DNA of 64,000 nucleotides from contig NZ_JAPJBQ010000010.1 of assembly GCF_026421305.1 (NCBI RefSeq), positions 1 to 64,000 on the forward strand. Reading direction: 5' to 3'. Under the pieces are notes generated by a model. The model was given only the letters and a program-made list of their open reading frames with translations, was not told the DNA's origin and searched no databases. Within the stretch, counting starts at the first letter, position 1, and each line of letters starts with the position of its first letter. Of this stretch, positions 1-64,000 are shown piece after piece. Source of the stretch: Dyella silvae (GTDB lineage: Bacteria; Pseudomonadota; Gammaproteobacteria; Xanthomonadales; Rhodanobacteraceae). Position numbers and translations under genes: made by a program.

Positions 1-140
1 GACTAGCTCATCATGGCCCGGCACCGCCTAAGCGGTGCAGCAACGAGAGGCCGGATATACGTGTGCAGTCGACACGGACGCCAGAGCTAGGGGATGCTTG
101 GCAAAGGGGAGGAGTCCATATACGGACCTAAGGAGATGGG

Positions 141-542
141 ATGAACGAGGAAGCGTCGAAACTTGTCGTTGAGCTTGCAAAGCAGGCCATAGGGACAGTT
201 CGCGTGACATCGCCGGACTGGATCGATGTCTTTATACGGTTCAACGCCGATGACGCCCAGTGCGGCTGGAAGGGCTCCTACGTGAACCCGACCGGCGTTC
301 ATATCTTTGATGTGCTGCGTCTAAGCAATGAAAGTGAGCGCATTCGAAGCCTTGGATTGTCGCTTAGGGACTCGCTGACCAAGGACGGAAGGAAGTTCGT
401 CGTCTGCCTCGTACGGGCCAATTCCAACTTCCAGTATCAAATCGATTTTGAATGGCACGACGAGACCAAGTGGAACATCACTAAGCTTGGTGGGCGCTCG
501 GGTCTTCCTGAGGGCTTGGAGTCACTGCCACCATTAGCATGA
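141..542 (+). CDS. hypothetical small soluble protein
   Basis: The start codon has a strong AAGGAG ribosome-binding site 7 bases upstream. The product is 133 residues with no signal peptide or membrane segment. It is acidic and rich in aromatic residues, with a C-terminal FEWHDETKWN stretch. This build is reminiscent of small cytoplasmic immunity-type proteins (YezG/DUF600-like), but that is a guess from composition and not a recognised motif. It is the first of several unrecognised + strand genes. A copy of the 24-base palindromic repeat starts 4 bases after its stop codon. Function unknown. Confidence 0.65.
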   Translation: MNEEASKLVVELAKQAIGTVRVTSPDWIDVFIRFNADDAQCGWKGSYVNPTGVHIFDVLRLSNESERIRSLGLSLRDSLTKDGRKFVVCLVRANSNFQYQIDFEWHDETKWNITKLGGRSGLPEGLESLPPLA

Positions 543-545
543 GAT

Positions 546-569
546 GTCCGCTTCCGACCCACGGCGGAC
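546..569 (+). repeat. 24-base imperfect palindrome, copy 1
   Basis: Arms GTCCGC and GCGGAC flank TTCCGACCCACG. The copy lies 4 bases after the preceding stop codon and has near-identical relatives between the next genes. Confidence 0.8.
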
Positions 570-596
570 TTTTCAAAACGGGGCAGGGGCACTTTC

Positions 597-1151
597 TCAA
601 GCGACAGCGTACTCACCCTTGCGGATAGCCGGACGGATCGGCAGCGTGAGGTCGCCGGCGATGAGCTGCAGTTCGCCGTCCTGGATCAGGCATTGCAGGC
701 GCATGCTGCGCTCGCACAGGGCAGCCAGTTGCTTTATGTCGGCGTGGTCGATGGCGAGCACGCTGAGGTTGTCGTGGCGGGTGAGCGTGCTGGCGATCTT
801 GCTCCACCAGACGTCGACGGCATGGCCGCCATAGGCCAGCACCACGACGTGCCGCGACTGGTTGCAGGCTTTGCGCAAGCGTGTTTCATCAGGCAGGCCG
901 ACGTCGATCCACAGCTCGATCTCGTCGGTATAGGCCTTGCGCCACAGGGCCGGTTCGTCGGTGTCGCTGAGCCCCTTGCCGAACTCCAGCCGTTCGTCGG
1001 CATACAGCGTGAACGCGAGCAGGCGCGCCATCAATCGCTCCTCGGTTTCCGACGGATGCCGGGCGAGGGTCAATGCGTGGGTGGCGTAGTAGTGCCGGTC
1101 CATGTCGCTGATCGACAGTTCGGCCTTGTGAATGGTGGCGGTGAGGGCCAT
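597..1151 (-). CDS. yaeQ: YaeQ family protein
   Basis: The 184-residue product begins MALTATIHKAELSISDMD and has the internal HYYATHALTLARHPSETEE region characteristic of YaeQ. It matches the family's usual length of about 180 residues. YaeQ proteins have a compact PD-(D/E)XK nuclease-like fold; E. coli YaeQ was linked genetically to suppression of RfaH loss, but the biochemical role is unclear. I chose the internal ATG because the family starts there; the open frame extends 10 more codons upstream. It is the only minus-strand gene among the small genes here and looks like the ordinary chromosomal member of the neighbourhood. Confidence 0.9.
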   Translation of the reverse strand: MALTATIHKAELSISDMDRHYYATHALTLARHPSETEERLMARLLAFTLYADERLEFGKGLSDTDEPALWRKAYTDEIELWIDVGLPDETRLRKACNQSRHVVVLAYGGHAVDVWWSKIASTLTRHDNLSVLAIDHADIKQLAALCERSMRLQCLIQDGELQLIAGDLTLPIRPAIRKGEYAVA

Positions 1152-1375
1152 GGGGCACTTGAGTGGGCGTAAAGCGACCATTTTACGCGGCTTTGCCCCG
1201 GGGGGGGCGGAAAGACACCCGGGGCCATGCTTGGGCCGCCCGTCTTGCGGCCATGCCAGGAGGTTGGCCGTAGTCGTCCATCGAATGCAGAGTCGGGCTC
1301 ACGCCGTTGTCTGTGTCGCCAAATCTGCCCGCTGTTCCGATCAACCCGCCAGCGTGGGATAACGAGCTAGCATTG

Positions 1376-1399
1376 GTCCGCTTTCGACCCGGAGCGGAC
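1376..1399 (+). repeat. 24-base imperfect palindrome, copy 2
   Basis: GTCCGC / TTTCGACCCGGA / GCGGAC. It sits between the divergent yaeQ and the zinc-ribbon gene, 66 bases before the latter's start. Confidence 0.8.
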
Positions 1400-1465
1400 G
1401 TTTCGGTATTGGTGGATTTGTCCAAAGTAAGGGCATGGGGGAAACATGATCGGCACCACATCGCT

Positions 1466-1753
1466 ATGAATACTTGTCCGCACTGTGGGGCTCGCGCGAG
1501 CGCGATTCGCCTACTCTCAGCTACGAGGAGGTGGCCTTACCGGTGCAGTGGCTGCGGAAAGCAGTCGCGCTTGCTTGCGGAACAAAACACGCTTGCCGCG
1601 TTGGTCGTTGTCGCTGGCGTGATTGTATGTGCCTCAGTCATTTATCCAACCTGGGGCTTTGCAGTTGCGCTCGCTGCTTTTTTGGCTGTGTACGCTGTCC
1701 TCGGCATCGTTATGTTGTTCTATATGCGTCTTGAAAAGTTGCCGCTGACGTAG
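1466..1753 (+). CDS. small zinc-ribbon membrane protein
   Basis: The 95-residue product starts MNTCPHCGARAS and carries two CxxC knuckles (CPHC near residue 4, CSGC near residue 27) that would form a zinc ribbon. Two hydrophobic helices follow (about residues 43-85) and the tail is short and charged. This is the layout of small membrane-anchored zinc-ribbon proteins of unknown role. The frame is open upstream to 1307, but the extension runs through the palindromic repeat and looks non-coding, so the ATG just before the first CxxC is preferred; no strong ribosome-binding site is visible. Function unknown. Confidence 0.65.
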   Translation: MNTCPHCGARASAIRLLSATRRWPYRCSGCGKQSRLLAEQNTLAALVVVAGVIVCASVIYPTWGFAVALAAFLAVYAVLGIVMLFYMRLEKLPLT

Positions 1754-1797
1754 CCGGTGAAAGAGCGTAGATATCGTTAGCGGCGCAAAATTGAAAC

Positions 1798-1821
1798 GTC
1801 CGCTTCCGACCCAGAGTGGAT
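1798..1821 (+). repeat. 24-base imperfect palindrome, copy 3
   Basis: GTCCGC / TTCCGACCCAGA / GTGGAT. The right arm is degenerate. It lies 44 bases after the zinc-ribbon gene. Confidence 0.75.
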
Positions 1822-1864
1822 ATCGAGAGATGTGTGGTTCAGCCAACCAAGCGAAGGGGCAAAA

Positions 1865-2131
1865 ATGTCGAAATCATTTGTGCAATCGAGATTTATGACA
1901 TGGGCCTGCCGTTCGCTCATTGGAAATATTGTTCTGTCTGAGCTGGCTTTTGGCTTGACTCTAATTGCCCTGTTCGGGGCGCAGGCGTACTCGAACGGCG
2001 ACCTCACGATTAGATTCGGAATCTTGATCGTCGTAGTGAGCATAACGGCCGGCTTTCTGGGAGGAGTCATGCTCTGGTTCGGCCTAGCGCGTCCACTGCT
2101 GGCCAAACGAAGTGATGGGCGTGATCACTAA
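1865..2131 (+). CDS. small two-helix membrane protein
   Basis: The 88-residue product starts MSKSFVQSRF. A GAAGGGGC ribosome-binding site lies 7 bases upstream. Two hydrophobic segments are visible (about residues 18-42 and 50-75), joined by a short polar turn (YSNGDLT), with a basic tail. No catalytic or binding motif can be seen. It is flanked on both sides by copies of the 24-base repeat and has its own ribosome-binding site, so it looks like one unit of the gene-plus-repeat series. Function unknown. Confidence 0.6.
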   Translation: MSKSFVQSRFMTWACRSLIGNIVLSELAFGLTLIALFGAQAYSNGDLTIRFGILIVVVSITAGFLGGVMLWFGLARPLLAKRSDGRDH

Positions 2132-2145
2132 CGGATCTGTGAAAG

Positions 2146-2169
2146 GTCCGCTTCCAACCCAGAGCGGAC
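2146..2169 (+). repeat. 24-base imperfect palindrome, copy 4
   Basis: GTCCGC / TTCCAACCCAGA / GCGGAC. It starts 14 bases after the preceding stop codon. Confidence 0.8.
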
Positions 2170-2248
2170 GCTCTTGTTGCCGGCTCTTAAGCCAGAATAC
2201 CGGGCCGAATGACTCGCTTGCCAAACGTTCTGAGGGGAGAGAGCGACG

Positions 2249-2665
2249 ATGAAGTGGACACCGCTCAATAGGGGGCTAGCTGTATTCGGGTTCTTCTTCT
2301 TTTCGTTTGCCGTCGTTATCAACGCTACGCCGAACAATTGGATAAATCTTTACAGACTTAGCAAGCAGGGTGTTCCCGTTCGCGCAACTGTCACGGCAAT
2401 CCACCCGGAAAAGCATCGTGCTTGCGACTTTTCGTACGAAGTTGGTGGTCGCGTATACAGTCACTCGGAATCGTGCCATTTGGAGATTGGTGAAGAATCC
2501 GTGCTGAGCTACTTACCACCCACGCCATCGGTCGCAATTGGTCGGTCGGCGAACGACGAGCTAAAAGCGGCGGTGCTTGTCCCCCTTGGCATGTCCCTGG
2601 CATTTGCGATTTTTGCCGCCCTTGGTACGTGGTTGATGGGTCGGCATCGGGCGAGACACACTTGA
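2249..2665 (+). CDS. DUF3592-like membrane protein
   Basis: 138 residues. A hydrophobic helix at the N-terminus (about residues 8-27) is followed by an extracytoplasmic domain and a second helix near residues 108-130. The middle part has the alternating pattern VRATVTAI..FSYEVGGRVYSH..VLSYLPPTPSVAIG typical of DUF3592-type domains, whose role is unknown. GAGGGGAGAG upstream serves as ribosome-binding site. A copy of the 24-base repeat follows 6 bases after the stop. The family assignment rests on this pattern only. Confidence 0.65.
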   Translation: MKWTPLNRGLAVFGFFFFSFAVVINATPNNWINLYRLSKQGVPVRATVTAIHPEKHRACDFSYEVGGRVYSHSESCHLEIGEESVLSYLPPTPSVAIGRSANDELKAAVLVPLGMSLAFAIFAALGTWLMGRHRARHT

Positions 2666-2671
2666 TGAAGC

Positions 2672-2695
2672 GTTCGCTTCCGACCCACGGCGGAC
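2672..2695 (+). repeat. 24-base imperfect palindrome, copy 5
   Basis: GTTCGC / TTCCGACCCACG / GCGGAC. It starts 6 bases after the preceding stop codon. Confidence 0.8.
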
Positions 2696-2725
2696 ACTGG
2701 GAAAATTGGCCACGAAGGAGGCGTA

Positions 2726-3016
2726 GTGGTTAAGGCAACCGAGGCACAGTCCCGAGAGATCCGAAAGCGGCGGAACCGTTTCTTTCCAGCCTTCTTTGCG
2801 CTGGCATTTCTGTGGTTCTGCGGTTTTCAGCTGGTGGATTGGCTATGGGGCGGGCGATGGTCAGATCTCTACGGTATTTCAAGTTTTGTAGTTCTAATTG
2901 GTCTGGTGCTTTTTGTCTGCCCGAATTATTTCCGCTGTCCTGTCTGCGGGAATCACCTCTCAAGGGGAAGCTATTGGCGCAAATGCGATGTATGCGGCAC
3001 GGAGTTTGATGTCTAA
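2726..3016 (+). CDS. membrane protein with C-terminal zinc ribbon
   Basis: 96 residues with a GTG start; the AAGGAG ribosome-binding site 5 bases upstream decides it. A basic N-terminus (REIRKRRNR) precedes two hydrophobic helices (about residues 19-38 and 50-65). The C-terminus holds CPVC and CDVC, about 17 residues apart, a zinc-ribbon arrangement. It inverts the layout of the gene at 1466, where the ribbon is N-terminal. A copy of the 24-base repeat follows 7 bases after the stop. Function unknown. Confidence 0.65.
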   Translation: MVKATEAQSREIRKRRNRFFPAFFALAFLWFCGFQLVDWLWGGRWSDLYGISSFVVLIGLVLFVCPNYFRCPVCGNHLSRGSYWRKCDVCGTEFDV

Positions 3017-3023
3017 ATCAGGT

Positions 3024-3047
3024 GTCCGCTTCCGACCCAAAGCAGAC
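3024..3047 (+). repeat. 24-base imperfect palindrome, copy 6
   Basis: GTCCGC / TTCCGACCCAAA / GCAGAC. It starts 7 bases after the preceding stop codon. Confidence 0.8.
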
Positions 3048-3097
3048 CGTTTCCGCTACCAGAACATCAAGCTGGACAAAGCGACAGCGAGCCAAGA

Positions 3098-3208
3098 ATG
3101 AAGCTTCGAGTGAGTCGTTCGATCCTGATTCCACTGGTGCTATACCCTGTCATCTGGGGCGTTAGCTATCTGGTATCCGGCAGGCTGGGCGATTTTCGGC
3201 GCGGGTGA
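3098..3208 (+). pseudogene. truncated small membrane protein
   Basis: ATG at 3098 opens a 36-codon frame that reads MKLRVSRSILIPLVLYP and continues as one clear transmembrane helix. It looks like the N-terminus of another small membrane protein. The last dozen codons overlap, in a different frame, sequence that clearly encodes FG-GAP repeats (from about 3160), so the original 3' end of this gene seems to have been replaced. I infer a deletion or recombination junction near 3150-3170. Confidence 0.4.
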
Positions 3209-3839
3209 CATTAACGGTGATGGAAAGGCCGACCTGCTCTGGATCAACAAGTCGACCAACCAGGTTGCCTATTGGCTGATGGACGGCACCAATCGAATCG
3301 GTTGGTACGTGACCTCTTATGCAAGTGGCTACTACCCTGCAGCTACCGGAGATTTCGACGGTGACGGTCTGGTGGACATCATGTGGACCAGTGCAAAGAA
3401 CGATTTGTACGTGTGGCTTGGCAATGCAAGAAAATCCACCGGTTTCACTCCGAAATTTGTAACCAACTATCCCGCCGGGTGGTCCATCGTCGGACGCGGA
3501 GACATTGACGGCGATGGGCGAGATGACCTCATCTGGATGCAGAGCTCTGGTACGAGCTGGGGCTACTGGCTGATGAACGGTGCGACCATTAAAAGCACGA
3601 CTATCGACGCCGTATCAGCGGGGGAGACTCTTGCGGCCGTCGGCGATTTTTCGGGTCGCGGCTTTGCCGATCTCGTTTGGAACAACAACGGGGTAAGCCT
3701 GGATGTGTGGACAAATACCAGCGGGCTTCAAGGGACGCAGCTGAACATCAGCTTTAGCCGCGGGGGGGTGTTTCCAGGCGTCGATGCCAGCATGCCGGTG
3801 TTCAACAGCGGCATACCTCCTGCAACGGTTACTCATTGA
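3129..3839 (+). pseudogene. C-terminal FG-GAP repeat remnant
   Basis: The frame is open from 3129 and from about 3160 encodes repeats of the type GDINGDGKADLLW, GDFDGDGLVDIMW and GDIDGDGRDDLIW, each with a calcium-binding DxDGDG loop, followed by YWLMDG / YWLMNG units. These are FG-GAP (VCBS) beta-propeller blades. The same blades, in the same order and with a similar end (..TH), form the C-terminus of the S53 peptidase at 4097-7387 on the other strand. No start codon or secretion signal precedes the first blade; the first ATG, at 3279, lies inside a blade. I read it as the 3' remnant of a paralogous secreted protein. Confidence 0.65.
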
Positions 3840-3865
3840 TGCTGAGTTGAAGGATCGTTCGAACA

Positions 3866-3889
3866 GTCCGCTCCCAACCGGGAGCGGAC
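3866..3889 (+). terminator. palindrome copy 7 acting as a terminator
   Basis: This copy of the 24-base repeat has become a perfect stem: 11-base arms AGTCCGCTCCC and GGGAGCGGACT around AACC (3865-3890), followed by TTTTTA. It sits 26 bases after the FG-GAP remnant. Stem plus T run is a textbook intrinsic terminator. Confidence 0.75.
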
Positions 3890-3947
3890 TTTTTACTTCC
3901 GGGGTTGGCGCTGGGGTGAAACCCGGGTCGGAGAGCACTTTTCCCAT

Positions 3948-3969
3948 GTCCGCTTTCGACTGCGGATTC
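3948..3969 (+). repeat. degenerate palindrome, copy 8
   Basis: GTCCGCTTTCGAC joins directly to TGCGGATTCAGCC, so the central bases are missing. The same variant recurs at 29594. Confidence 0.55.
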
Positions 3970-4026
3970 AGCCGGTCGTTGCAACAGATCGTTTAGTGCT
4001 CAAGACAATACTTGCTGCCTCAAATG

Positions 4027-4056
4027 AAAAGGCCGGACCCTGGGGCCCGGCCTTTT
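4027..4056 (-). terminator. bidirectional intrinsic terminator
   Basis: Perfect 10-base arms AAAAGGCCGG and CCGGCCTTTT around ACCCTGGGGC. It lies 40 bases after the stop of the minus-strand S53 peptidase and gives a T run on both strands. Confidence 0.85.
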
Positions 4057-4096
4057 CGTTCGTCACATACCACTCAACAGTCGATGCGCAATGGCA

Positions 4097-7000
4097 TCAG
4101 TGCGTCGGTGTGTAGCCCGCCGTGGCTGCACCCTGCAGGAGCGTGGGCTGCACTTTGGCACCAGCCGGGATGGCCAGCGGCACGCCGTTGGGGTCGGTCA
4201 CGCGATAGGACTGGAAGCCGTTACCGTTGCTTCGCCATTCCCACACGTCACCCGCAGTTCCAACCCACAGGATGTCGGCGAGGCCATCGCCGTCGTAGTC
4301 GGCGATCGATGCCATCGAGTAGCCCGGGGTGACATTCCACACGTTCTGGCTGACCACAGAGAATCCGTTCATGACCCACCAGCTCATCTGGTGCGAGGTC
4401 TGGTTGATCCAGATCAGATCGGTCTTGCCGTCGCCATTGACGTCACCCGCTCCGTACAGCACAAAGCCCGGTGGGTGGTCGGCAATCGCGCGGCGAACGA
4501 AGTCGCCGGCCTGATTGTTGATCCACACATAGACGTTGTTGTTGTTCGGATTGGTCCAGACGATATCGGCGTAACCGTCACCGTTGACGTCCGCAATCGT
4601 CGGAACCCAACCCGACGCTGCCGCGAGCGGCGTCATCAGCGGTTCCACGGCGAAGTGGTACTGGCGGCCGCCAAGTTTGAAGAACAACGACAGGTCGAGC
4701 TGCCACCAACCGATCTGGCCGGTGCTGTCGTTACGCCAGAGGGGCTCGTCCTTGCCGATGCCATCGAAATCGCCGGCACCCACCAGGGTCCAACCTGGCG
4801 AATACACGCTGCCGACCTGATGGTAGATGTAACCGTTCTGGCCACCATTACCCTGCGAAAGCCACACGTACAGCAGATTGTCCGGCCCCGTCCAGGCCAG
4901 GCTGGCCGTGTTGAATCCCGCAGCCATCCACCCTGGCGACGTGTCGTTCATTTCCCAGTGCTGATAGAAGGCACCGATGGCGCCGATGGTGTAACCCTTT
5001 GCAATCGACTGCGAGTGCACCTGCATCGCGGTACTACCCTTCATGGCGATGTCGGTGAAAATGCCCTTCACCGGATCGACCAGTGCGATGTCGCTGTAGC
5101 CATCGGCACCAAACCCATAGGGGTTGAGGAAATCGCCGGGCGATGCGTAGCCGCGCTGATGAGGCGTGTCGTAAGCCACCACGGCCTTCACCAGATTGGC
5201 GGCATTGATCGTGCCCAGGCCGGTTGCGTAGTCGTAACCTGCATTGGTCAGCCATGCCGGTGCCAGCGTGGTATCGCCGCCGTGACTGACGACACCGAAG
5301 TGGTTGCCAGCCGCGCCGCTATAGCAGCTGGAGGTGCCTGCGTAGCAAGGTTCGTCGATATCGCCCTGGGTCACGTCGTAGAACACGCAGTCGCTGCCGA
5401 CGGCGCTGCCATTGGACGAGTTACAGGCGTTGAGGCCAGCCTGGTTCGGCGAGGCATTGGTGCCGTATTCCTTCTCCGCAATCCCGTAGAACATCGGAGC
5501 GATGTTGCCGTGGGACTGGCCAGCCGCCTGGTTGATCAGCGCCTGGATGCCTGCCATGGCGGGCGCGGCAAATGAGGTGCCACCGGCGGAGTTGAAGAGG
5601 ACGTTGTCCGGGTTGCTGTAGTCACAAGCGGTGCCGCCTGCCGCCGGGTCGGACATGCAGAACACCAGCGCATGACCATACAGGCCATTGGCCGCAAACA
5701 ACGCTACGTCCGGCACCATGCGCGTATTGTTCTGCGAGGAGCCGTAGATGCCCGCCTGCCAGCTGGGCTGCGACCACATCACGCTAGGGCCGCCACTGCC
5801 GCCTCCCGTGTTCAAGAAGCGCTGTGCGGCTGCGTTATTGCATGCGGTGACGCCATCGCTGAGCTTGAGGATCGCGTCCAGCTTGCTGCTGGCGCACGAG
5901 TCGTTCCAGGTCTGTTCCGGAATGTAACCGAAGGCCGATTGCCCGTAAGGCAGATTGGTATCGGTCCAGTATTGGGACGTCTGGTGGTAGTCATCGAAAT
6001 CCGTGCCACCCACCGCCACGTTGAAGGGCGTGGATGCCATGGTGTTGACGTTGATGCCGAACTGCGCGGCACGCTGGTTCTGGTCACACCCTGCCGAACC
6101 GGCATCGCCCGATGCAACGTAAACGGTGACACCCTGTGCGGCCGCCTGCTGCCAGATCAAGCCCGCTTCGCTGGTCACGTCCGTGATGCTGAGAATTTCG
6201 CACTCGCCATAGCTGAGGCTGAATACGGCCGGCGGTGGTGCCGCGGTGTTGTTGAGCAGATTCAATGCGGCCGTGAACGCACCAAAGGTCGGGCTGTTAC
6301 TGTCATCGCAGGAGGCAAACACGATGGTGGCGTCGGGTGCCGCAGCACCAATCCATTCGGCGTCCAGCGCTGCCTCGCCCTCGTCGCCATTGGTTCCCGG
6401 GTCCGGACAGCTGGTGTCACCGGTGAACGCAATGGGATTGACGTAATTGACCGCACCTGTGGCATTGGCAGGCAGGAAGGCCTGGCGGAACGTTGCAATA
6501 TCGGCAGGGAGTACGTCGGTGCGCTCCAGCACAGCGACGGTCTGTCCCGCGCCGCGAATTGGCGTGGACTGACTCCACAACGGCGCGACGTTGTAGATCG
6601 TGTTGAAGTCTGCCGGAACGACATCGTAGGTCGCCTTCGGATCGACCGTGCCTGGTGGGACGGTGAACTCCGGGCTGCTGGCCACTTGCGACCACTTGCC
6701 GGTCTTCTTGTTCTTATTGACGACACCGACGTTGTGGTACAGCGGCTTCGGGAAGAAGTTGTCCAGTCGGGCGACGCCCGCCACCACGGGAGAGAGTGCT
6801 TCGGGAATACTCATGTCGCTGACGTTGGCGAAATGGTTTTCACCGTTGAGCGTGAAGCTATGCAGCTGGGTATGGAACGCCCGGCTGACGGCCCCCGACG
6901 TGCCGGAGAAACGAATCATGACGCCCGACGGCATCACCTTGTCGACCTTCAGGCCCTGGGATGCCAGCCAGTTGGTGACTTGCTTGATGTCCGATGCCTC

Positions 7001-7387
7001 CGGACCAAACATGGTTCCGATCTGGCTCGCCGTGAGCCACTTGTGATAGTTCGGCGAGCTTGGGTTGTTGAGCTGATTGACGTAGGCGTCGAAGCGCGAC
7101 TGCTTGTCGGGGCCGCGCTTCAACAGCAGCGTCATGTTGTGAATCGCCTTGCCATCGGCCAAGGCGCCCTTGTCTGTGGCCTTGGTGGTTCTGGGCGAGC
7201 GGCTGCCTGGCACTGTGCTCAGTTGCGCGTTGTCGACCGTCTTGGTGATGCGTGGGGCATCCGGCTTGCTGCTGGGCGACATCGCCGCCTGCGCCGATGC
7301 CGCCTGTGAAACCAGACTTCCCCCCAGTGCGAATGCCATGGCTACCGCCCATGGCCCCGCGCTTGTGTATCGATATCGGGTTTGCAT
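4097..7387 (-). CDS. secreted S53 (sedolisin) peptidase with FG-GAP domain
   Basis: The 1096-residue product is exported: basic start MQTRYRYTS, a hydrophobic core, and an AQA-like cleavage site near residue 34. A pro-kumamolisin activation domain (about residues 70-215) precedes the S53 catalytic domain (about 260-760). The serine-carboxyl residues are visible: Glu338 and Asp342 in EGEAALDAEW, oxyanion Asp428 in ASGDAGS, and Ser605 in GGTSFAAP. Its end has the DYATGLG calcium-site motif. The last 300 residues are FG-GAP blades (GDVNGDGKTDLIW and others), likely for binding polymer or cell surface. The internal ATG is preferred because AGGGAGGGG precedes it and a signal peptide follows. Such enzymes are acid-acting endopeptidases. 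It stands alone and divergent from a sensor kinase. Confidence 0.93.
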   Translation of the reverse strand: MQTRYRYTSAGPWAVAMAFALGGSLVSQAASAQAAMSPSSKPDAPRITKTVDNAQLSTVPGSRSPRTTKATDKGALADGKAIHNMTLLLKRGPDKQSRFDAYVNQLNNPSSPNYHKWLTASQIGTMFGPEASDIKQVTNWLASQGLKVDKVMPSGVMIRFSGTSGAVSRAFHTQLHSFTLNGENHFANVSDMSIPEALSPVVAGVARLDNFFPKPLYHNVGVVNKNKKTGKWSQVASSPEFTVPPGTVDPKATYDVVPADFNTIYNVAPLWSQSTPIRGAGQTVAVLERTDVLPADIATFRQAFLPANATGAVNYVNPIAFTGDTSCPDPGTNGDEGEAALDAEWIGAAAPDATIVFASCDDSNSPTFGAFTAALNLLNNTAAPPPAVFSLSYGECEILSITDVTSEAGLIWQQAAAQGVTVYVASGDAGSAGCDQNQRAAQFGINVNTMASTPFNVAVGGTDFDDYHQTSQYWTDTNLPYGQSAFGYIPEQTWNDSCASSKLDAILKLSDGVTACNNAAAQRFLNTGGGSGGPSVMWSQPSWQAGIYGSSQNNTRMVPDVALFAANGLYGHALVFCMSDPAAGGTACDYSNPDNVLFNSAGGTSFAAPAMAGIQALINQAAGQSHGNIAPMFYGIAEKEYGTNASPNQAGLNACNSSNGSAVGSDCVFYDVTQGDIDEPCYAGTSSCYSGAAGNHFGVVSHGGDTTLAPAWLTNAGYDYATGLGTINAANLVKAVVAYDTPHQRGYASPGDFLNPYGFGADGYSDIALVDPVKGIFTDIAMKGSTAMQVHSQSIAKGYTIGAIGAFYQHWEMNDTSPGWMAAGFNTASLAWTGPDNLLYVWLSQGNGGQNGYIYHQVGSVYSPGWTLVGAGDFDGIGKDEPLWRNDSTGQIGWWQLDLSLFFKLGGRQYHFAVEPLMTPLAAASGWVPTIADVNGDGYADIVWTNPNNNNVYVWINNQAGDFVRRAIADHPPGFVLYGAGDVNGDGKTDLIWINQTSHQMSWWVMNGFSVVSQNVWNVTPGYSMASIADYDGDGLADILWVGTAGDVWEWRSNGNGFQSYRVTDPNGVPLAIPAGAKVQPTLLQGAATAGYTPTH

Positions 7388-7644
7388 ATCCCCTCCCTTA
7401 ACTAACGGAAAAAAATGCCCGTGCCAGGTCACGCAAAGTGACCCGACATCCACGCGCTTTAACGATCTACGGTCGATCCCCCCGCCACATGGAGATGTCA
7501 TGGCGATGACATTCCAGGCCGCCTTCGCAACCTAGGCGAACAGACTGTTCACCGTCACGCACGACAATTCATCTCGACTCGCCAAATCTCACCGATCAAT
7601 ATGGGCGGCCCGGCCCGTTCCGGGGATCAAGCGAATGGGCCATC

Positions 7645-9174
7645 ATGAAAGATGGCTGTCGATGGACTGACGCGCTGCAACAAGATCGCAACCGCACATC
7701 CAGACGACCGAGACGCCTCATGTGGCAACGCCTGAACACGTGGCTCAATGACCTGCCCATCACCGACCCGGTCGACCGCCGAAATGCGGTCTTCATGCAG
7801 CTGTTGCTTGCCTTCCAGGGCTTGCGCACGCCACTGATCAAGATCTACCTGCTGGCGTCCGAGTGGACCTACATGACGGATTCGTTCTTCGCGAACACCG
7901 CCTCTGGCGCCGCCGTCTCGATCACCATCGACCTCTTCACCGACCTGGTCATCACCGTTGCCGCATGGGTGAGTTTCTACTGGATCCGGAAAGGACGATT
8001 CCGCCGGGCGGTAAAGCAGTTTCTCGCTGCGCAGATGCTGTCCGGGCTGCTGGCATATGCCACGTTCGGCTTCAAGGTGATCCCTGGCGAAGCCATTCTC
8101 ATCATCTCGCTCGCGCTCGGTGGCCTGATGCTTGGGCGGCGCGCGCTATGGATCATCTATGTCTCGATCTTGCTGATCTTGGCCTCGGGCATGACCAGCG
8201 ATTACCTGCACATGCCGGCGGCATCGCGCAGTGTCTTCGCCGCTTACAACAACTTGCTGTTCCACACCTTCAGCTACGCGCTTATCACGATCATACTGGA
8301 TCGAAGCAGTGGCGCCCTGCGCGACGCGCTGGCCGATTCGGACCGGCACCGGCGTTTGCTCCAGATTGAAATGGCCGAGCGGGAAAGGACGCAGGAGCAG
8401 TTGCTGCACTCGCAAAAGATGGATGCCATCGGACGATTGGCGCAGGGCGTTGCGCACGACTTCAACAACGTCTTGTCCGTCATTCTTGGTTTCGCGAGAG
8501 AGCGCCATTGCCTGGACGAACCCGATACGCGCCCGGGGGACGAAGTCCGGCAGCTGTCGCGAGCCTTGCTGGGCGTGGAGACGGCGGCCAAGCAGGCGGA
8601 ATCGATCAGCCGAAAACTGCTCAATTTCAGCCGCCGCGACATGTCGCAAATCCAGACGATTGATGCCGGGCAGGCGGTGGGAGACATGCAGCCGTTGCTC
8701 CGCCAACTGTTTCCATCAAATGTTCAGCTGGAAGTTCATGTGCCGGATGAAGCGATGTACATCGACATCGATGCCAGTCAATTCGCGCTGGCGATCTTGA
8801 ATGTCGCGTCCAACGCTCGCGATGCCATGCCGTCCGGTGGCACGTTCAGCGCCAGGGTGTCGCGCGCCAACACTGAGCTTGTCGAAATCGTGCTCTCCGA
8901 CAATGGCGTGGGTATGTCGGAGGAGACACGCTCGATGATCTTCGAGCCTTACTTCACCACCAAGCCCATGGATCGGGGTACCGGCGTTGGACTGACGGTG
9001 GTCTATAACCTGATTCGCGGCGCAGGCGGCGATATCATGGTGGACAGCGAGGTAGGGCAGGGCACTGCGTTCCGCATCACGCTACCTATCGCGAGAAGGC
9101 CGGATGGCCTCAGATTGGCGCTCGCTGACGCAGACAGGGAAACGGCGCGACTCGGGCTTGCGATGCCGGGTTGA
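7645..9174 (+). CDS. membrane sensor histidine kinase
   Basis: 509 residues. About five hydrophobic helices lie between residues 50 and 220, with no recognisable periplasmic sensor domain. A short coiled linker (ADSDRHRRLLQIEMAERERTQ) precedes the H-box GVAHDFNNVLSVILG with phospho-acceptor His271. The ATPase domain has N-box NVASNARDAMPSGG, G1 DNGVGMS and G2 GTGVGLTVVYNL. The HDFNN form is usual in kinases that carry or partner a receiver; no receiver is attached here. A later ATG at 7720 (MWQRLNTWLNDL) is an equally plausible start. It is convergent with the response regulator at 9191-9916, its likely partner (inference from adjacency). Confidence 0.88.
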   Translation: MKDGCRWTDALQQDRNRTSRRPRRLMWQRLNTWLNDLPITDPVDRRNAVFMQLLLAFQGLRTPLIKIYLLASEWTYMTDSFFANTASGAAVSITIDLFTDLVITVAAWVSFYWIRKGRFRRAVKQFLAAQMLSGLLAYATFGFKVIPGEAILIISLALGGLMLGRRALWIIYVSILLILASGMTSDYLHMPAASRSVFAAYNNLLFHTFSYALITIILDRSSGALRDALADSDRHRRLLQIEMAERERTQEQLLHSQKMDAIGRLAQGVAHDFNNVLSVILGFARERHCLDEPDTRPGDEVRQLSRALLGVETAAKQAESISRKLLNFSRRDMSQIQTIDAGQAVGDMQPLLRQLFPSNVQLEVHVPDEAMYIDIDASQFALAILNVASNARDAMPSGGTFSARVSRANTELVEIVLSDNGVGMSEETRSMIFEPYFTTKPMDRGTGVGLTVVYNLIRGAGGDIMVDSEVGQGTAFRITLPIARRPDGLRLALADADRETARLGLAMPG

Positions 9175-9190
9175 ACGCCGCCCGGCGACG

Positions 9191-9916
9191 TCAGATTTGC
9201 ACCAGCACGTAGCCCTCACCGTGAACTGCGCTCAGCGGGAGCGGTATGCCGAGAAGCTGCTGTACTTTTTTGCGCAGCCGGTGGATGAGCGAATCGAGGC
9301 GGTGAGGGTCGAAATCGTAGATGTTCGATGTGAGAACTTCGATAAGCTCCTCGCGGGATGTCACGTCATTGGACTTCTCGAAAAGCTTTGCGAGGATCCG
9401 GCCTTCCGTTTTCGTCAGCGCCACCACACCGCCGGTCGGCGAGAGCAGGCACCAGCCACCGGCATCAAGCCGCCAGCGTCCCTGGGGTGCCGGCGCTGCG
9501 GTCCGAAGCCGACGGACGAGGCTATAGAGAGTGGCTGCCAGCAGATCGACGTCTATCGGCTTCGTCAAATAGGTATCAGCACCTTCGTTGAGCCCGCGAA
9601 TGCGATCGGCCGTGGCGTTGCGCCCGGTCAGCATGACGATGCCCACGTCGCTCATCTGCGCTCGTAAGCGCCGCGCAAGCTCGAAGCCGTCCGCATCCGG
9701 CAGGCCCACATCGAGCACCACGACTTCCGGGCGCCGCGACGGGATCAGGGCGTCGAGCGCAGCCGCACTTCCCACGGCGGATACGTCGAAACCAAAGCGT
9801 CGCAACTGCGGCACCAATACGTCGTCCCGCAGCACCTGGTCATCTTCCACTAACAGAACGTGCAACGGCGCCCCCTCCTGGCGCTCCGTCGGCTGATTCG
9901 CAATGGTGTCACTCAT
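9191..9916 (-). CDS. OmpR-type response regulator
   Basis: 241 residues. The receiver domain (about 17-130) has acidic pair Glu24/Asp25, phospho-acceptor Asp69 in VVVLDVGLP, the Thr of MLTGR and Lys of YLTKPID. A winged-helix DNA-binding domain follows (about 145-240), with LTKTEGRILAKLFEK, HRLDSLIHRLRKK and GEGYVLV typical of Trans_reg_C. It faces the kinase at 7645-9174 tail to tail with 16 bases between them. Target genes cannot be inferred. Confidence 0.9.
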   Translation of the reverse strand: MSDTIANQPTERQEGAPLHVLLVEDDQVLRDDVLVPQLRRFGFDVSAVGSAAALDALIPSRRPEVVVLDVGLPDADGFELARRLRAQMSDVGIVMLTGRNATADRIRGLNEGADTYLTKPIDVDLLAATLYSLVRRLRTAAPAPQGRWRLDAGGWCLLSPTGGVVALTKTEGRILAKLFEKSNDVTSREELIEVLTSNIYDFDPHRLDSLIHRLRKKVQQLLGIPLPLSAVHGEGYVLVQI

Positions 9917-10484
9917 TCTGTGCCGTTCACGCCATCAAGTTCGTCATGTCGAAGAGTCGCCGATCCGAACTGGCTATACCGTCTCATCAAGGTTATTCGA
10001 CCCCCAGGCAGAGCGATAACGCCAGGGGTGAAACCGCGATGGCGGCTGTGATCCGAACAGTTACGCTATCACAACATCTCGGATCAGGTTCTGGAGAGAC
10101 CTGTTCAAAGGCCTGGGCAAAATGGGTGTATGTGGCTCATAGAGCTTGACTGGACCTCTGACGCCAGGTAGGTCCGCTTTCGACCTGAAGCGAACATCAG
10201 CACCGCCCTTCGGCGCGGAAGCGAAACGTGGCGGCACCAGACATTGGGGGCGTCTATGTTGGACCGGCGCCGCGCGACTGATCGCCAGCCAGGTGCCCGA
10301 AGGGACGTGATCGCGGTGGGCAATTCTTTATCGGAGCGAGGCGACAGTTCACAGGAGTTATGGAAGCAGCCGCGCTGACACGGCATACTTCTTGCGCTGG
10401 ACCATTTTGGAGTACTAAGCGCGGCCTTGCGCCATGTCGCAAGCCTACGGGGGCTTAGGGCACTATTTCTAGGGATGACAAGCC
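9917..10484. other. intergenic stretch, no gene seen
   Basis: 568 bases between the divergent response regulator and the glycan operon. Both promoters should lie here, but I cannot place them with confidence. The only structure I see is one copy of the dispersed palindrome at 10172. Confidence 0.5.
10172..10195 (+). repeat. 24-base imperfect palindrome, copy 9
   Basis: GTCCGC / TTTCGACCTGAA / GCGAAC. It lies away from the 0.5-4 kb series, in the leader region of the glycan operon. Confidence 0.65.
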
Positions 10485-11465
10485 GTGCAAGCAGCTTCCG
10501 GTCTTGGTGATCACACATCGCGCGCGCCTGCGGCGCGTACCTGTGCGCTGAGCATAGTAACCACCCTGTATCGATCCCAGGCTTATCTGGAGCGCTTCAT
10601 CGCCGCGTGTGCTGAGGCCGCGCAGGCAGTAGGAGTGGACGGTGATTACGAAATCGTCTGTGTCGACGACGGCTCGCCGGATAACTCGGTCGAGGTTCTG
10701 AGGTCACTTCGCGAGGTTTATCCACAGATTCGCATCGTTGAGCTGTCGAGAAACTTTGGCCATCACCACGCTGCCGTTGCAGGCCTGCAATGTGCACTGG
10801 GCCACAGGGTTTTCCTCATCGACTGCGACCTGGAGGTCGATCCGCGCGAACTGGTGACGTTCTGGAAAACGCTTGAGGAACAGAACGCCGACGTGGTGTA
10901 CGGGTATCAGGAGATGCGAAAGGGCGGGCTCGTTGAGCGTCTGGCTGGCGGATTGTTCTGGCGCATCTTCAACATGCTGAGTGATACGCACGTTCCCGAA
11001 AACGTCATTACCGAGCGGCTGATGACGAGCCGCTATGTCGACGCTTTGACGTCCCTGGGGGACAAGCATCTATTTCTGGCAGGCATGATGTACTGGGCAG
11101 GGTTCGTCCAGATCGGCCTCCCGGTCGCCAAGGGGCAGCGGGCCGGTGCATCGTCCTACACGCTGCGCAAGCGCCTCTCCTTGCTCGTTCGTGCGATCAC
11201 CTCCTTTTCGGCGGTGCCTCTTTATGTGTGCATCTGGATCGGTGTCGCCGCGCTTGGCATGGCGTCGGTCAATGCTGGCTACGTTGTCGTGCGCAAGCTG
11301 ATTCATCCTGCATCGACACTGACGGGTTTCCCGACGATTGTTGCGTTGCTGACCGCCATGTTTGGCTTTCTGATGCTTGGACTAGGCATCGTGGGCCTCT
11401 ATGTGGCCCGCATTTTCGTGCAGACACAGGGGCGACCCTTGTTCATTATCAAAAATATCGAGTAG
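10485..11465 (+). CDS. polyprenyl-phosphate glycosyltransferase, GT2 (GtrB/DPM1-like)
   Basis: 326 residues. The GT2 catalytic domain shows SIVTTLYRS, the nucleotide-binding CVDDGSPDNS and the metal-binding LIDCDLEVDP. Two C-terminal membrane helices (about 240-262 and 278-312) end in GLYVARIFVQTQGRP, the signature of GtrB/ArnC-like enzymes. These transfer a sugar from a nucleotide donor to undecaprenyl phosphate on the cytoplasmic face. The start is taken at GTG 10485; the N-terminal 20 residues are poorly conserved in such proteins, so a later start is possible. First gene of a seven-gene operon, 19 bases before the next. With the SMR-type flippase and the GT-C protein downstream it suggests a three-component glycosylation system. 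Confidence 0.9.
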   Translation: MQAASGLGDHTSRAPAARTCALSIVTTLYRSQAYLERFIAACAEAAQAVGVDGDYEIVCVDDGSPDNSVEVLRSLREVYPQIRIVELSRNFGHHHAAVAGLQCALGHRVFLIDCDLEVDPRELVTFWKTLEEQNADVVYGYQEMRKGGLVERLAGGLFWRIFNMLSDTHVPENVITERLMTSRYVDALTSLGDKHLFLAGMMYWAGFVQIGLPVAKGQRAGASSYTLRKRLSLLVRAITSFSAVPLYVCIWIGVAALGMASVNAGYVVVRKLIHPASTLTGFPTIVALLTAMFGFLMLGLGIVGLYVARIFVQTQGRPLFIIKNIE

Positions 11466-11484
11466 TTCTCGGGGAAACTTTTTT

Positions 11485-12225
11485 ATGTCCATTGAGCAAG
11501 ATCGCGACGCGTACATCCCCGGCTTTGCCTATTACGACGACAACATTGCCCTGCTGCGCGCAACGCTGGAGCAATTGCTTCGTCGTACCGGGCATCTTGA
11601 TTCAATGCGAATGCTCAGCCTTGGCGTGGGGCATCGCTATGTCGTCAAGGGTCTTATCGACTCCCTTGGTGCTCGTCTGAAGCGCCATGTGATCGTCGAG
11701 GGATCTCCGGACATCATCGAGCTATTCAATAGCGAAATCGCGCCCCCCGCCCATGTTGAGCTGGTGCACTCCTACTTTGAGGAGTTCACGACGCCGGAGC
11801 GATTCGACGTTATCGAGATGGGCTTCATTCTCGAGCACGTTGATGATCCGGCGTTTGTTCTTCGCCGGTTTCGCGAGTTCCTCGCGCCGGAAGGGCGCAT
11901 GATGATTGCGGTGCCGAATGCCCATTCGTTGCATCGTTTGATCGGCTACAGCGCGGGCCTGATGAAGGACCTTCATACACTGAGCGAGGCCGATATTGCA
12001 CTTGGTCATCGCCGCTACTTCGATCCTGCTCAGCTGGACGAGTTGCTGCAAAGTTGCGGTCTCGAAGTGGTCGGGCGTGCGGGCTTGATGCTGAAGCCAT
12101 TGACGACGTCGCAGCTGAAGTCCTTGAGCCTGGATGAGCGCGTACTTTCGGCTATGAATGAAGTTGGGTATGCACTTCCTGAAATCTGCAACGGCATCTT
12201 CGTCGAAGTGCGCAAATGCGACTGA
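11485..12225 (+). CDS. class I SAM-dependent methyltransferase
   Basis: 246 residues, start MSIEQDRDAY, with CGGGGAA upstream as ribosome-binding site. The SAM-binding region is modified (MLSLGVGHRYVVKG instead of a Gly-rich loop). The following acidic strand VIVEGS, motif EMGFILEHVDDP and the post-motif LAPEGRMMIAVPNAHSLHR fit methyltransferases of the type 11/23 folds. HSLHRLIG is typical of methyltransferases in glycan clusters. Likely role: methylating a sugar or sugar-linked group. It overlaps the next gene by 10 bases, so the two are probably translationally coupled. Confidence 0.85.
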   Translation: MSIEQDRDAYIPGFAYYDDNIALLRATLEQLLRRTGHLDSMRMLSLGVGHRYVVKGLIDSLGARLKRHVIVEGSPDIIELFNSEIAPPAHVELVHSYFEEFTTPERFDVIEMGFILEHVDDPAFVLRRFREFLAPEGRMMIAVPNAHSLHRLIGYSAGLMKDLHTLSEADIALGHRRYFDPAQLDELLQSCGLEVVGRAGLMLKPLTTSQLKSLSLDERVLSAMNEVGYALPEICNGIFVEVRKCD

Positions 12226-13865
12226 ACGTGCTTCTGGTCGCCGGCGGAGGCTTCCAAGGGCAGAGCTTGGTCGACGCCATCAGGCTGGGGCAGGATGTTC
12301 GCGTCATCGTCGCGGATAGTGTCGCGGATAATATCGGCAGGTTTGTCGCGGATTGCTATCGCGTGGCGCCGCCGCTTAGCGACGAGCGCTCGTTTAGAGA
12401 GTTTATAGAGGCGCTCGTGCAGGAAGAGCGCGTCGATCTGGTGCTTCCTTGCACCAATCGTGAGCTCGTGGCGCTCGCAAGTATCCGCGACAGTCTCGAG
12501 AAACTTGGCGCGCGGGTTGCAGTGTCGGAGCGTAGTTTGCTGGATATCCTCGCGGACAAACTTGCCGTGTACCAGGCGCTGCAAGCGGCCAATATTCCAG
12601 TTCAGCGCGTGGTGCCATTGACGGCCGAAGCGACGCTGCCGCTTTTCGGGAAGCCGCGTTCGGGGTGGGGCGGAATAGATACCCGGACACTGCGTACCGC
12701 CGAAGATCTGAACGCTATCAATCTGGTGGAACTTGCTTCCAGCCATTGCTGGGTTCCGTGGCTGGAGCACTTTGAGGAAGTTTCCGCAGATTTCGCCATC
12801 GGCTTCGGTAGAGAAATATCGCGCATCACTTTGCGGCGGCGGGTGCGGACGTCGGGTGGGTTCGCTGTCATCAGCGACTCGATACACGATGAATCAGTGC
12901 ACGGAATCGTCAGAGAGGTCGCCGATTGGCTGGCTCACCGTGGCGGCGTCGGCATCTTCAATGTGCAGGTTCTTCGTGGCCAGGACGGCGCTCTGTACGT
13001 GTCGGATATCAATCCCAGGCATGGCACCTCGAGCGGGCACGCTGCAGCTGAGGGCAATCATCTCGTTGCCTTTCTTATGCAAGGAAAGCAGCCGGAATAT
13101 ATTCGCCCCGTCCGAACGGTAAGGGAGCTTGGCATGCGTGCCATCCCCCTTCCCGAAGGGACGGCCTGGGCCGGCGTCGTGTTTGATCTGGATGACACGC
13201 TGATTGACCACAAGCGTTGGATGATGGACAGACTGCGTCTGGCCAGCGTCGCCATGGCGTCGATAGTCGACGCCGGTAGCTTGCTCCGGGCGGGTTACAT
13301 TGCCGTCGAAGAGGGGCCGCACGATCGACTGATCGACATCATTGTTGATCGGCTTGGGATTCCGCAACACCGCGATCGCTTGCTCGAGGCCTATCGATCC
13401 GCTGTACCGGCGAGGGCCGAAGTATTTCCAGAGGTGCGCGACGTGCTGAGAGAGCTACGTCGAATGGGCATACGCATTGGCCTGCTGACGGACAATCCGC
13501 CAGCGTCGCAGCAAGCCAAATTGCGCGCGATGGATGGCATGGAGCAGATGTTTGACGCAGTAGTCTTTTCACGCGAGCACGGTGGAGAGAAACCTGGCAA
13601 GCAGGGGTTTGACGAAGTGGCATCCCGCCTTGGGCTGCCGCCATCATCGCTGTTGATGGTAGGGGACCACCCTTGGCGCGATGCCATAGGTGCGCTGGAG
13701 GCGGGCTATGCGGCTTGCATGCTGGTTTCACGCCAAGGCACACGCTTTAACGTAAATAGTGCGCTATTAGGCGAAGTCTTTTTCGACGTATCGCCACGCA
13801 TTTGGTCAGACCGTGACCTCAGGGCGCTGCCCTTTATCTTTAATCACGGCAAATCAGGGTTGTAG
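12216..13865 (+). CDS. ATP-grasp ligase fused to HAD hydrolase
   Basis: 549 residues with two domains. Residues 1-310 are an ATP-grasp ligase of the CarB/PylC type: N-terminal fold starting LNVLLVAGGGFQGQSL, lid region LFGKPRSGWGGIDT, and metal/ATP-binding end VSDINPRHGTSS. Residues 318-545 are a haloacid-dehalogenase domain: motif I VVFDLDDTLIDHK (Asp324, Asp326), motif II LLTDNPP, a Lys in HGGEKPGK and motif IV VGDHPWRDA. ATP-grasp enzymes join a carboxylate to an amine via an acyl-phosphate, so amide attachment to an amino sugar is a reasonable guess given the WecE aminotransferase downstream. The HAD half could remove a phosphate from substrate or product. The fusion is unusual; substrate unknown. 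Confidence 0.85.
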   Translation: MRLNVLLVAGGGFQGQSLVDAIRLGQDVRVIVADSVADNIGRFVADCYRVAPPLSDERSFREFIEALVQEERVDLVLPCTNRELVALASIRDSLEKLGARVAVSERSLLDILADKLAVYQALQAANIPVQRVVPLTAEATLPLFGKPRSGWGGIDTRTLRTAEDLNAINLVELASSHCWVPWLEHFEEVSADFAIGFGREISRITLRRRVRTSGGFAVISDSIHDESVHGIVREVADWLAHRGGVGIFNVQVLRGQDGALYVSDINPRHGTSSGHAAAEGNHLVAFLMQGKQPEYIRPVRTVRELGMRAIPLPEGTAWAGVVFDLDDTLIDHKRWMMDRLRLASVAMASIVDAGSLLRAGYIAVEEGPHDRLIDIIVDRLGIPQHRDRLLEAYRSAVPARAEVFPEVRDVLRELRRMGIRIGLLTDNPPASQQAKLRAMDGMEQMFDAVVFSREHGGEKPGKQGFDEVASRLGLPPSSLLMVGDHPWRDAIGALEAGYAACMLVSRQGTRFNVNSALLGEVFFDVSPRIWSDRDLRALPFIFNHGKSGL

Positions 13866-13873
13866 GGGTTCGT

Positions 13874-14566
13874 ATGCGCGTTGCGGCTATTCAGTCGAGC
13901 TACATTCCCTGGAAGGGGTATTTCGACATCATCCACGACGTGGATGCCTTCATTTTTTACGATGATTTGCAGTACACAAAGCGCGATTGGCGCAGTCGCA
14001 ATAGCATCAAAACGCCTTCGGGTCTCCAGTGGCTGACCATTCCGGTGGGCGGAAGCACTGACCGGTTGATTTGCGATGTTGCGATCGAGGATTCGTCCTG
14101 GCAGCAGAATCATTGGACGCGCCTGAAGCACAGCTATGGGCGGGCACCCTACTTCAGTTACTACGCTCCCTTGCTTGAAGAAGTGTACCTGGCGCAGCGG
14201 TGGAGCAACTTGTCGGTTCTGAATCAGCAAGTCACCATGCGGATTGCTCGTGAGTGCCTGAATATCACGACGCGCTTCCTGGACTCCCGCGAGTTCGAAG
14301 CCCAGGGGCGAAAGTTGGACCGATTGGTCGATCTGGTGGTCAAGGCAGGAGCCAGTCATTACATTTCGGGGCCGTCCGCGAGGTCGTACATCGACATGGC
14401 GCCGTTCGATGCGGCGGGGATCACAGTGGAGTTCAAAGACTACGGAAACTATCCGGAGTATGAGCAGCTTCATCCGCCTTTCAGTCATCAGGTCAGCGTT
14501 TTAGACCTGTTGTTTCATGTTGGACCCAATGCGCCCTGGTATATCTGGGGCTGGCGAGGAAGTTGA
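13874..14566 (+). CDS. WbqC-like family protein
   Basis: 230 residues. It begins MRVAAIQSSYIPWKGYFD and contains FYDDLQYTKRDWRSRNSIKT and LTIPV, the hallmark N-terminal region of the WbqC family, at about the family length. It has no signal peptide or membrane segment. WbqC proteins occur in O-antigen and other surface-glycan loci next to aminotransferases and are thought to help modify amino sugars, but the reaction is not established. It lies 8 bases after the ATP-grasp/HAD gene and 1 base before the next gene, so it is clearly part of the operon. Confidence 0.9.
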   Translation: MRVAAIQSSYIPWKGYFDIIHDVDAFIFYDDLQYTKRDWRSRNSIKTPSGLQWLTIPVGGSTDRLICDVAIEDSSWQQNHWTRLKHSYGRAPYFSYYAPLLEEVYLAQRWSNLSVLNQQVTMRIARECLNITTRFLDSREFEAQGRKLDRLVDLVVKAGASHYISGPSARSYIDMAPFDAAGITVEFKDYGNYPEYEQLHPPFSHQVSVLDLLFHVGPNAPWYIWGWRGS

Positions 14567-14567
14567 C

Positions 14568-14930
14568 ATGGGTTACGTCTTTGTTGCTCTGACGATCCTG
14601 CTGACCGTATATGGGCAGCTCGTGCTTAAGTGGCAGGTCGGGCGGGCGCCGCCGCTTCCATCCGAGGCAGCACCCATGGCGATGCACCTGCTGTCGCTGT
14701 TGCTTAGGCCGTGGGTTCTGAGCGGGCTCGCTGCTGCGTTTCTCGCTTCCATGTGTTGGATGGCGGCCGTTTCGCGTTTTGAAATTAGCCGTGTGTATCC
14801 GTTCATGGCGCTTAACTTTCTGATTGTCGGCTTTGCTGCCGTGCCTCTCTTCGGTGAAACGCTGACGCTCTCAAAGATCGCCGGTTTGATCCTTGTCGTT
14901 CTTGGCCTCGTCATATCAAGTCAAAACTAG
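14568..14930 (+). CDS. SMR/EamA-type small flippase subunit
   Basis: 120 residues with four hydrophobic helices (about residues 2-20, 40-62, 68-90, 96-115). The pattern YGQLVLKWQVG..ISRVYPFMALNFLIVGFAAVPLFGE.L...K..GLILVVLGL is that of small-multidrug-resistance/EamA proteins such as ArnE/ArnF, which flip undecaprenyl-phosphate-linked aminosugars. GAGGAAG precedes the ATG. Placed after a GtrB-like enzyme and before a GT-C protein, it most likely carries the lipid-linked sugar across the inner membrane (inference). Confidence 0.85.
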   Translation: MGYVFVALTILLTVYGQLVLKWQVGRAPPLPSEAAPMAMHLLSLLLRPWVLSGLAAAFLASMCWMAAVSRFEISRVYPFMALNFLIVGFAAVPLFGETLTLSKIAGLILVVLGLVISSQN

Positions 14931-14937
14931 TCGACCC

Positions 14938-16074
14938 ATGATTCCTTTCAACAAGCCCTATATGACGGGTTGTGAGCTGGACTACATCCAGCAGGCGCAC
15001 GCCAATGGCCATCTTTCCGGCGATGGTCCTTTTACCCATCGCTGCCAAACGTGGCTCGAACAGACGATAGGTTGCCAAAAGGCGCTGCTCACGCATTCGT
15101 GCACCGCTGCGCTTGAGATGGCAGCGATGCTTCTGGATCTGCAGCCCGGTGACGAAGTGATTATGCCGTCGTATACGTTTGTATCGACGGCTAACGCATT
15201 CGTGCTGCGAGGCGCGGTTCCTGTATTCGTCGATATTCGTGAAGACACGCTCAATATCGACGAGGCGCGGATTGAAGCAGCTATTACGCCGCGAACGCGC
15301 GCCATATGTGTCGTGCACTATGCAGGCGTTGGCTGCGAGATGGGCGCGATCATGGCGATCGCCAACCGTCACGGTCTCTACGTTATAGAAGATGATGCCC
15401 AAGGCATCCTTTCCACCTACCGGGGTCGTCCCCTCGGAAGCTTTGGCCACCTCGCGGCGCTGAGTTTTCACGAGACCAAAAATCTCATCAGCGGGGAGGG
15501 CGGCGCTCTTCTGATCAATGACCCGCGTCTGGTCGAGCGCGCTGAGGTTCTGCGGGAGAAGGGGACTAACCGCAGCAAGTTTTTCCGCGGGCAGGTGGAT
15601 AAGTACACCTGGGTGGACATTGGCTCTTCGTACTTGCCGGGCGAGATTGTGGCGGCTTTTCTGGCTGCACAGCTGGAGCAGGGCGTCGCCATCACGAAGC
15701 GGCGGCTCGATCTGTGGGCCTCGTATCACCAGTGGGCCGAGACACATGAGTCGGCGGGGCAGCTCAGGCGCCCCATCGTTCCGGCCCACTGCGTTCAGAA
15801 CGCGCACATGTACTACATGCTGCTACCCGATCTGGCTGCAAGGACGGCATTTTTGAGCGAACTGCGACGACTCGAGGTCGGCGCGGTATTCCACTACGTC
15901 CCGTTGCACTCGGCGCCTGGTGGTGTCCGGTACGGAAGGGTCCATGGGTCCATGGACCATACCGACAACTTGAGCGAGCGACTCGTGAGAATGCCATTCT
16001 GGGTCGGGCTTGAAGACCATCTTGGCACCGTCTTCGACGCGGCAACGAGGGCGCTGGAGACCTGCCATGCTTGA
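14938..16074 (+). CDS. wecE: dTDP-4-amino-4,6-dideoxygalactose transaminase (WecE type)
   Basis: 378 residues, starting MIPFNKPYMTGCELDYI as WecE/RffA proteins do. PLP-enzyme features: THSCTAALEMAA near the cofactor, VIEDDAQG with the Asp that contacts the pyridine nitrogen, and SFHETKN with the Schiff-base Lys. EKGTNRSKFFRGQVDKYTW and VFHYVPLHSAP are close to E. coli WecE. The reaction makes dTDP-Fuc4N from dTDP-4-keto-6-deoxyglucose, using glutamate. The rest of the dTDP-sugar pathway (RmlA/RmlB) is not in the window. It supplies an amino sugar that the neighbouring ATP-grasp, WbqC and methyltransferase genes could modify. Confidence 0.93.
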   Translation: MIPFNKPYMTGCELDYIQQAHANGHLSGDGPFTHRCQTWLEQTIGCQKALLTHSCTAALEMAAMLLDLQPGDEVIMPSYTFVSTANAFVLRGAVPVFVDIREDTLNIDEARIEAAITPRTRAICVVHYAGVGCEMGAIMAIANRHGLYVIEDDAQGILSTYRGRPLGSFGHLAALSFHETKNLISGEGGALLINDPRLVERAEVLREKGTNRSKFFRGQVDKYTWVDIGSSYLPGEIVAAFLAAQLEQGVAITKRRLDLWASYHQWAETHESAGQLRRPIVPAHCVQNAHMYYMLLPDLAARTAFLSELRRLEVGAVFHYVPLHSAPGGVRYGRVHGSMDHTDNLSERLVRMPFWVGLEDHLGTVFDAATRALETCHA

Positions 16075-16302
16075 GCGCCAGCCGTGATGCACGGAGCTCA
16101 CGGCCGGTGGCGGTCAGGCGCGAGGATGATGGGCAAGTCCTTGCAAGCGCCAGATCGTCATGTTGGCTGATGACAGTGATCGCTCCGCGCCGCTGTCGCC
16201 GCGTTTCGATATGTGCCGGGTGCGGCCCTTATCCATAACGGCTTTTGGCATCACGGCGCGACTTGCCAAATGTTGGTTTCACGATTGCTAGGGGTGTGGG
16301 GA

Positions 16303-18597
16303 ATGATGCGAGTGGGTACCTGGCACTTCGGCATACGTCGCGCCACTGGATATTGGCAGGCGGCCGCGGCGGGTTTGCTCTTTCTGGCTGTCTTTGCCGT
16401 CGTCGGCAAGGTATGGCGGATTCATCTGCACATACCGCTCGACTACTCGTCGGATGCGTTTGAAGTTCTCGCTCACCTGACTCACAACTACATCAGCAAC
16501 GATGTAACTGAGCGGCTGTTTGCTCCGCTCAACGCCATGCATGCATCCGCCTGGCAGTATGCGGTGAATGCTCTCTTTCAGTTCAACGGCAACCTTATGG
16601 TTCTTTGCCGGTGGCTGACCGGTGACGATGCCGCCGCGCTGAATCTCTATTTCTTGCTCACGTTTCCCCTGACGTTCGGTACTGCCTATTACGCCTGCTG
16701 GCGCCTGAGGCTCGAAAATCCGTACCGGTTCTGTGTGGCTATGCTCTATGCGTTTATGCCCTACCACCTGTGGCGTGGCGAGATTCACATCCTCGAATCG
16801 ACGTATCTGCTGACGCCGCTCTATATCCTGGTGCTTTTGCGATTGTGGGCAGCCCGCCCTCTATTCTGGCGCCATGACGGAAACCAATGGCAACTCCACC
16901 TGATCGATCGCGCAGCTATCGGCCCGGCGGTCCTTCTGTTGTTCTTTGGTTCCTTTCACTATTACCACCAGTTCTTCTTCGCGATCCTTGCAGGCTTCGT
17001 CGGCCTGGGGGCATGGGCCTATCGCCACAACTGGCGTCATTTCTCCTCCGCTATCGGAGTGATTGCGCTCGCACTCATGCCGTTAGTGCTGAAGGGCGCT
17101 TTGTCGGCCTGGCTTGCGGACCCGATACTGCATCTGTCTGTCATCGGATACCCGCTCGCACGGCCCGGAGAGGACGAGTACTACCCGCTCAAGATCATTC
17201 AGCTGCTTCTCCCTGTACAACACCATCGCTGGGAGTGGTTGGCCCATTTTCGCGAGGTTTACGACAATACCCGACCGCTGGTTAATGAGAACTCGTCCAC
17301 CTCTCTGGGTCTGGTCGGTGCGCTTGGTTTTGCCGTGATCGTGGCATTCGGGCTGCAGCCTGCGCGTCGCACCATGGGGGTGCTGACCAAGTTCGGTTGG
17401 GTGAGTCTGGTCATCCTCCTGGTGACCACGATGGGTGGCTTGAATACTGCGATTACGTTGGCCAGCCAGCACATCTTTGGCCTCGAATTTCCATTGTCCC
17501 AGGCTCGGGGATGGAACCGTATAGTCATCTATCTTGGCTTCTTCGCGTACTTCGGATTCTTTGTGGTGCTGCGCGGGATCAACAGGCGCGTCGAGGCTCG
17601 CTGGTCATCTCGTCATGCGCACATGGTGGCGTTCTGTGTATGCACATGCGTACTCATATTCGCTCTCTGGGACCAGGTGCCCAAGCCGTTGCAGCAGACA
17701 AAAGCGACAAAGGTCGCATTTAAAAGCGATCAGGCATTCTTTGGGGCGATGGAAGCGCATAGCGCTCCCGGCGCCTCGGTATTCCAGTTGCCAGTCATTG
17801 CCCATCACGTATCAGGTTCGGTTAACGGAGTGGACCACACGGAGGGGCTGCGTCCATTTATCAGCACAAAGGCCATGCGCTTCAGCTTCGGCGCCGATTA
17901 CGGTAGCGCGCAGTTGGATCTTCTCCACCATATAGAAGGCCTTCCTACGGAGGAGAAGCTGCGCACGCTGTGCGAGTACGGCCTGTCGACGATACTCATC
18001 CATCGGAATATGTACGCGGATCCGAAGGCGGTGGAAGATCCACTGGCTGCGTCCCTCAACGTATCGCCAGTGCAGAGCGCCGATGGTGCGTTTAGTTATC
18101 TTCCGTTGGATGCCTACTGTGCCAATCATGCCATTCGACCGATCGGGCGGGCCGCGCTGGCTGACAGGCTCGCTGCAGATGCCGTGCACTACGAAGGCAC
18201 CGATTTCCTACGCCAACTTGGAAGTGTCGTCGAGAACGGCAAGGATAAAAACTCCGTTGTGGCCGGTCGTGGAGCGGCAGGGTACTTGACCTACGGGCCC
18301 TATCGTCACTTGCCACCGGGAAGCTACGACGCGGTGTTCCATCTCACCGTCGAAGGCAACGCCGGAGATACCGTTGGCGGTATTGACGTCGATGGCGTCA
18401 ATATGGGCGTGGCAGGGGTGCTGGCGAAAGCAGATCTGACGGTCGGCGATGCCAGGACGGACAGCCTGACACTTCACTTTTCATCGTCGTCGCCAGAGCA
18501 GGTTTTTGAGTTCCGCGTTTTCGTCAACGGGCGCGGCCAAGTCACTCTGCATGGCGTGGATGTCCAACCCGTCGGAAAGAAGACCGAGAGAAGATAG
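16303..18597 (+). CDS. polytopic GT-C-like membrane protein
   Basis: 764 residues from the ATG preceded by GGGGTGTGGGGA. An N-terminal helix (LLFLAVFAVVGKVW) leads to a periplasmic loop with DYSSDAFEVLAH, where an acidic residue would sit as in GT-C enzymes. About ten further helices run to residue 490, with YAFMPYHLWRGEIHI between two of them. A soluble C-terminal domain (about 500-764) is beta-rich. The layout matches YfhO-like and GT-C glycosyltransferases that use lipid-linked sugars on the periplasmic side. I infer it is the final transferase of the operon. The 228-base gap upstream may hold a promoter. Confidence 0.7.
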   Translation: MMRVGTWHFGIRRATGYWQAAAAGLLFLAVFAVVGKVWRIHLHIPLDYSSDAFEVLAHLTHNYISNDVTERLFAPLNAMHASAWQYAVNALFQFNGNLMVLCRWLTGDDAAALNLYFLLTFPLTFGTAYYACWRLRLENPYRFCVAMLYAFMPYHLWRGEIHILESTYLLTPLYILVLLRLWAARPLFWRHDGNQWQLHLIDRAAIGPAVLLLFFGSFHYYHQFFFAILAGFVGLGAWAYRHNWRHFSSAIGVIALALMPLVLKGALSAWLADPILHLSVIGYPLARPGEDEYYPLKIIQLLLPVQHHRWEWLAHFREVYDNTRPLVNENSSTSLGLVGALGFAVIVAFGLQPARRTMGVLTKFGWVSLVILLVTTMGGLNTAITLASQHIFGLEFPLSQARGWNRIVIYLGFFAYFGFFVVLRGINRRVEARWSSRHAHMVAFCVCTCVLIFALWDQVPKPLQQTKATKVAFKSDQAFFGAMEAHSAPGASVFQLPVIAHHVSGSVNGVDHTEGLRPFISTKAMRFSFGADYGSAQLDLLHHIEGLPTEEKLRTLCEYGLSTILIHRNMYADPKAVEDPLAASLNVSPVQSADGAFSYLPLDAYCANHAIRPIGRAALADRLAADAVHYEGTDFLRQLGSVVENGKDKNSVVAGRGAAGYLTYGPYRHLPPGSYDAVFHLTVEGNAGDTVGGIDVDGVNMGVAGVLAKADLTVGDARTDSLTLHFSSSSPEQVFEFRVFVNGRGQVTLHGVDVQPVGKKTERR

Positions 18598-18930
18598 CCA
18601 GGGCAAGCGCTTCCACAGCCTCCGCTGATCGAAAATGGCACGCTGGTTCGGCTGCTGCCTGGCTGGAATGCCGATGCAGGATCGATCTTGCTTTACTCCT
18701 CGATACGCCCGACGTTGCTGGGTAGAACGCGCGCGTTCATTGCTCGTGTCATCGAAGCGTTTCAGCGCCCCAGCCGGTACCAGCCGACTTCCGTCATGCG
18801 TGACACAAGTGATGCCACGACGTCGTTTGTCGTCGATGCCTTGGGCGACGCTGCGTGCCTACTAAGGTACGCAAACGGTCTTCATAGTTCTTTACCGGCA
18901 GTACATATCGCAGCCAAACAGGCGGCCTAG
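18598..18930 (+). pseudogene. LysR-family regulator C-terminal remnant
   Basis: Directly after the stop of the GT-C gene and in the same frame, the DNA reads LIENGTLVRLLPGWNA, then ILLYSSIRPTLLGRTRAFI and EAF. This is the usual ending of LysR-type substrate-binding domains (LLPGW...YP.RR.LP...RAFIDF). No helix-turn-helix part is present, and the sequence after residue 50 loses resemblance. It is best read as the 3' scar of a deleted regulator gene, possibly marking the edge of the inserted glycan operon. Confidence 0.45.
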
Positions 18931-18979
18931 CTTGTCGTCCCGCACATCTCGTGTGTCTCGACAACGCGAAAGGATCGCC

Positions 18980-19699
18980 ATGGCTACCAGCATCGAATCG
19001 TTGCAACACCCTTCCACGCATCAGGCCAAGGCCATCCCGGCCGGTGGTGATGTCCGCCTTGCCGGGCTCGCCATCCTGACGAGCGCCATCGTATCGGTCG
19101 CCACGGTTGCGATGGATCGGGGAGCGAGTGGCAAGACTACGCAGGAGATCCTGCAAAGCATGGTGCAGATTCAGGCGTGGCATCAGAACGTGCACGTGGT
19201 CGCGATGGTCTGCATATGCGGCCTGATGTACGGCTACACCGTGCTATCCCAGCAACTGGATCTGCGGCGGGCGCCGGTGCTGATCGGGCTGATCACCTAT
19301 GCGCTGGGTAGTGCGTTGATGTTGGTGGGCACCATTCTCGACGGTTTCATAAGCACCGGCATCGCGGCGGATTTCGTCAACGGTACGCCTGAGGCGGCGC
19401 AGGCAGCGCGCTGGATGATCCACGTGGTCGAATCCGTCGCCCTGACCGACATCGCACGTGTGGCATGGGTGCTGCAGTCGGTGGCGGCCATCGCATGGTC
19501 CGTGGCCCTGTTGCGCGACGCGGGTACGCGCCGTGCGGTGGGTTACATCGGGCTGGTCGCGGGTGGTCTGCCGGCGGTGATGGTGATCGGTGCCGGTGCG
19601 CACATGGACCTGAGTGTCGTTGTTGGCACGTTGCTGCTGCAGGCCATCTGGAACGTCGCTGCCGGCGTGCTGATGTTGCGCGAGCGGTCGTCTGTCTGA
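18980..19699 (+). CDS. hypothetical six-helix membrane protein
   Basis: 239 residues from the ATG preceded by AAAGGA. After a polar N-terminus there are about six hydrophobic helices (for example LAGLAILTSAIVSVATVAM, VVAMVCICGLMYGYTVL, VLIGLITYALGSALMLVG and the C-terminal VVVGTLLLQAIWNVAAGVL). Histidines occur in the first loop (WHQNVHVV) and the central loop (WMIHVVES). No named family is recognised with confidence. It precedes the Spy-like/two-component operon by 111 bases and may or may not be co-transcribed. Confidence 0.7.
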   Translation: MATSIESLQHPSTHQAKAIPAGGDVRLAGLAILTSAIVSVATVAMDRGASGKTTQEILQSMVQIQAWHQNVHVVAMVCICGLMYGYTVLSQQLDLRRAPVLIGLITYALGSALMLVGTILDGFISTGIAADFVNGTPEAAQAARWMIHVVESVALTDIARVAWVLQSVAAIAWSVALLRDAGTRRAVGYIGLVAGGLPAVMVIGAGAHMDLSVVVGTLLLQAIWNVAAGVLMLRERSSV

Positions 19700-19810
19700 C
19701 GGGCGTCTAGCCGCTTCACATTTCTTTACCTGGGCGACGCAAAGCCCTCATGCACGGGGCACAAGCTATGCCCCGTCAACACGACCGATCCCCAAATAGG
19801 AGGGAGAACC

Positions 19811-20326
19811 ATGGCTATCGAACGTTCTGCACAAACGAACCGCACGCTGCGCGCCGCGCTTCTGGGCTTCATTGGCGGCACTGCGCTGGCGGCCGGTGTT
19901 GCCGTGCTGGCTAGTGACGGCGGCGTCCCAGCGATGCATCACATGTCCGGGCCTATGTCCCAGGCCGACATGGCAGCGCATATCGATAAGGTATGCCAGC
20001 ACGTGTATGTCGAGATCGATGCGACGGACGCCCAGAAGTCCATCCTTGATCCGATCTTCAAGCAGGCGGCGGCCGATCTGCTGCCGATGTTCCAGCAGTT
20101 GCATACAGGCCATGCCCAAGTGCTGAACCTGCTGGCAGCCCCCACGATCGATCGCACTGCGCTGGAACAGGCGAGTGCCGCGCAGATCGCGGTCCACGAC
20201 CAGATCGCGCAGCGCATGACCCGACTGGTGGAAGACAGCAGCAACGTGTTGACGCCGGATCAGCGGCAGAAGCTTGTCGCCCATTTGACCCAGCATATGG
20301 CGATGCCGTCGCCGATGCATGGTTGA
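19811..20326 (+). CDS. Spy/CpxP-like periplasmic protein
   Basis: 171 residues, with TAGGAGGGAG before the start. A signal-anchor-like hydrophobic stretch (ALLGFIGGTALAAGVAVLA) is followed by a helical, His- and Met-rich domain (MHHMSGPMSQADMAAHIDK), the motif LTPDQRQKL (an LTxxQ box) and a Met/His tail (HMAMPSPMHG). LTxxQ-type proteins act as periplasmic chaperones or stress sensors, and Met/His-rich ends often mean metal binding. It sits 49 bases before a response regulator/sensor kinase pair that probably controls it, as in Cpx-type systems (inference). Confidence 0.78.
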   Translation: MAIERSAQTNRTLRAALLGFIGGTALAAGVAVLASDGGVPAMHHMSGPMSQADMAAHIDKVCQHVYVEIDATDAQKSILDPIFKQAAADLLPMFQQLHTGHAQVLNLLAAPTIDRTALEQASAAQIAVHDQIAQRMTRLVEDSSNVLTPDQRQKLVAHLTQHMAMPSPMHG

Positions 20327-20375
20327 AAGCACGATCCGGCGACTATGATGCGGCTTTCGTGCTAGAGCGGGAACG

Positions 20376-21065
20376 ATGACCGAACGCATTCTGGTCGTAG
20401 AGGACGATCCGCGCCTGGCCGCCATGCTGGACGAATACCTGCGTAACAATGGGTACGCCGTGTTGCAGGCGGCAACCGGGGCTCAAGCGCTGGAACGTAT
20501 CAGCGCAGACGCCCCGGATGCCGCCATCCTCGACCTGATGCTGCCGGATATGGACGGGCTCGACGTCTGCCGCAAGCTGCGCGAGCGATCCGATTTGCCG
20601 GTGCTGATGCTCACGGCGCGGGGCGATGCCATCGACCGCATCATTGGCCTGGAGATCGGCGCCGACGACTATCTTCCCAAGCCGTTCGAGCCGCGCGAAT
20701 TGCTTGCGCGGCTGCGCGCCATTCTGCGCCGGCGTACGCCAGCCCCGGGGGCGGCCAAGACGATGGTGTTCGGCCAGCTGGAGATCGACACGGACGCGCA
20801 TGCGGTGAAGGTCGCGGGAAGGGAGGCGGAGCTGACGTCCTATCAGTTCGAACTGCTGCTTGCGCTGGCGCAGCATGCGGGCCGCGTGTTGTCGCGCGAC
20901 GTGCTGATGGACCTGGTGCGCGGCGAACAACTGGACGCGTTCGATCGCTCCATAGACGTGCATATCTCGCGCATCCGCGCGGCGATAGAAGACGATCCCA
21001 AGTCGCCCAGGCGCATCATCACGGTGCGTGGTGCTGGCTATCTGTTCGCGCGCAAGCAGGATTGA
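20376..21065 (+). CDS. OmpR/CpxR-type response regulator
   Basis: 229 residues. The receiver domain has VVEDDPRLAAML, phospho-acceptor Asp53 in ILDLMLPDMDGL, MLTARG and YLPKPFEPRELLAR. The winged-helix domain (about 130-227) has LTSYQFELLLALAQHAGRVLSRD, VHISRIRAAIEDD and VRGAGYLFA. The sequence resembles CpxR/RstA-type regulators. The next gene follows without spacing, so it is the partner kinase. Confidence 0.92.
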   Translation: MTERILVVEDDPRLAAMLDEYLRNNGYAVLQAATGAQALERISADAPDAAILDLMLPDMDGLDVCRKLRERSDLPVLMLTARGDAIDRIIGLEIGADDYLPKPFEPRELLARLRAILRRRTPAPGAAKTMVFGQLEIDTDAHAVKVAGREAELTSYQFELLLALAQHAGRVLSRDVLMDLVRGEQLDAFDRSIDVHISRIRAAIEDDPKSPRRIITVRGAGYLFARKQD

Positions 21066-22304
21066 GTGGCCATGACGCGTCTTTACCTACGCATTTACCT
21101 CACCGTTGTCGCCAGCCTGCTGGCCTACGCGGCCGCTTTTGCGTGGGTATGGCACAGCAAGGGCGGTCCGTACGACATGGCGATGCATTCACAGACGCAA
21201 GTCATCCTCAATGCGCTGCCGCCTGCACGGGCACCCGCGACGGAGCAACAGCAGACCCTTGATAAGTTGGCACAGGGGCTGCCGGGACGCCTGGCATTGC
21301 TGGATGATTCCCGGCGTCTGATTGCTGAGTCAGGCGCGAGCCTCGGCATCGGTGACCAGCATGCTTTGCCGCGCTCAGGCGAGGCACTCTGGACGCTGCA
21401 TCTGCCCGATGGCCGCTGGCTTCAGGCAAGTCTGCCGCGCGGTGGACATCAGCCGCTGCATGTCTTGCTGCTGAGCCTTTTTGCGCTGGCCGCCATCATC
21501 GGTGTCCTGGTATTGCCCGTGGTGCGGCGGATTACCGGTCGCCTTGAACGGCTGCAGCAGGCGGTGGAGTCGCTGGGCGCAGGCGATCTGCGCGCCAGGG
21601 TCGCGGTAGAAGGGCGCGACGAGGTGGCGCGTCTGGCGCTCAGCTTCAACCAGGCGGCCGATCGGATCGAAACGCTTGTCGGTCATCAGAAGACGCTGTT
21701 GGCCAACGCCTCGCACGAGTTGCGCACGCCGCTGACACGCATCCGACTGGCACTGGAACTCATCGGGCCCAACGTCGATGAGGGGCGTCGTGACGGCTTG
21801 CAGCAGGACATTGGCGAGTTGGACGCCTTGATTGGCGAGATCCTGCTGGCCAGCCGTCTTGAAGCGTTGCCGCATCTGGAAGTGACCGAGTCTGTCGATC
21901 TGTTGGCGCTGGCGGCGGAGGAATGCGCACGCCACGAAGGCGTCGATCTCGATGGGATGCCCGCAACGGTAAAGGGCGACCCGCGGCTATTGCTCAGGCT
22001 GATGCGCAACCTGCTGGATAACGCCAGCCACCATGGATTGCCGCCGGTGCAGGTGCTGCTGCGCACGGTAGAAGGCCGTGCTGAACTCGTCGTGCGCGAT
22101 CACGGTCCGGGGTTGCCCGAAGACGAATGTGAGCGGGTATTCGAACCGTTCTACCGGGGTAGCGCAGCATGCGACCGCGCCGGCACCGGGCTTGGGCTTG
22201 CACTGGCGCGGCAGATCGCCCGCCATCACGGTGGCGAGCTTAGCTGCCGTTACGAGGCGGATGGCGCATTTGCATTCGTGTGGTCAATACCGGTCGTAAC
22301 GTGA
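21066..22304 (+). CDS. CpxA/RstB-type sensor histidine kinase
   Basis: 412 residues from GTG 21066; ATG 21072 (two codons later) is equally possible. It has an N-terminal helix (LYLRIYLTVVASLLAYAAA), a short periplasmic domain of about 110 residues, a second helix (LLSLFALAAIIGVLVLPVV), a HAMP linker, the H-box LLANASHELRTPLTRIR with His217, N-box LLRLMRNLLDNASHHG, and G-boxes DHGPGLPEDE and GTGLGLALARQI. Its start directly abuts the regulator stop codon. With the upstream Spy-like protein it forms an envelope-stress-type module. Confidence 0.92.
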   Translation: MAMTRLYLRIYLTVVASLLAYAAAFAWVWHSKGGPYDMAMHSQTQVILNALPPARAPATEQQQTLDKLAQGLPGRLALLDDSRRLIAESGASLGIGDQHALPRSGEALWTLHLPDGRWLQASLPRGGHQPLHVLLLSLFALAAIIGVLVLPVVRRITGRLERLQQAVESLGAGDLRARVAVEGRDEVARLALSFNQAADRIETLVGHQKTLLANASHELRTPLTRIRLALELIGPNVDEGRRDGLQQDIGELDALIGEILLASRLEALPHLEVTESVDLLALAAEECARHEGVDLDGMPATVKGDPRLLLRLMRNLLDNASHHGLPPVQVLLRTVEGRAELVVRDHGPGLPEDECERVFEPFYRGSAACDRAGTGLGLALARQIARHHGGELSCRYEADGAFAFVWSIPVVT

Positions 22305-22645
22305 TGCAGCATGGGGCCGGTGCTGCCTGCTAGCGTGCAGCGCCGTCAGCGAATCATCGGCGCTTCACGCCAGCGACCGAGGCCGGTGATTCACTTCTTC
22401 ACGCCGGGCGAACATTTCCGGCCGTGTGGCGCACCGGCCGGCAGAAGTTGTAACAGAGCCGACACAGTAAACGGCCACCAGAGAGGCCTCTGAAAAGCCA
22501 ATGGCGACCGCTTGCGAATGCGCGTATCGTGCTCCGGCGCATATAGCAAATATGCGTACTTGCGCGGGCGCTCATCGGCGCGGCCGATAGCAGCGTTCTA
22601 CTAGGGGGCGCGGTCACCTAACGAAACGAACGGGAGACCAGTGTT
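22305..22645. other. intergenic stretch, no gene seen
   Basis: 341 bases before the secreted-protein gene. It should hold that gene's promoter. I see no convincing promoter, RNA or repeat. Confidence 0.4.
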
Positions 22646-24496
22646 ATGAAGACTCGACTGCTCTTCGCAGCAGCAGCCATGGCATTTGCTACGTGCGCTT
22701 TGGGCGCATCCCCAACCACGCTCACTTTGCAACGAGGGGGAACCTCGGTACCCACCACCACGCCTCTCGGGGGCGCGCCGCTGACAAGTCTGGAACTGGA
22801 TCCGGCGATGGTTGGCGGGGATGCCGATTCGGGCGATGGCCAGGACTATGGGCCGCCGGTTGTGAATCGCAGCATTTCCCATGGGCACACCGGCAGCAAG
22901 AGCATGGGCCATGGCGGTCGCGCCAAGTCGAGCCCCGAACTGCTTGGCGGTTTTGATGGCCTCAATTTCCACGACCAGCGTTATGCCAATGGCGGTAATC
23001 AGTTCTCGGTGGAGCCGCCCGATCAAGGGTTGTGCACCGGCAACGGATTCGTCCTTGAAAGCGTCAACGACGTGCTGGCGATCTACAGCAGCACCGGCAC
23101 CAAGCTGGTCGGACCGGTTGACCTCAATACGTTCTACGGCTACTCCGCGGCGATCAATCGCAGTACGGGCGCTTACGGCCCCAGCATTACCGACCCTTCG
23201 TGTTACTACGATGCTGGCACGCAGCGCTGGTTCCAGATCGTATTGACGCTTGATCGTATTGGCACCACATCGGCGCTGGCGGGTACCAATCACCTGGATA
23301 TCGCGGTCAGCCAGACCGCCGATCCCACGGGTGCGTGGAACATCTATCACCTGCCAGTGCAGAACAACGGTACGCAGGGCACCCCGGATCACGGCTGCGC
23401 AGGCGGGTTCTGCCTCGGTGACTATCCGCACATCGGTGCGGACGCCCATACGATCTTCATCACCACCAATGAGTTCTCGTTGTTCGGCCCCGGTTTCTAT
23501 GGCGCGCAGATTTACGCCATCTCCAAGCAGGCACTGGCGTCGGGCGCCGCATCACCGAATGTGGTGCTGTTCAACGGTGGCGATCCGAGTATTCAGGCGA
23601 ACGCATTCACGGTCATACCGGCCATCTCGTCCGGCGGGCAGTTCGCCGGGGCCCATGGTGGAACCGAATATCTGCTCAGTTCGGACGCCGTGTTCTTCGA
23701 CTCGGGTCTCTCCAGCACCATCTGGCTGTGGTCGATATCGAACACGCAGGCCATCGACACCATGCCTACGGCGTTGACGTTGAACGTCTCTCCGCTGACC
23801 GTGCAGCAGTATGCCGTGCCAAACAGTCTGGCCCACCAGAAGCCAGGCAGTACGCCCTTGCTTGACTGTTTTGCCACGCCGAGCTGTGCATCGATCCTCG
23901 GCTACCCGAGTATCGTCTATCCCGGGCCGCGCGACCTGGCGGTGAATGACTCGCGCATGGAGCAGGTGAGCTACGCCAACGGCAAGCTTTGGGGCACGCT
24001 GGATACCGATGTCCTGCTGGGCGACGGCAGTCATGGTTCGGGCATCAATTATTTCGTCATCAACCCGAACTCCGGCGGCATCTTTGCCAACGGCACGCTG
24101 GCCCTGCCCGATGCCAATCTGACGTACGGCGCGGCAGCCGTTACGCAAAGCGGACGCGGCGTTATCGCATTCACCGTGGTTGGCCCCAACGACTATCCAA
24201 GCGCGGGCTATGCCAGCCTGGATGCGAAGATTGGTGCGGGTGATGTCCATATCGCGCAAGCGGGAGTAGGCCCTTGGGACGGCTTTACCGGTATTCCGTA
24301 CCTCGGCGGTGGCCGGCCGCGTTGGGGTGACTATGGTGCGGCTGCGGCCGATGGCAACACGATCTGGCTTGCCTCCGAGTACATCGCGCAAACATGCACC
24401 CTGGCTCAATATCTGACGCCTCCGCTGTTCCAGTGCGGTGGTACACGTGGTGCGCTGGGCAACTGGGCGACGCGCATCTCGACGATCCAACTCTGA
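22646..24496 (+). CDS. secreted protein of unknown function
   Basis: 616 residues with a clear signal peptide (MKTRLLFAAAAMAFATCALG then ASP). The mature part starts with a low-complexity His/Gly/Ser-rich stretch (ISHGHTGSKSMGHGG), then a large domain rich in Gly, Asn, Asp and aromatic residues. It has repeated short motifs such as SVNDVLAIYSSTGTKL, DPSCYYDAGTQRWF, FITTNEFSL and RWGDYGAAAADGNTIWLASEY. The alternation suggests a beta-propeller. Cys pairs (CAGGFC; CFATPSC) fit an exported protein. CGGGAGACC precedes the start. It is a single gene with its own terminator. No family recognised. Confidence 0.8.
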   Translation: MKTRLLFAAAAMAFATCALGASPTTLTLQRGGTSVPTTTPLGGAPLTSLELDPAMVGGDADSGDGQDYGPPVVNRSISHGHTGSKSMGHGGRAKSSPELLGGFDGLNFHDQRYANGGNQFSVEPPDQGLCTGNGFVLESVNDVLAIYSSTGTKLVGPVDLNTFYGYSAAINRSTGAYGPSITDPSCYYDAGTQRWFQIVLTLDRIGTTSALAGTNHLDIAVSQTADPTGAWNIYHLPVQNNGTQGTPDHGCAGGFCLGDYPHIGADAHTIFITTNEFSLFGPGFYGAQIYAISKQALASGAASPNVVLFNGGDPSIQANAFTVIPAISSGGQFAGAHGGTEYLLSSDAVFFDSGLSSTIWLWSISNTQAIDTMPTALTLNVSPLTVQQYAVPNSLAHQKPGSTPLLDCFATPSCASILGYPSIVYPGPRDLAVNDSRMEQVSYANGKLWGTLDTDVLLGDGSHGSGINYFVINPNSGGIFANGTLALPDANLTYGAAAVTQSGRGVIAFTVVGPNDYPSAGYASLDAKIGAGDVHIAQAGVGPWDGFTGIPYLGGGRPRWGDYGAAAADGNTIWLASEYIAQTCTLAQYLTPPLFQCGGTRGALGNWATRISTIQL

Positions 24497-24517
24497 GTCA
24501 TCGGTAACGCGTCTGAC

Positions 24518-24559
24518 AACGGGCGTGATGGGCAGTGCTCATCACGCCCGTTTTTTTTT
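24518..24559 (+). terminator. intrinsic terminator
   Basis: Arms AACGGGCGTGATG and CATCACGCCCGTT (loop GGCAGTGCT) followed by nine Ts, 22 bases after the stop of the secreted protein. Confidence 0.92.
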
Positions 24560-24614
24560 CTTTGAGAAGAGCGGGCCGTATTCGTGCCAGGCGCAGAAGC
24601 CGTGTCTGTTGTGC

Positions 24615-24962
24615 TCAAGCCTTTTTCAAAAAGCAGACCTTGAGCACCAATCCTTTGATCTTGTCGGAGTTGCCTTCGATGTGCTCGGCGTCGCCCTCCA
24701 CCAGGCGAATGTTGCGGATCACGGTGCCTTGCTTGAGTGGAATGGACGAGCCTTTGACCTTGAGGTCCTTGATCACCACCACGGAGTCACCGCTGTTGAG
24801 CACATTGCCGTTGACGTCGCGCACGACCGTGTCAGCGTCGTCGGCGTGTGCGGCGACCTGCGGCCATTCGTGAGCGCAATCGGGACAGATGAAGTGATCG
24901 TTGTCCGGATACGTGTTTTCCATGCCGCAAACCGGGCAAGGGGGGATGTCATGGGTCGTCAT
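24615..24962 (-). CDS. yjdM: YjdM/PhnA-type zinc-ribbon protein
   Basis: 115 residues. N-terminal zinc ribbon CPVCGMENTY..FICPDCAHEW, then the small beta-barrel domain DVNGNVLNSGDSVVVIKDLKVKGSS and GTVIRNIRLVEGD, ending GLVLKVCFLKK. This is the full YjdM family at its normal length. The old name PhnA suggested phosphonate use, but it does not hydrolyse phosphonoacetate itself; the role is unknown. The internal ATG is chosen because the family starts there and GGAG precedes it. Confidence 0.93.
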   Translation of the reverse strand: MTTHDIPPCPVCGMENTYPDNDHFICPDCAHEWPQVAAHADDADTVVRDVNGNVLNSGDSVVVIKDLKVKGSSIPLKQGTVIRNIRLVEGDAEHIEGNSDKIKGLVLKVCFLKKA

Positions 24963-25146
24963 GGGGGTGCTCCAGCGTTTTCCAAAAGTAAGTTTTGTGC
25001 GGTCGCGTCCGGCAAAGGCCCAAAGGCATGGCGGGCGTAGCGCTATGGCCATTCATAAGTGGCTGCTCGAACGGAGTGCGCGCTTGCGGCCTGGCTCAAC
25101 CACGCACGGGTACGTTTCAGCGCCTGCGTCGCGCCGCTTCAGAACC

Positions 25147-25857
25147 TCAAAACCGATCCGTGCCCGCCAGATAGCGCCAGTGCCCCGGTTGCAGCCGGGC
25201 CATGGGAATGCGCCCGACACGGATGCGCTTGATCGCGACCACCTTCAGCCCGACGGCGTTGCACATGCGCTCGACTCTATCGGGCGCAATTCGCTTCAGG
25301 GCAAAGCGCAAGTGGGTTTCGTTCTGCCAGCTCACCTTGATCGGTGGCAGCGCATAGTTGTCGAAGCTGAGCCCGTGATTGAGCAAGGCAAGCCCATTCG
25401 GCGCCAGCTTGCCGGTCACTTCGACCACCAGCTCCTGCTCGATGCGGTCGAGATCTTCTTCCAGACGGCGCTTTACCCGCCAGTCCTGGGTAAACACCAC
25501 CAGACCGCTGGCTTTGTCGGGCAAGGATAACGGCGACACCAGGCGCGCGAAGTGACGCTTCAGCATGCGCACGCCTGAACTGTCGTCGTCGGCGTGGCTC
25601 TCCTCGCGGATCAATGCCCGGGCATCGTCGACCGTGATGCCGGCAGGTTTATGCAATACCAGCGTGGCGGGTTCGGCGGGTTCGAGTTGCGCGTGCGGAT
25701 CGATCTCGATGTGCTGCTCGAGCACCTTGAACTGCGGCTCCTCAATAGTCACGCCGTCCACGCGTACCCAGCCGCCTTCGATATACATTTCTGCCTCGCG
25801 CCGCGAGCACTGGGCCAGGGCAGCGACACGTTTGGCGAGGCGTACAGGTTCAGTCAT
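25147..25857 (-). CDS. Rsu-type pseudouridine synthase-like protein
   Basis: 236 residues. An N-terminal S4 RNA-binding domain (LAKRVAALAQCSRREAEMYIEGGWVRVDG) is followed by a pseudouridine synthase domain (LVLHKPAG, ELVVEVTGKL, RIRVGRI) like RsuA/RluB/RluF. The usual catalytic motif GRLDxxTxGL reads LSLPDKASGL here, so the position of the catalytic Asp is Pro, with an Asp one residue later. It may be an inactive RNA-binding relative or may use a shifted loop. Single gene; its start is 166 bases from the next minus-strand gene's stop codon. Confidence 0.85.
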   Translation of the reverse strand: MTEPVRLAKRVAALAQCSRREAEMYIEGGWVRVDGVTIEEPQFKVLEQHIEIDPHAQLEPAEPATLVLHKPAGITVDDARALIREESHADDDSSGVRMLKRHFARLVSPLSLPDKASGLVVFTQDWRVKRRLEEDLDRIEQELVVEVTGKLAPNGLALLNHGLSFDNYALPPIKVSWQNETHLRFALKRIAPDRVERMCNAVGLKVVAIKRIRVGRIPMARLQPGHWRYLAGTDRF

Positions 25858-26023
25858 GGGCGTAGCCAGGGGATCATGTGCGCCATTATAGGCGCCCCGA
25901 CCGGGGGAGAACCTGTGGCCACGCAGACTTGCCGTTGGGCAGACTCGGACGGATCGCGTTCAACCCGAAGCGGGCAGCGCACCATCGCACCCACGTTCAC
26001 GCGTGTGCTCGTGCCTGAAGTGC

Positions 26024-27547
26024 TCAGCCAAAGTCCGGCCCGTGCTTCCAAAGCTCGCCCCATGGCACTCGCGCAGGGCCGCACACAAAGATATCGGGGT
26101 GATCCCGGCTTTCTTCATTGACGACGCCCCAGGCGTTGGTCGTGTGGCCAGCAAGGCGGCAATCGGTGAAAAGTTCATCGGCGCGCTCGCGCGGATTTCC
26201 AAGCACGATAAGTGTGGTGGGTGCTGTCTGCGGATAGCCGCGTAGCCATCCGGAGTTGATGGTGGTGATCGGTGCGGGCAAGCGATAGCGCGGGCCCAGC
26301 AGGGCGATGGCGCCGTACTCGCCATAGTTGCCCACGGCAATGCCAAGATGGGCCTGCTGGTCGCCGGGCAAGGCGTCTCGAATGGCTGCGACCTGTGCGA
26401 CGAGTTCGTCCCAACCGATTTCTTCACGGAGGTCGCCGTTGTTCTGCAGCGCAAAGTCGCGCAATGGACCGCTTGATGCGATAGGCACGATGCGAAGCGT
26501 CGCGTAGATGCCGACGGCGAACACCCCGGTGAATACCAGCGTGACCATCGCAACACGCCACACCGGACGCAGCGTGCGCAACCATCGCTCGCCCACCACC
26601 GATCCCATCGCTATCAGCATGGGGTAGGCGCCGCAGGTGTAATAGAAGCGCCCCTGCGCCATCAGGAAAAGCAGCAGCGGTACCACATACATCCAGGCAA
26701 GCATGCGATAGCGGCGGTCCCTGAAGTAGGCGAACAAGCCCGCCAGCCAGACGGGCGCCGTGAACAGGTTGGCATTCAACAGAAACTGATCGCGAAGAAA
26801 TCCGTCCGCGCGCCCCAGACGTACATCGCGCGCATGAATACCTTGCAGGAAGTGGTAGGAGATAAAGTCGTGCCGGATGAGCCAGAGAAGATTGGGGGTG
26901 ACGATAAGCAGCGCGATGACGCCACCGGTCCAGAACCAGCGATTCGCGATATAGCGCCGTGCGCTTGTGAGCAGCGCCCCCGTCAGTACACCGGCGAGTT
27001 CGAACGCGATCGAATATTTAGTCTGCAGTCCAACGCCGGCGAGTGCGCCAATGGCCACCCACCAGCGGGGTTCATCGTCACGCAACAGACGAATCACGCA
27101 CCAGGCGATAAGCACCCACCACAACAGATCGAAGGAGGAATACTGAAATTCGGTCGCCTGAAACATCGGCAAGGGCGATAGCGCTACGGCGATGGCGGTA
27201 AAGATCTGAGCCAGCCGCCCACCCCCCAGGTCGCGCGCCATGAGGCCGCTGACGAAAATGACCAGGACTTGTGCGAGCACCGAAAACAGTCGCAGGCCTA
27301 CCAGTGACAGGCCAAACATCTTGAGGCCCAGAAACTCCAGTGCTGCGGTCAAGGGCGGGTAAGGCACAAAGCCCCAATCCAGATGCTGCGCATCACTCAG
27401 GAATTGCCATTCGTCCCGGTGAAAGCCGTACTGCCCGTTGGTCACCATGTGAGCTGCCCCAAAGATCAGGGCAATGGCGAGCACCGGGAGCACACTCCCC
27501 TGGTGGTCTGGCGTGGCGTGCTGAATCGGACTACCGGTCGCACTCAT
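26024..27547 (-). CDS. GT39/ArnT-like membrane glycosyltransferase
   Basis: 507 residues with about ten membrane helices and a C-terminal soluble part from about residue 370. The first loop has GFHRDEWQFL, the acidic DE site of GT-C enzymes, followed by VPYPPLTAALE, characteristic of PMT_2/GT39 family proteins. HDFISYHFLQGIHARDV lies in a later loop. Such enzymes use polyprenyl-phosphate sugars to modify lipids or proteins in the periplasm. It is not linked to the 10.5-18.6 kb cluster and is flanked by unrelated genes. Acceptor unknown. Confidence 0.87.
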   Translation of the reverse strand: MSATGSPIQHATPDHQGSVLPVLAIALIFGAAHMVTNGQYGFHRDEWQFLSDAQHLDWGFVPYPPLTAALEFLGLKMFGLSLVGLRLFSVLAQVLVIFVSGLMARDLGGGRLAQIFTAIAVALSPLPMFQATEFQYSSFDLLWWVLIAWCVIRLLRDDEPRWWVAIGALAGVGLQTKYSIAFELAGVLTGALLTSARRYIANRWFWTGGVIALLIVTPNLLWLIRHDFISYHFLQGIHARDVRLGRADGFLRDQFLLNANLFTAPVWLAGLFAYFRDRRYRMLAWMYVVPLLLFLMAQGRFYYTCGAYPMLIAMGSVVGERWLRTLRPVWRVAMVTLVFTGVFAVGIYATLRIVPIASSGPLRDFALQNNGDLREEIGWDELVAQVAAIRDALPGDQQAHLGIAVGNYGEYGAIALLGPRYRLPAPITTINSGWLRGYPQTAPTTLIVLGNPRERADELFTDCRLAGHTTNAWGVVNEESRDHPDIFVCGPARVPWGELWKHGPDFG

Positions 27548-27933
27548 GTATGCATCCTTGAAACAGGCCGACGGTTCGCCCGATGCCTGTCCGGCTCAGC
27601 GGGCGGTGATTCAAGTACTACCTAAGATAGCCAAAGTCCGCTGAGGTCAGTGCCCGTGGCGAAGGTGATTTCCGCCCGCAGTGGCGAGGAGTGCCGGCAT
27701 GGGCGAGTGAGGCCGCACCGGCCGCCCTGTTCACGAAATCGCCCTATCAGGATATGGCGATACCAACCCCCGTTGGGCGCGGGATCCGCGTCGTCAGGCT
27801 GGTGCGTCAAGCCCGTCCGGTTGTACCGCGTGGCCCAGAACACGGAAGCGATAGCCCAACGGCAAAGATCCAAGTAATGTCAGTGTCGACAGCGTGGACG
27901 TTGGCTTGCTTATCGATAGCCGTCGGAGGGCAG
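27548..27933. other. intergenic stretch, no gene seen
   Basis: 386 bases between divergent genes. Both strands have open frames, but neither has a convincing start or protein-like sequence. Confidence 0.4.
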
Positions 27934-28170
27934 ATGAACGCAGACGTGGTCGAAGAAATGGCAGTCGGCAACTGCCTGATAAGGGTCCGAAGCGTCCGTG
28001 TTGAACCGTCAGGCGCCGCAGGCTGGGTGGGCACCTGGGAGGTCTACCAGTTGCCTTGGTATCGCAAGAAGCGCGCTGTGCACGTGGGTGAAACCGAAGT
28101 AGTGACCAGCGAGCGCATGGCACTGGGCATGGCGAGAACCATCGCTACCGCGATCGCCTTCGCCTTCTGA
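27934..28170 (+). CDS. hypothetical small protein
   Basis: 78 residues from an ATG with GGAGG 6 bases upstream. The sequence reads NADVVEEMAVGNCLIRVRSV, then VGTWEVYQLPWYRKKRAVHVGET and an Ala-rich helical end. It looks like a compact alpha/beta protein of the DUF-type family with a GxWxVY strand. No motif is recognised. The frame is open farther upstream, but the ribosome-binding site argues for this start. Confidence 0.5.
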   Translation: MNADVVEEMAVGNCLIRVRSVRVEPSGAAGWVGTWEVYQLPWYRKKRAVHVGETEVVTSERMALGMARTIATAIAFAF

Positions 28171-28313
28171 TCAACGCAGGCGCAATGGCCTTCCACGGAC
28201 AGGAGCAGGGCTGGCAGATTCGCGCTCAGCCCGAAGCGTCGCCACGTTCGGATGTCTTCTTTCGATCGTGGACCTGACCGGTACCTACGGGCGGGCGAGG
28301 CCAGCGTCCGCGT

Positions 28314-28597
28314 TTACCAGTTGAGCTCGCCGAGCATGGCGGCGTACGTCTCAATGCCGTCCCGGCGATTGTGAAATCGAGCCTCACCAGCTTGGATCTG
28401 GTGCTACCTGTCGCCCCATCGGGTTCCGCACGGAGCACTGTCCAGCCGAGATCTTGCAGCCACTTCTCCACCAGCCCGCGCTCTGGCGTCTGGTCGGGAA
28501 CAAGCCGGAATTCCAACGCCTCCTCTGCGGTCACGTGCACATTACGGCGCTTGCCATGCACTATACCCTGGCCGAGATTGCCGACCGGCCTATCCAT
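28314..28597 (-). pseudogene. frame-disrupted small gene remnant
   Basis: On the minus strand one frame reads HVTAEEALEFRLVPDQ then GLVEKWLQDLGWTVLRAEPDG, which looks like a real protein. That resemblance fades after about 28390. A different frame then reads EARFHNRRDGIETYAAMLGE followed by LNW and a stop at 28314-28316, also protein-like. A shift between 28370 and 28395 would join them. No family recognised; the case rests on the look of the two segments. Confidence 0.3.
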
Positions 28598-28639
28598 GCA
28601 AGGTGCATCACCCCATCACGTTCCTATGGAGTCCTATCG

Positions 28640-29575
28640 ATGATTCGACAGCTTCTCGCGGTGTGTCTGCTTGCAGGTTTCAGCCTTGTTGCCGTCGCAG
28701 CCGTTCAACCTTTTCCTTCCACCTTCCGGGCTCAGGAAATGCAGACGGATGGCGCGACGATCCATGTTCGCGTCGGCGGCAAGGGGCCGGCTGTTGTATT
28801 GCTGCATGGCTTCGGCGACACGGGCGACATGTGGGCGCCGCTGGCTACCGATCTCGCTCGCAACCACACGGTGGTGGTGCCCGACTTGCGCGGCATGGGC
28901 TTGTCCTCGCATCCCGAGGGTGGTTATGACAAGCGGACGCAAGCGGCGGACATCCGCAGCGTGCTCACCCAGCTGGGCATCGACCACGCCGCCGTCGTCG
29001 GGCACGACATCGGCACCATGGTGGCGTACGCCTATGCGGCCCGTTATCCCGACAAGACAGATCGCCTCGTTGTGATGGATGCCCCTGTGCCAGGCATTCC
29101 GCCCTGGGACCAGATCGTGCGACTGCCTGCCCTCTGGCACTTCGACTTCGGTGGTCCTGACATGGAGCGCCTTGTGGCTGGCCGCGAGCGCATCTACCTG
29201 GATCGCTTCTGGAACGAGTTCGCAGGCGACCCATCCAAAGTCGACGAAGCCACGCGCGAGCACTACGCCGCGCTTTACGCCCGACCGGGTGCTATGCACG
29301 ACGCGTTCGCGCAGTTCCGCGCCATCCGCAAGGACGCCGAAGACAACAAGACTGCCATGGCGACCAAGCTCACCATGCCGGTACTCGCCATCGGCGGAGA
29401 AAAGTCTTTTGGCGCGAACGAAGCCATCGTCATGCGCAATGCGGCCACCAACGTCACTGAACTCGTCGTTCCCAACGCAGGTCACTGGCTGATGGAAGAA
29501 GCTCCGGAAACGACCATGTCGGCAGTCCATCATTTTATCGATGGCAAGCCAGTGGGGTCGTCTGAAGCAAAGTAG
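28640..29575 (+). CDS. secreted alpha/beta hydrolase (epoxide hydrolase-like)
   Basis: 311 residues. A signal peptide (MIRQLLAVCLLAGFSLVAVA, cleaved near AVA) precedes a full alpha/beta hydrolase: oxyanion LLHGFGDTGDMW, nucleophile elbow VVGHDIGT with Asp123, a cap domain, and catalytic His282 in PNAGHWLMEE. An Asp nucleophile places it with epoxide hydrolases and haloacetate dehalogenases rather than esterases; PWDQIVRLPALWHFDF fits this group. A GGAG ribosome-binding site precedes ATG 28640. Secretion to the periplasm is unusual for the group but is seen in this lineage. Substrate unknown. Confidence 0.88.
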   Translation: MIRQLLAVCLLAGFSLVAVAAVQPFPSTFRAQEMQTDGATIHVRVGGKGPAVVLLHGFGDTGDMWAPLATDLARNHTVVVPDLRGMGLSSHPEGGYDKRTQAADIRSVLTQLGIDHAAVVGHDIGTMVAYAYAARYPDKTDRLVVMDAPVPGIPPWDQIVRLPALWHFDFGGPDMERLVAGRERIYLDRFWNEFAGDPSKVDEATREHYAALYARPGAMHDAFAQFRAIRKDAEDNKTAMATKLTMPVLAIGGEKSFGANEAIVMRNAATNVTELVVPNAGHWLMEEAPETTMSAVHHFIDGKPVGSSEAK

Positions 29576-29593
29576 GGCGAGCAGATGGGGAAT

Positions 29594-29617
29594 GTCTGCT
29601 TCGGGTTGCGGATTCAG
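29594..29617 (+). repeat. degenerate palindrome, copy 10
   Basis: GTCTGCTTCGGG / TTGCGGATTCAGCC, the same shortened variant as at 3948, 18 bases after the hydrolase stop codon. Confidence 0.45.
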
Positions 29618-29794
29618 CCGTTCAACGAAACGCACTAAGGACGGGCAGGCGGAAAGAGTCGCATGGCGCGCAGATTCCGCGGACCCATAGTCGAACGGCG
29701 GATGTTCCTGTTGGGCGAGTGCTGTCAGGAGGGCGAGCAAGCTCTCCGCCTGCTCTGATCGATCGCCGGTTCGCGCATCCATGTGTCGGGTTGC

Positions 29795-29824
29795 CCCTGA
29801 ATCGCGAAAGATCGCGATTCAGGG
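29795..29824. terminator. strong hairpin, likely bidirectional terminator
   Basis: Perfect 13-base arms CCCTGAATCGCGA and TCGCGATTCAGGG around AAGA. It lies between convergent genes and has no T run, so a terminator role is likely but not certain. Confidence 0.55.
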
Positions 29825-29874
29825 TGCGTCACTGACCCATGACGGGATGCGTCGTTCGATCCCGCTTCGCCGCA

Positions 29875-30438
29875 TTAGTGCGCGGCGTTCGCTATGGTGA
29901 GTTCTACGCGGCGATTCTGAGCCTTTCCTTCCGCCGTATCGTTGGATGCCACCGGATTTTCTTCACCAAAGCCGTGAGCTGCGACAAGATCCGGCTTGAC
30001 GCCCTGGGAAATCATGTACTGCATGACGTTGTCCGCGCGCTTCTGGGACAGGATGACATTGCTGGTGACACCCTGTTTCGCCAGTTCCGGACCGATCGGC
30101 GTGCTATCCGTGTAGCCGTTCACGTTGATCTTGTTTTTCTGGTGAGGTGCCAGAATCGAGGCGATCTTGGCAATGCTCGTCTTGGCCTCGTTCGACATTT
30201 CCCAGCCACCGGAAGGGAACAGCAACTGGCTGTTGAGTGACACCTTGATCGCGTCCTGCATCCGCGTGATGTGCATGTCGCGGGACGCAACCTCCGCCCC
30301 CATGGTCTGGTTCAGTTGCTGGTACTGCGCCTCGAGTTCGGCATTTTTCTGTTGCGACTCGTCATATTTCTGCTGCGACACGCAGCCTGCCATGAGCAGC
30401 GCTGCACCTAATGCACAAACCATCGAAATCTTTGTCAT
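29875..30438 (-). CDS. OmpA-family lipoprotein
   Basis: 187 residues. Lipoprotein signal MTKISMVCALGAALLMAGC with lipobox LMAGC (Cys18), a coiled segment (QQKYDESQQKNAELEAQYQQLNQ), then an OmpA C-terminal peptidoglycan-binding domain: INVNGYTDSTPIG, LSQKRADNVMQYMISQG, HGFGEENPVASN and the final AQNRRVELTI. The OmpA Asp and Arg that contact diaminopimelate are present (YTDS; NRRVEL). GAGGGG precedes the start. It tethers the outer membrane to peptidoglycan, like Pal/YiaD-type proteins. Monocistronic. Confidence 0.9.
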   Translation of the reverse strand: MTKISMVCALGAALLMAGCVSQQKYDESQQKNAELEAQYQQLNQTMGAEVASRDMHITRMQDAIKVSLNSQLLFPSGGWEMSNEAKTSIAKIASILAPHQKNKINVNGYTDSTPIGPELAKQGVTSNVILSQKRADNVMQYMISQGVKPDLVAAHGFGEENPVASNDTAEGKAQNRRVELTIANAAH

Positions 30439-31152
30439 TGGGGTTCCCCTCTCGTCGAAAAGTTGTGTGGAAGCGATGGCGGCTATGGAAGGAATTGCCC
30501 GTCCATGGTGTGGTTCGCACCAAAAACACATTTTCGTTGGTCGTAAAGAAGGTAAAGCTTCCCGGCAGTTATCCGTAAACATGCGGCAACGAAAGCGTTA
30601 CCTGAAAGCGGCCGGTACGGTGCAATAACGGTCGCGCCTTGTGATGCGACTCGATAGCGAACGTGTAAAAGTCGAGGTAGAGAGATTGCTTGCAGAAGAG
30701 AAGATGCCTCCGCCTCCTTTTGGCTGTTTCCCCATTCCCGCCGCAAAAAAATCGTAATAGACGAAAAATGAAGACAACGTGTCAGCGCAGGATGGAAGTG
30801 CCGGATATGGCAAAGGCCGATCGTCATTCGCCAGAAAACTTACGTATCCCAGCTAAGTAAAATTACTTGTCCATGTTGACCAGGCCGCGAATACGGGAAC
30901 CGTCTGCTTTTGGTTCGAGACGATGAGATGGGCTCGTCCTCACCCGCTATCGGCTGCCTTCACTCCTCTCCGGAGGGGTTGCACATGGATGTTGCGATCG
31001 CTGGTGGGGAGGCTCTAGCCCGTTGGGCCGTTCATCACGACGGCGAATTCAGCATCGGCGCAGTCCGGGTTCCCCGGGTGACGTGCGCGAGAATCCACCC
31101 GCTGCCAGAGAACGGCATGATGGTGTTGGCTGACGTGTTCGTGCTCATTCGC
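30439..31152. other. intergenic stretch, no gene seen
   Basis: About 700 bases between two minus-strand genes. Part of it (30600-30880) is AT-richer than its surroundings and includes CGCAAAAAAATCG. I found no convincing gene; one + strand frame from 30985 is open but lacks a family-like sequence. Confidence 0.4.
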
Positions 31153-31185
31153 ACCGCGCTGGCTATGGATGATAGCCAGCGCGGT
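31153..31185 (-). terminator. hairpin after the ankyrin gene
   Basis: Perfect 14-base arms ACCGCGCTGGCTAT and ATAGCCAGCGCGGT around GGATG, 9 bases beyond the ankyrin stop codon. No T run follows. Confidence 0.6.
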
Positions 31186-31194
31186 TGGAGAGCG

Positions 31195-34100
31195 TTACTC
31201 GGAGGGTTGCGCAGGTTGCCGCAGCATCTGGCGCACGCTGGGAATCGCCGAGCCACTGCGTGCAGCCAGTTCGTGCGCGATATCGACGTAACCGATGGTG
31301 CGTGCCACATCCGCCGCGGTGCGGCCGAAAGCATCCGCAGCCTGACGATCGGCACCACGCGCCAGCAGTACGCGGGCCGGTGCCAGCAGCGCGTGCATGG
31401 CGCAGGCGTGCAGCGCGGTGACGCCGCGCTGATCGGCATGGGCCAGCGTGGCGCCGGCATCCAGCAGCACTGGCACCAGTGCGCCGATATGGGTGGGGTC
31501 GCATTCGCTGCCCGGACGCAGGTGCGCACCCAGCAGCAATAGCAGCGGCGTCTTGCCTTCTTTGTCGGCCAGGCTCACATCGGCGTTGTGCTTGAGCAGC
31601 GCGTCGAACAAGCGGCGCGCGCGCAAGCTGTCGTTGTGCGTAAAGCCAAACTGAGAGGCCGCGTGGAGGGCGCTGTGGCCGCGCGAATCGACGGCGTTTA
31701 CATCGGCGCCGCCTTCCATCAACTGTTCGGCGACTTCGGGATAACCCATCGCCGCCGCAATCATCAGGGACGTGGCATCACCCGGCAGTCGTTGATCCAC
31801 GGCCGCGCCGTGCTGCAACAGCAGTGCCACCAGTGCTTCGCGGCGGGCGCTGACTGCGGCAGCCAGTGGGGTCATGCCGTTGGTTGCGGCCAGCGAGGCA
31901 TCGGCGCCTTTATCCAGCAGGAGCGCTGCCACCTCGCGCTGTCCTGCGCCGCAGGCGTGCAGCAGCGCAGTAGCGCCCTGGTGATCGCGGGTATCCACCG
32001 CAAAGCCGAGTTCCAGCAAGCGCTCCACTGCCACCAGCGAGCCGGCAGCAGCGGCAGGCGGCAGATCTTCCGCGCGCAGCGGTCGCGCCGGCCGGGTCCA
32101 GTCGCCCCAGTTGAGCCAGCGCTCGATGGCTTCGTGCTCCAGCGACTGGCCGAGCGGTGTTTCGCCATTGGCGTCGATCGCTTCGGGGTCTGCGCCGTGC
32201 GCCACCAAGGCACGGACCAGCGGCAACGCGCGCTCGCCATGTTCCAGTGCGGCAAACAGCGGCGTGCGGCCGCTGCTGTCACGCGTATTGGGGTCGCAGC
32301 CACGGGCCAGCAGGGTTTCCAGCAACACTTGGTGGCCGTAAGTGGCCGCCAGATGCACCGGCGTGCGCTCGCGCGCATCCGGGCCAAAGGGATCGGCGCC
32401 GCGTTCCAGCATCACCACGGGCAGGGCGGCACCCTGTGCGCTGTCTTCCAGCCGTACCAGCGTCTGCGCGAGCAGACCCGCGCCGGCCGGCGTCGCGCCC
32501 GCGTGCAGCAGGTCATCCACGGCTTCGGTCGCGGCAGGCAGCTGTTGCAGCAACGCATCGAACAGGCGGCGGCCCAGCGGCGGCAACGGCGCTTCCACAC
32601 CTTCCAGGGTTTCTGCGTCGTCTACCAGCTGCGGTTGCAGGCGTGCTTCGGGATCCAGCGCGTGATCCAGCAGCCAGCGGCGGCCAGCGTCCTGCCCCGG
32701 CGCTGCGAGATCCAGGTACATCTGCGCCAACTGTTCCTGCGGCCACTCGCGCACGCGGCCATGAAAGGTGGAGACGATGGCCCAGTGGCCAAAGCGCAGC
32801 GCATCCAGCAGATGGGCCGGGGTGTCGGCGCCTTCGGGCAGGGCGTCCATGCTCAGGCTGGCGGGCAGCGGCGTTTCCGGGTCGAGCAGGGCGACCAGAT
32901 CCCAGCGGCCTGCGGCGGCGGCGTGGTCCAGCGCGCTACGGCCATCGGTGCCCACCGCTTTGGGCTCGGCGCCCAGCGCAATCAGGGCACGCACGACGTC
33001 GGCATGCGCCTGCGGTGACTGGCAGGCGAGCGTCAGCGCGTCGCGGCCATGGCTGTTGCGCACGCGCGCATCCGGCTGTGCCTCGGTCAGCAGCTTCACA
33101 ATGCCCACTGCGCCAGCGCGGGCGGCTTCCATCAGTGCCGTATTGCCATGGCGGTCCGCGAGGTTCACATCGGCGCCAGCGGCACGCAGAGCGCGGGCAA
33201 TCTGTTCGTGGCCCTCGGACGCGGCGGCCATCAGGGCGCTGCGGTGGCGTGCATCCACCGCGTTCACGGCGGCGCGGTGCTTGAGCAGCAACTTCACACC
33301 GCTCGTGTCGTCATCGGCGATGCCGGCAGCGGCAACCAGCGCAGGCTCGCCATCGGCGGGCGCGGGCTTGGCGCTGCGTTCCAGCAGAAACTTCACCACT
33401 GGCCAGTTGGCCGCGCGGCAGGCCACAGCGAGCGGGCCGAGGCCCGCCTTGTTGAGTGCGTTGATGGGGGCGCCTGCGTCCAGCAACATCGCCGCCACCA
33501 TGGGTTCACCGCTGAGCACCGCGCCATGCAGGGGCGTGTTGCCCTGGCTGTCGGTCGCCAGCGCGTTGGCGCCGTTGGCTAGCAGCGTCATCACCGCTTC
33601 GGCGCGGCCATGCCAGCTGTCGCGGGTGGCGGCCAGCAGTGGGGTGAGGCCGCCGCTGGCGCGATTCACATCGGCGCCCTTGGCAATCAGCGCACGCAGC
33701 AGGTGCGTATCGGGCAGCAGGGCGGCCAGCATGAGTACGGGACGCTGGTCGCGGTCGCTGGACGGCGGCGCGGTGTTCGGGTCGGCACCAGCCTCCACCA
33801 GCGCCAGTGCCCGATCGATATCGCCATCGCGCGTGGCAGCCAGCAGCGCCTGCGCTTGTTCTGGTGTGCCGGCGGTGCGCTCTTCTTCGCTCAGCTGCGG
33901 CGCGGGCTTGGGCACCACCGGTGCGGATGCGGACTTCTCCACCACACCTGCCGCGGGCTGGCGCAGCGGGCGGCGGCGCTCGCACAGCAGCGCGCGCAGT
34001 GTGCGGTTGGCAATCACCAGGCAGCCCAGCGGCATCAGCACCGCACCGTAGAGCACCAGCGCCGCCGTGCGCAGTTCGGAAGGCAGCACGCCATACAGGC

Positions 34101-34665
34101 CCGTCAGCGCAATGGCGACAAAGGCCAACGCCAGCAGCGACACCGCCGCGGGCAGGAAATGCGTAAAGAAGCGTTCTTCGCGCGACAGGTGCCGGCCAAA
34201 CGCCAGGCTGCGAGCGGTTGCCGTGAATATCCACGAGCCATCGCTCTGCGCCGGATACGCGTCATCCCACACATACACGAGGCCAAAAGCGGGCCAAACG
34301 CGCCACAACGCGGCCAGCGCGATCACCAGCGCACCTGCCAGCATCAGCGCCCCACCAAGCGTCGGGGCCTGGTTGAGCTTGAGCATCGGCCACGCCACCA
34401 GCAAAAACACCAGCACCACGTAGCCGGTAAACATCACCAGATAAGCGGCGCCGCGCCGCAGCACGGTGCGGCCAAACTTCGGTTCCGGATCAAAACCTAT
34501 CGCGTGGCACACCGCCGCCATGGTCAGCGCGTTGGCCATCAGCAACGGGATCAATGCAAGCGGGTGCGCACCAAGCAGGGCGATCGCGGTGGCGATCAGT
34601 CCGGGCACGAACCAGGCGAGGGCTTGCAGAAACGGGGGCGGGCGACGCGTTTTTGAATAGGCCAT
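31195..34665 (-). CDS. large membrane-anchored ankyrin-repeat protein
   Basis: 1156 residues. The first 250 hold about six hydrophobic helices with short loops. From about residue 275 to the end ankyrin repeats follow, recognisable by G.TPL..A, LL..GA and ADVN patterns (for example GLTPLLAATRDSWHGRAEAV, GNTPLHGAVLSGEPMVAAML, GHSALHAASQFG). I count roughly twenty, with a less regular stretch near 620-740. The repeats should be cytoplasmic. The ATG followed by MAYSKTRRPPPF is preferred over one 10 codons upstream. Ankyrin arrays bind proteins; the partner is unknown. Single gene, no toxin domain visible. Confidence 0.88.
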   Translation of the reverse strand: MAYSKTRRPPPFLQALAWFVPGLIATAIALLGAHPLALIPLLMANALTMAAVCHAIGFDPEPKFGRTVLRRGAAYLVMFTGYVVLVFLLVAWPMLKLNQAPTLGGALMLAGALVIALAALWRVWPAFGLVYVWDDAYPAQSDGSWIFTATARSLAFGRHLSREERFFTHFLPAAVSLLALAFVAIALTGLYGVLPSELRTAALVLYGAVLMPLGCLVIANRTLRALLCERRRPLRQPAAGVVEKSASAPVVPKPAPQLSEEERTAGTPEQAQALLAATRDGDIDRALALVEAGADPNTAPPSSDRDQRPVLMLAALLPDTHLLRALIAKGADVNRASGGLTPLLAATRDSWHGRAEAVMTLLANGANALATDSQGNTPLHGAVLSGEPMVAAMLLDAGAPINALNKAGLGPLAVACRAANWPVVKFLLERSAKPAPADGEPALVAAAGIADDDTSGVKLLLKHRAAVNAVDARHRSALMAAASEGHEQIARALRAAGADVNLADRHGNTALMEAARAGAVGIVKLLTEAQPDARVRNSHGRDALTLACQSPQAHADVVRALIALGAEPKAVGTDGRSALDHAAAAGRWDLVALLDPETPLPASLSMDALPEGADTPAHLLDALRFGHWAIVSTFHGRVREWPQEQLAQMYLDLAAPGQDAGRRWLLDHALDPEARLQPQLVDDAETLEGVEAPLPPLGRRLFDALLQQLPAATEAVDDLLHAGATPAGAGLLAQTLVRLEDSAQGAALPVVMLERGADPFGPDARERTPVHLAATYGHQVLLETLLARGCDPNTRDSSGRTPLFAALEHGERALPLVRALVAHGADPEAIDANGETPLGQSLEHEAIERWLNWGDWTRPARPLRAEDLPPAAAAGSLVAVERLLELGFAVDTRDHQGATALLHACGAGQREVAALLLDKGADASLAATNGMTPLAAAVSARREALVALLLQHGAAVDQRLPGDATSLMIAAAMGYPEVAEQLMEGGADVNAVDSRGHSALHAASQFGFTHNDSLRARRLFDALLKHNADVSLADKEGKTPLLLLLGAHLRPGSECDPTHIGALVPVLLDAGATLAHADQRGVTALHACAMHALLAPARVLLARGADRQAADAFGRTAADVARTIGYVDIAHELAARSGSAIPSVRQMLRQPAQPSE

Positions 34666-34756
34666 GGGCGCGGAGTATAGGAATCGTGGCGACATCAGAC
34701 GGTAATCCCGTGTTAACGGCGATCACATGCCGAGCATTAGGGGGCGCTGATTTCGT

Positions 34757-34790
34757 TCGTCATCCCCGACTTTGCAGGGAAGACGGCGCT
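34757..34790. repeat. degenerate REP-like element
   Basis: CGTCATCCCCGACTTTGCAG followed by GGAAGACGGCG, a weakened version of the CGTCATCCC..GGGATGACG palindrome at 43088 and 47726. Confidence 0.45.
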
Positions 34791-34804
34791 CGTTCAGGCC
34801 TTCA

Positions 34805-35101
34805 TCAGTGCTCGCGGTCCGGACCTTTCGGCGCGCTCTTGTAGTCGGGATGATTGGCCACCGACAGTGTCTCCTGCGGCGGCAACTGCAGATACCAGCC
34901 CTTCTCGGTGATGTGCTTCATCACCTGCTGGGCATCTTCACGGGGCAGCTTGCGTTGCTCGGTCAGCTCCACTTCCAGCACAAAGCGCAGCTCGCCCAGC
35001 ATCAGGGCCAGCGATTCGGGCAGGCAGGTGAAGTCGTCGCGGCGGCCCAGCCACACGTAGGTATCGGACTTGCGCAGGCTGGCATAGACAAAACAGTGCA
35101 T
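34805..35101 (-). CDS. ycgL: YcgL domain protein
   Basis: 98 residues starting MHCFVYASLRKSDTYVWLG, with the MLGELRFVLEVELT and MKHITEKGWYLQLPP blocks of the YcgL family at its usual length of about 90-100. YcgL proteins are small cytoplasmic proteins limited to gammaproteobacteria; the function is unknown. The frame extends 28 codons upstream, but the family starts at this ATG. Confidence 0.92.
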   Translation of the reverse strand: MHCFVYASLRKSDTYVWLGRRDDFTCLPESLALMLGELRFVLEVELTEQRKLPREDAQQVMKHITEKGWYLQLPPQETLSVANHPDYKSAPKGPDREH

Positions 35102-35454
35102 GGCGACACCCCATTGGCGTGCATTCGGAGGGTAGGGCGCACAGGCAAGGCGCAGTAAGAACTTGCTCCTTTTCGGTACCGGCATGGGTTCCGCGAACGT
35201 CTGGAGCAGGTTCGTAAGGGTAACAGTTCGCGCCGGCGAAAGACCCTGCTGCGCCGATCTTCGCCTATTCGCTGGCGATCAGCGGGGATCAGCCCCCTTT
35301 AACCTTAAAAGATTGTTGCAACCGCACTTGCAAGCCCTGCGGCGAATCGGCACAGTGCCGGCCGGGGGTGTCAAACGCACGTATGAAAATTGGGCGGTCG
35401 TCAAGCCCCTTGCTACTACCCAAGCCAGATCAACAAGAAGCAGGAGCATTGCTG

Positions 35455-36894
35455 ATGCAGATGTCATTCCGTCCTTTTTCCCGTGCGGGCCGTCCGCTCA
35501 CGCTTGCTGCGCTGAGCCTAGCCATCCTGGGTTCGTTTGCCGCGCCGCAGAGCGCGCACGCCAGCGCATTCCAGCTGCATGAAGACAGCGCCGCCGCCAT
35601 GGGCCGCGCTTACGCCGGTTCCACCACTGCGGGCGGCGACGTTTCCGTGGTGGCCAATAACCCGGCCGCCATGTCCGACCTCAAGGGCACCTATTTCCAG
35701 GCCGACGTAACGGCCATCAACTTCGGCACCACCTTCAGCGGCTCGGCTCACGATGCGCTGGGTCGTCCGATCAGCGGCAATGGCGGCGGCGACGCTGGTA
35801 CCACCATGCCGGTGCCCGCCCTGTTCTTCGCCACCCAGTTGGGTGACAAGTGGCATGTCGGTGGCTCCTTCACGGTGCCGTTCGGCTTCCAGACCGAATA
35901 CGACCAGCAGTGGATCGGCCGCTACAACGCCATCAAGTCCAAGTTCGAGTCGCTGGACATCACCCTGTCGGCCTCGTACGACGTCACCGACAACTTCGCG
36001 CTCGGCGTCAGCGGTATCGCGCAGAAGACCTCGGCTGAGCTCACCTCGGCCATCAACTACAACGCCGTTGGCCTGGGCCTGGTGAATCAGGCGGTGGCGG
36101 CTGGCGCCATCCCGCCAGCCGCCGGCCAGGCGTTCGCTCAGCAGGTGAACACCGTGGTGCCGCCGGGTTCGGACGGTATTGCCCGCATCAAGGGTGACGA
36201 CTGGGCCTACGGCTACCAGGTCGGCATGTTCTGGAAGATCACCCCGCAGGACAAGTTCGCGCTCGCCTACCGCTCCAAGATCTCGCACACCATCACGGGT
36301 ACGGCCAACTTCACCGTGCCGGCCAACGTGCAGGCGCTGCTCGCCAACCCGACCGTGGCTGGCTTGCTCGCCGGTGCTGGCGGCGTGCCGTTCACCCACA
36401 CCCAGGGTACGGCGCCGTTCACCACCCCGGCCGTGGCAACCGCCAGCTACTGGCACCAGGAAGAGAAGTTCGGCCTGGGTATGGACGTGGCCTGGACCAA
36501 GTGGGATTCGTTCAAGAACTTGAACGTTTACTACGCCAACCCGGCACAGCCGACCACCACTGAAGTGTTCAACTGGAAGAACAGCTGGTACATCGCCATC
36601 GGTGGCGACTACTACCTCAACGACAAGGTCACCCTGCGCGGCGGTCTGGCGCTGGATACCACGCCGACCTCCACCGCTACCCGCGACCCGCGCGTGCCGG
36701 ACGCTACCCGTCAGCTGGTCAGCTTTGGTGTCGAGTACAAGGCCAGCGAGCACTTCGTGCTCAACGCCTCGTACGCGCACATCTTCGTCAACAGCGCGCG
36801 CATCAACAGCACCAGCTCCACCGGCGACGTGCTGACCGGCAGCTCGGACGACTACGGCAACCTGCTGAGCTTCTCGGCCCAGTACAAGTTCTGA
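35455..36894 (+). CDS. FadL/OmpP1-type outer-membrane transporter
   Basis: 479 residues. A long signal peptide (LTLAALSLAILGSFAAPQSAHA) ends just before SAFQL, the conserved N-terminus of FadL family porins that plugs the channel. EDSAAAMGRAYAGSTTAGGDVS and NNPAAMSDL are the family's N-terminal signature. The rest is alternating beta strands ending in the aromatic residue of YKF. FadL proteins import long-chain fatty acids and other hydrophobic compounds. AGGAG lies 11 bases upstream of the ATG. Monocistronic with its own terminator. Confidence 0.93.
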   Translation: MQMSFRPFSRAGRPLTLAALSLAILGSFAAPQSAHASAFQLHEDSAAAMGRAYAGSTTAGGDVSVVANNPAAMSDLKGTYFQADVTAINFGTTFSGSAHDALGRPISGNGGGDAGTTMPVPALFFATQLGDKWHVGGSFTVPFGFQTEYDQQWIGRYNAIKSKFESLDITLSASYDVTDNFALGVSGIAQKTSAELTSAINYNAVGLGLVNQAVAAGAIPPAAGQAFAQQVNTVVPPGSDGIARIKGDDWAYGYQVGMFWKITPQDKFALAYRSKISHTITGTANFTVPANVQALLANPTVAGLLAGAGGVPFTHTQGTAPFTTPAVATASYWHQEEKFGLGMDVAWTKWDSFKNLNVYYANPAQPTTTEVFNWKNSWYIAIGGDYYLNDKVTLRGGLALDTTPTSTATRDPRVPDATRQLVSFGVEYKASEHFVLNASYAHIFVNSARINSTSSTGDVLTGSSDDYGNLLSFSAQYKF

Positions 36895-36923
36895 TCGCGG
36901 AACACTGCGGAACGAACCGTTTG

Positions 36924-36959
36924 AAAAAAACCTCCCCGCGTGAGCGGGGAGGTTTTTTT
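36924..36959 (+). terminator. intrinsic terminator
   Basis: AAAAAAACCTCCCCGC / GTGA / GCGGGGAGGTTTTTTT, 30 bases after the FadL gene; works in both directions. Confidence 0.93.
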
Positions 36960-37010
36960 GTGCGTGATGAATAGTCTGTTCATTGGGGGACTATGAGCGG
37001 TGATTGTGCC

Positions 37011-37904
37011 TCGCCGTCATCCCAGCGAAAGCTGGTCATCCAGCGCCTTTGCACTGGTGTGAGGATTGCGCGACCTGGCTCGCCTGCGGCGGGCTTCCGC
37101 TGTCCTGCCGGACAGCGGGTCACTTCTCTTTGCGTGGCCAAAGAGAAGTAACCAAGAGAAAGGCCACCCCGATGGCGCGCCTTCCGGGCTGATAGCCCGG
37201 AAGGTACGCGGGCGGGTTACGGGGTTTTTCGACAGGACGTCCCTGTCCTGTCGAAAAACTGGCCGGCATCCATGCCGGCCACCCTTCGGGCTATTCCTCC
37301 ACCCGCCCGCCGCGCCATAGGGGCCCGGAGGTCAAGAGCGAAAGCCAGAGCCAGAGCCAGAGCGGCGCGCGCCGCGCGCCAGAAGCGGCGTCCGTGGTTT
37401 CTCCGTGCTCATGGTTTCTCTGTAGGAGCGCACTTGTGCGCGATGTCGTTGCCGCTCCGTCGGTTCGTCGTGCACAAGTGCGCTCCTACAGACGAAAACA
37501 GCAGACGACTGGTGATGCGATGTGCCGCGCCAGCGGCACGAGCCTGATGCTCTTGATCTGAGGGGGCCCCTGTGCGGCGGTGAGGGTTGGACGATCAGGC
37601 CCGCAGGGGGATCGGCATGGATGCCGATCCCTTTTCGTCAGGGCAGGAAGCCCTGTCGAAAAGCCCGGCCAACCCTCACGGACTTGCCGGGCTATCAGCC
37701 CGGCAAGCGCCAAGCGGGGTGCTCTTTCTTTTGGTTACTTTTCTTTGAGCAAGCAAAGAAAAGTGACCCGGCGATCGGCAGATCGTCGGAAGCTCGCGGC
37801 AGGCGAGCCCGATCGCGGTAGCGCTCATAAGAGCGAAAGTCACTGGATGACCAGCCTTCGGCTGTTGTGAAGCGCTTCCCGCCTTCGCGGGGATGACGGT
37901 GAGG
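37011..37904. repeat. giant inverted-repeat element, copy A
   Basis: An 894-base non-coding block repeated with high identity at 60459-61322. Its two halves are inverted relatives: a left arm of about 220 bases (37069-37288; CTCGCCTGCGGCGGGCTTCC, then TCTCTTTGCGTGGCCAAAGA) and a right arm (37609-37818) that is its reverse complement with changes (TTTTCTTTGAGCAAGCAAAG). Each arm contains nested hairpins such as CCGGGCTGATAGCCCGG and GGCCGGCATCCATGCCGGCC. The outer edges are REP-like (CGTCATCCC..GGGATGACGG). Short open frames here lack protein character. Confidence 0.85.
37421..37490. repeat. nested 19-base inverted repeat
   Basis: TGTAGGAGCGCACTTGTGC and its perfect complement GCACAAGTGCGCTCCTACA, 32 bases apart, inside the centre of copy A. 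Copy B lacks it. A degenerate relative lies at 56531-56614. Confidence 0.8.
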
Positions 37905-37935
37905 CGCGTGGGCTAAGCAGTGAACTGAGGGTGTC

Positions 37936-39345
37936 TTAGCCCAACCGCATCAACAGCTTCAGCATCTTCCTGAAGCGCTCGCCGTATGGCGGATTGAGCA
38001 AGCCCGCGCCGTTGAAGCGTGATTGACGAAACACCGGCTTCATGTGCGAGAACGCGCGGAAGCCCGCTTCGCCGTGATAGCCGCCCATGCCTGAAGGACC
38101 AACGCCGCCGAAGGGCAGGTCATGCTGGGCAATGTGGTAAAGCGTGTCGTTGATGGTGACGCCGCCCGCATGGGTGCGGGAGAGCACGTGTTCGGTGAGC
38201 GCGCGGCTTTCTTCAAACAGGTACAGCGCGAGCGGTTGCGGACGATTCGCGATATAGCTGATGGCGTCATCCAGCGAGTCGTATGGCAGGACCGGCAACA
38301 AAGGTCCGAAGATTTCGTCCTGCATCACCGCCATGGTGTCGTTCACGCCAGTCAACATCACCGGTGCAAGCAAGCGTTTGGCGGGCAGATCCTTCGCGTC
38401 GCTCAGCGGCTGGATGTGTGCGCCCGCAGCAACCGCATCGTCGCGCAGTTTGCTGAGGCGCTCATATTGGCGGTCGGACACGATGGAGGCGTACTGCTGC
38501 TGCCCGAGGTTGGGATACAGCCTTTGCGCCGTCGCCTTGGCCGTATTGATGAAGTCGCTCATGCGCTCGCGCGGCACCAGCACGTAGTCCGGCGCAATAC
38601 AGGTCTGCCCTGCGTTGACCAGCTTGCCGAGCATGATGCGTTCCACCGCGTTGCCGAAGCGCGCGCCGGGGCCAATGATGGCGGGCGACTTTCCGCCCAG
38701 CTCCAGCGTGACCGGCGTGAGGTTGGCGGCGGCCGCTCGCATCACGTGGTGGCCGACCGCGGTGGAGCCGGTGAACAGCAGATGGTCGAACGGCAGCGCG
38801 GAGAACGCCTGCGCCACGTCGGCATCGCCGGTGATCACCGCTACTTCGTCGCTGCCGAAGTAACGCGCCACCTGCTCGGCGAACAAGGCCGAGAACCGTG
38901 GCGTGTACTCGCTCATCTTCAGCATCACGCGGTTGCCCGCTGTCAGCGCGTCGATCAACGGACCGACCGACAGGAAGATGGGGTAATTCCACGGCACGAT
39001 GATGCCCACCACGCCACGCGGCTGTGGCATGAGCGCGATGCGTGCCGGCAGAAAGACCATGTTGGCCAGACCGCCGCGTGGACGCATCCAGCGGCGGCCG
39101 CGCTTCAGCGAGTGGCGCAGGTTGGACAGGCTGGGGTACAGCTCCAGCAGTTCCGTTTCTTCCACCGGACGGCGGCCGAAGTCCGCGTCGATCGCTTCGG
39201 CAAAAGCCCCGCGCTGCTCGTTGAGCATCTTCTCCAGCGCCCGCAGACGCGTGGCACGGACTTCCCATGACGGCATGGGGTCGCGCGCCTGCGCTTCGCG
39301 CAGGCGAAGGAGCGTGGTGTGCAGCGATGGGCTTGGCTCTTTCAT
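37936..39345 (-). CDS. aldehyde dehydrogenase (coniferyl-aldehyde type)
   Basis: 469 residues. Full ALDH fold: PWNYPIFLSVGPLIDALTAG (NAD site), FTGSTAVG, catalytic Glu in TLELGGKSP, catalytic Cys in NAGQTCIAPDYVL, and DEIFGPLLPVL near the end. Its length and the absence of an N-terminal extension match class 3-like/coniferyl aldehyde dehydrogenases, which oxidise aromatic or long-chain aldehydes with NAD(P). The start ATG lies 2 bases after the TonB receptor's stop codon, so the two are co-transcribed. The order suggests use of a substrate taken up by that receptor (inference). Confidence 0.9.
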   Translation of the reverse strand: MKEPSPSLHTTLLRLREAQARDPMPSWEVRATRLRALEKMLNEQRGAFAEAIDADFGRRPVEETELLELYPSLSNLRHSLKRGRRWMRPRGGLANMVFLPARIALMPQPRGVVGIIVPWNYPIFLSVGPLIDALTAGNRVMLKMSEYTPRFSALFAEQVARYFGSDEVAVITGDADVAQAFSALPFDHLLFTGSTAVGHHVMRAAAANLTPVTLELGGKSPAIIGPGARFGNAVERIMLGKLVNAGQTCIAPDYVLVPRERMSDFINTAKATAQRLYPNLGQQQYASIVSDRQYERLSKLRDDAVAAGAHIQPLSDAKDLPAKRLLAPVMLTGVNDTMAVMQDEIFGPLLPVLPYDSLDDAISYIANRPQPLALYLFEESRALTEHVLSRTHAGGVTINDTLYHIAQHDLPFGGVGPSGMGGYHGEAGFRAFSHMKPVFRQSRFNGAGLLNPPYGERFRKMLKLLMRLG

Positions 39346-39347
39346 GG

Positions 39348-41810
39348 TCAAAACTTCGCGCGTAGTTCGAGGCCCCACATGCGGGGCGGGCTGATGGAGG
39401 CGAAGGGCGTGCCGAACACCGATGCGCTGATGTTGTTTACGCCTGTCACATATCGCTTGTTGAAGACGTTGGTGCCGTACAGTGCCACGCCCCAGCGGTC
39501 GCCCGGTGCGTGCCAGTCCACGCGGGCATCGGTGCGTTGCTGGCTGGTGCCGATCTGGAAGTTCGGGCTGACGTTGCAGGTACCCTGAAACTGGGAATCG
39601 GAGTTGCAACGCGTCTTGCCGCGATAGGCCTGCGCCAGGTCGAATTCCAGGTCGCCGTTGGCCACGTTATGCAGAGTGTAGGCCAGCGACAGGGCGCCGG
39701 AGAAGTACGGCGCGCCGGTGGCCTGGCCGGTGAGATCGGTACCGTCAGGCGCCGTGCCCTTGCGATAGGTGGAATCGATGTACGCGCCCATGAAATTGGT
39801 GCGGAAACTTTCGATCGGCTGCCACTGCGCTTCCAGTTCCAGGCCCTTGGCTTCCTGATCGCTGCTGTTGACGATGTAGATCGGCACGCCGGAGCCGCTG
39901 CTGTTCGGATCGAGCGCCAGCGACTGTTTATTGTTGTAGCGGTAGTAGTACACCGAGCCGTTGAGCAGCAGGTTTTGATCGGGAAGCAGCGCCTTGATGC
40001 CGCCCTCGTAGTTGGTCACCTTTTCCGGCTGGAAGCGCGAGCCGATCTGCACGCTGTTGTAGCCACCTGCCTTGTAGCCCTTGGTGACGGACACGTAACC
40101 CATCACATCCGGCGTGAACTTGTAGCTGCCGACGACGCGTGGACTCCAGTTGTTCCAGGTGTTGCTGGCATACACGTTCTGGCCGACAGCGTTGGGGAAG
40201 ATCACGTTGTTGCCGAAGGCAGCCAGCGCGCCCTGCGCATCCGGCGGCAGTTGCTGGATGACGCCCAGGCCGTTGAGGCCGGCAATGGTGGCGTCGAATG
40301 CCGGCGCGCTGCGCGGCATGTTGTACCAGCTGAAGTCCTTCTGATCGCGCGTATAGCGCAGACCCGTGGTGACGTCGAAGCGGTCGGTGATATGCCAGAT
40401 CACGTCGCCAAAGGCGGCATACGATTTGAAGTTGCCGTCGTTGCTGATGGCCTCATGCCACGGATCGCCGAGCAGGCTCACTGGCAGGCCGAACGAGGCC
40501 AGCGCATTGCTGATATCGGCGAGCGGCGTGCCGACGCCAAGAACGTTTTGCGCCAGCGTGTCGAGGCTGTTGGTGTTGATGTTGGTCTGGCTGGTCTGGC
40601 GTGCCTGCTCCTGGTAGTAGCTGACGCCGGCCACCCAGTCCATCAGGTCGTTGTTGCCCGACAGCTTGAACTCCTGATACCAGCTGTTGTTGTGTTCGAT
40701 GTTGGCGGTATCGAGGTAGGTGACAACGTGATTGGTGCCGTCGTAGTCACCCAGGTTGAACGTGTCAAAGCCGCGCCACGCGGTGGTGGATACCAGGCTG
40801 CCCCAGGAGAACGAGTGATCGACTGACAGCGTGACGCCATCAAAACGGCGGGTTTCCTTGGCGCCGATGGCGTCGTTGTAAAGCGGCGCGTGCAGCGGGT
40901 TGAGATAGGTGGTCGGGTCGGGCGGGAAGGGCGCGCGCTGGTTGGTATCGTTGGAAAGCGGAATCAGGCCGATAGCCGGCTCGGGTGGCTGATTGAGTTT
41001 CTCGTGATCCCACGACAGCAAGACGCGGGTGTTGTCCGTGACATTCCAGCGGAACACGGCGCGCGAGCCCCAGTCGTTGTCTTCGCCGTAGCGTTTTCCA
41101 GTGGCGGCGTCCTTGATCCAGCCGTCGCTCTGGTTGTCGAGCACGCTCAGGCGCAGCGCCATGTCATGGTTGAGCGGAATATTGACCAGCGCGTCAGCGT
41201 ACTTGCGCCCGTCGTTGCCGATGCGCACACGGGCGTTGCCTTCGAACTTGTCGGTGGGCTCGTTGGTGACGATGGAGATGGCGCCCGCCGCCGCATTGCG
41301 GCCGAACAGCGTGCCCTGCGGACCCTTCAGCACTTCGATGCGCGCGATGTCGTTGAAAGCCAGCAGCGAGCCACCCGAACGCGCGGCATAAACGCCGTTG
41401 ACGTACACGCCCACCGCCGATTCGGTGCCGATGCCGAAGTTGCTGGTGCTGATGCCGCGCAGCTCGTACGTGGGCTGCGTGGGCTGGCTGGCGTCGATCA
41501 CCAGGCCCGGCACGAAGATATCCATCTTGCTGAGATCCGTGGCCGCCAGCGTGTCGATCTGCTTGGCGGTGACGATCTGCAGCGGAATCGGTACCGACTG
41601 CACTTCCTGACTTCGGCTCTGCGCCGTCACGGTGACGTTACCGAGCAGCTTGGCCTTGTCGGGATTCGCCTGGGTGGCGTCGGCCTTCGAGCCGGTGTCC
41701 TGCGGTGCCGGATCGGCAGCGGAGGCGATGGCCGGCAGGCCGGCAAGCAGACATACCGTGCTGCCGAGCAGTACGCGGCGCAGGCAGGCGGATAGCGGAC
41801 GGATCTTCAT
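39348..41810 (-). CDS. TonB-dependent outer-membrane receptor
   Basis: 820 residues. Signal peptide (VLLGSTVCLLAGLPAIASA), a TonB-box-like VTVTAQSRSQEVQSVP, a plug domain with YELRGISTSNFGIGTESAVG and RIEVLKGPQGTLFGRNAAAG, and a 22-strand-type barrel ending with MWGLELRAKF. It resembles the FyuA-like/pesticin receptor group, many members of which import non-iron organics. An intrinsic terminator hairpin lies only about a dozen bases upstream of its ribosome-binding site. It follows a diheme cytochrome gene and precedes an aldehyde dehydrogenase. Substrate unknown. Confidence 0.93.
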   Translation of the reverse strand: MKIRPLSACLRRVLLGSTVCLLAGLPAIASAADPAPQDTGSKADATQANPDKAKLLGNVTVTAQSRSQEVQSVPIPLQIVTAKQIDTLAATDLSKMDIFVPGLVIDASQPTQPTYELRGISTSNFGIGTESAVGVYVNGVYAARSGGSLLAFNDIARIEVLKGPQGTLFGRNAAAGAISIVTNEPTDKFEGNARVRIGNDGRKYADALVNIPLNHDMALRLSVLDNQSDGWIKDAATGKRYGEDNDWGSRAVFRWNVTDNTRVLLSWDHEKLNQPPEPAIGLIPLSNDTNQRAPFPPDPTTYLNPLHAPLYNDAIGAKETRRFDGVTLSVDHSFSWGSLVSTTAWRGFDTFNLGDYDGTNHVVTYLDTANIEHNNSWYQEFKLSGNNDLMDWVAGVSYYQEQARQTSQTNINTNSLDTLAQNVLGVGTPLADISNALASFGLPVSLLGDPWHEAISNDGNFKSYAAFGDVIWHITDRFDVTTGLRYTRDQKDFSWYNMPRSAPAFDATIAGLNGLGVIQQLPPDAQGALAAFGNNVIFPNAVGQNVYASNTWNNWSPRVVGSYKFTPDVMGYVSVTKGYKAGGYNSVQIGSRFQPEKVTNYEGGIKALLPDQNLLLNGSVYYYRYNNKQSLALDPNSSGSGVPIYIVNSSDQEAKGLELEAQWQPIESFRTNFMGAYIDSTYRKGTAPDGTDLTGQATGAPYFSGALSLAYTLHNVANGDLEFDLAQAYRGKTRCNSDSQFQGTCNVSPNFQIGTSQQRTDARVDWHAPGDRWGVALYGTNVFNKRYVTGVNNISASVFGTPFASISPPRMWGLELRAKF

Positions 41811-41833
41811 GACCAGGTTCTCCCCTCAAAATG

Positions 41834-41862
41834 AAAAGGCCGCGATCTTGCGATCGCGGCTT
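41834..41862 (-). terminator. hairpin between cytochrome and receptor genes
   Basis: Arms GCCGCGATC and GATCGCGGC around TTGC. On the minus strand it is followed by CTTTTCATTTT, then the receptor's GAGGGGAGAA ribosome-binding site. It probably gives partial termination. Confidence 0.75.
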
Positions 41863-41870
41863 GATGCTTG

Positions 41871-43025
41871 TTAGTGAATGGCAACGCAGCCCCCCGACTG
41901 CGCGGCTATCCATGCCTTGATCAGTGCCACGCCTTCGCGGTGCACGGTGCTTCTTCCCAGTTCCGGCATCATTTCGCCCGGGTCGGCCGAGTTCATCCGG
42001 TACGTGATGATCGAGTCGCCCGGCGAGCCCGGCACGATATCGAAAAAGTGATCGCCCGTACCGCGGCCCGCGGCGACCGGTGGCTTGCAGATACCCAGGT
42101 GGCGGTCTTCCGGCACGCTGACATCCAGCGACAAGCCGGTGGTGTTGGCCGCGCCCTTCGGGTTGTGGCAGTGGCCGCAATTGATATCGAGATAGGCGCG
42201 GGCGCGGGCGTCGAGCGAGGCGTGCTCATCCATCCAGTTGGCGTTGCGCGGTGCCTCGGCAGGTGCGGGCGCGCCGGTGAGGTAGCCCATCTTCATCAGA
42301 TGCGCCAGCTGGTTTTCTTCGCCGGTGGCGTAGTGGTAATCGCGATTGAGGTGGCGTGCCTTGGGTCCGATGGGATGAACCTTGCGCGACACCCAGTCCT
42401 GCGCGTGGCAGCTGGCACACTGGCTTTCATCGGGTACGACGTAGTTGAAGTCTTCGCGAGCGTCGTTGTCGGACACCAGCGTGAGCGGAATCACCGCGCC
42501 GGTACGTGCAAGCAGGGCGTCGCTCTGGTCGTCCTTCCATACATAGGGAATGGCGGACCAACCCGATTCGCGGCGCACGAGGATGCGCGTTTCGACCAGG
42601 TGTACGTTGGCCAGATCCAGCCCCTCGCCAGCGAAGTCGCGAGAACTGTCATAGGTGCGTGCCACATCGGCGAACTTGCCGCTTGCCGCACGCGGGTAAT
42701 AGAACGTTTTGCTGATGACGGTGCCGACCGGAAAGTCGAAGGTGTCGGTGGGGTCGTACTTGGCCGACACGCCTTTGGGCATCCATACCGTGCGCAGCTT
42801 GTGCGCATAGTCGGTGAACAACGGCGTGTTGAGGTCGTAGGGCACGACACCCTGGTTGAGCACCAGTTTGCCGTCACGCACTTCCACCACGTGCCAGTCG
42901 CTCAGCTTCGGCGGGCGGCCGTCGGCATGGAACGTCACGGGGTCGAGGTCGCGGTGGCACGCGCTTAGCAGCAACAGCAATGGAAGCAGCAAGAAGAGCG
43001 GATAGAACTTTGTCGACAACGTCAT
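41871..43025 (-). CDS. SO2930-family diheme c-type cytochrome lipoprotein
   Basis: 384 residues. A lipoprotein signal ends in LLLLSAC (Cys23). Two heme c sites are visible: CASCH near residue 204 and CGHCH near residue 283, with candidate distal Met residues (MMPELGR). LSDWHVVEVRDGKLVLN..VPYDLNTPLFTDYAHK at the N-terminus is the signature of the HNE_0200/SO2930 family (TIGR03806). This family is typically encoded next to a parallel beta-helix protein, as here. Likely a periplasmic electron carrier or oxidoreductase. It is 210 bases after the beta-helix gene, with a REP pair in the gap. Confidence 0.88.
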   Translation of the reverse strand: MTLSTKFYPLFLLLPLLLLLSACHRDLDPVTFHADGRPPKLSDWHVVEVRDGKLVLNQGVVPYDLNTPLFTDYAHKLRTVWMPKGVSAKYDPTDTFDFPVGTVISKTFYYPRAASGKFADVARTYDSSRDFAGEGLDLANVHLVETRILVRRESGWSAIPYVWKDDQSDALLARTGAVIPLTLVSDNDAREDFNYVVPDESQCASCHAQDWVSRKVHPIGPKARHLNRDYHYATGEENQLAHLMKMGYLTGAPAPAEAPRNANWMDEHASLDARARAYLDINCGHCHNPKGAANTTGLSLDVSVPEDRHLGICKPPVAAGRGTGDHFFDIVPGSPGDSIITYRMNSADPGEMMPELGRSTVHREGVALIKAWIAAQSGGCVAIH

Positions 43026-43087
43026 CGTGGAGCCTGTGCAAGTTCTTTTAGAAAAGGCGTTCGAAGTCCGGTGACGTAGAAAAGTCC

Positions 43088-43188
43088 CTCACCGTCATCC
43101 CGGCGTAGGCCGGGATCCAGTGCCTTTTAAACATCACGGCAAATCGAAAGTCGCTGGATCCCGGCCTACGCCGGGATGACGGTGAGGA
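43088..43188. repeat. REP pair forming a long hairpin
   Basis: CTCACCGTCATCCCGGCGTA and the rest of a 36-base unit recur in inverted orientation (43153-43188) with one mismatch, 29 bases apart. Each unit also folds on itself (ATCCCGGCgtagGCCGGGAT). It lies in the gap between the beta-helix and cytochrome genes. Confidence 0.85.
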
Positions 43189-43235
43189 AATAGTGCGGGT
43201 GACCATGGCGATACACCGCGATCACGCGCACGCAT

Positions 43236-44474
43236 TCACGCCTTCGGTTCCGGATCCAGCACCACCGGCGACAACTTCGGCAGCGTGCACTGGTACGGCT
43301 TGGTATCCGTGCTGGGGTTCTTGTAGTCGTGCGGGCCGTCGGCGTTGATCACGCCCACATCGCCGTTCTGGATGCAGAAGCGATCGCTGTCCGGCGGCAG
43401 GCCATTCACCAGCGTCTTCTCGTTGACGTAGCCGTCCCACAAAATGTCCGGGAACTTGCCGCTCAGGCCGTACACGGCCGTCTTCAGCGTCTTCAGCTTG
43501 ATGCCGTCCGGCGAATCGCCGCCGCCCTTGAAGCGGTTGTCGTAGATGAAGATGCCCTTGGGATACGGGTTGTAATCCGCCGCGACACCCTTGGTGTTGT
43601 AGTAGTTGGTCGAGAAGTAGCTGGAGATGATGACGTTGGCGGTCTGATTGTCGGCAATGTCGTTGTCGAAAATCTCCACCTTGTCGTTGGAGTTCACCAC
43701 CACGCCCGAGCCACGCGGCACACTGGCCACGGCGGCGCCCTTGGCAGCGAAATTGTCGGTGTTGTTGGCAAACACCTTGTTCTTGAACACGCGCGAACTG
43801 TGACCCGCCTGCGAGAGGTTGGGCATGTTGAACACCAGGATGCCGCCGGTGTTGTTGGTGGCGGTGTTGTCGTACACGTCGGCATTCACCGAGTTTTCGA
43901 TCTCGATGCCCGCCACGTTGTATTCGGCGCGATTGCGGCGCACCACGATGTTGTTGGACTGGCCCACGTAGATGCCGGCGTCGGAAGCGCCGATTACAAC
44001 GGAGTCTTCCACCAGCACGTTCTGCGTCTTTACGGGATACAGGCCGTAAGCGCCGTTGGTGGTCTTGGGGCCGCCGGTCCATTCCACGCGCACGCCGCGG
44101 ATGGTGATGTTCTTGCCCTGATTGATCTTGAGCGCATCGCCCTTGGTGTCTTCCAGCGCGAGGTTCTCGATGGTGAAGTCGTTGGCGTTCACCAGCAGGC
44201 CTTCAGGGCCGACCACCTGGCCCTTGAACGAGAGCACCGTCTTGTCCATGCCGGCGCCCTTGATGGTGACGCCATCCGTGCGCAGGCTCATGCCGCGTTG
44301 CAGGTGATAGTGGCCGGCCGGAATTTCGATAACGCTGCCCGGCTTGGCGTCCAGCAACTGCTGCTGGAGCTTGGCTTCGAACGAGACATCGTTGCTGCTC
44401 TGCGCCGGCGGCGCTTCCTGGCTGCAGGCGGCCAGCAGTACGGGTATGGCAAGGGCCAGAAGGGTCTTACGCAT
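43236..44474 (-). CDS. parallel beta-helix lipoprotein
   Basis: 412 residues. Lipoprotein signal MRKTLLALAIPVLLAAC (Cys17). A PGSVIEIPAGHYHLQRGMSL start and many short rungs follow (GVTIKGAGMDKTVLSF, NITIRGVRVEWTGG, NVLVEDSVVIGASDAGIYVG, NNIVVRRNRAEYNVAGIEIE), forming a right-handed parallel beta-helix. The ASDAGIYVGQS and NTGGILVFN rungs are hallmarks of the TIGR03805 family. Proteins of this fold often act on polysaccharides, but no lyase or hydrolase site is evident. The pairing with the downstream SO2930-type cytochrome is conserved in many proteobacteria. First gene of the set. Confidence 0.88.
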   Translation of the reverse strand: MRKTLLALAIPVLLAACSQEAPPAQSSNDVSFEAKLQQQLLDAKPGSVIEIPAGHYHLQRGMSLRTDGVTIKGAGMDKTVLSFKGQVVGPEGLLVNANDFTIENLALEDTKGDALKINQGKNITIRGVRVEWTGGPKTTNGAYGLYPVKTQNVLVEDSVVIGASDAGIYVGQSNNIVVRRNRAEYNVAGIEIENSVNADVYDNTATNNTGGILVFNMPNLSQAGHSSRVFKNKVFANNTDNFAAKGAAVASVPRGSGVVVNSNDKVEIFDNDIADNQTANVIISSYFSTNYYNTKGVAADYNPYPKGIFIYDNRFKGGGDSPDGIKLKTLKTAVYGLSGKFPDILWDGYVNEKTLVNGLPPDSDRFCIQNGDVGVINADGPHDYKNPSTDTKPYQCTLPKLSPVVLDPEPKA

Positions 44475-44731
44475 GGTCGCTTTCTCCCCATTAGCAGCGG
44501 TATGCATGACCTATCCACTGTCATGGAATGCAACCGTGGTGGGGAGGGCGGGAGCTGCGGGGAAGGGGGGCAAAGCGGCCAGCGTGGGCAGGGTATGACT
44601 AGCGGCACCCCGCTTTATGGGAGCCTTTGGGACCTGCGTCTTCGCAGGCTCTTGCGGTGATGGACGCGCCGCTTACGGCACGGGGCGCTGGTGGCACCCC
44701 CGGATGCCAATCGCCGGCCGTTGGCCTCTGC

Positions 44732-45400
44732 CTACTTCCATTTTACTGAGGCGAGCAAGTCAGACAGCCCAAGCCACAGCAGCTGCATGCCAATGCAGAA
44801 CGTGACGAGCGCAAACAGGCGCATCACGATTTTGGTGCGCACGCTACCCAGAAAGTGCTCAAGCGTGCCGGCAAAGCGCATGCAGGCGTAGATGCTGGCG
44901 CAAAGCACCATCAGCGCCAGGGCGACGCCCGCGAAATGCGCGGCGGACAACCCTTCTCGCGGCGTGCTGCTGCCTAGTGCGATGGCGACTGAAATGGAGC
45001 CGGGGCCAACCATGAGCGGCAGGGTCAGCGGATAGAACGCTTTGGACTCGAGTGACCCCGTGGCGGGGGTGGCCTGGATCTCCTGCGTTTTGTCGGCGAT
45101 GTCATCGTCATCGGGTTTCTGCAACAGATTCCAACCCGCCACGGCGATGATCAACCCACCGGATACACGCAGCACCGGTATGGAGATGCCGAAGAAGGTG
45201 AGCACATAAGCGCCCATCAGCAGCGACACCAGCAGAATGACAAAGCTGTTGGTCGTGATGCGCCAGGCGAGATCCGTGCGTTCTGCCGGCGTGGCGTTGG
45301 GCACCATGCTCAGCACGATGAATGCCGACCCGATCGGGTTGATGATGGGGAACAGGCCGGTGATGAGCAGCAGGGCGGTCTGGGTGAAGTCTTTCAGCAT
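44732..45400 (-). CDS. MarC family membrane protein
   Basis: 222 residues with six hydrophobic helices. The family motifs are LFPIINPIGSAFIVLSM near the N-terminus, LRVSGGLIIAVAGWNLL and FYPLTLPLMVGPGSISVAIAL in the middle. MarC proteins (NAAT group) were once linked to multiple antibiotic resistance; the transported substrate is generally unknown. The ATG giving MLKDFTQTA is preferred over a start 37 codons upstream that adds a polar, non-family segment. Its neighbours are unrelated. Confidence 0.92.
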   Translation of the reverse strand: MLKDFTQTALLLITGLFPIINPIGSAFIVLSMVPNATPAERTDLAWRITTNSFVILLVSLLMGAYVLTFFGISIPVLRVSGGLIIAVAGWNLLQKPDDDDIADKTQEIQATPATGSLESKAFYPLTLPLMVGPGSISVAIALGSSTPREGLSAAHFAGVALALMVLCASIYACMRFAGTLEHFLGSVRTKIVMRLFALVTFCIGMQLLWLGLSDLLASVKWK

Positions 45401-45650
45401 GGCGTGTGGGTTCCCATAAGTGCCTGCTGCGGGCCCGCCATAGGGGCGAAGCGTGCGACCCGGCGCAGCATCGGCAGAACAGCCAGAAGAGATCATGTCT
45501 GGAAGCGGCAAACTATCACGCAGTTTCCGTGATGACGGCCCCGCCCGGTGCCGTTATGACGTCGTCTTTCGCCGAAACCTGATGGCGGATGATGCCTGGG
45601 GTTTCTCCGTTCTTTGCGGCTGCTTGCTGCCAGCCACACGTGTCAGCTTT

Positions 45651-46733
45651 TCAGGCCGCGTGCTGGCGCGCGCTGCGAGGCGGCATGCCGGTCCACCGCT
45701 TGAATGCTCGGCGGAATTCGCGCGGATCGCTGAAGCCGATTTCCAGCCCGATTTCCGCCACGCTCAGCGTGCCACCGTGCAGCAGTTCCAATGCGCGTTC
45801 GGCGCGCACGCGGTCGTGAATCTCGCGAAAGATGCGGCCACCTTCGGCCAGACGACGGCGCAAAGAGCGCTCGCTCATGTTGAGCATGCGTGCTACGTCG
45901 GGCAGGCGCGGCTGATGGCGCAGGTGACTGCGAAGCAGGCGTTCGACCGAAGCGACAATTTCCTGCTGCACGCCATTGGCATCGTGCTGCTGGTTGCACA
46001 GCGCCAGCGCCTGTTGCGCGGTCAGCGGGTTGTGCGTGGGCAGCGGGTGTTGGAGCCACTGTACGTCGAGAAGAATGCGGTTGTAGCGGGCGCCAAACAC
46101 CAGCTCGCACCGAAAGTAGTCGGCATAGGCCTGGGCGTGCGCGGGGCGTGCGTAGGTCAGCTCGAGCCGGGACGGGTTGAAGCCCGGGCCAAGTAGTTCG
46201 CGCGCGATGGCCAGCGAACTGGAGAACAGTTCTTCGCAAAGAAACGGCAGCAGTGGCGCGTCGTTGAAGCGCGGCCAGGCGGCCAGTGCCACTTCGCGCG
46301 GCCCGGCCACTTCAAAGCTCACATCGAGCAGGCTGCCGCTGACGCGATGATGATTGATGCCCACTTGCATGGCCTCGCCAAAGGTAGCCGAGGTCATCAT
46401 GGCCAGGCCGAGCAGGCCAAAGCTGCCCAACGTTTCCACCCGGCCTACGGCCAACCCCAGACCTGCCTCGCCGGTGGTCTGCAGGGCGCGCCGGATCACC
46501 GAGCGGGCCTGCCGGTAGGACACGCGGAGGGTGGGATCGTTGAGCTGCTCGCGGGTCAGGCCCGAGCCGGCGAACCAGCCGTCGCAGCGCAGGCCGCGCG
46601 ACAGGGCCAGCTGGGTCAGGTGGACGAGGATGTTGGGTGGCGTTTCGGCAGCAGTAAAACGCGCGTCGGCGCCAAGCGCCGTCGCGGTGGTGTCGTCGAT
46701 TGGATGGCCAGATACGGCCGCCATGGACGTCAT
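45651..46733 (-). CDS. AraC-family transcriptional regulator
   Basis: 360 residues. An N-terminal arabinose-binding-like domain of the OruR/VirS type (about residues 35-220; GLLGLAMMTSATFGEAM and LRVSYRQARSVIRRA) is followed by a C-terminal AraC HTH domain: PRLPDVARMLNMSERSLRRRLAEGG and the second helix VAEIGLEIGFSDPREFRRAFKRWTG, ending PPRSAR. A regulator of this type usually responds to a small organic molecule and acts on adjacent genes. The phosphatase-like gene 132 bases away is divergent from it, which makes that gene a candidate target. Confidence 0.92.
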   Translation of the reverse strand: MTSMAAVSGHPIDDTTATALGADARFTAAETPPNILVHLTQLALSRGLRCDGWFAGSGLTREQLNDPTLRVSYRQARSVIRRALQTTGEAGLGLAVGRVETLGSFGLLGLAMMTSATFGEAMQVGINHHRVSGSLLDVSFEVAGPREVALAAWPRFNDAPLLPFLCEELFSSSLAIARELLGPGFNPSRLELTYARPAHAQAYADYFRCELVFGARYNRILLDVQWLQHPLPTHNPLTAQQALALCNQQHDANGVQQEIVASVERLLRSHLRHQPRLPDVARMLNMSERSLRRRLAEGGRIFREIHDRVRAERALELLHGGTLSVAEIGLEIGFSDPREFRRAFKRWTGMPPRSARQHAA

Positions 46734-46865
46734 TCTGCGTGCTCTCCCTCACCCCCGGCACCGGAAAAGCCCGACACCGACTTGATCTATATCATGGCGG
46801 CCAGCCCGTCGCTTCATGCAATGCACCACGGTTCATATCCCGGACCCTGCCTGCGGAGAACGTAC

Positions 46866-47672
46866 ATGAACGAGGTTCTGTCCCCACCCCGCTGTATGGC
46901 GGCGCTGATCCTGGCGCTGGCGATGGCCGGTTGTGCACCGGTGCAGACATCGCCCGGCCATGCTCCGAACACCGCCGCGGCCGCCCCGGTTCCCCTGCGA
47001 ACGGCCGAGCTGCTGCCAGCCGCGCCCAAGGCCGGGTCGCCACGCTATGAGGCCGACCGCGAGGTGTTCCGCGCCACGCGCCAGCTTGAGGGCACGCCGC
47101 GTTGGACACTGGCCCAGCAGGACGTGGACTACGCCACGCCGAAACTGATGGCGGACTTCAGCTGCGCGATGGGCGTACCGCTGAATGCCGCGACCTTGCC
47201 GCATCTGGCCGCACTGGTGGATCTGACGAGCCAGGCTGCCGATGCGTCCACCGGCCCTGCCAAGCAGGCCAATCAGCGGCAGCGGCCGTTCCTGATTGAT
47301 CAGGGGGCGGTCTGCCAGTCGACGGCGCAGCTTGCCCGCAGCTTCGATTACCCTTCGGGTCATGCCACGCGAGGTTGGGCGGTGGGGCTGGTGCTGACGG
47401 AGCTGGCGCCGGATCGCGCTACCGACCTGCTGTTGCGGGCACGCGCCTATGGCGACAGCCGCGTGGTGTGCGGCGCGCACAACCTCAGTGCCATCGAGGC
47501 GGGTGTGATGAACGGCGCGGCCGTGGTGGCGACGTTGCACGCCTCGGATGCGTTTCAGGAAGACCTGGCGGCTGCGCGTTCGGAGCTGGCGGATTACCGC
47601 AAGTCAGCGCTTTCGAACGCGGGGACGCAATGCAGCGCGGAGCGTGCGTTGATTGAGGTGACGCCTTATTGA
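46866..47672 (+). CDS. class A acid phosphatase-like (PAP2) lipoprotein
   Basis: 268 residues. Lipoprotein signal MNEVLSPPRCMAALILALAMAGC. The PAP2 phosphatase motifs are KQANQRQRP (motif 1), PSGHATRGW (motif 2, catalytic His) and SRVVCGAHNLSAIEAG (motif 3). In class A acid phosphatases (PhoN) motif 3 is SRx5Hx3D; here the final Asp is Ala, with Glu two residues later. The His nucleophile remains. A GGAGA ribosome-binding site precedes the ATG. The gene is divergent from the AraC regulator. Likely a periplasmic phosphomonoesterase with altered activity. Confidence 0.85.
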   Translation: MNEVLSPPRCMAALILALAMAGCAPVQTSPGHAPNTAAAAPVPLRTAELLPAAPKAGSPRYEADREVFRATRQLEGTPRWTLAQQDVDYATPKLMADFSCAMGVPLNAATLPHLAALVDLTSQAADASTGPAKQANQRQRPFLIDQGAVCQSTAQLARSFDYPSGHATRGWAVGLVLTELAPDRATDLLLRARAYGDSRVVCGAHNLSAIEAGVMNGAAVVATLHASDAFQEDLAAARSELADYRKSALSNAGTQCSAERALIEVTPY

Positions 47673-47725
47673 GGGTGGTTTTGAAAGGATAGTGCAGGCT
47701 ATCTAACGACTCTCACGTTTACGCT

Positions 47726-47753
47726 CGTCATCCCAGCTTTCGCTGGGATGACG
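47726..47753. repeat. REP-like hairpin
   Basis: CGTCATCCCAGC / TTTC / GCTGGGATGACG, a perfect 12-base stem between convergent genes. Possibly also a terminator. Confidence 0.8.
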
Positions 47754-47765
47754 ATGAGGGCGGAT

Positions 47766-48500
47766 TTACCTTGAGGTACTCGTGGCTTTCCACTGTTCAA
47801 CCCAGATGGTGAGATCTGTTAGCCGTTTGGACGGCTCATCGCGCATCGACATCCCCACCGCCGCGCCAGCAACGTGTCCGGACGGATCGATCAGCATCAG
47901 CGTGGGATAGATGCCCACGCCGATGGTATCCGTGAGCGCCGTGCCGTCATGCAACACCCGCCATGTCAGACCACGCTCGCTCACAAAGCGTTGCGCCGTG
48001 GCGGCATCTTCATAGGTGATCGCCACGAAGTTCATGTCGCCGTGCTCACGTGCATAGGCGTTGAGTGTCGGCACTTCGGCGATGCATGGCGCGCAGTCGG
48101 CGAAGAAAAAGCTCACCAGGGTATAGCGGCCGTTGAAATCGCTCAGTCGCCGCACGCCACCCTGCAGGGATGGCAACTCGAACGGTGGGAAGGCATCGCC
48201 GCGCTTGAAGGAGAAGCGTCCGGGTTGCCCTTCAGTGGCTCCGGGTGCTCGCAGGCGAAGCAGTGCTGCGTGTGCCTGGCTGTCCTTGGTGATGCTGAAG
48301 CTCCGCCCTTCGCCTAGTTGCTGCGCGAACGCCGGGTAATCCAGTGGCTTGCCCGCCGCGTCCAGATAGCGCAACTGAGGTGACGCACCAAGGTGCAGGC
48401 TGGCGGCGAAACGCTGTTCGCCGTCGTCCGCGGATGCCGCATGCAACGGCGCCATCAGCGCCAAGGTCAGCAGGCAGCCAAGCAGCACGGTGCGTCGCAT
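47766..48500 (-). CDS. TlpA-like thioredoxin-fold protein
   Basis: 244 residues from the ATG preceded by GGAGG. The signal peptide (RRTVLLGCLLTLALMAPLHA) indicates export. A unique N-terminal part (about 25-105) is followed by a thioredoxin fold: FPPFELPSLQGGVRRLSDFNG, then FFFADCAPCIAEVPTL with a CxxC (CAPC), and GIYPTLMLIDPSGHV with cis-Pro. TlpA/ResA-type proteins reduce disulfides or apocytochromes. It lies downstream of putA, separated from it by a terminator hairpin. Confidence 0.85.
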   Translation of the reverse strand: MRRTVLLGCLLTLALMAPLHAASADDGEQRFAASLHLGASPQLRYLDAAGKPLDYPAFAQQLGEGRSFSITKDSQAHAALLRLRAPGATEGQPGRFSFKRGDAFPPFELPSLQGGVRRLSDFNGRYTLVSFFFADCAPCIAEVPTLNAYAREHGDMNFVAITYEDAATAQRFVSERGLTWRVLHDGTALTDTIGVGIYPTLMLIDPSGHVAGAAVGMSMRDEPSKRLTDLTIWVEQWKATSTSR

Positions 48501-48516
48501 GAAACCTCCGGGCATG

Positions 48517-48545
48517 AAAAAGGCCGGCGCTTTCGCGCCGGCCTT
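48517..48545 (-). terminator. intrinsic terminator between putA and the tlpA-like gene
   Basis: Arms AAAGGCCGGCGC and GCGCCGGCCTTT around TTTC, with a T run on the minus strand. It starts 10 bases after the putA stop codon and ends about 8 bases before the ribosome-binding site of the next gene. Confidence 0.85.
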
Positions 48546-48555
48546 TCTGGTGCGA

Positions 48556-51500
48556 TTACTCGCCGATCGTCAGCAACGACGCGTTGCCACCCGCCGCCGT
48601 GGTGTTGATGGTGAGCGTGCGCTCACCGGCAAAACGCAGCAGGTAGTGCGGGCCGCCGGCCTTCGGGCCGGTGCCGGACAGGCCTTCGCCGCCGAACGGC
48701 TGCACGCCGACCACGGCACCGATCTGGTTGCGGTTGACGTAGCAGTTGCCCACGCGTGCGTGGCTCTGGATGTAGTCCACCGTGTCGTTGATGCGACTGT
48801 GGATGCCCAGCGTGAGGCCGTAACCGGTGGCGTTGATCGAATCGACCACCTTGCCCAGCTCGTCGCCCTTCCAGCGGATGACGTGAAGCACCGGGCCGAA
48901 GATTTCGCGCGTCAGCGTCGACAGGCCCGGGATTTCATAGGCGCGCGGCGCGAAGAACGTGCCGTTGCCCGTAGCTCCCGCGTCGAGCGCCACTTCGCCG
49001 ATCTTCTTCGCTTCCTTGTCCATGCGCGCAGCATGGTCAACGAGGATCTTCTTGGCGTCTTCGTCGATCACCGGGCCGACGTCGGTCGAGAGCTGGCCCG
49101 GATCACCGACCTTCAGTTCGGCCATGGCACCGGCGAGCATCGCGCAGACCTTATCGGCGATGTCTTCCTGCACGAACAGCACGCGCGCGGCGGAGCAGCG
49201 CTGGCCGGCGGACTGGAAGGCGGAGGAGATGACGTCCTTGACGATCTGCTCCGGCAGCGCGGAGGAGTCGGCGATCATCGCGTTCTGGCCGCCGGTTTCG
49301 GCAACGAGTGCGGCGATCGGCGCATTGCGCGCGGCGAGCGAACGGTTGATCGCCCAGGCGGTTTCGGTGGAGCCGGTAAAGGCCACGCCCGCGACGCGCG
49401 GATCCTTGGTGAGTGCGGCACCGACGGTGGCGCCATCACCCGGGAGGTACTGCAGCACGTCAGCCGGCACGCCAGCGTCGTGCAGCAACTTCACGGCGGC
49501 GTAGCCGATCAGGCTGGTCTGTTCCGCGGGCTTGGCGATCACGCTGTTGCCGGCGGCGAGCGCGGCGCTGACCTGGCCCAGGAAGATCGCCAGCGGGAAG
49601 TTCCACGGGCTGATGCAGACGAACACGCCACGGCCGTTGAGGAAGAGCTGGTTGCTCTCGCCTGTCGGGCCTGGCAGCTGTTCCGGATGGCCAAACAGGC
49701 GGCGCGCCATGGTGGCGTAGTAACGCAGGAAGTCGGCCGCTTCGCGGATTTCAGCGATGGCATCCGGCAGGCTCTTGCCGGCTTCGCGCACGCACAGTGC
49801 GATGAACTCGCCACGGCGCGCTTCCAACTGCTCGGCAGCGTGCTCGAGGATGGCGGCGCGGCTGGCGGCCGGCAGGCGATCCCACTGGTGATGCGCGGCG
49901 ACGGCATTGGCCAGCGCCTTGTCGACGGTGGCGCTGTCGGCCGAGACGTAGCTGCCCACGACCTGGCGGCGATCGGCCGGGTTGGTCACCTGCACGGTGG
50001 CGCCGGTGCTCTTGGCGCCCGGCACCAGCGGCTCGGCGGTCCAGGGACCGTTCTTGCTCTGGATCGCCTCGGCGAGGGCCTTCAGTTCGTTGTCGTTGGA
50101 GAAGTTGACGCCCATGGAATTCTTCCGCAGTTCACCGTAGAGATTCACCGGCAGGGGGATGCGCGGGTGAGGGATAGAGGCAAAGGAGCGCACGGTCTCG
50201 CACGGATCGGCGACCAGTTCGCGCACCGGCAGGCTTTCGTCGACCACGCGGTTGACGAAGCTGGTGTTGGCGCCGTTTTCCAGCAGGCGGCGCACGAGGT
50301 AGGGCAGCAGGTCTTCATGCGTGCCCACCGGCGCGTACACGCGGCACGGCACGTTGAGGTTCTGTTTGCCGATCACTTCGGCGTAGAGGTCCGTGCCCAT
50401 GCCATGAAGGCGCTGGTTTTCGTACGGACGACCCTGTGCCAGGTGATACACGGCGGCGATGGTGTGCGCGTTGTGCGTGGCGAACTGCGGATAGATCAGT
50501 TCCACGCCGGCATCGAACAGCTTGCGTGCGCACGCGAGGTAGGACACGTCGGTGTTCGGCTTGCGCGTATACACCGGGTAACCGCCGAGGCCGTTTTCCT
50601 GCGCGCGCTTCACTTCCGCGTCCCAGTACGCGCCCTTCACCAGGCGCACGTACCAGCGGCGGCCGGAGGCGCGCGCGGTTTCGATCAGCCAGTCGATGAC
50701 GAACGGCGTGCGCTTGGCATACGCCTGCACCACGATGCCCAGACCATTCCAGCCTTCCAGCGAGGGGTGCGCGAACACATCGCCGATGATGTCGAGCGAG
50801 AGTTCGAGACGATCGGCTTCTTCCGCGTCGACGGAAAGCGCGATGCCTTGCTTCATCGCCAGCTGCGACAGCTCCAGCAGCTTGGCGGTGAGATCCCGGC
50901 GGGCGATCTCGCGCTTGGCCACTTCGTAGCGCGGATGCAGCGCGGAGAGCTTCACCGAGATCGACGGCGCATCGGTGTGGTTGGCGAACGGGCCGCGCGA
51001 ACCGATCGAGGCGATCGCGTTGCGGTAATCCTGCTGGTAACGCTCGGCGGTTTCGCTGGTGAGCGCGGATTCGCCCAGCATGTCGTAGGAGTAGCGGTAA
51101 ACCGCGTATTCCTTCTGCGCACAGCGGTCCAGCGCCTCGCTGATGGTCTGACCCATCACGAACTGGTGACCCATGATGCGCATCGCCTGACGCACGGCCA
51201 GACGAATCGCCGGCTCACCCGCGCGGCCAACCAGGCGGCGCAGCGCGCCGGTGAAGTCGTGGCGGGTGTCTTCGGCGAGGTTCACCAGCTTGCCGGTGAG
51301 CATCAGGCCCCAGGTGGAGGCGTTGACGAACAGCGACTCGCTCTGGCCGAGATGCTTCTTCCAGTTTGCATCGCCCAGCTTGTCGCGGATCAGCTTGTCT
51401 GCGGTGCCCTTGTCGGGAATACGCAGCAGCGCTTCGGCCACGCACATCAGCAGCACGCCTTCTTCCGACGAAAGGTCGTACTGGCGCATGAAGGATTCGA

Positions 51501-51711
51501 CGGCGCTCTGATCCTTGGCGCGCGCACGCACACGCGTCACCAGATCGGCGGCGAGATCGATCACCTTTTCACGCTCGGCGGGCGGCAGCGTGGCCTGCGC
51601 CAGCAGATCGTTGACCGCTTCGGTTTCGTCGCGCAGCCAGTTGGCGGTGATGCGCGCGCGTGCCGGTTCGATGCCGGTCGGCAGTTCGGGGCTGAGAATA
51701 GGCTGAGTCAC
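48556..51711 (-). CDS. putA: bifunctional proline/P5C dehydrogenase
   Basis: About 1051 residues. The proline dehydrogenase barrel (about 110-460) has SVKLSALHPRYEVAKRE, LRLVKGAYWDAEVKRA-type and YPQFATHNAHT motifs. The P5C dehydrogenase domain (about 520-1010) has PWNFPLAIFLGQVSAALAAG, AETGGQNAMI (Glu) and SAGQRCSAARVL (Cys). It lacks the N-terminal ribbon-helix-helix domain of E. coli PutA and is of the short type. It oxidises proline to glutamate, feeding electrons to quinone and NAD. The GTG start (MTQPILSPELPTGIE) is chosen because upstream codons look non-coding. A terminator follows. Confidence 0.95.
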   Translation of the reverse strand: MTQPILSPELPTGIEPARARITANWLRDETEAVNDLLAQATLPPAEREKVIDLAADLVTRVRARAKDQSAVESFMRQYDLSSEEGVLLMCVAEALLRIPDKGTADKLIRDKLGDANWKKHLGQSESLFVNASTWGLMLTGKLVNLAEDTRHDFTGALRRLVGRAGEPAIRLAVRQAMRIMGHQFVMGQTISEALDRCAQKEYAVYRYSYDMLGESALTSETAERYQQDYRNAIASIGSRGPFANHTDAPSISVKLSALHPRYEVAKREIARRDLTAKLLELSQLAMKQGIALSVDAEEADRLELSLDIIGDVFAHPSLEGWNGLGIVVQAYAKRTPFVIDWLIETARASGRRWYVRLVKGAYWDAEVKRAQENGLGGYPVYTRKPNTDVSYLACARKLFDAGVELIYPQFATHNAHTIAAVYHLAQGRPYENQRLHGMGTDLYAEVIGKQNLNVPCRVYAPVGTHEDLLPYLVRRLLENGANTSFVNRVVDESLPVRELVADPCETVRSFASIPHPRIPLPVNLYGELRKNSMGVNFSNDNELKALAEAIQSKNGPWTAEPLVPGAKSTGATVQVTNPADRRQVVGSYVSADSATVDKALANAVAAHHQWDRLPAASRAAILEHAAEQLEARRGEFIALCVREAGKSLPDAIAEIREAADFLRYYATMARRLFGHPEQLPGPTGESNQLFLNGRGVFVCISPWNFPLAIFLGQVSAALAAGNSVIAKPAEQTSLIGYAAVKLLHDAGVPADVLQYLPGDGATVGAALTKDPRVAGVAFTGSTETAWAINRSLAARNAPIAALVAETGGQNAMIADSSALPEQIVKDVISSAFQSAGQRCSAARVLFVQEDIADKVCAMLAGAMAELKVGDPGQLSTDVGPVIDEDAKKILVDHAARMDKEAKKIGEVALDAGATGNGTFFAPRAYEIPGLSTLTREIFGPVLHVIRWKGDELGKVVDSINATGYGLTLGIHSRINDTVDYIQSHARVGNCYVNRNQIGAVVGVQPFGGEGLSGTGPKAGGPHYLLRFAGERTLTINTTAAGGNASLLTIGE

Positions 51712-52162
51712 AGGGTTTTTTAGCCGAAACGTTGGTGGGGCGGGGAATCGCGGGATTGTACGCGCGGGGGCTGGCGCACGCATCCGTATGGGGTGTTGCG
51801 GTGCGGCAAGGGTGCTCGCCACACATATATATGTGGGCGAGAAGCAGCGCCGGGGCGCGGGCGGGTCATCAGGGGGTGAGATGGCCGCCGGGCAGCGACA
51901 TGCTGAGACGACGGTGATGACAGGGATGTGGCAAACCGTCGCACCCTGGGCGCAGGTCCGCGCGGCATCGCAAGGCGTGTGCGTTAGTGGCGGCCCAAAC
52001 CCATGACGTGCAACACAAACGCGCGTCAGTGCACCTTCGACACGCGCTCCAGCGCACGAAACTTCCTGTTCATCCCTGCTTCAAATCAAGCATCTGCGTC
52101 ATTCTTGCTCATCGACGCCATCGCGGCCTATCATGCCTGCGTTCCAGGCACGCCGGGTTCTC

Positions 52163-52648
52163 ATGATCGTGCTTCGACCAGCTGTTGCCGGCTTGCCGTG
52201 CGTAACGATGTGGCTCAAGCCCAATCGTTCCCTCAGCCACCGCGACCTGCGTCGATTGATCGGAGTACTGGCGGCGCTGGCATTGACGACGGCCGTGCTG
52301 GGGGCGTGGCAGGGGAATGTGTTCGCTCCGCTGTTCGCACTGGTCGAGTCCTCCGCGGTGGCTTTCGCCCTAGGCGTGGCCTGGCGGGCCGGCGACCGCA
52401 GCGAGCGCATCACCCTCGACGAATCGTCGCTGGAGGTGCAATCCCTGCCAGGTCGGCGCAGTGCGCGCTTCCAGACGTATTGGGTGCGCGTGCAGCTGCG
52501 GTCCGAAGGGGGAAGAGAACGTCTGCTGCTGGTGTCGCACGGAAGGGAGCTGGAAATCGGGGCTTTTCTCGGGGGAGAGGAGCGTGCCGAGCTGTCAAGG
52601 AAACTCGAGGTGTTGCTGATGGCACTCAACCAGAGGCAACGCAGGTAG
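52163..52648 (+). CDS. DUF2244-family membrane protein
   Basis: 161 residues. KPNRSLSHRDLRRLIGVLAALALTTA and a second helix (VFAPLFALVESSAVAFALGVAW) form a two-helix hairpin; a soluble C-terminal half reads ERITLDESSLEVQSLPGR and FQTYWVRVQLRSEGGRE. This matches the DUF2244 family, often found immediately upstream of cytochrome c oxidase genes, as here. Its role may be in oxidase assembly (inference). The start is uncertain; ATG 52133 is also in frame. Confidence 0.8.
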   Translation: MIVLRPAVAGLPCVTMWLKPNRSLSHRDLRRLIGVLAALALTTAVLGAWQGNVFAPLFALVESSAVAFALGVAWRAGDRSERITLDESSLEVQSLPGRRSARFQTYWVRVQLRSEGGRERLLLVSHGRELEIGAFLGGEERAELSRKLEVLLMALNQRQRR

Positions 52649-52671
52649 GTTCAACAAAGGTGCATCACGAC

Positions 52672-53622
52672 ATGACATCTGGCGGCATCAGGCCTGGCAA
52701 TATCAAGCGAGCAGTGGCGGCATGCGCACTCCTCGCTCTCGCAATGTTCGGCGGCGTGGCATTCGCCAATCCGCAGCCAGGACAGTTGAACATGACGCGC
52801 GGCGTGACCACCTGGTCGGGTGAGCCGTACTTCCTCAACAACGTTGCCCTCGGCGTCTGCGTCGTCATCGGCATCCTGGTGTTTGGCGCGATGTTCATCG
52901 CCATGTTCCGCTTCCGCAAATCGCGCGGCGCGGTGGCGGAGAAGTGGTCGCACAACACCACGCTTGAAATCGTGTGGACCACCATTCCGGTGATCATCCT
53001 GATCGCTCTGGCGTATCTCGCCACTGGCGGTCTGCGCACCTTCGCCGACACCACCGGCTCCGAGATGACCGTGAAGGTCACCGGCTACCAGTGGAAGTGG
53101 CGCTATGACTACGTCGAATACAAGGGCAAGGCGATCGAGAGCGTGGGCTTCATGTCCAAGCTCGACCGCGAAAGCGACGAGACCCGCCAGCTCAATTCCG
53201 GCCTCGATCCGAAGAACGTCAAGGTCGATGGTTACAACACCTACCTGATCAACGTCGACAAGCCGCTGGTGGTGCCGGTCGGCACCAAGATCCGCTTCGT
53301 GATCACCGCGGGCGACGTGATCCACTCCTGGTGGGTGCCGGCGTTGGGCTGGAAGATGGACGCGATCCCGGGCATCGTCAACGCCACCTGGACCAACATC
53401 AACGAGCCGGGCGAATACCGCGGCCAGTGCGCCGAGCTGTGCGGCCAGGATCACGGCTTTATGCCGATCGTGGTGAAGGCCGTGCCGAAGGCCGACTTCG
53501 AGAAGTGGCTGGCCGAACAGCAAGCGCAGGCCAAGCAGCCTGAGCCGGCTGCTGCTTCCACCGCCGAAAAGCCTGCCACCGCGCAGGTCGACGCTCCCGT
53601 TTCCCAGGGCCATCAGGGCTGA
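52672..53622 (+). CDS. coxB: cytochrome c oxidase subunit II
   Basis: 316 residues. A signal peptide (AVAACALLALAMFGGVAFA) and two membrane helices precede the cupredoxin domain. WTTIPVIILIALAY and GYQWKWRYDY are subunit II signatures. The CuA ligands are in VIHSWWVP and GQCAELCGQDHGFM (Cys, Cys, His, Met). It accepts electrons from cytochrome c for the aa3 oxidase. A GTG 12 bases upstream (MHHD) is an alternative start. The C-terminus is an Ala/Pro/Glu-rich tail. First catalytic gene of the oxidase operon. Confidence 0.95.
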   Translation: MTSGGIRPGNIKRAVAACALLALAMFGGVAFANPQPGQLNMTRGVTTWSGEPYFLNNVALGVCVVIGILVFGAMFIAMFRFRKSRGAVAEKWSHNTTLEIVWTTIPVIILIALAYLATGGLRTFADTTGSEMTVKVTGYQWKWRYDYVEYKGKAIESVGFMSKLDRESDETRQLNSGLDPKNVKVDGYNTYLINVDKPLVVPVGTKIRFVITAGDVIHSWWVPALGWKMDAIPGIVNATWTNINEPGEYRGQCAELCGQDHGFMPIVVKAVPKADFEKWLAEQQAQAKQPEPAAASTAEKPATAQVDAPVSQGHQG

Positions 53623-53671
53623 TCTTTCAGCTCATCCAAACGTTTCCGCTTTTAGGTAGAGGTGTAAGGTT

Positions 53672-55288
53672 ATGGCCCACGACGCCACGCACGATCACCA
53701 CGACGATCATCACGGCGCGCCCAAAAACTTCTTCGTGCGTTGGTGCATGTCCACCAACCACAAGGACATCGGCACGCTGTATCTGGTGTTCTCGCTCCTG
53801 ATGTTCTTCATTGGCGGCAGCTTCGCGATGGTGATTCGCGCTGAGCTGTTCAAGCCCGGTCTGCAGCTGGTGCAGCCGTACTTCTTCAACGAAATGACCA
53901 CGATGCATGCGCTGGTCATGATCTTCGGCGCGGTGATGCCGGCCTTCGTGGGCCTGGGCAACTGGATGATCCCGCTGATGATCGGTGCGCCGGATATGGC
54001 GTTGCCGCGCATGAACAATCTGTCGTTCTGGATTCTGCCGTTCGCCTTCGCGCTGCTGCTGTCTACGCTGTTCCTTCCGGGCGGTGGCCCTGCCGGTGGC
54101 TGGACCATGTATCCGCCGCTGTCGCTGCAGGGTGATTCGGTGGCGTACCTGGTGTTCGCGGTGCACTTGATGGGTATCAGCTCCATCATGGGCGCGATCA
54201 ACATCATCGCCACCATCCTCAACATGCGCGCGCCGGGCATGGATCTGCTGAAGATGCCGGTATTCGTGTGGAGCTGGCTGATCACGGCGTTCCTGCTGAT
54301 CGCAGTGATGCCGGTGCTGGCAGGTGCGGTGACCATGCTGCTCACCGACAAGTACTTCGGCACCAGCTTCTTCAATGCCGCGGGCGGTGGCGACCCGGTG
54401 CTGTTCCAGCACATCTTCTGGTTCTTCGGTCACCCCGAGGTCTACATCATGATCCTGCCGGCCTTTGGCCTGGTGTCTGAGATCATCCCGACCTTCGCGC
54501 GCAAGCCGATCTTTGGTTACAAGGCGATGGTGTTCGCCATCGCGTCGATCGCCTTCCTCTCGTTCATCGTGTGGGCGCACCACATGTTTGCGGTGGGTCT
54601 GCCACTGGGCGGCGAAATCTTCTTCATGTACGCCACCATGCTGATCGCGGTGCCGACGGGCGTGAAGGTGTTCAACTGGGTCAGCACCATGTGGGGCGGC
54701 TCGATGACGTTCGAAACGCCGATGCTGTTTGCCATCGCGTTCGTCATCCTGTTCACCATCGGTGGTTTCTCGGGCCTGATGCTGGCGCTGGCGCCGGCTG
54801 ACTTCCAGTACCACGACACCTACTTCGTGGTGGCGCACTTCCACTACGTGCTGGTGACCGGTGCGATCTTCGCCATCATCGCGGCCACGTATTACTGGCT
54901 GCCGAAGTGGACCGGTCACATGTATTCGGAAACGTGGGGCAAGATCCACTTCTGGAACAGCGTGATCTGGGTGAACGTGTTGTTCTTCCCGCAGCACTTC
55001 CTGGGCCTGGCCGGCATGCCGCGCCGTATCCCGGATTACAACGTCGCGTTCGCCAACTTCAACATGATCAGTTCGATCGGCGGCTTCCTGTTCGGCGCCT
55101 CGCAGCTGATCTTTGTGGGCGTTGTGCTGCACTGCGTGTTCTTCTCCAAGAAGAAGGCACCGGATCGCGTGTGGGAAGGTGCCAAGGGTCTGGAGTGGAC
55201 TGTGCCGTCGCCGGCGCCGTACCACACCTTCGAGCTGCCGCCGGTGATTCACGACGACGAGCTGGCTCACGGTCACATCGAAGATTGA
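53672..55288 (+). CDS. ctaD: cytochrome c oxidase subunit I
   Basis: 538 residues with 12 helices. CSTNHKDIGTLY-type start (MSTNHKDIGTL), WFFGHPEVYIMILPAFG with the CuB His and the cross-linked Tyr, AHHMFAVG with the CuB histidines, and HFHYVLVTGAIFAI with heme a and a3 ligands. The EVYIMI Glu indicates an A1-type oxidase. Reduces O2 to water and pumps protons. It is 49 bases after coxB. A His-rich N-terminus (HDATHDHHDDHHG) is notable. Confidence 0.97.
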   Translation: MAHDATHDHHDDHHGAPKNFFVRWCMSTNHKDIGTLYLVFSLLMFFIGGSFAMVIRAELFKPGLQLVQPYFFNEMTTMHALVMIFGAVMPAFVGLGNWMIPLMIGAPDMALPRMNNLSFWILPFAFALLLSTLFLPGGGPAGGWTMYPPLSLQGDSVAYLVFAVHLMGISSIMGAINIIATILNMRAPGMDLLKMPVFVWSWLITAFLLIAVMPVLAGAVTMLLTDKYFGTSFFNAAGGGDPVLFQHIFWFFGHPEVYIMILPAFGLVSEIIPTFARKPIFGYKAMVFAIASIAFLSFIVWAHHMFAVGLPLGGEIFFMYATMLIAVPTGVKVFNWVSTMWGGSMTFETPMLFAIAFVILFTIGGFSGLMLALAPADFQYHDTYFVVAHFHYVLVTGAIFAIIAATYYWLPKWTGHMYSETWGKIHFWNSVIWVNVLFFPQHFLGLAGMPRRIPDYNVAFANFNMISSIGGFLFGASQLIFVGVVLHCVFFSKKKAPDRVWEGAKGLEWTVPSPAPYHTFELPPVIHDDELAHGHIED

Positions 55289-55338
55289 TGTCGTAGTTCG
55301 CTCCGGCCTCGCGCCGGAGCGAGTAGGAAGCGAAAGAG

Positions 55339-55470
55339 ATGAACCAGCCATCCAAGGCAGTGATCGAGGAAACGCGCAGGAAGGGTGTGCGACGCACCGT
55401 AACGGTGTTCGGCGCCATCGCCATCGCGATCTTTCTGCTCTCGCTGCTGCAGGGGCTGAAGTACTCCTGA
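55339..55470 (+). CDS. small oxidase-associated membrane protein
   Basis: 43 residues: MNQPSKAVIEETRRKGVRRT, then one hydrophobic helix and LQGLKYS. It has a GCGAAAGAG upstream region. Single-helix proteins of this kind, called cytochrome oxidase small assembly proteins, lie between subunit I and Cox11 in many beta- and gammaproteobacteria. Here it sits between subunit I and subunit III. Too short for most gene callers, but the position and helix support it. Confidence 0.75.
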   Translation: MNQPSKAVIEETRRKGVRRTVTVFGAIAIAIFLLSLLQGLKYS

Positions 55471-55576
55471 CGCGAGCCTGCCGTATTCCTTCGTTGCGCG
55501 GATGACGTGCAGCGGATTCAACTCCCGCGATGAGCGGGGGCGGAAGTAAACAAGAGCATTCCACGGGGATCTCACC

Positions 55577-56464
55577 ATGGGTCAGCAGCAAGGCGCTTAT
55601 TTCGTTCCGACCAAGAGCTCATGGCCGATCGTGGCCGCGGTCGTCATGTTCGTCACCGTGTTCGGTGCCGCGCACTGGCTGAATGCCCCGCCGGGCGAAG
55701 CGAGCTTCGGCAAGACCGTGCTTACGGTGGGCTTCGTCGGCATCTTGCTGATGTTCTTCGGCTGGTTCCGTTCGGTGATCCGCGAGTCGCTGGCCGGCAG
55801 CTACAACAGCCAGGTGGACCGCTCGTTCCGCATGGGCATGATGTGGTTCATCTTCTCCGAGGTGATGTTCTTCGGTGCCTTCTTCGGCGCACTGTTCTAC
55901 GCCCGCATGTTCGCGGTGCCGTGGCTGGGCGGCGAAGGTCACGGCGTGCTGACCCATCAGTTCCTGTGGAACGACTACGCGGCCTCGTGGGGCGCTAGTG
56001 GCGGTAATGGCCCGGCCCGCGTCGGCGGCGATTTCCAGACGGTGGCGCCGTGGGGCCTGCCGCTGCTCAATACGCTGATCCTGCTTTCGTCCAGCGTTAC
56101 CGTGACCATCGCGCACCATGCGCTGAAGGTGGGTCATCGTGGCAAGATTCTGTTGTTCCTCGGCCTTACCGTGCTGCTGGGCGCGACCTTCTTGTACTTC
56201 CAGGCACACGAGTACATGGAGGCGTACAAGGAGCTCAACCTGACCCTGCAGAGCGGCGTTTACGGTTCGACCTTCTTCATGCTCACCGGCTTCCACGGCA
56301 TGCACGTGACGCTGGGCACGATCATGCTGGCCATCATCTGGCTGCGCGTGGCCAAGGGCCATTTCACCAAGGACCACCACTTCGCGTTCGAAGCGGTGGC
56401 CTGGTACTGGCACTTCGTTGACGTGGTGTGGCTGGGCCTGTTCATGTTCGTCTACATCCTCTGA
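55577..56464 (+). CDS. ctaE: cytochrome c oxidase subunit III
   Basis: 295 residues with seven helices. YFVPTKSSWPI at the N-terminus, FRMGMMWFIFSEVMFFGAFFGALFYAR in the second helix, QAHEYMEAYKEL with the conserved Glu, and FAFEAVAWYWHFVDVVWLGLF at the end. It stabilises subunit I. It starts 106 bases after the small protein gene; Cox11 (CtaG), which usually lies here, is missing. A terminator follows. Confidence 0.97.
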   Translation: MGQQQGAYFVPTKSSWPIVAAVVMFVTVFGAAHWLNAPPGEASFGKTVLTVGFVGILLMFFGWFRSVIRESLAGSYNSQVDRSFRMGMMWFIFSEVMFFGAFFGALFYARMFAVPWLGGEGHGVLTHQFLWNDYAASWGASGGNGPARVGGDFQTVAPWGLPLLNTLILLSSSVTVTIAHHALKVGHRGKILLFLGLTVLLGATFLYFQAHEYMEAYKELNLTLQSGVYGSTFFMLTGFHGMHVTLGTIMLAIIWLRVAKGHFTKDHHFAFEAVAWYWHFVDVVWLGLFMFVYIL

Positions 56465-56483
56465 GGCGCTATCGCGTCGCAGC

Positions 56484-56511
56484 AAAAAGCCCGCCTTTTG
56501 GCGGGCTTTTT
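56484..56511 (+). terminator. intrinsic terminator
   Basis: AAAAAGCCCGCC / TTTT / GGCGGGCTTTTT, 19 bases after the subunit III gene. Confidence 0.92.
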
Positions 56512-56530
56512 GTTGGGTTTGGCCAATCCT

Positions 56531-56614
56531 CTGCGGGAGCGCACCCTGTGCGCGACTGTGGCGTTGCGGTGTACCGCTCCGATGGGTCGTCGCGCACCGG
56601 GTGCGTTCTCACAG
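56531..56614. repeat. 84-base imperfect inverted repeat
   Basis: CTGCGGGAGCGCACCCTGTG and an imperfect complement (GCACCGGGTGCGTTCTCACAG) about 35 bases apart. A relative of the nested repeat at 37421. Confidence 0.65.
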
Positions 56615-56634
56615 AGGTGTCGAGCCGTGAAAGC

Positions 56635-56660
56635 AAAGGCCCGCCAGTGGGCGGGCCTTT
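56635..56660 (-). terminator. intrinsic terminator
   Basis: AAAGGCCCGCC / AGTG / GGCGGGCCTTT, 49 bases beyond the stop of the minus-strand twin-helix gene. Confidence 0.75.
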
Positions 56661-56709
56661 GGTGAACCGGATGCCGCAGCGAAGCGCCGGCGGCGGCGGG
56701 ACGCTACAA

Positions 56710-56925
56710 TTACTGGCCCACGCCGTGCGGGTGAAGCCAGCCCATCCAGATGCCAAGGACGACCATCAGGATGAGCAGCACCGATAATCCGATGCGGCGC
56801 GTCAACGCCCACACCGTGCGCTTGCTGCCTTCCTTGTCGGTCATCATGAAGTACAGGGCCTGACCAAGATTGAACAGCACCACCAGCAGCAGGATCACCA
56901 GCGCATATTTGTAGATGGTTTCCAC
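56710..56925 (-). CDS. twin transmembrane protein (DUF2909)
   Basis: 71 residues from GTG 56925: two helices (YALVILLLVVLFNLGQALYF and IGLSVLLILMVVLGIWMGWL) linked by a basic loop (MTDKEGSKRTVWALTRR). This is the twin transmembrane/DUF2909 family, commonly opposite SURF1 between subunit III and SURF1. The frame is open another 27 codons to ATG 57006, overlapping surf1, but that part looks like the antisense of surf1. Possibly an oxidase assembly factor. Confidence 0.85.
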   Translation of the reverse strand: METIYKYALVILLLVVLFNLGQALYFMMTDKEGSKRTVWALTRRIGLSVLLILMVVLGIWMGWLHPHGVGQ

Positions 56926-56984
56926 GTGATAGGTCCCGACGTTTTTGACATCCGCAGTATAGCGGCCGTGCGTGGTGCCACTGC

Positions 56985-57725
56985 GTGAAGTGGCTGCGCC
57001 GCCCATCCTGGTTCGCGCTGCTGCTGACAGTGGCCGGCGCCTTGTTGTTCATACGTTTAGGCGTGTGGCAGCTGCATCGCGCGGACGAGAAGGAAGCCAT
57101 TCTGCGACGGTATGCCGCGGCAGAAACCGCAGCGCCGCGCGACTTTGCCGCAGTGGCCGCAAAGCCCCCCGTGGACAGCTATGCGCGTGTAAAAGTGCAG
57201 GGCGAATACATCGCCGATCGCCTCTACTTGCTCGACAACCCAAGGCACGACCAGCGCGGCGGCGTGGAAGTCTATGTGCCTTTCCGTCCGCAAGGCGGCG
57301 ATCGTCTGTTGATGGTGGATCTCGGTTTCCTGCCGGGCAACGGCACGCACGAACCGCCGCAGCTGCCGGCGTTACCCACGGGTGCGCAGTGGCTGCAGGG
57401 CTTGTACATGCCGCCACCGGGCGTGGGATTTGAGATGGGCGGCGATGCGCTGGCCCGGCAAACGCGCTGGCCCAAGACCACGGTCTATTTCGACCTGCCG
57501 CAAGTCGCTGCCGATCTGCGTAGTGCGGTGTATCCCCAAGTGCTTGCGCTGGACGACGACCCCGCTGCCATCTACGTGCGCGAACACACCATCGATTTTT
57601 CCGCGATGCCACCGGCGCGTCATCGCGCCTATGCCTTTCAGTGGTTCACCTTCGCCGTTGCGGCCGTGGTGATTCTGCTGGTGCTGCATCGCCGCCGCCC
57701 CATGAAACCGTCGGACCGCTCATGA
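56985..57725 (+). CDS. SURF1 family oxidase assembly protein
   Basis: 246 residues from GTG 56985. N-terminal helix (WFALLLTVAGALLFIRLGVWQLHR), a periplasmic domain with RVKVQGEYIADRLYLLDNPRH and VYVPFRPQGGDRLLMVDLGFLP, and a C-terminal helix ending in YAFQWFTFAVAAVVILLVLHRRR. SURF1 helps insert heme a into subunit I. It overlaps the next gene by 4 bases. Confidence 0.93.
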   Translation: MKWLRRPSWFALLLTVAGALLFIRLGVWQLHRADEKEAILRRYAAAETAAPRDFAAVAAKPPVDSYARVKVQGEYIADRLYLLDNPRHDQRGGVEVYVPFRPQGGDRLLMVDLGFLPGNGTHEPPQLPALPTGAQWLQGLYMPPPGVGFEMGGDALARQTRWPKTTVYFDLPQVAADLRSAVYPQVLALDDDPAAIYVREHTIDFSAMPPARHRAYAFQWFTFAVAAVVILLVLHRRRPMKPSDRS

Positions 57726-58291
57726 CCCAGCCTGCTACTGCCACGCTCCGCGCCAGCCGTCTGAAACTGTTGTTGATCATGCTGGTGTTTGCCGCACCCA
57801 TCGTTGGCGCGGGCCTGCTCACGCTGAGCGGTTGGCAGCCGAGCGGCAAGGCGTTTGGCGAATCCATTTCGCCCCAGCGCAATTTTGTCGCCGAGCAACT
57901 TCGCATTTCGCTCGCCGATGGCAAGACGTGGGCCTGGCGTGCCGAGGAGCCACAACTCACCCTTGTGGCACTGGCAGGCCCGGATTGCGGCAGGCAGTGT
58001 GTGGACACGCTTACCAAGATGGCCGCCGCGCGCATCACACTCAATCGCAATGCGCCGCGGCTGCGCCTGCTGTATGTCGGCACGCCGCCGGCGGATGCGG
58101 CTGCCAGCGGCATGACCAACTACTGGGTGGTGGGCAAGGACGAGCATGATGCGCTGGCAGCGTTTCGTCCGGCCACGCCCGACAGCGTGAGTGCGCTGCT
58201 GGTCGAGTCGGACGGCACGGCGTTGTCGTTGTATCCCGCCGGTTTCGATCCTTCCGGCTTGCGAAAGGATCTGCAGAAGGTGATCCGTTGA
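57722..58291 (+). CDS. oxidase-associated thioredoxin-like membrane protein
   Basis: 189 residues. One N-terminal helix (LLLIMLVFAAPIVGAGLLTL) and a periplasmic thioredoxin-like domain with LVALAGPDCGRQCVDTLTKM, whose Cys pair (CGRQC) is spaced CxxxC as in SCO copper chaperones. VGKDEHDALAAF and LYPAGFDPSGLRKDLQKV follow. It overlaps surf1 by 4 bases and ctaA by 1 base (TGATG). Probably a copper/thiol assembly factor of the aa3 oxidase (inference from motif and position). Confidence 0.85.
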   Translation: MTQPATATLRASRLKLLLIMLVFAAPIVGAGLLTLSGWQPSGKAFGESISPQRNFVAEQLRISLADGKTWAWRAEEPQLTLVALAGPDCGRQCVDTLTKMAAARITLNRNAPRLRLLYVGTPPADAAASGMTNYWVVGKDEHDALAAFRPATPDSVSALLVESDGTALSLYPAGFDPSGLRKDLQKVIR

Positions 58292-59457
58292 TGACCGCCC
58301 GTTCTATCAGGATGCTGCGTGGCCTGGCGCTGCTCGCTGCGGTGTTCGCCTTTGGCGTGGTGATGTTCGGTGCGTTCGTGCGTCTTTCCAACGCGGGCCT
58401 TTCCTGCCCGGATTGGCCGACCTGCTATGGCAAGGCGACGTGGCCGGAACATCAGCACGACATTGCTCAGGCGAATCAGGCGTTTCCGGATCGCCCGTAC
58501 GAAACACACAAAGCCTGGCGCGAACAGGTGCATCGCTTCCTGGCGGGCACGCTGGGGACGCTGGTATTTGCCCTGGCTTTGCTCGCGAGTTGGCGACGGC
58601 CGTGGGCACGTTATGCGGTGATTGCCGGTGCGATTTTTGCGGCGGTAGGCGTGGGGATGTACATCAAGGGTGAGCATCACTGGTCGTTGTTGCTCTCGCT
58701 GCTTGCTATCGGATTGCCGCTCTTCGCGGCGGCCGGGCTCAATCGCCCGGGTGCCTGGCGCATCAGCGTGCTGGCGCTTGCCGTCGTGGTGTTCCAGGCC
58801 ATGCTCGGCATGTGGACGGTCACGCTGCTGCTTAAGCCCATCGTAGTGATGGGACATCTGATGGGCGGTATCACGACGTTCGCCCTGTTGGCTTACGCTG
58901 CGCTGCGTTTTGCCGGCATCGGCGCGCGCGACGACAGCTATGCCGGCGTGCGCAAGGCCGTGGTACTCGGTATCGCGCTGCTGCTGGCGCAGATTGCGCT
59001 CGGCGGCTGGACATCGTCCAACTACGCAGCACTGGCCTGCGGCACCGACTTTCCCAAGTGTCTCGGACAGTGGGTGCCGCCGACTGATTTCCGCGAAGGC
59101 TTTGTGCTGTGGCGTGGCATCGGCGTGAACTACGAGGGCGGCGTGCTCGACATGGCCGCGCGCAGCGCCATACAGATCGCCCACCGCATCGGCGCGCTGG
59201 TGGTGTTCTGCTATCTGGCCTGGCTTTCGCTGCGACTCTCCCGCAGTCGCCTGCGCGCGCAGGCGCTCGCCATTGCCGTGGTGCTGGTGGCTCAGGTCAT
59301 GCTGGGTATCAGCAACGTGCATTTCGGCCTGCCGCTGCCGGTGGCGACGCTGCACAATGGGGGCGCTGCGCTGCTGCTGTTTACCCTGCTGGCCGCGTTG
59401 GCGCGCACGCAGAAGCGTCATGAAGACGCGATGTTTCTTTCCTACGGACACCGATGA
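58291..59457 (+). CDS. ctaA: heme a synthase
   Basis: 388 residues with eight helices. [23 protein letters not shown] at the start with GLSCPDWP and its conserved Cys pair, HRFLAGTLG and [14 protein letters not shown] with heme-ligating His, [18 protein letters not shown], and [15 protein letters not shown]. This is the COX15/CtaA fold. It converts heme o to heme a. It is translationally coupled to its neighbours on both sides. Confidence 0.95.
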
Positions 59458-60368
59458 CGATGACCCGCCGTTTCCATGAGTATCTGGAACTGACCAAGCC
59501 GCGCGTGGTCGCGCTGCTGGTGTTCTGCGCCGTCATCGGCATGTTTCTCGCCGTACCCGGCATTCCGCCGTGGCGCGCGCTGGTGTTCGGCACACTGGGC
59601 ATCTGGATGGCCTCCGGTTCGGCGGCGGCATTCAATCACCTGATCGATCAGCGCATCGACAAGGTGATGATGCGCACGGCGCATCGCCCGCTGGCCACCG
59701 GCCAGCTCACGCCGCGCCAGGTGCTGATCTTCGCCCTGGCACTGGGCGTGCTGTCGATGGCGGTCCTGGTGGTGCTGGTGAATCCGCTGACCGCACTGCT
59801 GACGTTCGGTGGCCTGATTGGTTATGCGGTGATCTATACCGCCTACCTCAAGCGTGCCACGCCGCAGAACATTGTGATTGGCGGTCTGGCGGGCGCGATT
59901 CCGCCGGTGCTTGGCTGGACGGCAGTGACGGGCGAACTGCATCCGTTCGCGTTGCAGTTGTGTCTGATTATTTTCGTGTGGACGCCGCCGCATTTCTGGG
60001 CGTTGGCGATTTTCCGCCGCGAGGATTATTCGCGTGCGCAGGTGCCGATGCTGCCGGTGACGCATGGCGTGGTGTACACGCGCTGGCATGTGTTGTTCTA
60101 CACGATTCTGCTGGTGCTGGTGACGCTGTTGCCGGCGCTGACGGGTTATAGCGGGATGGTGTATCTGGGTGGTGCGGCGGTGCTCGGCGCGGGGTTCCTC
60201 TATTACGCGGTACGTTTGTTGAATCCGCCGGATGAGTTTTTCGCGATGAAGGTGTTCAACTATTCCATCGTGTATTTGATGGCGTTGTTTGCGTTTTTGT
60301 TGGCGGACCATTGGTTGATGGAGCCGTTGGTGCAGCATCAGGGTGTGGTGTTCGAGCGCGGTGCTTGA
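59454..60368 (+). CDS. ctaB: protoheme IX farnesyltransferase (heme o synthase)
   Basis: 304 residues with nine helices. The prenyl-binding motif [20 protein letters not shown] (NxxxDxxxD) and a second DEFF-type motif ([15 protein letters not shown]) are present, as is [17 protein letters not shown]. It makes heme o, the substrate of CtaA. It overlaps ctaA by 4 bases and is the last gene of the oxidase operon. Confidence 0.96.
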
Positions 60369-60386
60369 GGCGCGCTTGTTTTGACT

Positions 60387-61385
60387 CCCTCTCCCCTTCG
60401 GGGAGAGGGTTGGGGTGAGGGGCGGGTGCTCGCGACGAGACTTATTCCCCTCAACGTCATCCCAGCGAAGGCTGGAAGCGCTTCACAGCAGCCGAAGGCT
60501 GGTCATCCAGTGACTTTGCTCTTCCGCGGTGATGTAGCGTTCCCGCGACCTGGCTCGCCTGCGGCGGGCTTCCGCTGTCCTGCCGGACAGCGGGTCACTT
60601 CTCTTTGCGTGGCCAAAGAGAAGTAACCAAGAGAAAGGCCACCCCGATGGCGCGCCTTCCGGGCTGATAGCCCGGAAGGTGCGCGGGCGGGTTACGGGGT
60701 TTTTCGACAGGGCATCCTGCCCTGACGAAAAACTGGCCGGCATCCGTGCCGGCCACCCTTCGGGCTATTCCTCCACCCGCCCGCCGCGCCATAGGGGCCC
60801 GGAGGTCAAGAGCGAAAGCCAGAGCCAGAGCGGCGCGCGACGCGCGCCAGAAGCAAAGGTCAAAACCAAAGCCACAATCCGAAGCCAAAGCCACAAGGCA
60901 AGCGAGCACGTTGAACATTGATCCGGCTTCGCCCAGTGCGATGTGCAGCGAAGCTGCACGAGCCTGATGCTGTTGATCTCAGGGGCCCCTGTGCGGCGGT
61001 GAGGGTTGGACGAACAGGCCCGCAGGGGGATCGGCATGGATGCCGATCCCTTTTCGTCAGGGCAGGAAGCCCTGTCGAAAAGCCCGGCCAACCCTCACGG
61101 ACTTGCCGGGCTACCAGCCCGGCAAGCGCCAAGTGGGGTGCTCTTTCTTTTGGTTACTTTTCTTTGAGCACGCAAAGAAAAGTGACCCGGCCTCCGGCAG
61201 GAGGTCGGAAGCCCGCCGCAGGCGAGCCAGGTAGTGCTAGCGCTCATAAGAGCAAAGTCACTGGATGACCAGCCTTCGGCTGTTGTGAAGCGCTTCCAGC
61301 CTTCGCTGGGATGACGGTGAGGAAGGATCCTCCGTGTCGCAAGCACCCGCCCCTCACCCCAACCCTCTCCCCGGAGGGGAGAGGG
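60387..61385. repeat. giant inverted-repeat element, copy B
   Basis: A 999-base imperfect palindrome. Outer hairpins CCCTCTCCCCttcGGGGAGAGGG (60387-60409) and CCCTCTCCCCggaGGGGAGAGGG (61363-61385) are mirror partners. Next inward, GAGGGGCGGGTGCTCGCGAC pairs with GTCGCAAGCACCCGCCCCTC, then REP-like edges (CGTCATCCCAGCGAAGGCTG against its complement at about 61296-61315), then 210-base arms with nested hairpins. Inner 60459-61322 matches 37011-37904. The centre (about 60820-60960) differs between copies. No gene found inside. Confidence 0.85.
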
Positions 61386-61550
61386 AGCGAGGCGTCGCGG
61401 ATTGCAACATTCCGCACACACCTGGGCGCAACAACTTTCGCCCCAAAACGCCTGTCACAGGGTTGACACTTGCGCACCGCAGCAAGACAATTCGCGCGCC
61501 ACCGGGCGCAACGCACCCCAAGTGGCCTCTGTCCTATCAACCCAAGGCAT

Positions 61551-61667
61551 ATGGACGTTTACCCTAGTCGCAACGTCGACATCCGCGAGCATCGGGTGCC
61601 GGCATTGCTTAACAAGCTGATTTGCTGCGGCGACCGCCTGCGGTCGGCTGGCGCTTTCCTCGACTAG
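61551..61667 (+). CDS. candidate 38-residue leader peptide upstream of mgtA
   Basis: ATG with AAGG 7 bases upstream opens MDVYPSRNVDIREHRVPALL, ending in CGDRLRSAGAFLD. It is soluble, with no helix. Its position, 0.5 kb before the Mg2+ transporter and just before a hairpin-containing leader, fits a regulatory leader peptide as upstream of enterobacterial mgtA, but the sequences are not alike. Coding status unproven. Confidence 0.35.
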   Translation: MDVYPSRNVDIREHRVPALLNKLICCGDRLRSAGAFLD

Positions 61668-61681
61668 GGAAGACCGGCCCA

Positions 61682-61714
61682 CCTCTAACGGCGCCGTCAG
61701 CGCCGTTACCGAGG
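61682..61714 (+). promoter_or_regulatory. hairpin that can hide a ribosome-binding site
   Basis: Stem TAACGGCGC / CGTCA / GCGCCGTTA (61686-61708) can be extended by CCTC (61682-61685) pairing with GAGG (61711-61714), the start of the GAGGAG ribosome-binding site of the next small ORF. Pairing would block its translation. Confidence 0.5.
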
Positions 61715-61724
61715 AGAAAGGGCC

Positions 61725-61967
61725 ATGAAGCTCCTTCGCGATTTCTTCCGTCTGCGCACTGCAGCCCGCCCGCTGCTGGGCCGTCGTGCGGATTCCCGCC
61801 GTTCCTGGACCATTACCGTCCCTGCGCCGCTCCATGAGACGCAGGCCCCGGTGGTGCTCGATATGCATTGGCACGCCGATGCCTCGCGCGGCCGCCCGGT
61901 CGCCAACTGGCATGAACATGCCGCTCCGCAAGCACAGCGTCATCTGCAACTGGTATCCAGTCACTGA
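61725..61967 (+). CDS. small protein encoded in the mgtA leader
   Basis: 80 residues, starting MKLLRDFFRLRTAARPLLG. GAGGAG lies 8 bases upstream, partly inside the hairpin at 61682-61714. The N-terminus is amphipathic and basic; the C-terminal half is His-rich (DMHWHADAS, NWHEHAAP, RHLQLVSSH), which suggests metal binding. No family recognised. It ends 165 bases before mgtA on the same strand and is probably part of the same transcript. Confidence 0.5.
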   Translation: MKLLRDFFRLRTAARPLLGRRADSRRSWTITVPAPLHETQAPVVLDMHWHADASRGRPVANWHEHAAPQAQRHLQLVSSH

Positions 61968-62132
61968 TGAAGGCTGCGTCGCACATCGCTCTGCCCCGCA
62001 AGGGCTGGCCTCCGCCAGTCCCGTGGCATCGATTGCGGCGAAGTCTCTAGCTCAGGTCTTGGCGTTACGCGCGGGTTGAACCCGCCGGCTCGCTGGTCCG
62101 ACCCAGGTGTTACCGAATCACGGAAGCGAGTC

Positions 62133-64000
62133 ATGTTGAAGCACTCCACCCAGACCGTCACCGGCAAGACGGCCGGCAAGAGCGCCGCCGCCCCGGTGCG
62201 CGTGGCCGTCGCGCAGGAGGCGTTCCGCCATAACGAGGCCCTCTACGCGGCGCTGGACACCAGCGCTGCCGGTCTCAATGAGGAACAGATCACCGAGCGT
62301 CTGGATCGTGATGGCCTCAACGAGGTGTCGCACGAGAAGCCGCCGCACTGGTCGGTGCAGTTGCTGCGCGCGTTCAAGAACCCGTTCATCATCGTGTTGT
62401 TGGTGCTGGCTGCCGTGCAGCTGTTCACCGACGCCAGCGACCTCACGGGCCCGATCATCATTGCGGTGATGGTGGGCATCAGCGTGCTCCTGAGCTTCAC
62501 TCAGGAATATCGTTCGTCGAAGGCCGCCGAGAACCTCAAGGCGATGGTGCGCAACACCGCCACGGTGACGCGCCGCGCGTCTGACGGTCACAGCGAGCGC
62601 ATCGAAGTGCCGGTGGGCGAGCTGGTGGCCGGCGATATCGTGCATCTGGCGGCAGGCGACATGGTGCCTGCGGACCTGCGTCTGGTCTCGGCCAAGGACC
62701 TGTTCATCAGTCAGGCCATCCTCACCGGTGAATCGCTCCCGGTGGAGAAGTCGGCGCCCTCGCATATGCACAGCGGCGACGAACTGGACAGCGGCCAGCA
62801 CGGCGACAACCCGCTCGATCTGCCCACCGTCTGCTACATGGGCACCAACGTGGTGAGTGGTAGCGCTACGGCCGTGGTGGTGGCAACGGGTGCGCGCACG
62901 TATCTCGGCTCGATCGCACGCACCATCGTCGGGCAGCGCGTGCAGACCAGTTTCGATCGCGGCGTGAACAGCGTCAGCTGGCTGCTGATCCGCTTCATGG
63001 CGGTGATGGTGCCGATCGTTTTCCTGATCAATGGTCTGGACAAGCACGACTGGCTGCAGGCATTTCTGTTTGCGCTGTCGGTCGCGGTGGGCCTGACGCC
63101 GGAGATGCTGCCGCTGATCGTGACGGCGAACCTGGCCAAAGGCGCCCTCGCGATGTCCAAGCGCAAGGTGGTGGTGAAGCGCCTCAACGCCATCCAGAAC
63201 TTTGGCGCGATGGACGTGCTGTGCACTGATAAGACCGGCACGCTGACGCTGGACAAGATCGTGCTGGAGCGCCACCTCGACCTGTACGGCGAGGAGTCGG
63301 ATGAGGCACTGGAATACGGTTACCTCAACAGCCGCTTCCAGACGGGCCTGAAGAACCTGATGGATAAGGCGGTGCTGACCCATCGCGATCTGGAAGAAGT
63401 CGCGCAGCACTACCGCATCGTCGACGAGATCCCGTTCGACTTCCAGCGCCGCCGCATGTCGGTGGTGTTGGGCAATGGCGACGGCAACGAGCTGCTGGTG
63501 TGCAAGGGCGCGGTCGAGGAAATGCTCTCGATCTGCGCGTACGCCAAGGCGGGGGATGAAGTGTTGCCGGTGACCGACGAGATGCGCGCCGACATCAAGG
63601 CCATGACGCGCGGCCTTAACGAAGACGGTCTGCGTGTGCTGGTGGTTGCCATCAAGCGCCAGCCGCCGGCCGGGCGCGCCTATGGCGTGGCGGATGAAAG
63701 CAATCTGATCGCCATCGGCTGCCTGGCCTTCCTCGATCCGCCGAAGGACAGCGCGGCCACTGCCATCGCGGCGCTGCATCACCACGGCGTCGAGGTGAAG
63801 GTGATCACCGGCGACAACGAGGCGGTGACGCGCAAGATCTGCCGCGAGGTGGGCTTGGACGTGGAGCACTCCGCGCAGGGCAAGCACATTGAGCCGTTGA
63901 ACGACGATGCGTTGGACGAGCTGGTCAAGCGCACCACCGTCTTCGCCAAGATGTCGCCGCTGCAGAAGGCGCGCGTGGTGAAGTCACTGCAGCGTCAGGG
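62133..64000 (+). CDS. mgtA: MgtA-type magnesium P-type ATPase (partial)
   Basis: Runs off the right end; 622 residues visible of about 900. N-terminal cation-ATPase domain (GLNEEQITERLDRDGLNEVS), actuator domain with ILTGESLPVEK, membrane motif VGLTPEMLPLIVTANLAKGA, and the phosphorylation site DVLCTDKTGTLTLDK with Asp366. The nucleotide-binding and P-domain segments FDFQRRRMSVVL and VKVITGDNEAVTRKIC are also present. TPEMLPLIV is the signature of class III Mg2+ importers (MgtA/MgtB). GGAAG precedes the ATG. It should be induced at low Mg2+; the leader features upstream may be part of that control. Confidence 0.95.
   Translation, partial: MLKHSTQTVTGKTAGKSAAAPVRVAVAQEAFRHNEALYAALDTSAAGLNEEQITERLDRDGLNEVSHEKPPHWSVQLLRAFKNPFIIVLLVLAAVQLFTDASDLTGPIIIAVMVGISVLLSFTQEYRSSKAAENLKAMVRNTATVTRRASDGHSERIEVPVGELVAGDIVHLAAGDMVPADLRLVSAKDLFISQAILTGESLPVEKSAPSHMHSGDELDSGQHGDNPLDLPTVCYMGTNVVSGSATAVVVATGARTYLGSIARTIVGQRVQTSFDRGVNSVSWLLIRFMAVMVPIVFLINGLDKHDWLQAFLFALSVAVGLTPEMLPLIVTANLAKGALAMSKRKVVVKRLNAIQNFGAMDVLCTDKTGTLTLDKIVLERHLDLYGEESDEALEYGYLNSRFQTGLKNLMDKAVLTHRDLEEVAQHYRIVDEIPFDFQRRRMSVVLGNGDGNELLVCKGAVEEMLSICAYAKAGDEVLPVTDEMRADIKAMTRGLNEDGLRVLVVAIKRQPPAGRAYGVADESNLIAIGCLAFLDPPKDSAATAIAALHHHGVEVKVITGDNEAVTRKICREVGLDVEHSAQGKHIEPLNDDALDELVKRTTVFAKMSPLQKARVVKSLQRQ

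Follow-up and report, generated by a model that had tools for sequence, protein, structure and literature searches.

What does a run of seven genes in Dyella silvae build, and to what is the product attached? The genes lie on the forward strand at 10485-18597 of the window, by which we mean the whole stretch of 64,000 nucleotides of contig NZ_JAPJBQ010000010.1 that was analyzed. Their content points, with a probability of roughly 0.6, to a three-component, Gtr/Arn-like operon for periplasmic glycosylation by way of a lipid-phosphate-linked sugar, which would be a 4-amino-4,6-dideoxyhexose that is N-acylated and methylated. All seven open reading frames were confirmed in place (Table 1), with uncertain start codons for P0007 (GTG) and the GtrB gene. 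The initial annotation had described them as tightly packed and self-contained. Six do lie close together, with a gap of 19 bp between the GtrB and methyltransferase (MT) genes, an overlap of 10 bp between the MT and ATP-grasp/HAD genes, and then gaps of 8, 1, and 7 bp, but the GT-C gene is set off by 138 bp from the gene before it and so is not tightly packed. Nor is the set self-contained, since RmlB is encoded elsewhere (C15:216 kb). The GC content of the operon is 57.8% versus 63.3% downstream, where no stretch of equal length fell below 60.5%; it is also low (54-60%) over the window's first 4 kb. Searches for the flanking genes across the genus revealed no clear empty site.

Table 1. Genes and domains of the putative glycosylation operon and of nearby FG-GAP repeat proteins (window coordinates)
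Feature	Position	Strand	Assignment	Basis
P0001, 326 aa	10485..11465	+	GtrB/ArnC-like polyprenyl-phosphate glycosyltransferase	PF00535, PHROG 841
P0002, 246 aa from ATG 11485	11485..12225	+	Class I methyltransferase (MT)	PF13489
P0003, ~residues 1-295	12216..13100	+	ATP-grasp domain	PylC-like_N, ATP-grasp_3, PDB 2pn1
P0003, ~residues 316-508	13161..13739	+	HAD phosphatase domain	PF00702, HAD_2
P0004	13874..14566	+	WbqC-family, putative amino-sugar aminoacyl ligase	PF08889, BshC-like predicted fold
P0005	14568..14930	+	Small EamA/SMR-type, ArnF-like flippase	PF00892, ArnF
P0006	14938..16074	+	WecE, dTDP-4-keto-6-deoxyglucose 4-aminotransferase	TIGR02379, PRK11706
P0007	16213..18597	+	Probable GT-C transferase with accessory C-terminal domain (~residues 683-784)	AlphaFold fold match
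P0008	3129..3839	+	FG-GAP repeat protein or fragment without N-terminus	PF13517 (59 bits for 3279-3839)
P0009	4097..7501	-	Pro-kumamolisin-type protease with C-terminal FG-GAP repeats, candidate acceptor	PF09286 (110 bits), PF01839 (59), PF13517 (56)

The three-part scheme of GtrB, SMR flippase, and GT-C enzyme that had been proposed for this locus was borne out by family matches for P0001 and P0005 and by a predicted fold for P0007. In profile searches P0001 scored 82 bits against PF00535, above the cut-off, and 192 bits against PHROG 841 ('GtrB-like'), while its score against ArnC (97 bits) stayed below the NCBIfam cut-off of 529. P0005 just exceeded the PF00892 cut-off (29.7 versus 28.2 bits); its best NCBIfam model was ArnF at 52 bits (cut-off 99, not reached), and loci L030 and L032 carry LPG_synthase_TM in the flippase's stead. 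Searches of Pfam, NCBIfam, and PHROG at E 0.01 gave no match for P0007. When its AlphaFold model (pLDDT only 60) was compared with solved folds, rows 1-38 were all GT-C enzymes as judged by entry titles (Z 16.4 to 7.7), among them AftA (16.4), OST/PglB (14-16), and ArnT (12.2). An alignment of nine P0007 sequences has an invariant D81. Of 12 further genomes with a P0007 match, 10 were fetched, and 9 of these loci have GtrB-like matches near the P0007 relative. P0007 is thus best regarded as a probable GT-C transferase.

The identity of the sugar is suggested by the remaining genes. P0006 lies well above the curated WecE cut-offs (TIGR02379, 597 bits, cut-off 435; PRK11706, 592 bits, cut-off 375), which upholds the proposed WecE sugar; against solved structures it scored 486 bits for WecE 4piw and 155 bits for ArnB, and it reached 199 of the 631 bits set for ArnB of the Arn pathway. 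The outline of amide and methyl tailoring drawn in the initial annotation is likewise supported. P0002 scored 54 bits against PF13489 (Methyltransf_23; cut-off 27), and in 15 other loci a relative, 44-73% identical, sits between the GtrB and ATP-grasp/HAD genes. The ATP-grasp domain of P0003 falls just below the Pfam cut-offs (PylC-like_N, 25.3 of 27 bits; ATP-grasp_3, 21.8 of 23.2); as an alignment profile it matched PDB 2pn1 at 2.4e-20. The HAD domain scored 88 bits against PF00702 and 70 against HAD_2, and its closest solved relatives are N-acylneuraminate-9-phosphatases. Invariant in a 13-sequence alignment are G150, G152, G153, D264, N266, and R268 of the ATP-grasp part and DLDDTL 324-329, T425, K459, D484, and D489 of the HAD part. 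A precedent is described in passages of PMC11127046, where a glycan-modifying enzyme carries a fused HAD domain that removes phosphate from the enzyme's product. Of 56 relatives from one search, 12 were the host-family genomes again (L036-L046, L049) and 27 matched the HAD part or a fragment only, the latter being uninformative about the module; plasmid searches yielded ATP-grasp/HAD relatives covering at least 80% at 26-29% identity. A DegT gene is also present in 9 of the 12 distant loci with a match to the ATP-grasp part, and where loci that were read carry ATP-grasp and HAD as separate genes, as three do (L059, L062, and L064), the two are neighbors. A limited literature search returned no paper joining ATP-grasp, HAD, aminotransferase, and O-antigen.

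P0004 is a clear WbqC-family member (PF08889, 253 bits versus a gathering cut-off of 21.3). The family, whose name was assigned in the Shigella dysenteriae 7/Escherichia coli O121 cluster, is widespread: of 200 genomes sampled from the host phylum, 55 have a member. BshC, an enzyme of bacillithiol synthesis, joins cysteine to an amino sugar. The AlphaFold model of P0004 (pLDDT 82) aligned with BshC 4wbd at a VIA-align Z of 13.6 (rmsd 3.3, 219 of 230 residues), the next row having a Z of 8.1. At the sequence level no PF10079 (BshC) match was found at E 0.01. A Foldseek search with the model gave nothing below 0.001 and no BshC in the 50 rows listed. Homology by profile comparison was rejected: HHalign gave a probability of 0.8% for 60 WbqC versus 21 BshC sequences (one of the latter, L148, wrongly framed), within the 0.1-2.4% scored by six unrelated control families, and 0.3% with 14 sequences. 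The C-terminal regular expression Y-x-[SGA]-G-P was present in 25 of 60 WbqC versus 1 of 21 BshC sequences. The predicted fold of WbqC matches that of BshC, while the profile comparison is not significant. With L148 left out, the consensus motifs GpGEiaY and GPxARxY look similar by eye, which we do not count as evidence.

The genomic neighborhood of WbqC also bears on its role. A DegT aminotransferase lies near WbqC in 35 of the 40 contexts read and is lacking in the other 5; the entire 4.45 Mb genome of D. silvae holds 10 PF01041 (DegT) matches. In an E. coli cluster labeled O123/O186-type (the serotype is the annotator's and covers O186 as well), WbqC stands beside DegT in a group of rmlB, rmlA, DegT, WbqC, GNAT, and MaoC. 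In a search against nine proteins this WbqC proved homologous to P0004 (E 4e-23; 28% over 230 aa), and the DegT is 33% identical to P0006. In a DNA search with E. coli WbqC genes, that of L241 was found in 8 of 5426 genomes and that of L227 in none. A table in a review, PMC10609480, part of which is drawn on here, gives Qui4N with 3-hydroxybutyryl-D-alanyl for E. coli O123, Qui4N with N-acetylglycyl for S. dysenteriae type 7, and also Fuc4N with D-aspartyl. Passages of PMC5532660 term WbqC functionally uncharacterised. Taken with the predicted fold, this suggests that WbqC may be an amino-sugar aminoacyl ligase; among the top-ranked papers listed by the limited literature search, none named both BshC and WbqC.

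The same genes recur as a unit. The order GtrB-MT-ATP-grasp/HAD-WbqC is kept in all 13 host-family genomes with complete loci (12 besides that of D. silvae), which indicates that the arrangement is more than chance; a 14th genome with the module (G005) is interrupted by a contig end. This ordered cassette was read in the window and in L023-L034, L047, and L051, and its four genes recur in Luteimonas (in a different order) and in betaproteobacterial MAGs. Hence ATP-grasp/HAD homologues are not scattered singly, a pattern that the initial annotation had set against its proposal: the core four genes were together and ordered in 13 of 14 genomes. WbqC also occurs on its own: 29 of 233 host-family genomes have it, whereas ATP-grasp/HAD is present in 14, all within those 29. 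The idea, raised as a check in the initial annotation, that the two always travel with WecE was rejected for ATP-grasp/HAD. WecE (its own, or one 66-75% identical) is within about 4.5 kb of the module in 11 of the 14 genomes; in G141 it lies 88 kb off, and G064 and G094 lack it, so that 12 genomes have it. Gene distances co-vary for GtrB-MT (r 0.96) and GtrB-ATP-grasp/HAD (r 0.95). For WbqC against GtrB, MT, and ATP-grasp/HAD the values are 0.52-0.58 overall and 0.71-0.78 within the host family (rows covering <60% of the query dropped, L035 and L054 left out), a rise that makes its difference from the other core genes weak evidence. Flippase type and last membrane enzyme are swapped between loci while the four core genes stay constant.

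Together these genes would form the following pathway. RmlA/RmlB, encoded elsewhere, would supply dTDP-4-keto-6-deoxyglucose, which WecE, on family evidence, would aminate to dTDP-Fuc4N (the C4 configuration is presumed). WbqC, judging from its predicted BshC fold, may then couple an amino acid to the 4-amine of the sugar. The least sure steps fall to P0003, of which the ATP-grasp part might link the aminoacyl amine with a second carboxylic acid, perhaps phosphorylated, while the HAD part might strip the phosphate; the fusion would take the slot of the acyltransferase genes in other aminoacyl-Qui4N clusters. The MT would methylate the resulting sugar. Going by their families, GtrB would load it on undecaprenyl phosphate (Und-P) and the SMR protein would flip the Und-P-sugar, after which the GT-C enzyme, going by its fold, would transfer it in the periplasm. 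Passages of PMC11127046 describe the GtrB-type enzymes of side-chain prototypes as taking UDP-sugars, so a dTDP donor would be unusual.

As for the acceptor, a surface polysaccharide is the leading candidate, tentatively and at somewhat less than even odds. Variation of the last membrane enzyme among strains is expected if polysaccharides vary. Close behind ranks a possible dedicated glycosylation of secreted FG-GAP-repeat proteins and proteases, akin to the Pgf system of Streptococcus mutans, which glycosylates surface adhesins (as stated in part of PMC11983588). The best NCBIfam model for P0001 is PgfS (152 bits, below its cut-off of 500). Of 17 module loci, 7 have FG-GAP-motif ORFs (11 in all), versus 1 of 34 family and 0 of 25 phylum controls, a post hoc link obtained with both the motif and the number of motifs required loosened after a stricter two-motif scan had found L048 only; such ORFs are co-directional with the module at distances of ~110 bp in L029 and ~160 bp in L024. 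PF13517 matches number 8-57 per genome in all 14 module genomes versus 0-4 in six module-less genomes, hand-picked from the 16 of the genus. Among the matches listed, 8 of 14 genomes have one within 15 kb of the module where at most 2.35 are expected (P 0.0005), although this distance was picked after looking, FG-GAP genes cluster, and the statistic ignores genome kinship. Two further points speak against proteins as targets. Within the window the FG-GAP proteins are 3 to 7 kb off with other genes between, and counterparts of the P0007 C-terminal domain are found in a methyltransferase and in a GT-C-like protein that adjoins a probable pentofuranose gene. The limited literature search found no paper tying FG-GAP to glycosylation. 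The link between P0009 and the module is statistical only.

Two further explanations appear less probable. The sugar genes could feed an O-antigen made elsewhere (cluster C15:205-235 kb), GtrB/SMR/GT-C being a separate or minor branch, which we consider improbable. By eye, rmlACD and Wzm/Wzt-like (ABC-type O-antigen) genes lie beside RmlB, a Wzx-like gene is found farther along C15, and the module adjoins rml genes in L025 and L028. The initial annotation was right that the seven genes include no Wzx, Wzy, or initiating transferase, but a polysaccharide pathway elsewhere that needs the sugar, which it had named as a refuting case, may exist. On the other hand, GtrB co-diverges most tightly with MT and ATP-grasp/HAD, as if it reads the finished sugar, and in the loci read the cassette, judged by hydropathy, ends or nearly ends with a flippase and a large membrane protein. 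Least probable of all is a modification of lipid A or core LPS, Arn-like with another amino sugar, in which the amide cap would resemble the formyl group of ArnA. ArnE is the second model for P0005 after ArnF, ArnC and ArnB are within the top three for P0001 and P0006, and ArnT is among the fold matches of P0007; yet none of P0001, P0005, and P0006 reaches an Arn cut-off, AftA, OST, PglB, and PMT rows outrank ArnT, the seven genes include nothing ArnA- or ArnD-like, and P0007 bears an additional C-terminal domain.

The preferred three-component operon thus shares parts with several known systems. Like Gtr-type systems (Salmonella/Shigella Gtr; Citrobacter youngae pentofuranose) it has an Und-P-sugar synthase, a flippase, and a GT-C enzyme, and the extra domain of P0007 parallels an extra carbohydrate-binding domain of the C. 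youngae GT-C noted in passages of PMC11127046; unlike them, its donor would be a dTDP-derived, N-acylated, methylated 4-amino sugar with four in-operon tailoring genes. Like the Arn pathway (ArnB, ArnC, ArnEF, ArnT), it combines an aminotransferase, a lipid-phosphate transferase, an SMR flippase, and a GT-C enzyme around a 4-amino sugar, whereas its dTDP substrate would be of the WecE type and the sugar would be methylated and bear an amide cap. With Pgf it shares membrane proteins and, possibly, surface protein substrates (PMC11983588, in part), but the sugar would be different. DegT and WbqC are common to the O-antigen clusters of E. coli O123/O186 and S. dysenteriae type 7/E. coli O121; the O123/O186-type cluster has wzx, wzy, and GNAT/MaoC where the Dyella operon has ATP-grasp/HAD and an Und-P route. 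BshC and WbqC would both act, as known or proposed, on an amino-sugar amine, WbqC being less than half the length of BshC.

A bolder version, which we hold to be unlikely, is that WbqC founds a group of BshC-like ATP-dependent aminoacyl ligases and, with ATP-grasp/HAD, builds a capped, dipeptide-like Fuc4N on Und-P for secreted FG-GAP-repeat proteins. If the operon works as proposed, three-component glycosylation would be widened to dTDP-derived, acylated amino sugars, and a widespread family without a testable role would gain its first suggested one. Given the BshC-like fold, the aminotransferase neighbors, and the occurrence in an aminoacyl-Qui4N-type cluster, a single purified enzyme would suffice to test directly how amino-acid-bearing sugars arise, and the FG-GAP link supplies concrete proteins to examine. 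As a counterpoint, E. coli O123 bears Qui4N, whereas Fuc4N is proposed here.

The seven-gene operon described in the initial annotation is present with all genes on the forward strand of contig C1 (97 kb, in a genome of 4.45 Mb), of which the window is the beginning. Family searches identified P0001 as GtrB-like, P0002 as a methyltransferase, P0003 as an ATP-grasp and HAD fusion, P0004 as WbqC, and P0005 as SMR-like, but found no family match for P0007. P0006 scored far above the curated cut-offs for WecE, and its closest solved proteins were a pair of WecE-type (486 and 482 bits), followed by ArnB (155 bits). Both the HAD motifs of P0003 (DLDDTL, T425, K459, D484, D489) and D264, N266, and R268 of its ATP-grasp part were invariant across 13 aligned sequences; we take these residues to be catalytic. 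We consider a donor pathway of this kind, yielding an N-acylated, methylated 4-amino-4,6-dideoxyhexose, to be likely (probability about 0.75). The GC content of the operon (57.8% versus 63.3% for the downstream stretch) lies below that of every downstream window of equal length (minimum 60.5%), which is in keeping with horizontal arrival. The window's initial 4 kb are likewise low in GC, and the near-palindrome copies located there resemble an intergenic repeat or an array of cassettes.

Coordinates of features in the window and at other loci
Sequence	Position	Strand	Feature	Remark
Window	10485-18597	+	Seven-gene operon	Consecutive gaps 19, -10, 8, 1, 7, 138 bp
Window	3129-3839		FG-GAP-like motif ORF	
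Window	4097-7501		FG-GAP-like motif ORF	
Window	546-3047		24-base near-palindrome GTCCGC..GCGGAC	Five copies in direct orientation, allowing up to 3 mismatches (0 expected), between small ORFs
L054 (Rubrivivax MAG)	1881-3263		Second ATP-grasp-like gene	Between WbqC and SMR, by eye
L107	15367-16677		C-terminal domain	Common to GT-C-like enzymes and a methyltransferase
L114	7325-9316		C-terminal domain	As for L107
L124 (own contig C15)	4229-8103		Second three-component-like set	UbiA/HAD fusion (PRK08238), 120-aa four-TM protein, long multi-TM protein
L125 (own C15:485000-504900)	about 9063-10410 and 18838-19359		DegT, apparently broken	PF01041 match split in three, two of the pieces containing a stop; polysaccharide-like cluster near a pilin-like gene (by eye)
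L299 (E. coli)	12712-13686		~324 aa protein	Adjoins WbqC; also in L222, L221, and L215; 29-31% alike among loci

Relatives of P0003 (E up to 1e-30) were retrieved from 14 of 233 family genomes, own included. In 13 of these module genomes (the window and L023-L034), the GtrB-like, methyltransferase, ATP-grasp/HAD, and WbqC genes follow one order; the module of L035 (genome G005) is cut off by a contig end. In nine module genomes the SMR gene comes next after WbqC; the other five instead encode a bigger membrane protein, identified as LPG_synthase_TM, a flippase-like family, in both that were tested (L030 and L032). P0007 had no match in L023-L035 (E 0.001). Other multi-TM proteins, again long (about 510-530 or 630-640 aa), are encoded at these loci. 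No Pfam match (L023, L025, L028, and L034 tested) or NCBIfam match (L023, L025, L029, and L034 tested) was found for them, and we take them, judging from hydropathy only, as other GT-C enzymes. A scan of genome contigs yielded 56 relatives out of 176 candidate stretches and brought in further modules: Luteimonas saliphila has all six core genes with WbqC ahead of GtrB, a Burkholderiaceae MAG has a module relative without an SMR match, and those of Nitrosospira and Rubrivivax MAGs are truncated by contig ends. DegT matches were present at nine of the 12 farther loci with an ATP-grasp-part match (L050, L052, L053, L055, L056, L058-L064), and at L059, L062, and L064 two adjacent genes, amid apparent polysaccharide genes, encode ATP-grasp and HAD separately.

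The idea that the ATP-grasp/HAD gene always travels with WecE did not hold. WecE lies within about 4.5 kb of the module in 11 of the 14 module genomes; in G141 the distance is 88 kb. It was not found in G064 and G094, where the best DegT proteins are 33-37% identical and located elsewhere. In the window's genome, RmlB is encoded at C15:216 kb, accompanied by what appear by eye to be rmlA, rmlC, and rmlD and genes for ABC-type O-antigen export.

WbqC was detected in 55 of 200 phylum genomes and 29 of 233 family genomes. We read 40 of the listed contexts (15 from the family, outside the module, and 25 from the phylum), and a DegT match was present within the stretch in 35, that of L215 being a fragment at a contig edge; none was found in L214, L233, L240, L246 (short on one side), or L250. 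As a yardstick, our whole 4.45 Mb genome holds 10 PF01041 matches. WecE-like, WbqC, and GtrB genes co-occur without ATP-grasp/HAD in L211, L212, and L226-L228. In eight E. coli genomes the matched DNA spans the WbqC gene and the end of the DegT gene, and the two clusters read, annotated O123/O186, carry wzx and wzy together with rmlB, rmlA, DegT, WbqC, a further protein, GNAT, and MaoC. According to one table of a review (PMC10609480), E. coli O123 contains Qui4N with N-(3-hydroxybutyryl)-D-alanyl, S. dysenteriae 7 an N-acetylglycyl substituent on Qui4N, and a Treponema glycoconjugate D-aspartyl-Fuc4N; on the entries of that table, amino acids on 4-amino-4,6-dideoxyhexoses are therefore real. 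WbqC has an even chance of being the aminoacyl ligase that places them. In O123, GNAT and MaoC could supply the outer acyl group, whereas here ATP-grasp/HAD would fill that place. Its action as a capping ligase plus phosphatase is less likely than not.

The best structural match of the WbqC model (pLDDT 82) was BshC, which joins cysteine to an amino sugar (4wbd, Z 13.6, 219 of 230 residues, rmsd 3.3). The rows below reached Z 8.1 at most; the majority were nucleotidyltransferases and aminoacyl-tRNA synthetases of class I. According to the structure-alignment tool, models that lack clear relatives usually have a best Z of 7-8. Since Foldseek's own ranking gave nothing under 0.001 and HHalign against BshC (21 rows, one misread) was not significant, the predicted link between WbqC and BshC is one of fold alone.

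The AlphaFold model of P0007, built from nine sequences, had a mean pLDDT of 60 (below 50 at residues 654-794). It matched AftA best (Z 16.4, 488 residues aligned), followed by OST catalytic subunits, PglB, PMT, AftD, and ArnT (12.2), and rows 1 to 38 were, judged from their titles, GT-C enzymes or complexes containing one. Relatives occur in 13 of 233 family genomes, own included, with a GtrB-like gene nearby at nine of ten loci fetched. The C-terminal part of P0007 (residues 683-784) has counterparts in a GT-C-like protein from a different genome (34%), whose adjoining gene resembles by eye a UbiA/HAD phosphoribose synthase, and at the end of a methyltransferase (27%). The domain seen in L107 and L114 is perhaps a new glycan-binding module. 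The window's own genome also encodes a UbiA/HAD protein (PRK08238, 666 bits), and the L124 set is probably a pentofuranose system.

PMC11127046 describes an extra domain of a comparable GT-C in Citrobacter youngae that binds O-polysaccharide but is not essential, so that by analogy a glycan may be the acceptor of P0007. A polysaccharide is the leading candidate for the acceptor, short of even odds; FG-GAP proteins are a possible acceptor of slightly lower probability, and something other than these two is less probable still. FG-GAP-like motif ORFs were found at 7 of 17 module loci. Of the controls, one of 34 from the family had such an ORF (L105, which encodes the closest relative of P0007) and none of 25 from the phylum did. 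The 14 module genomes had 20, 57, 15, 23, 19, 13, 8, 28, 38, 11, 35, 13, 19, and 11 PF13517 matches, versus 0, 4, 4, 2, 0, and 0 in six same-genus genomes without the module, hand-picked from 16 such genomes, the FG-GAP idea itself being derived from these data. Among the matches listed, a list that breaks off at weak ones, one lay within 15 kb of the module in eight of 14 genomes (G000, G047, G060, G064, G094, G141, G197, G201) versus at most 2.35 expected, and we hold the association between FG-GAP proteins and the module to be real.
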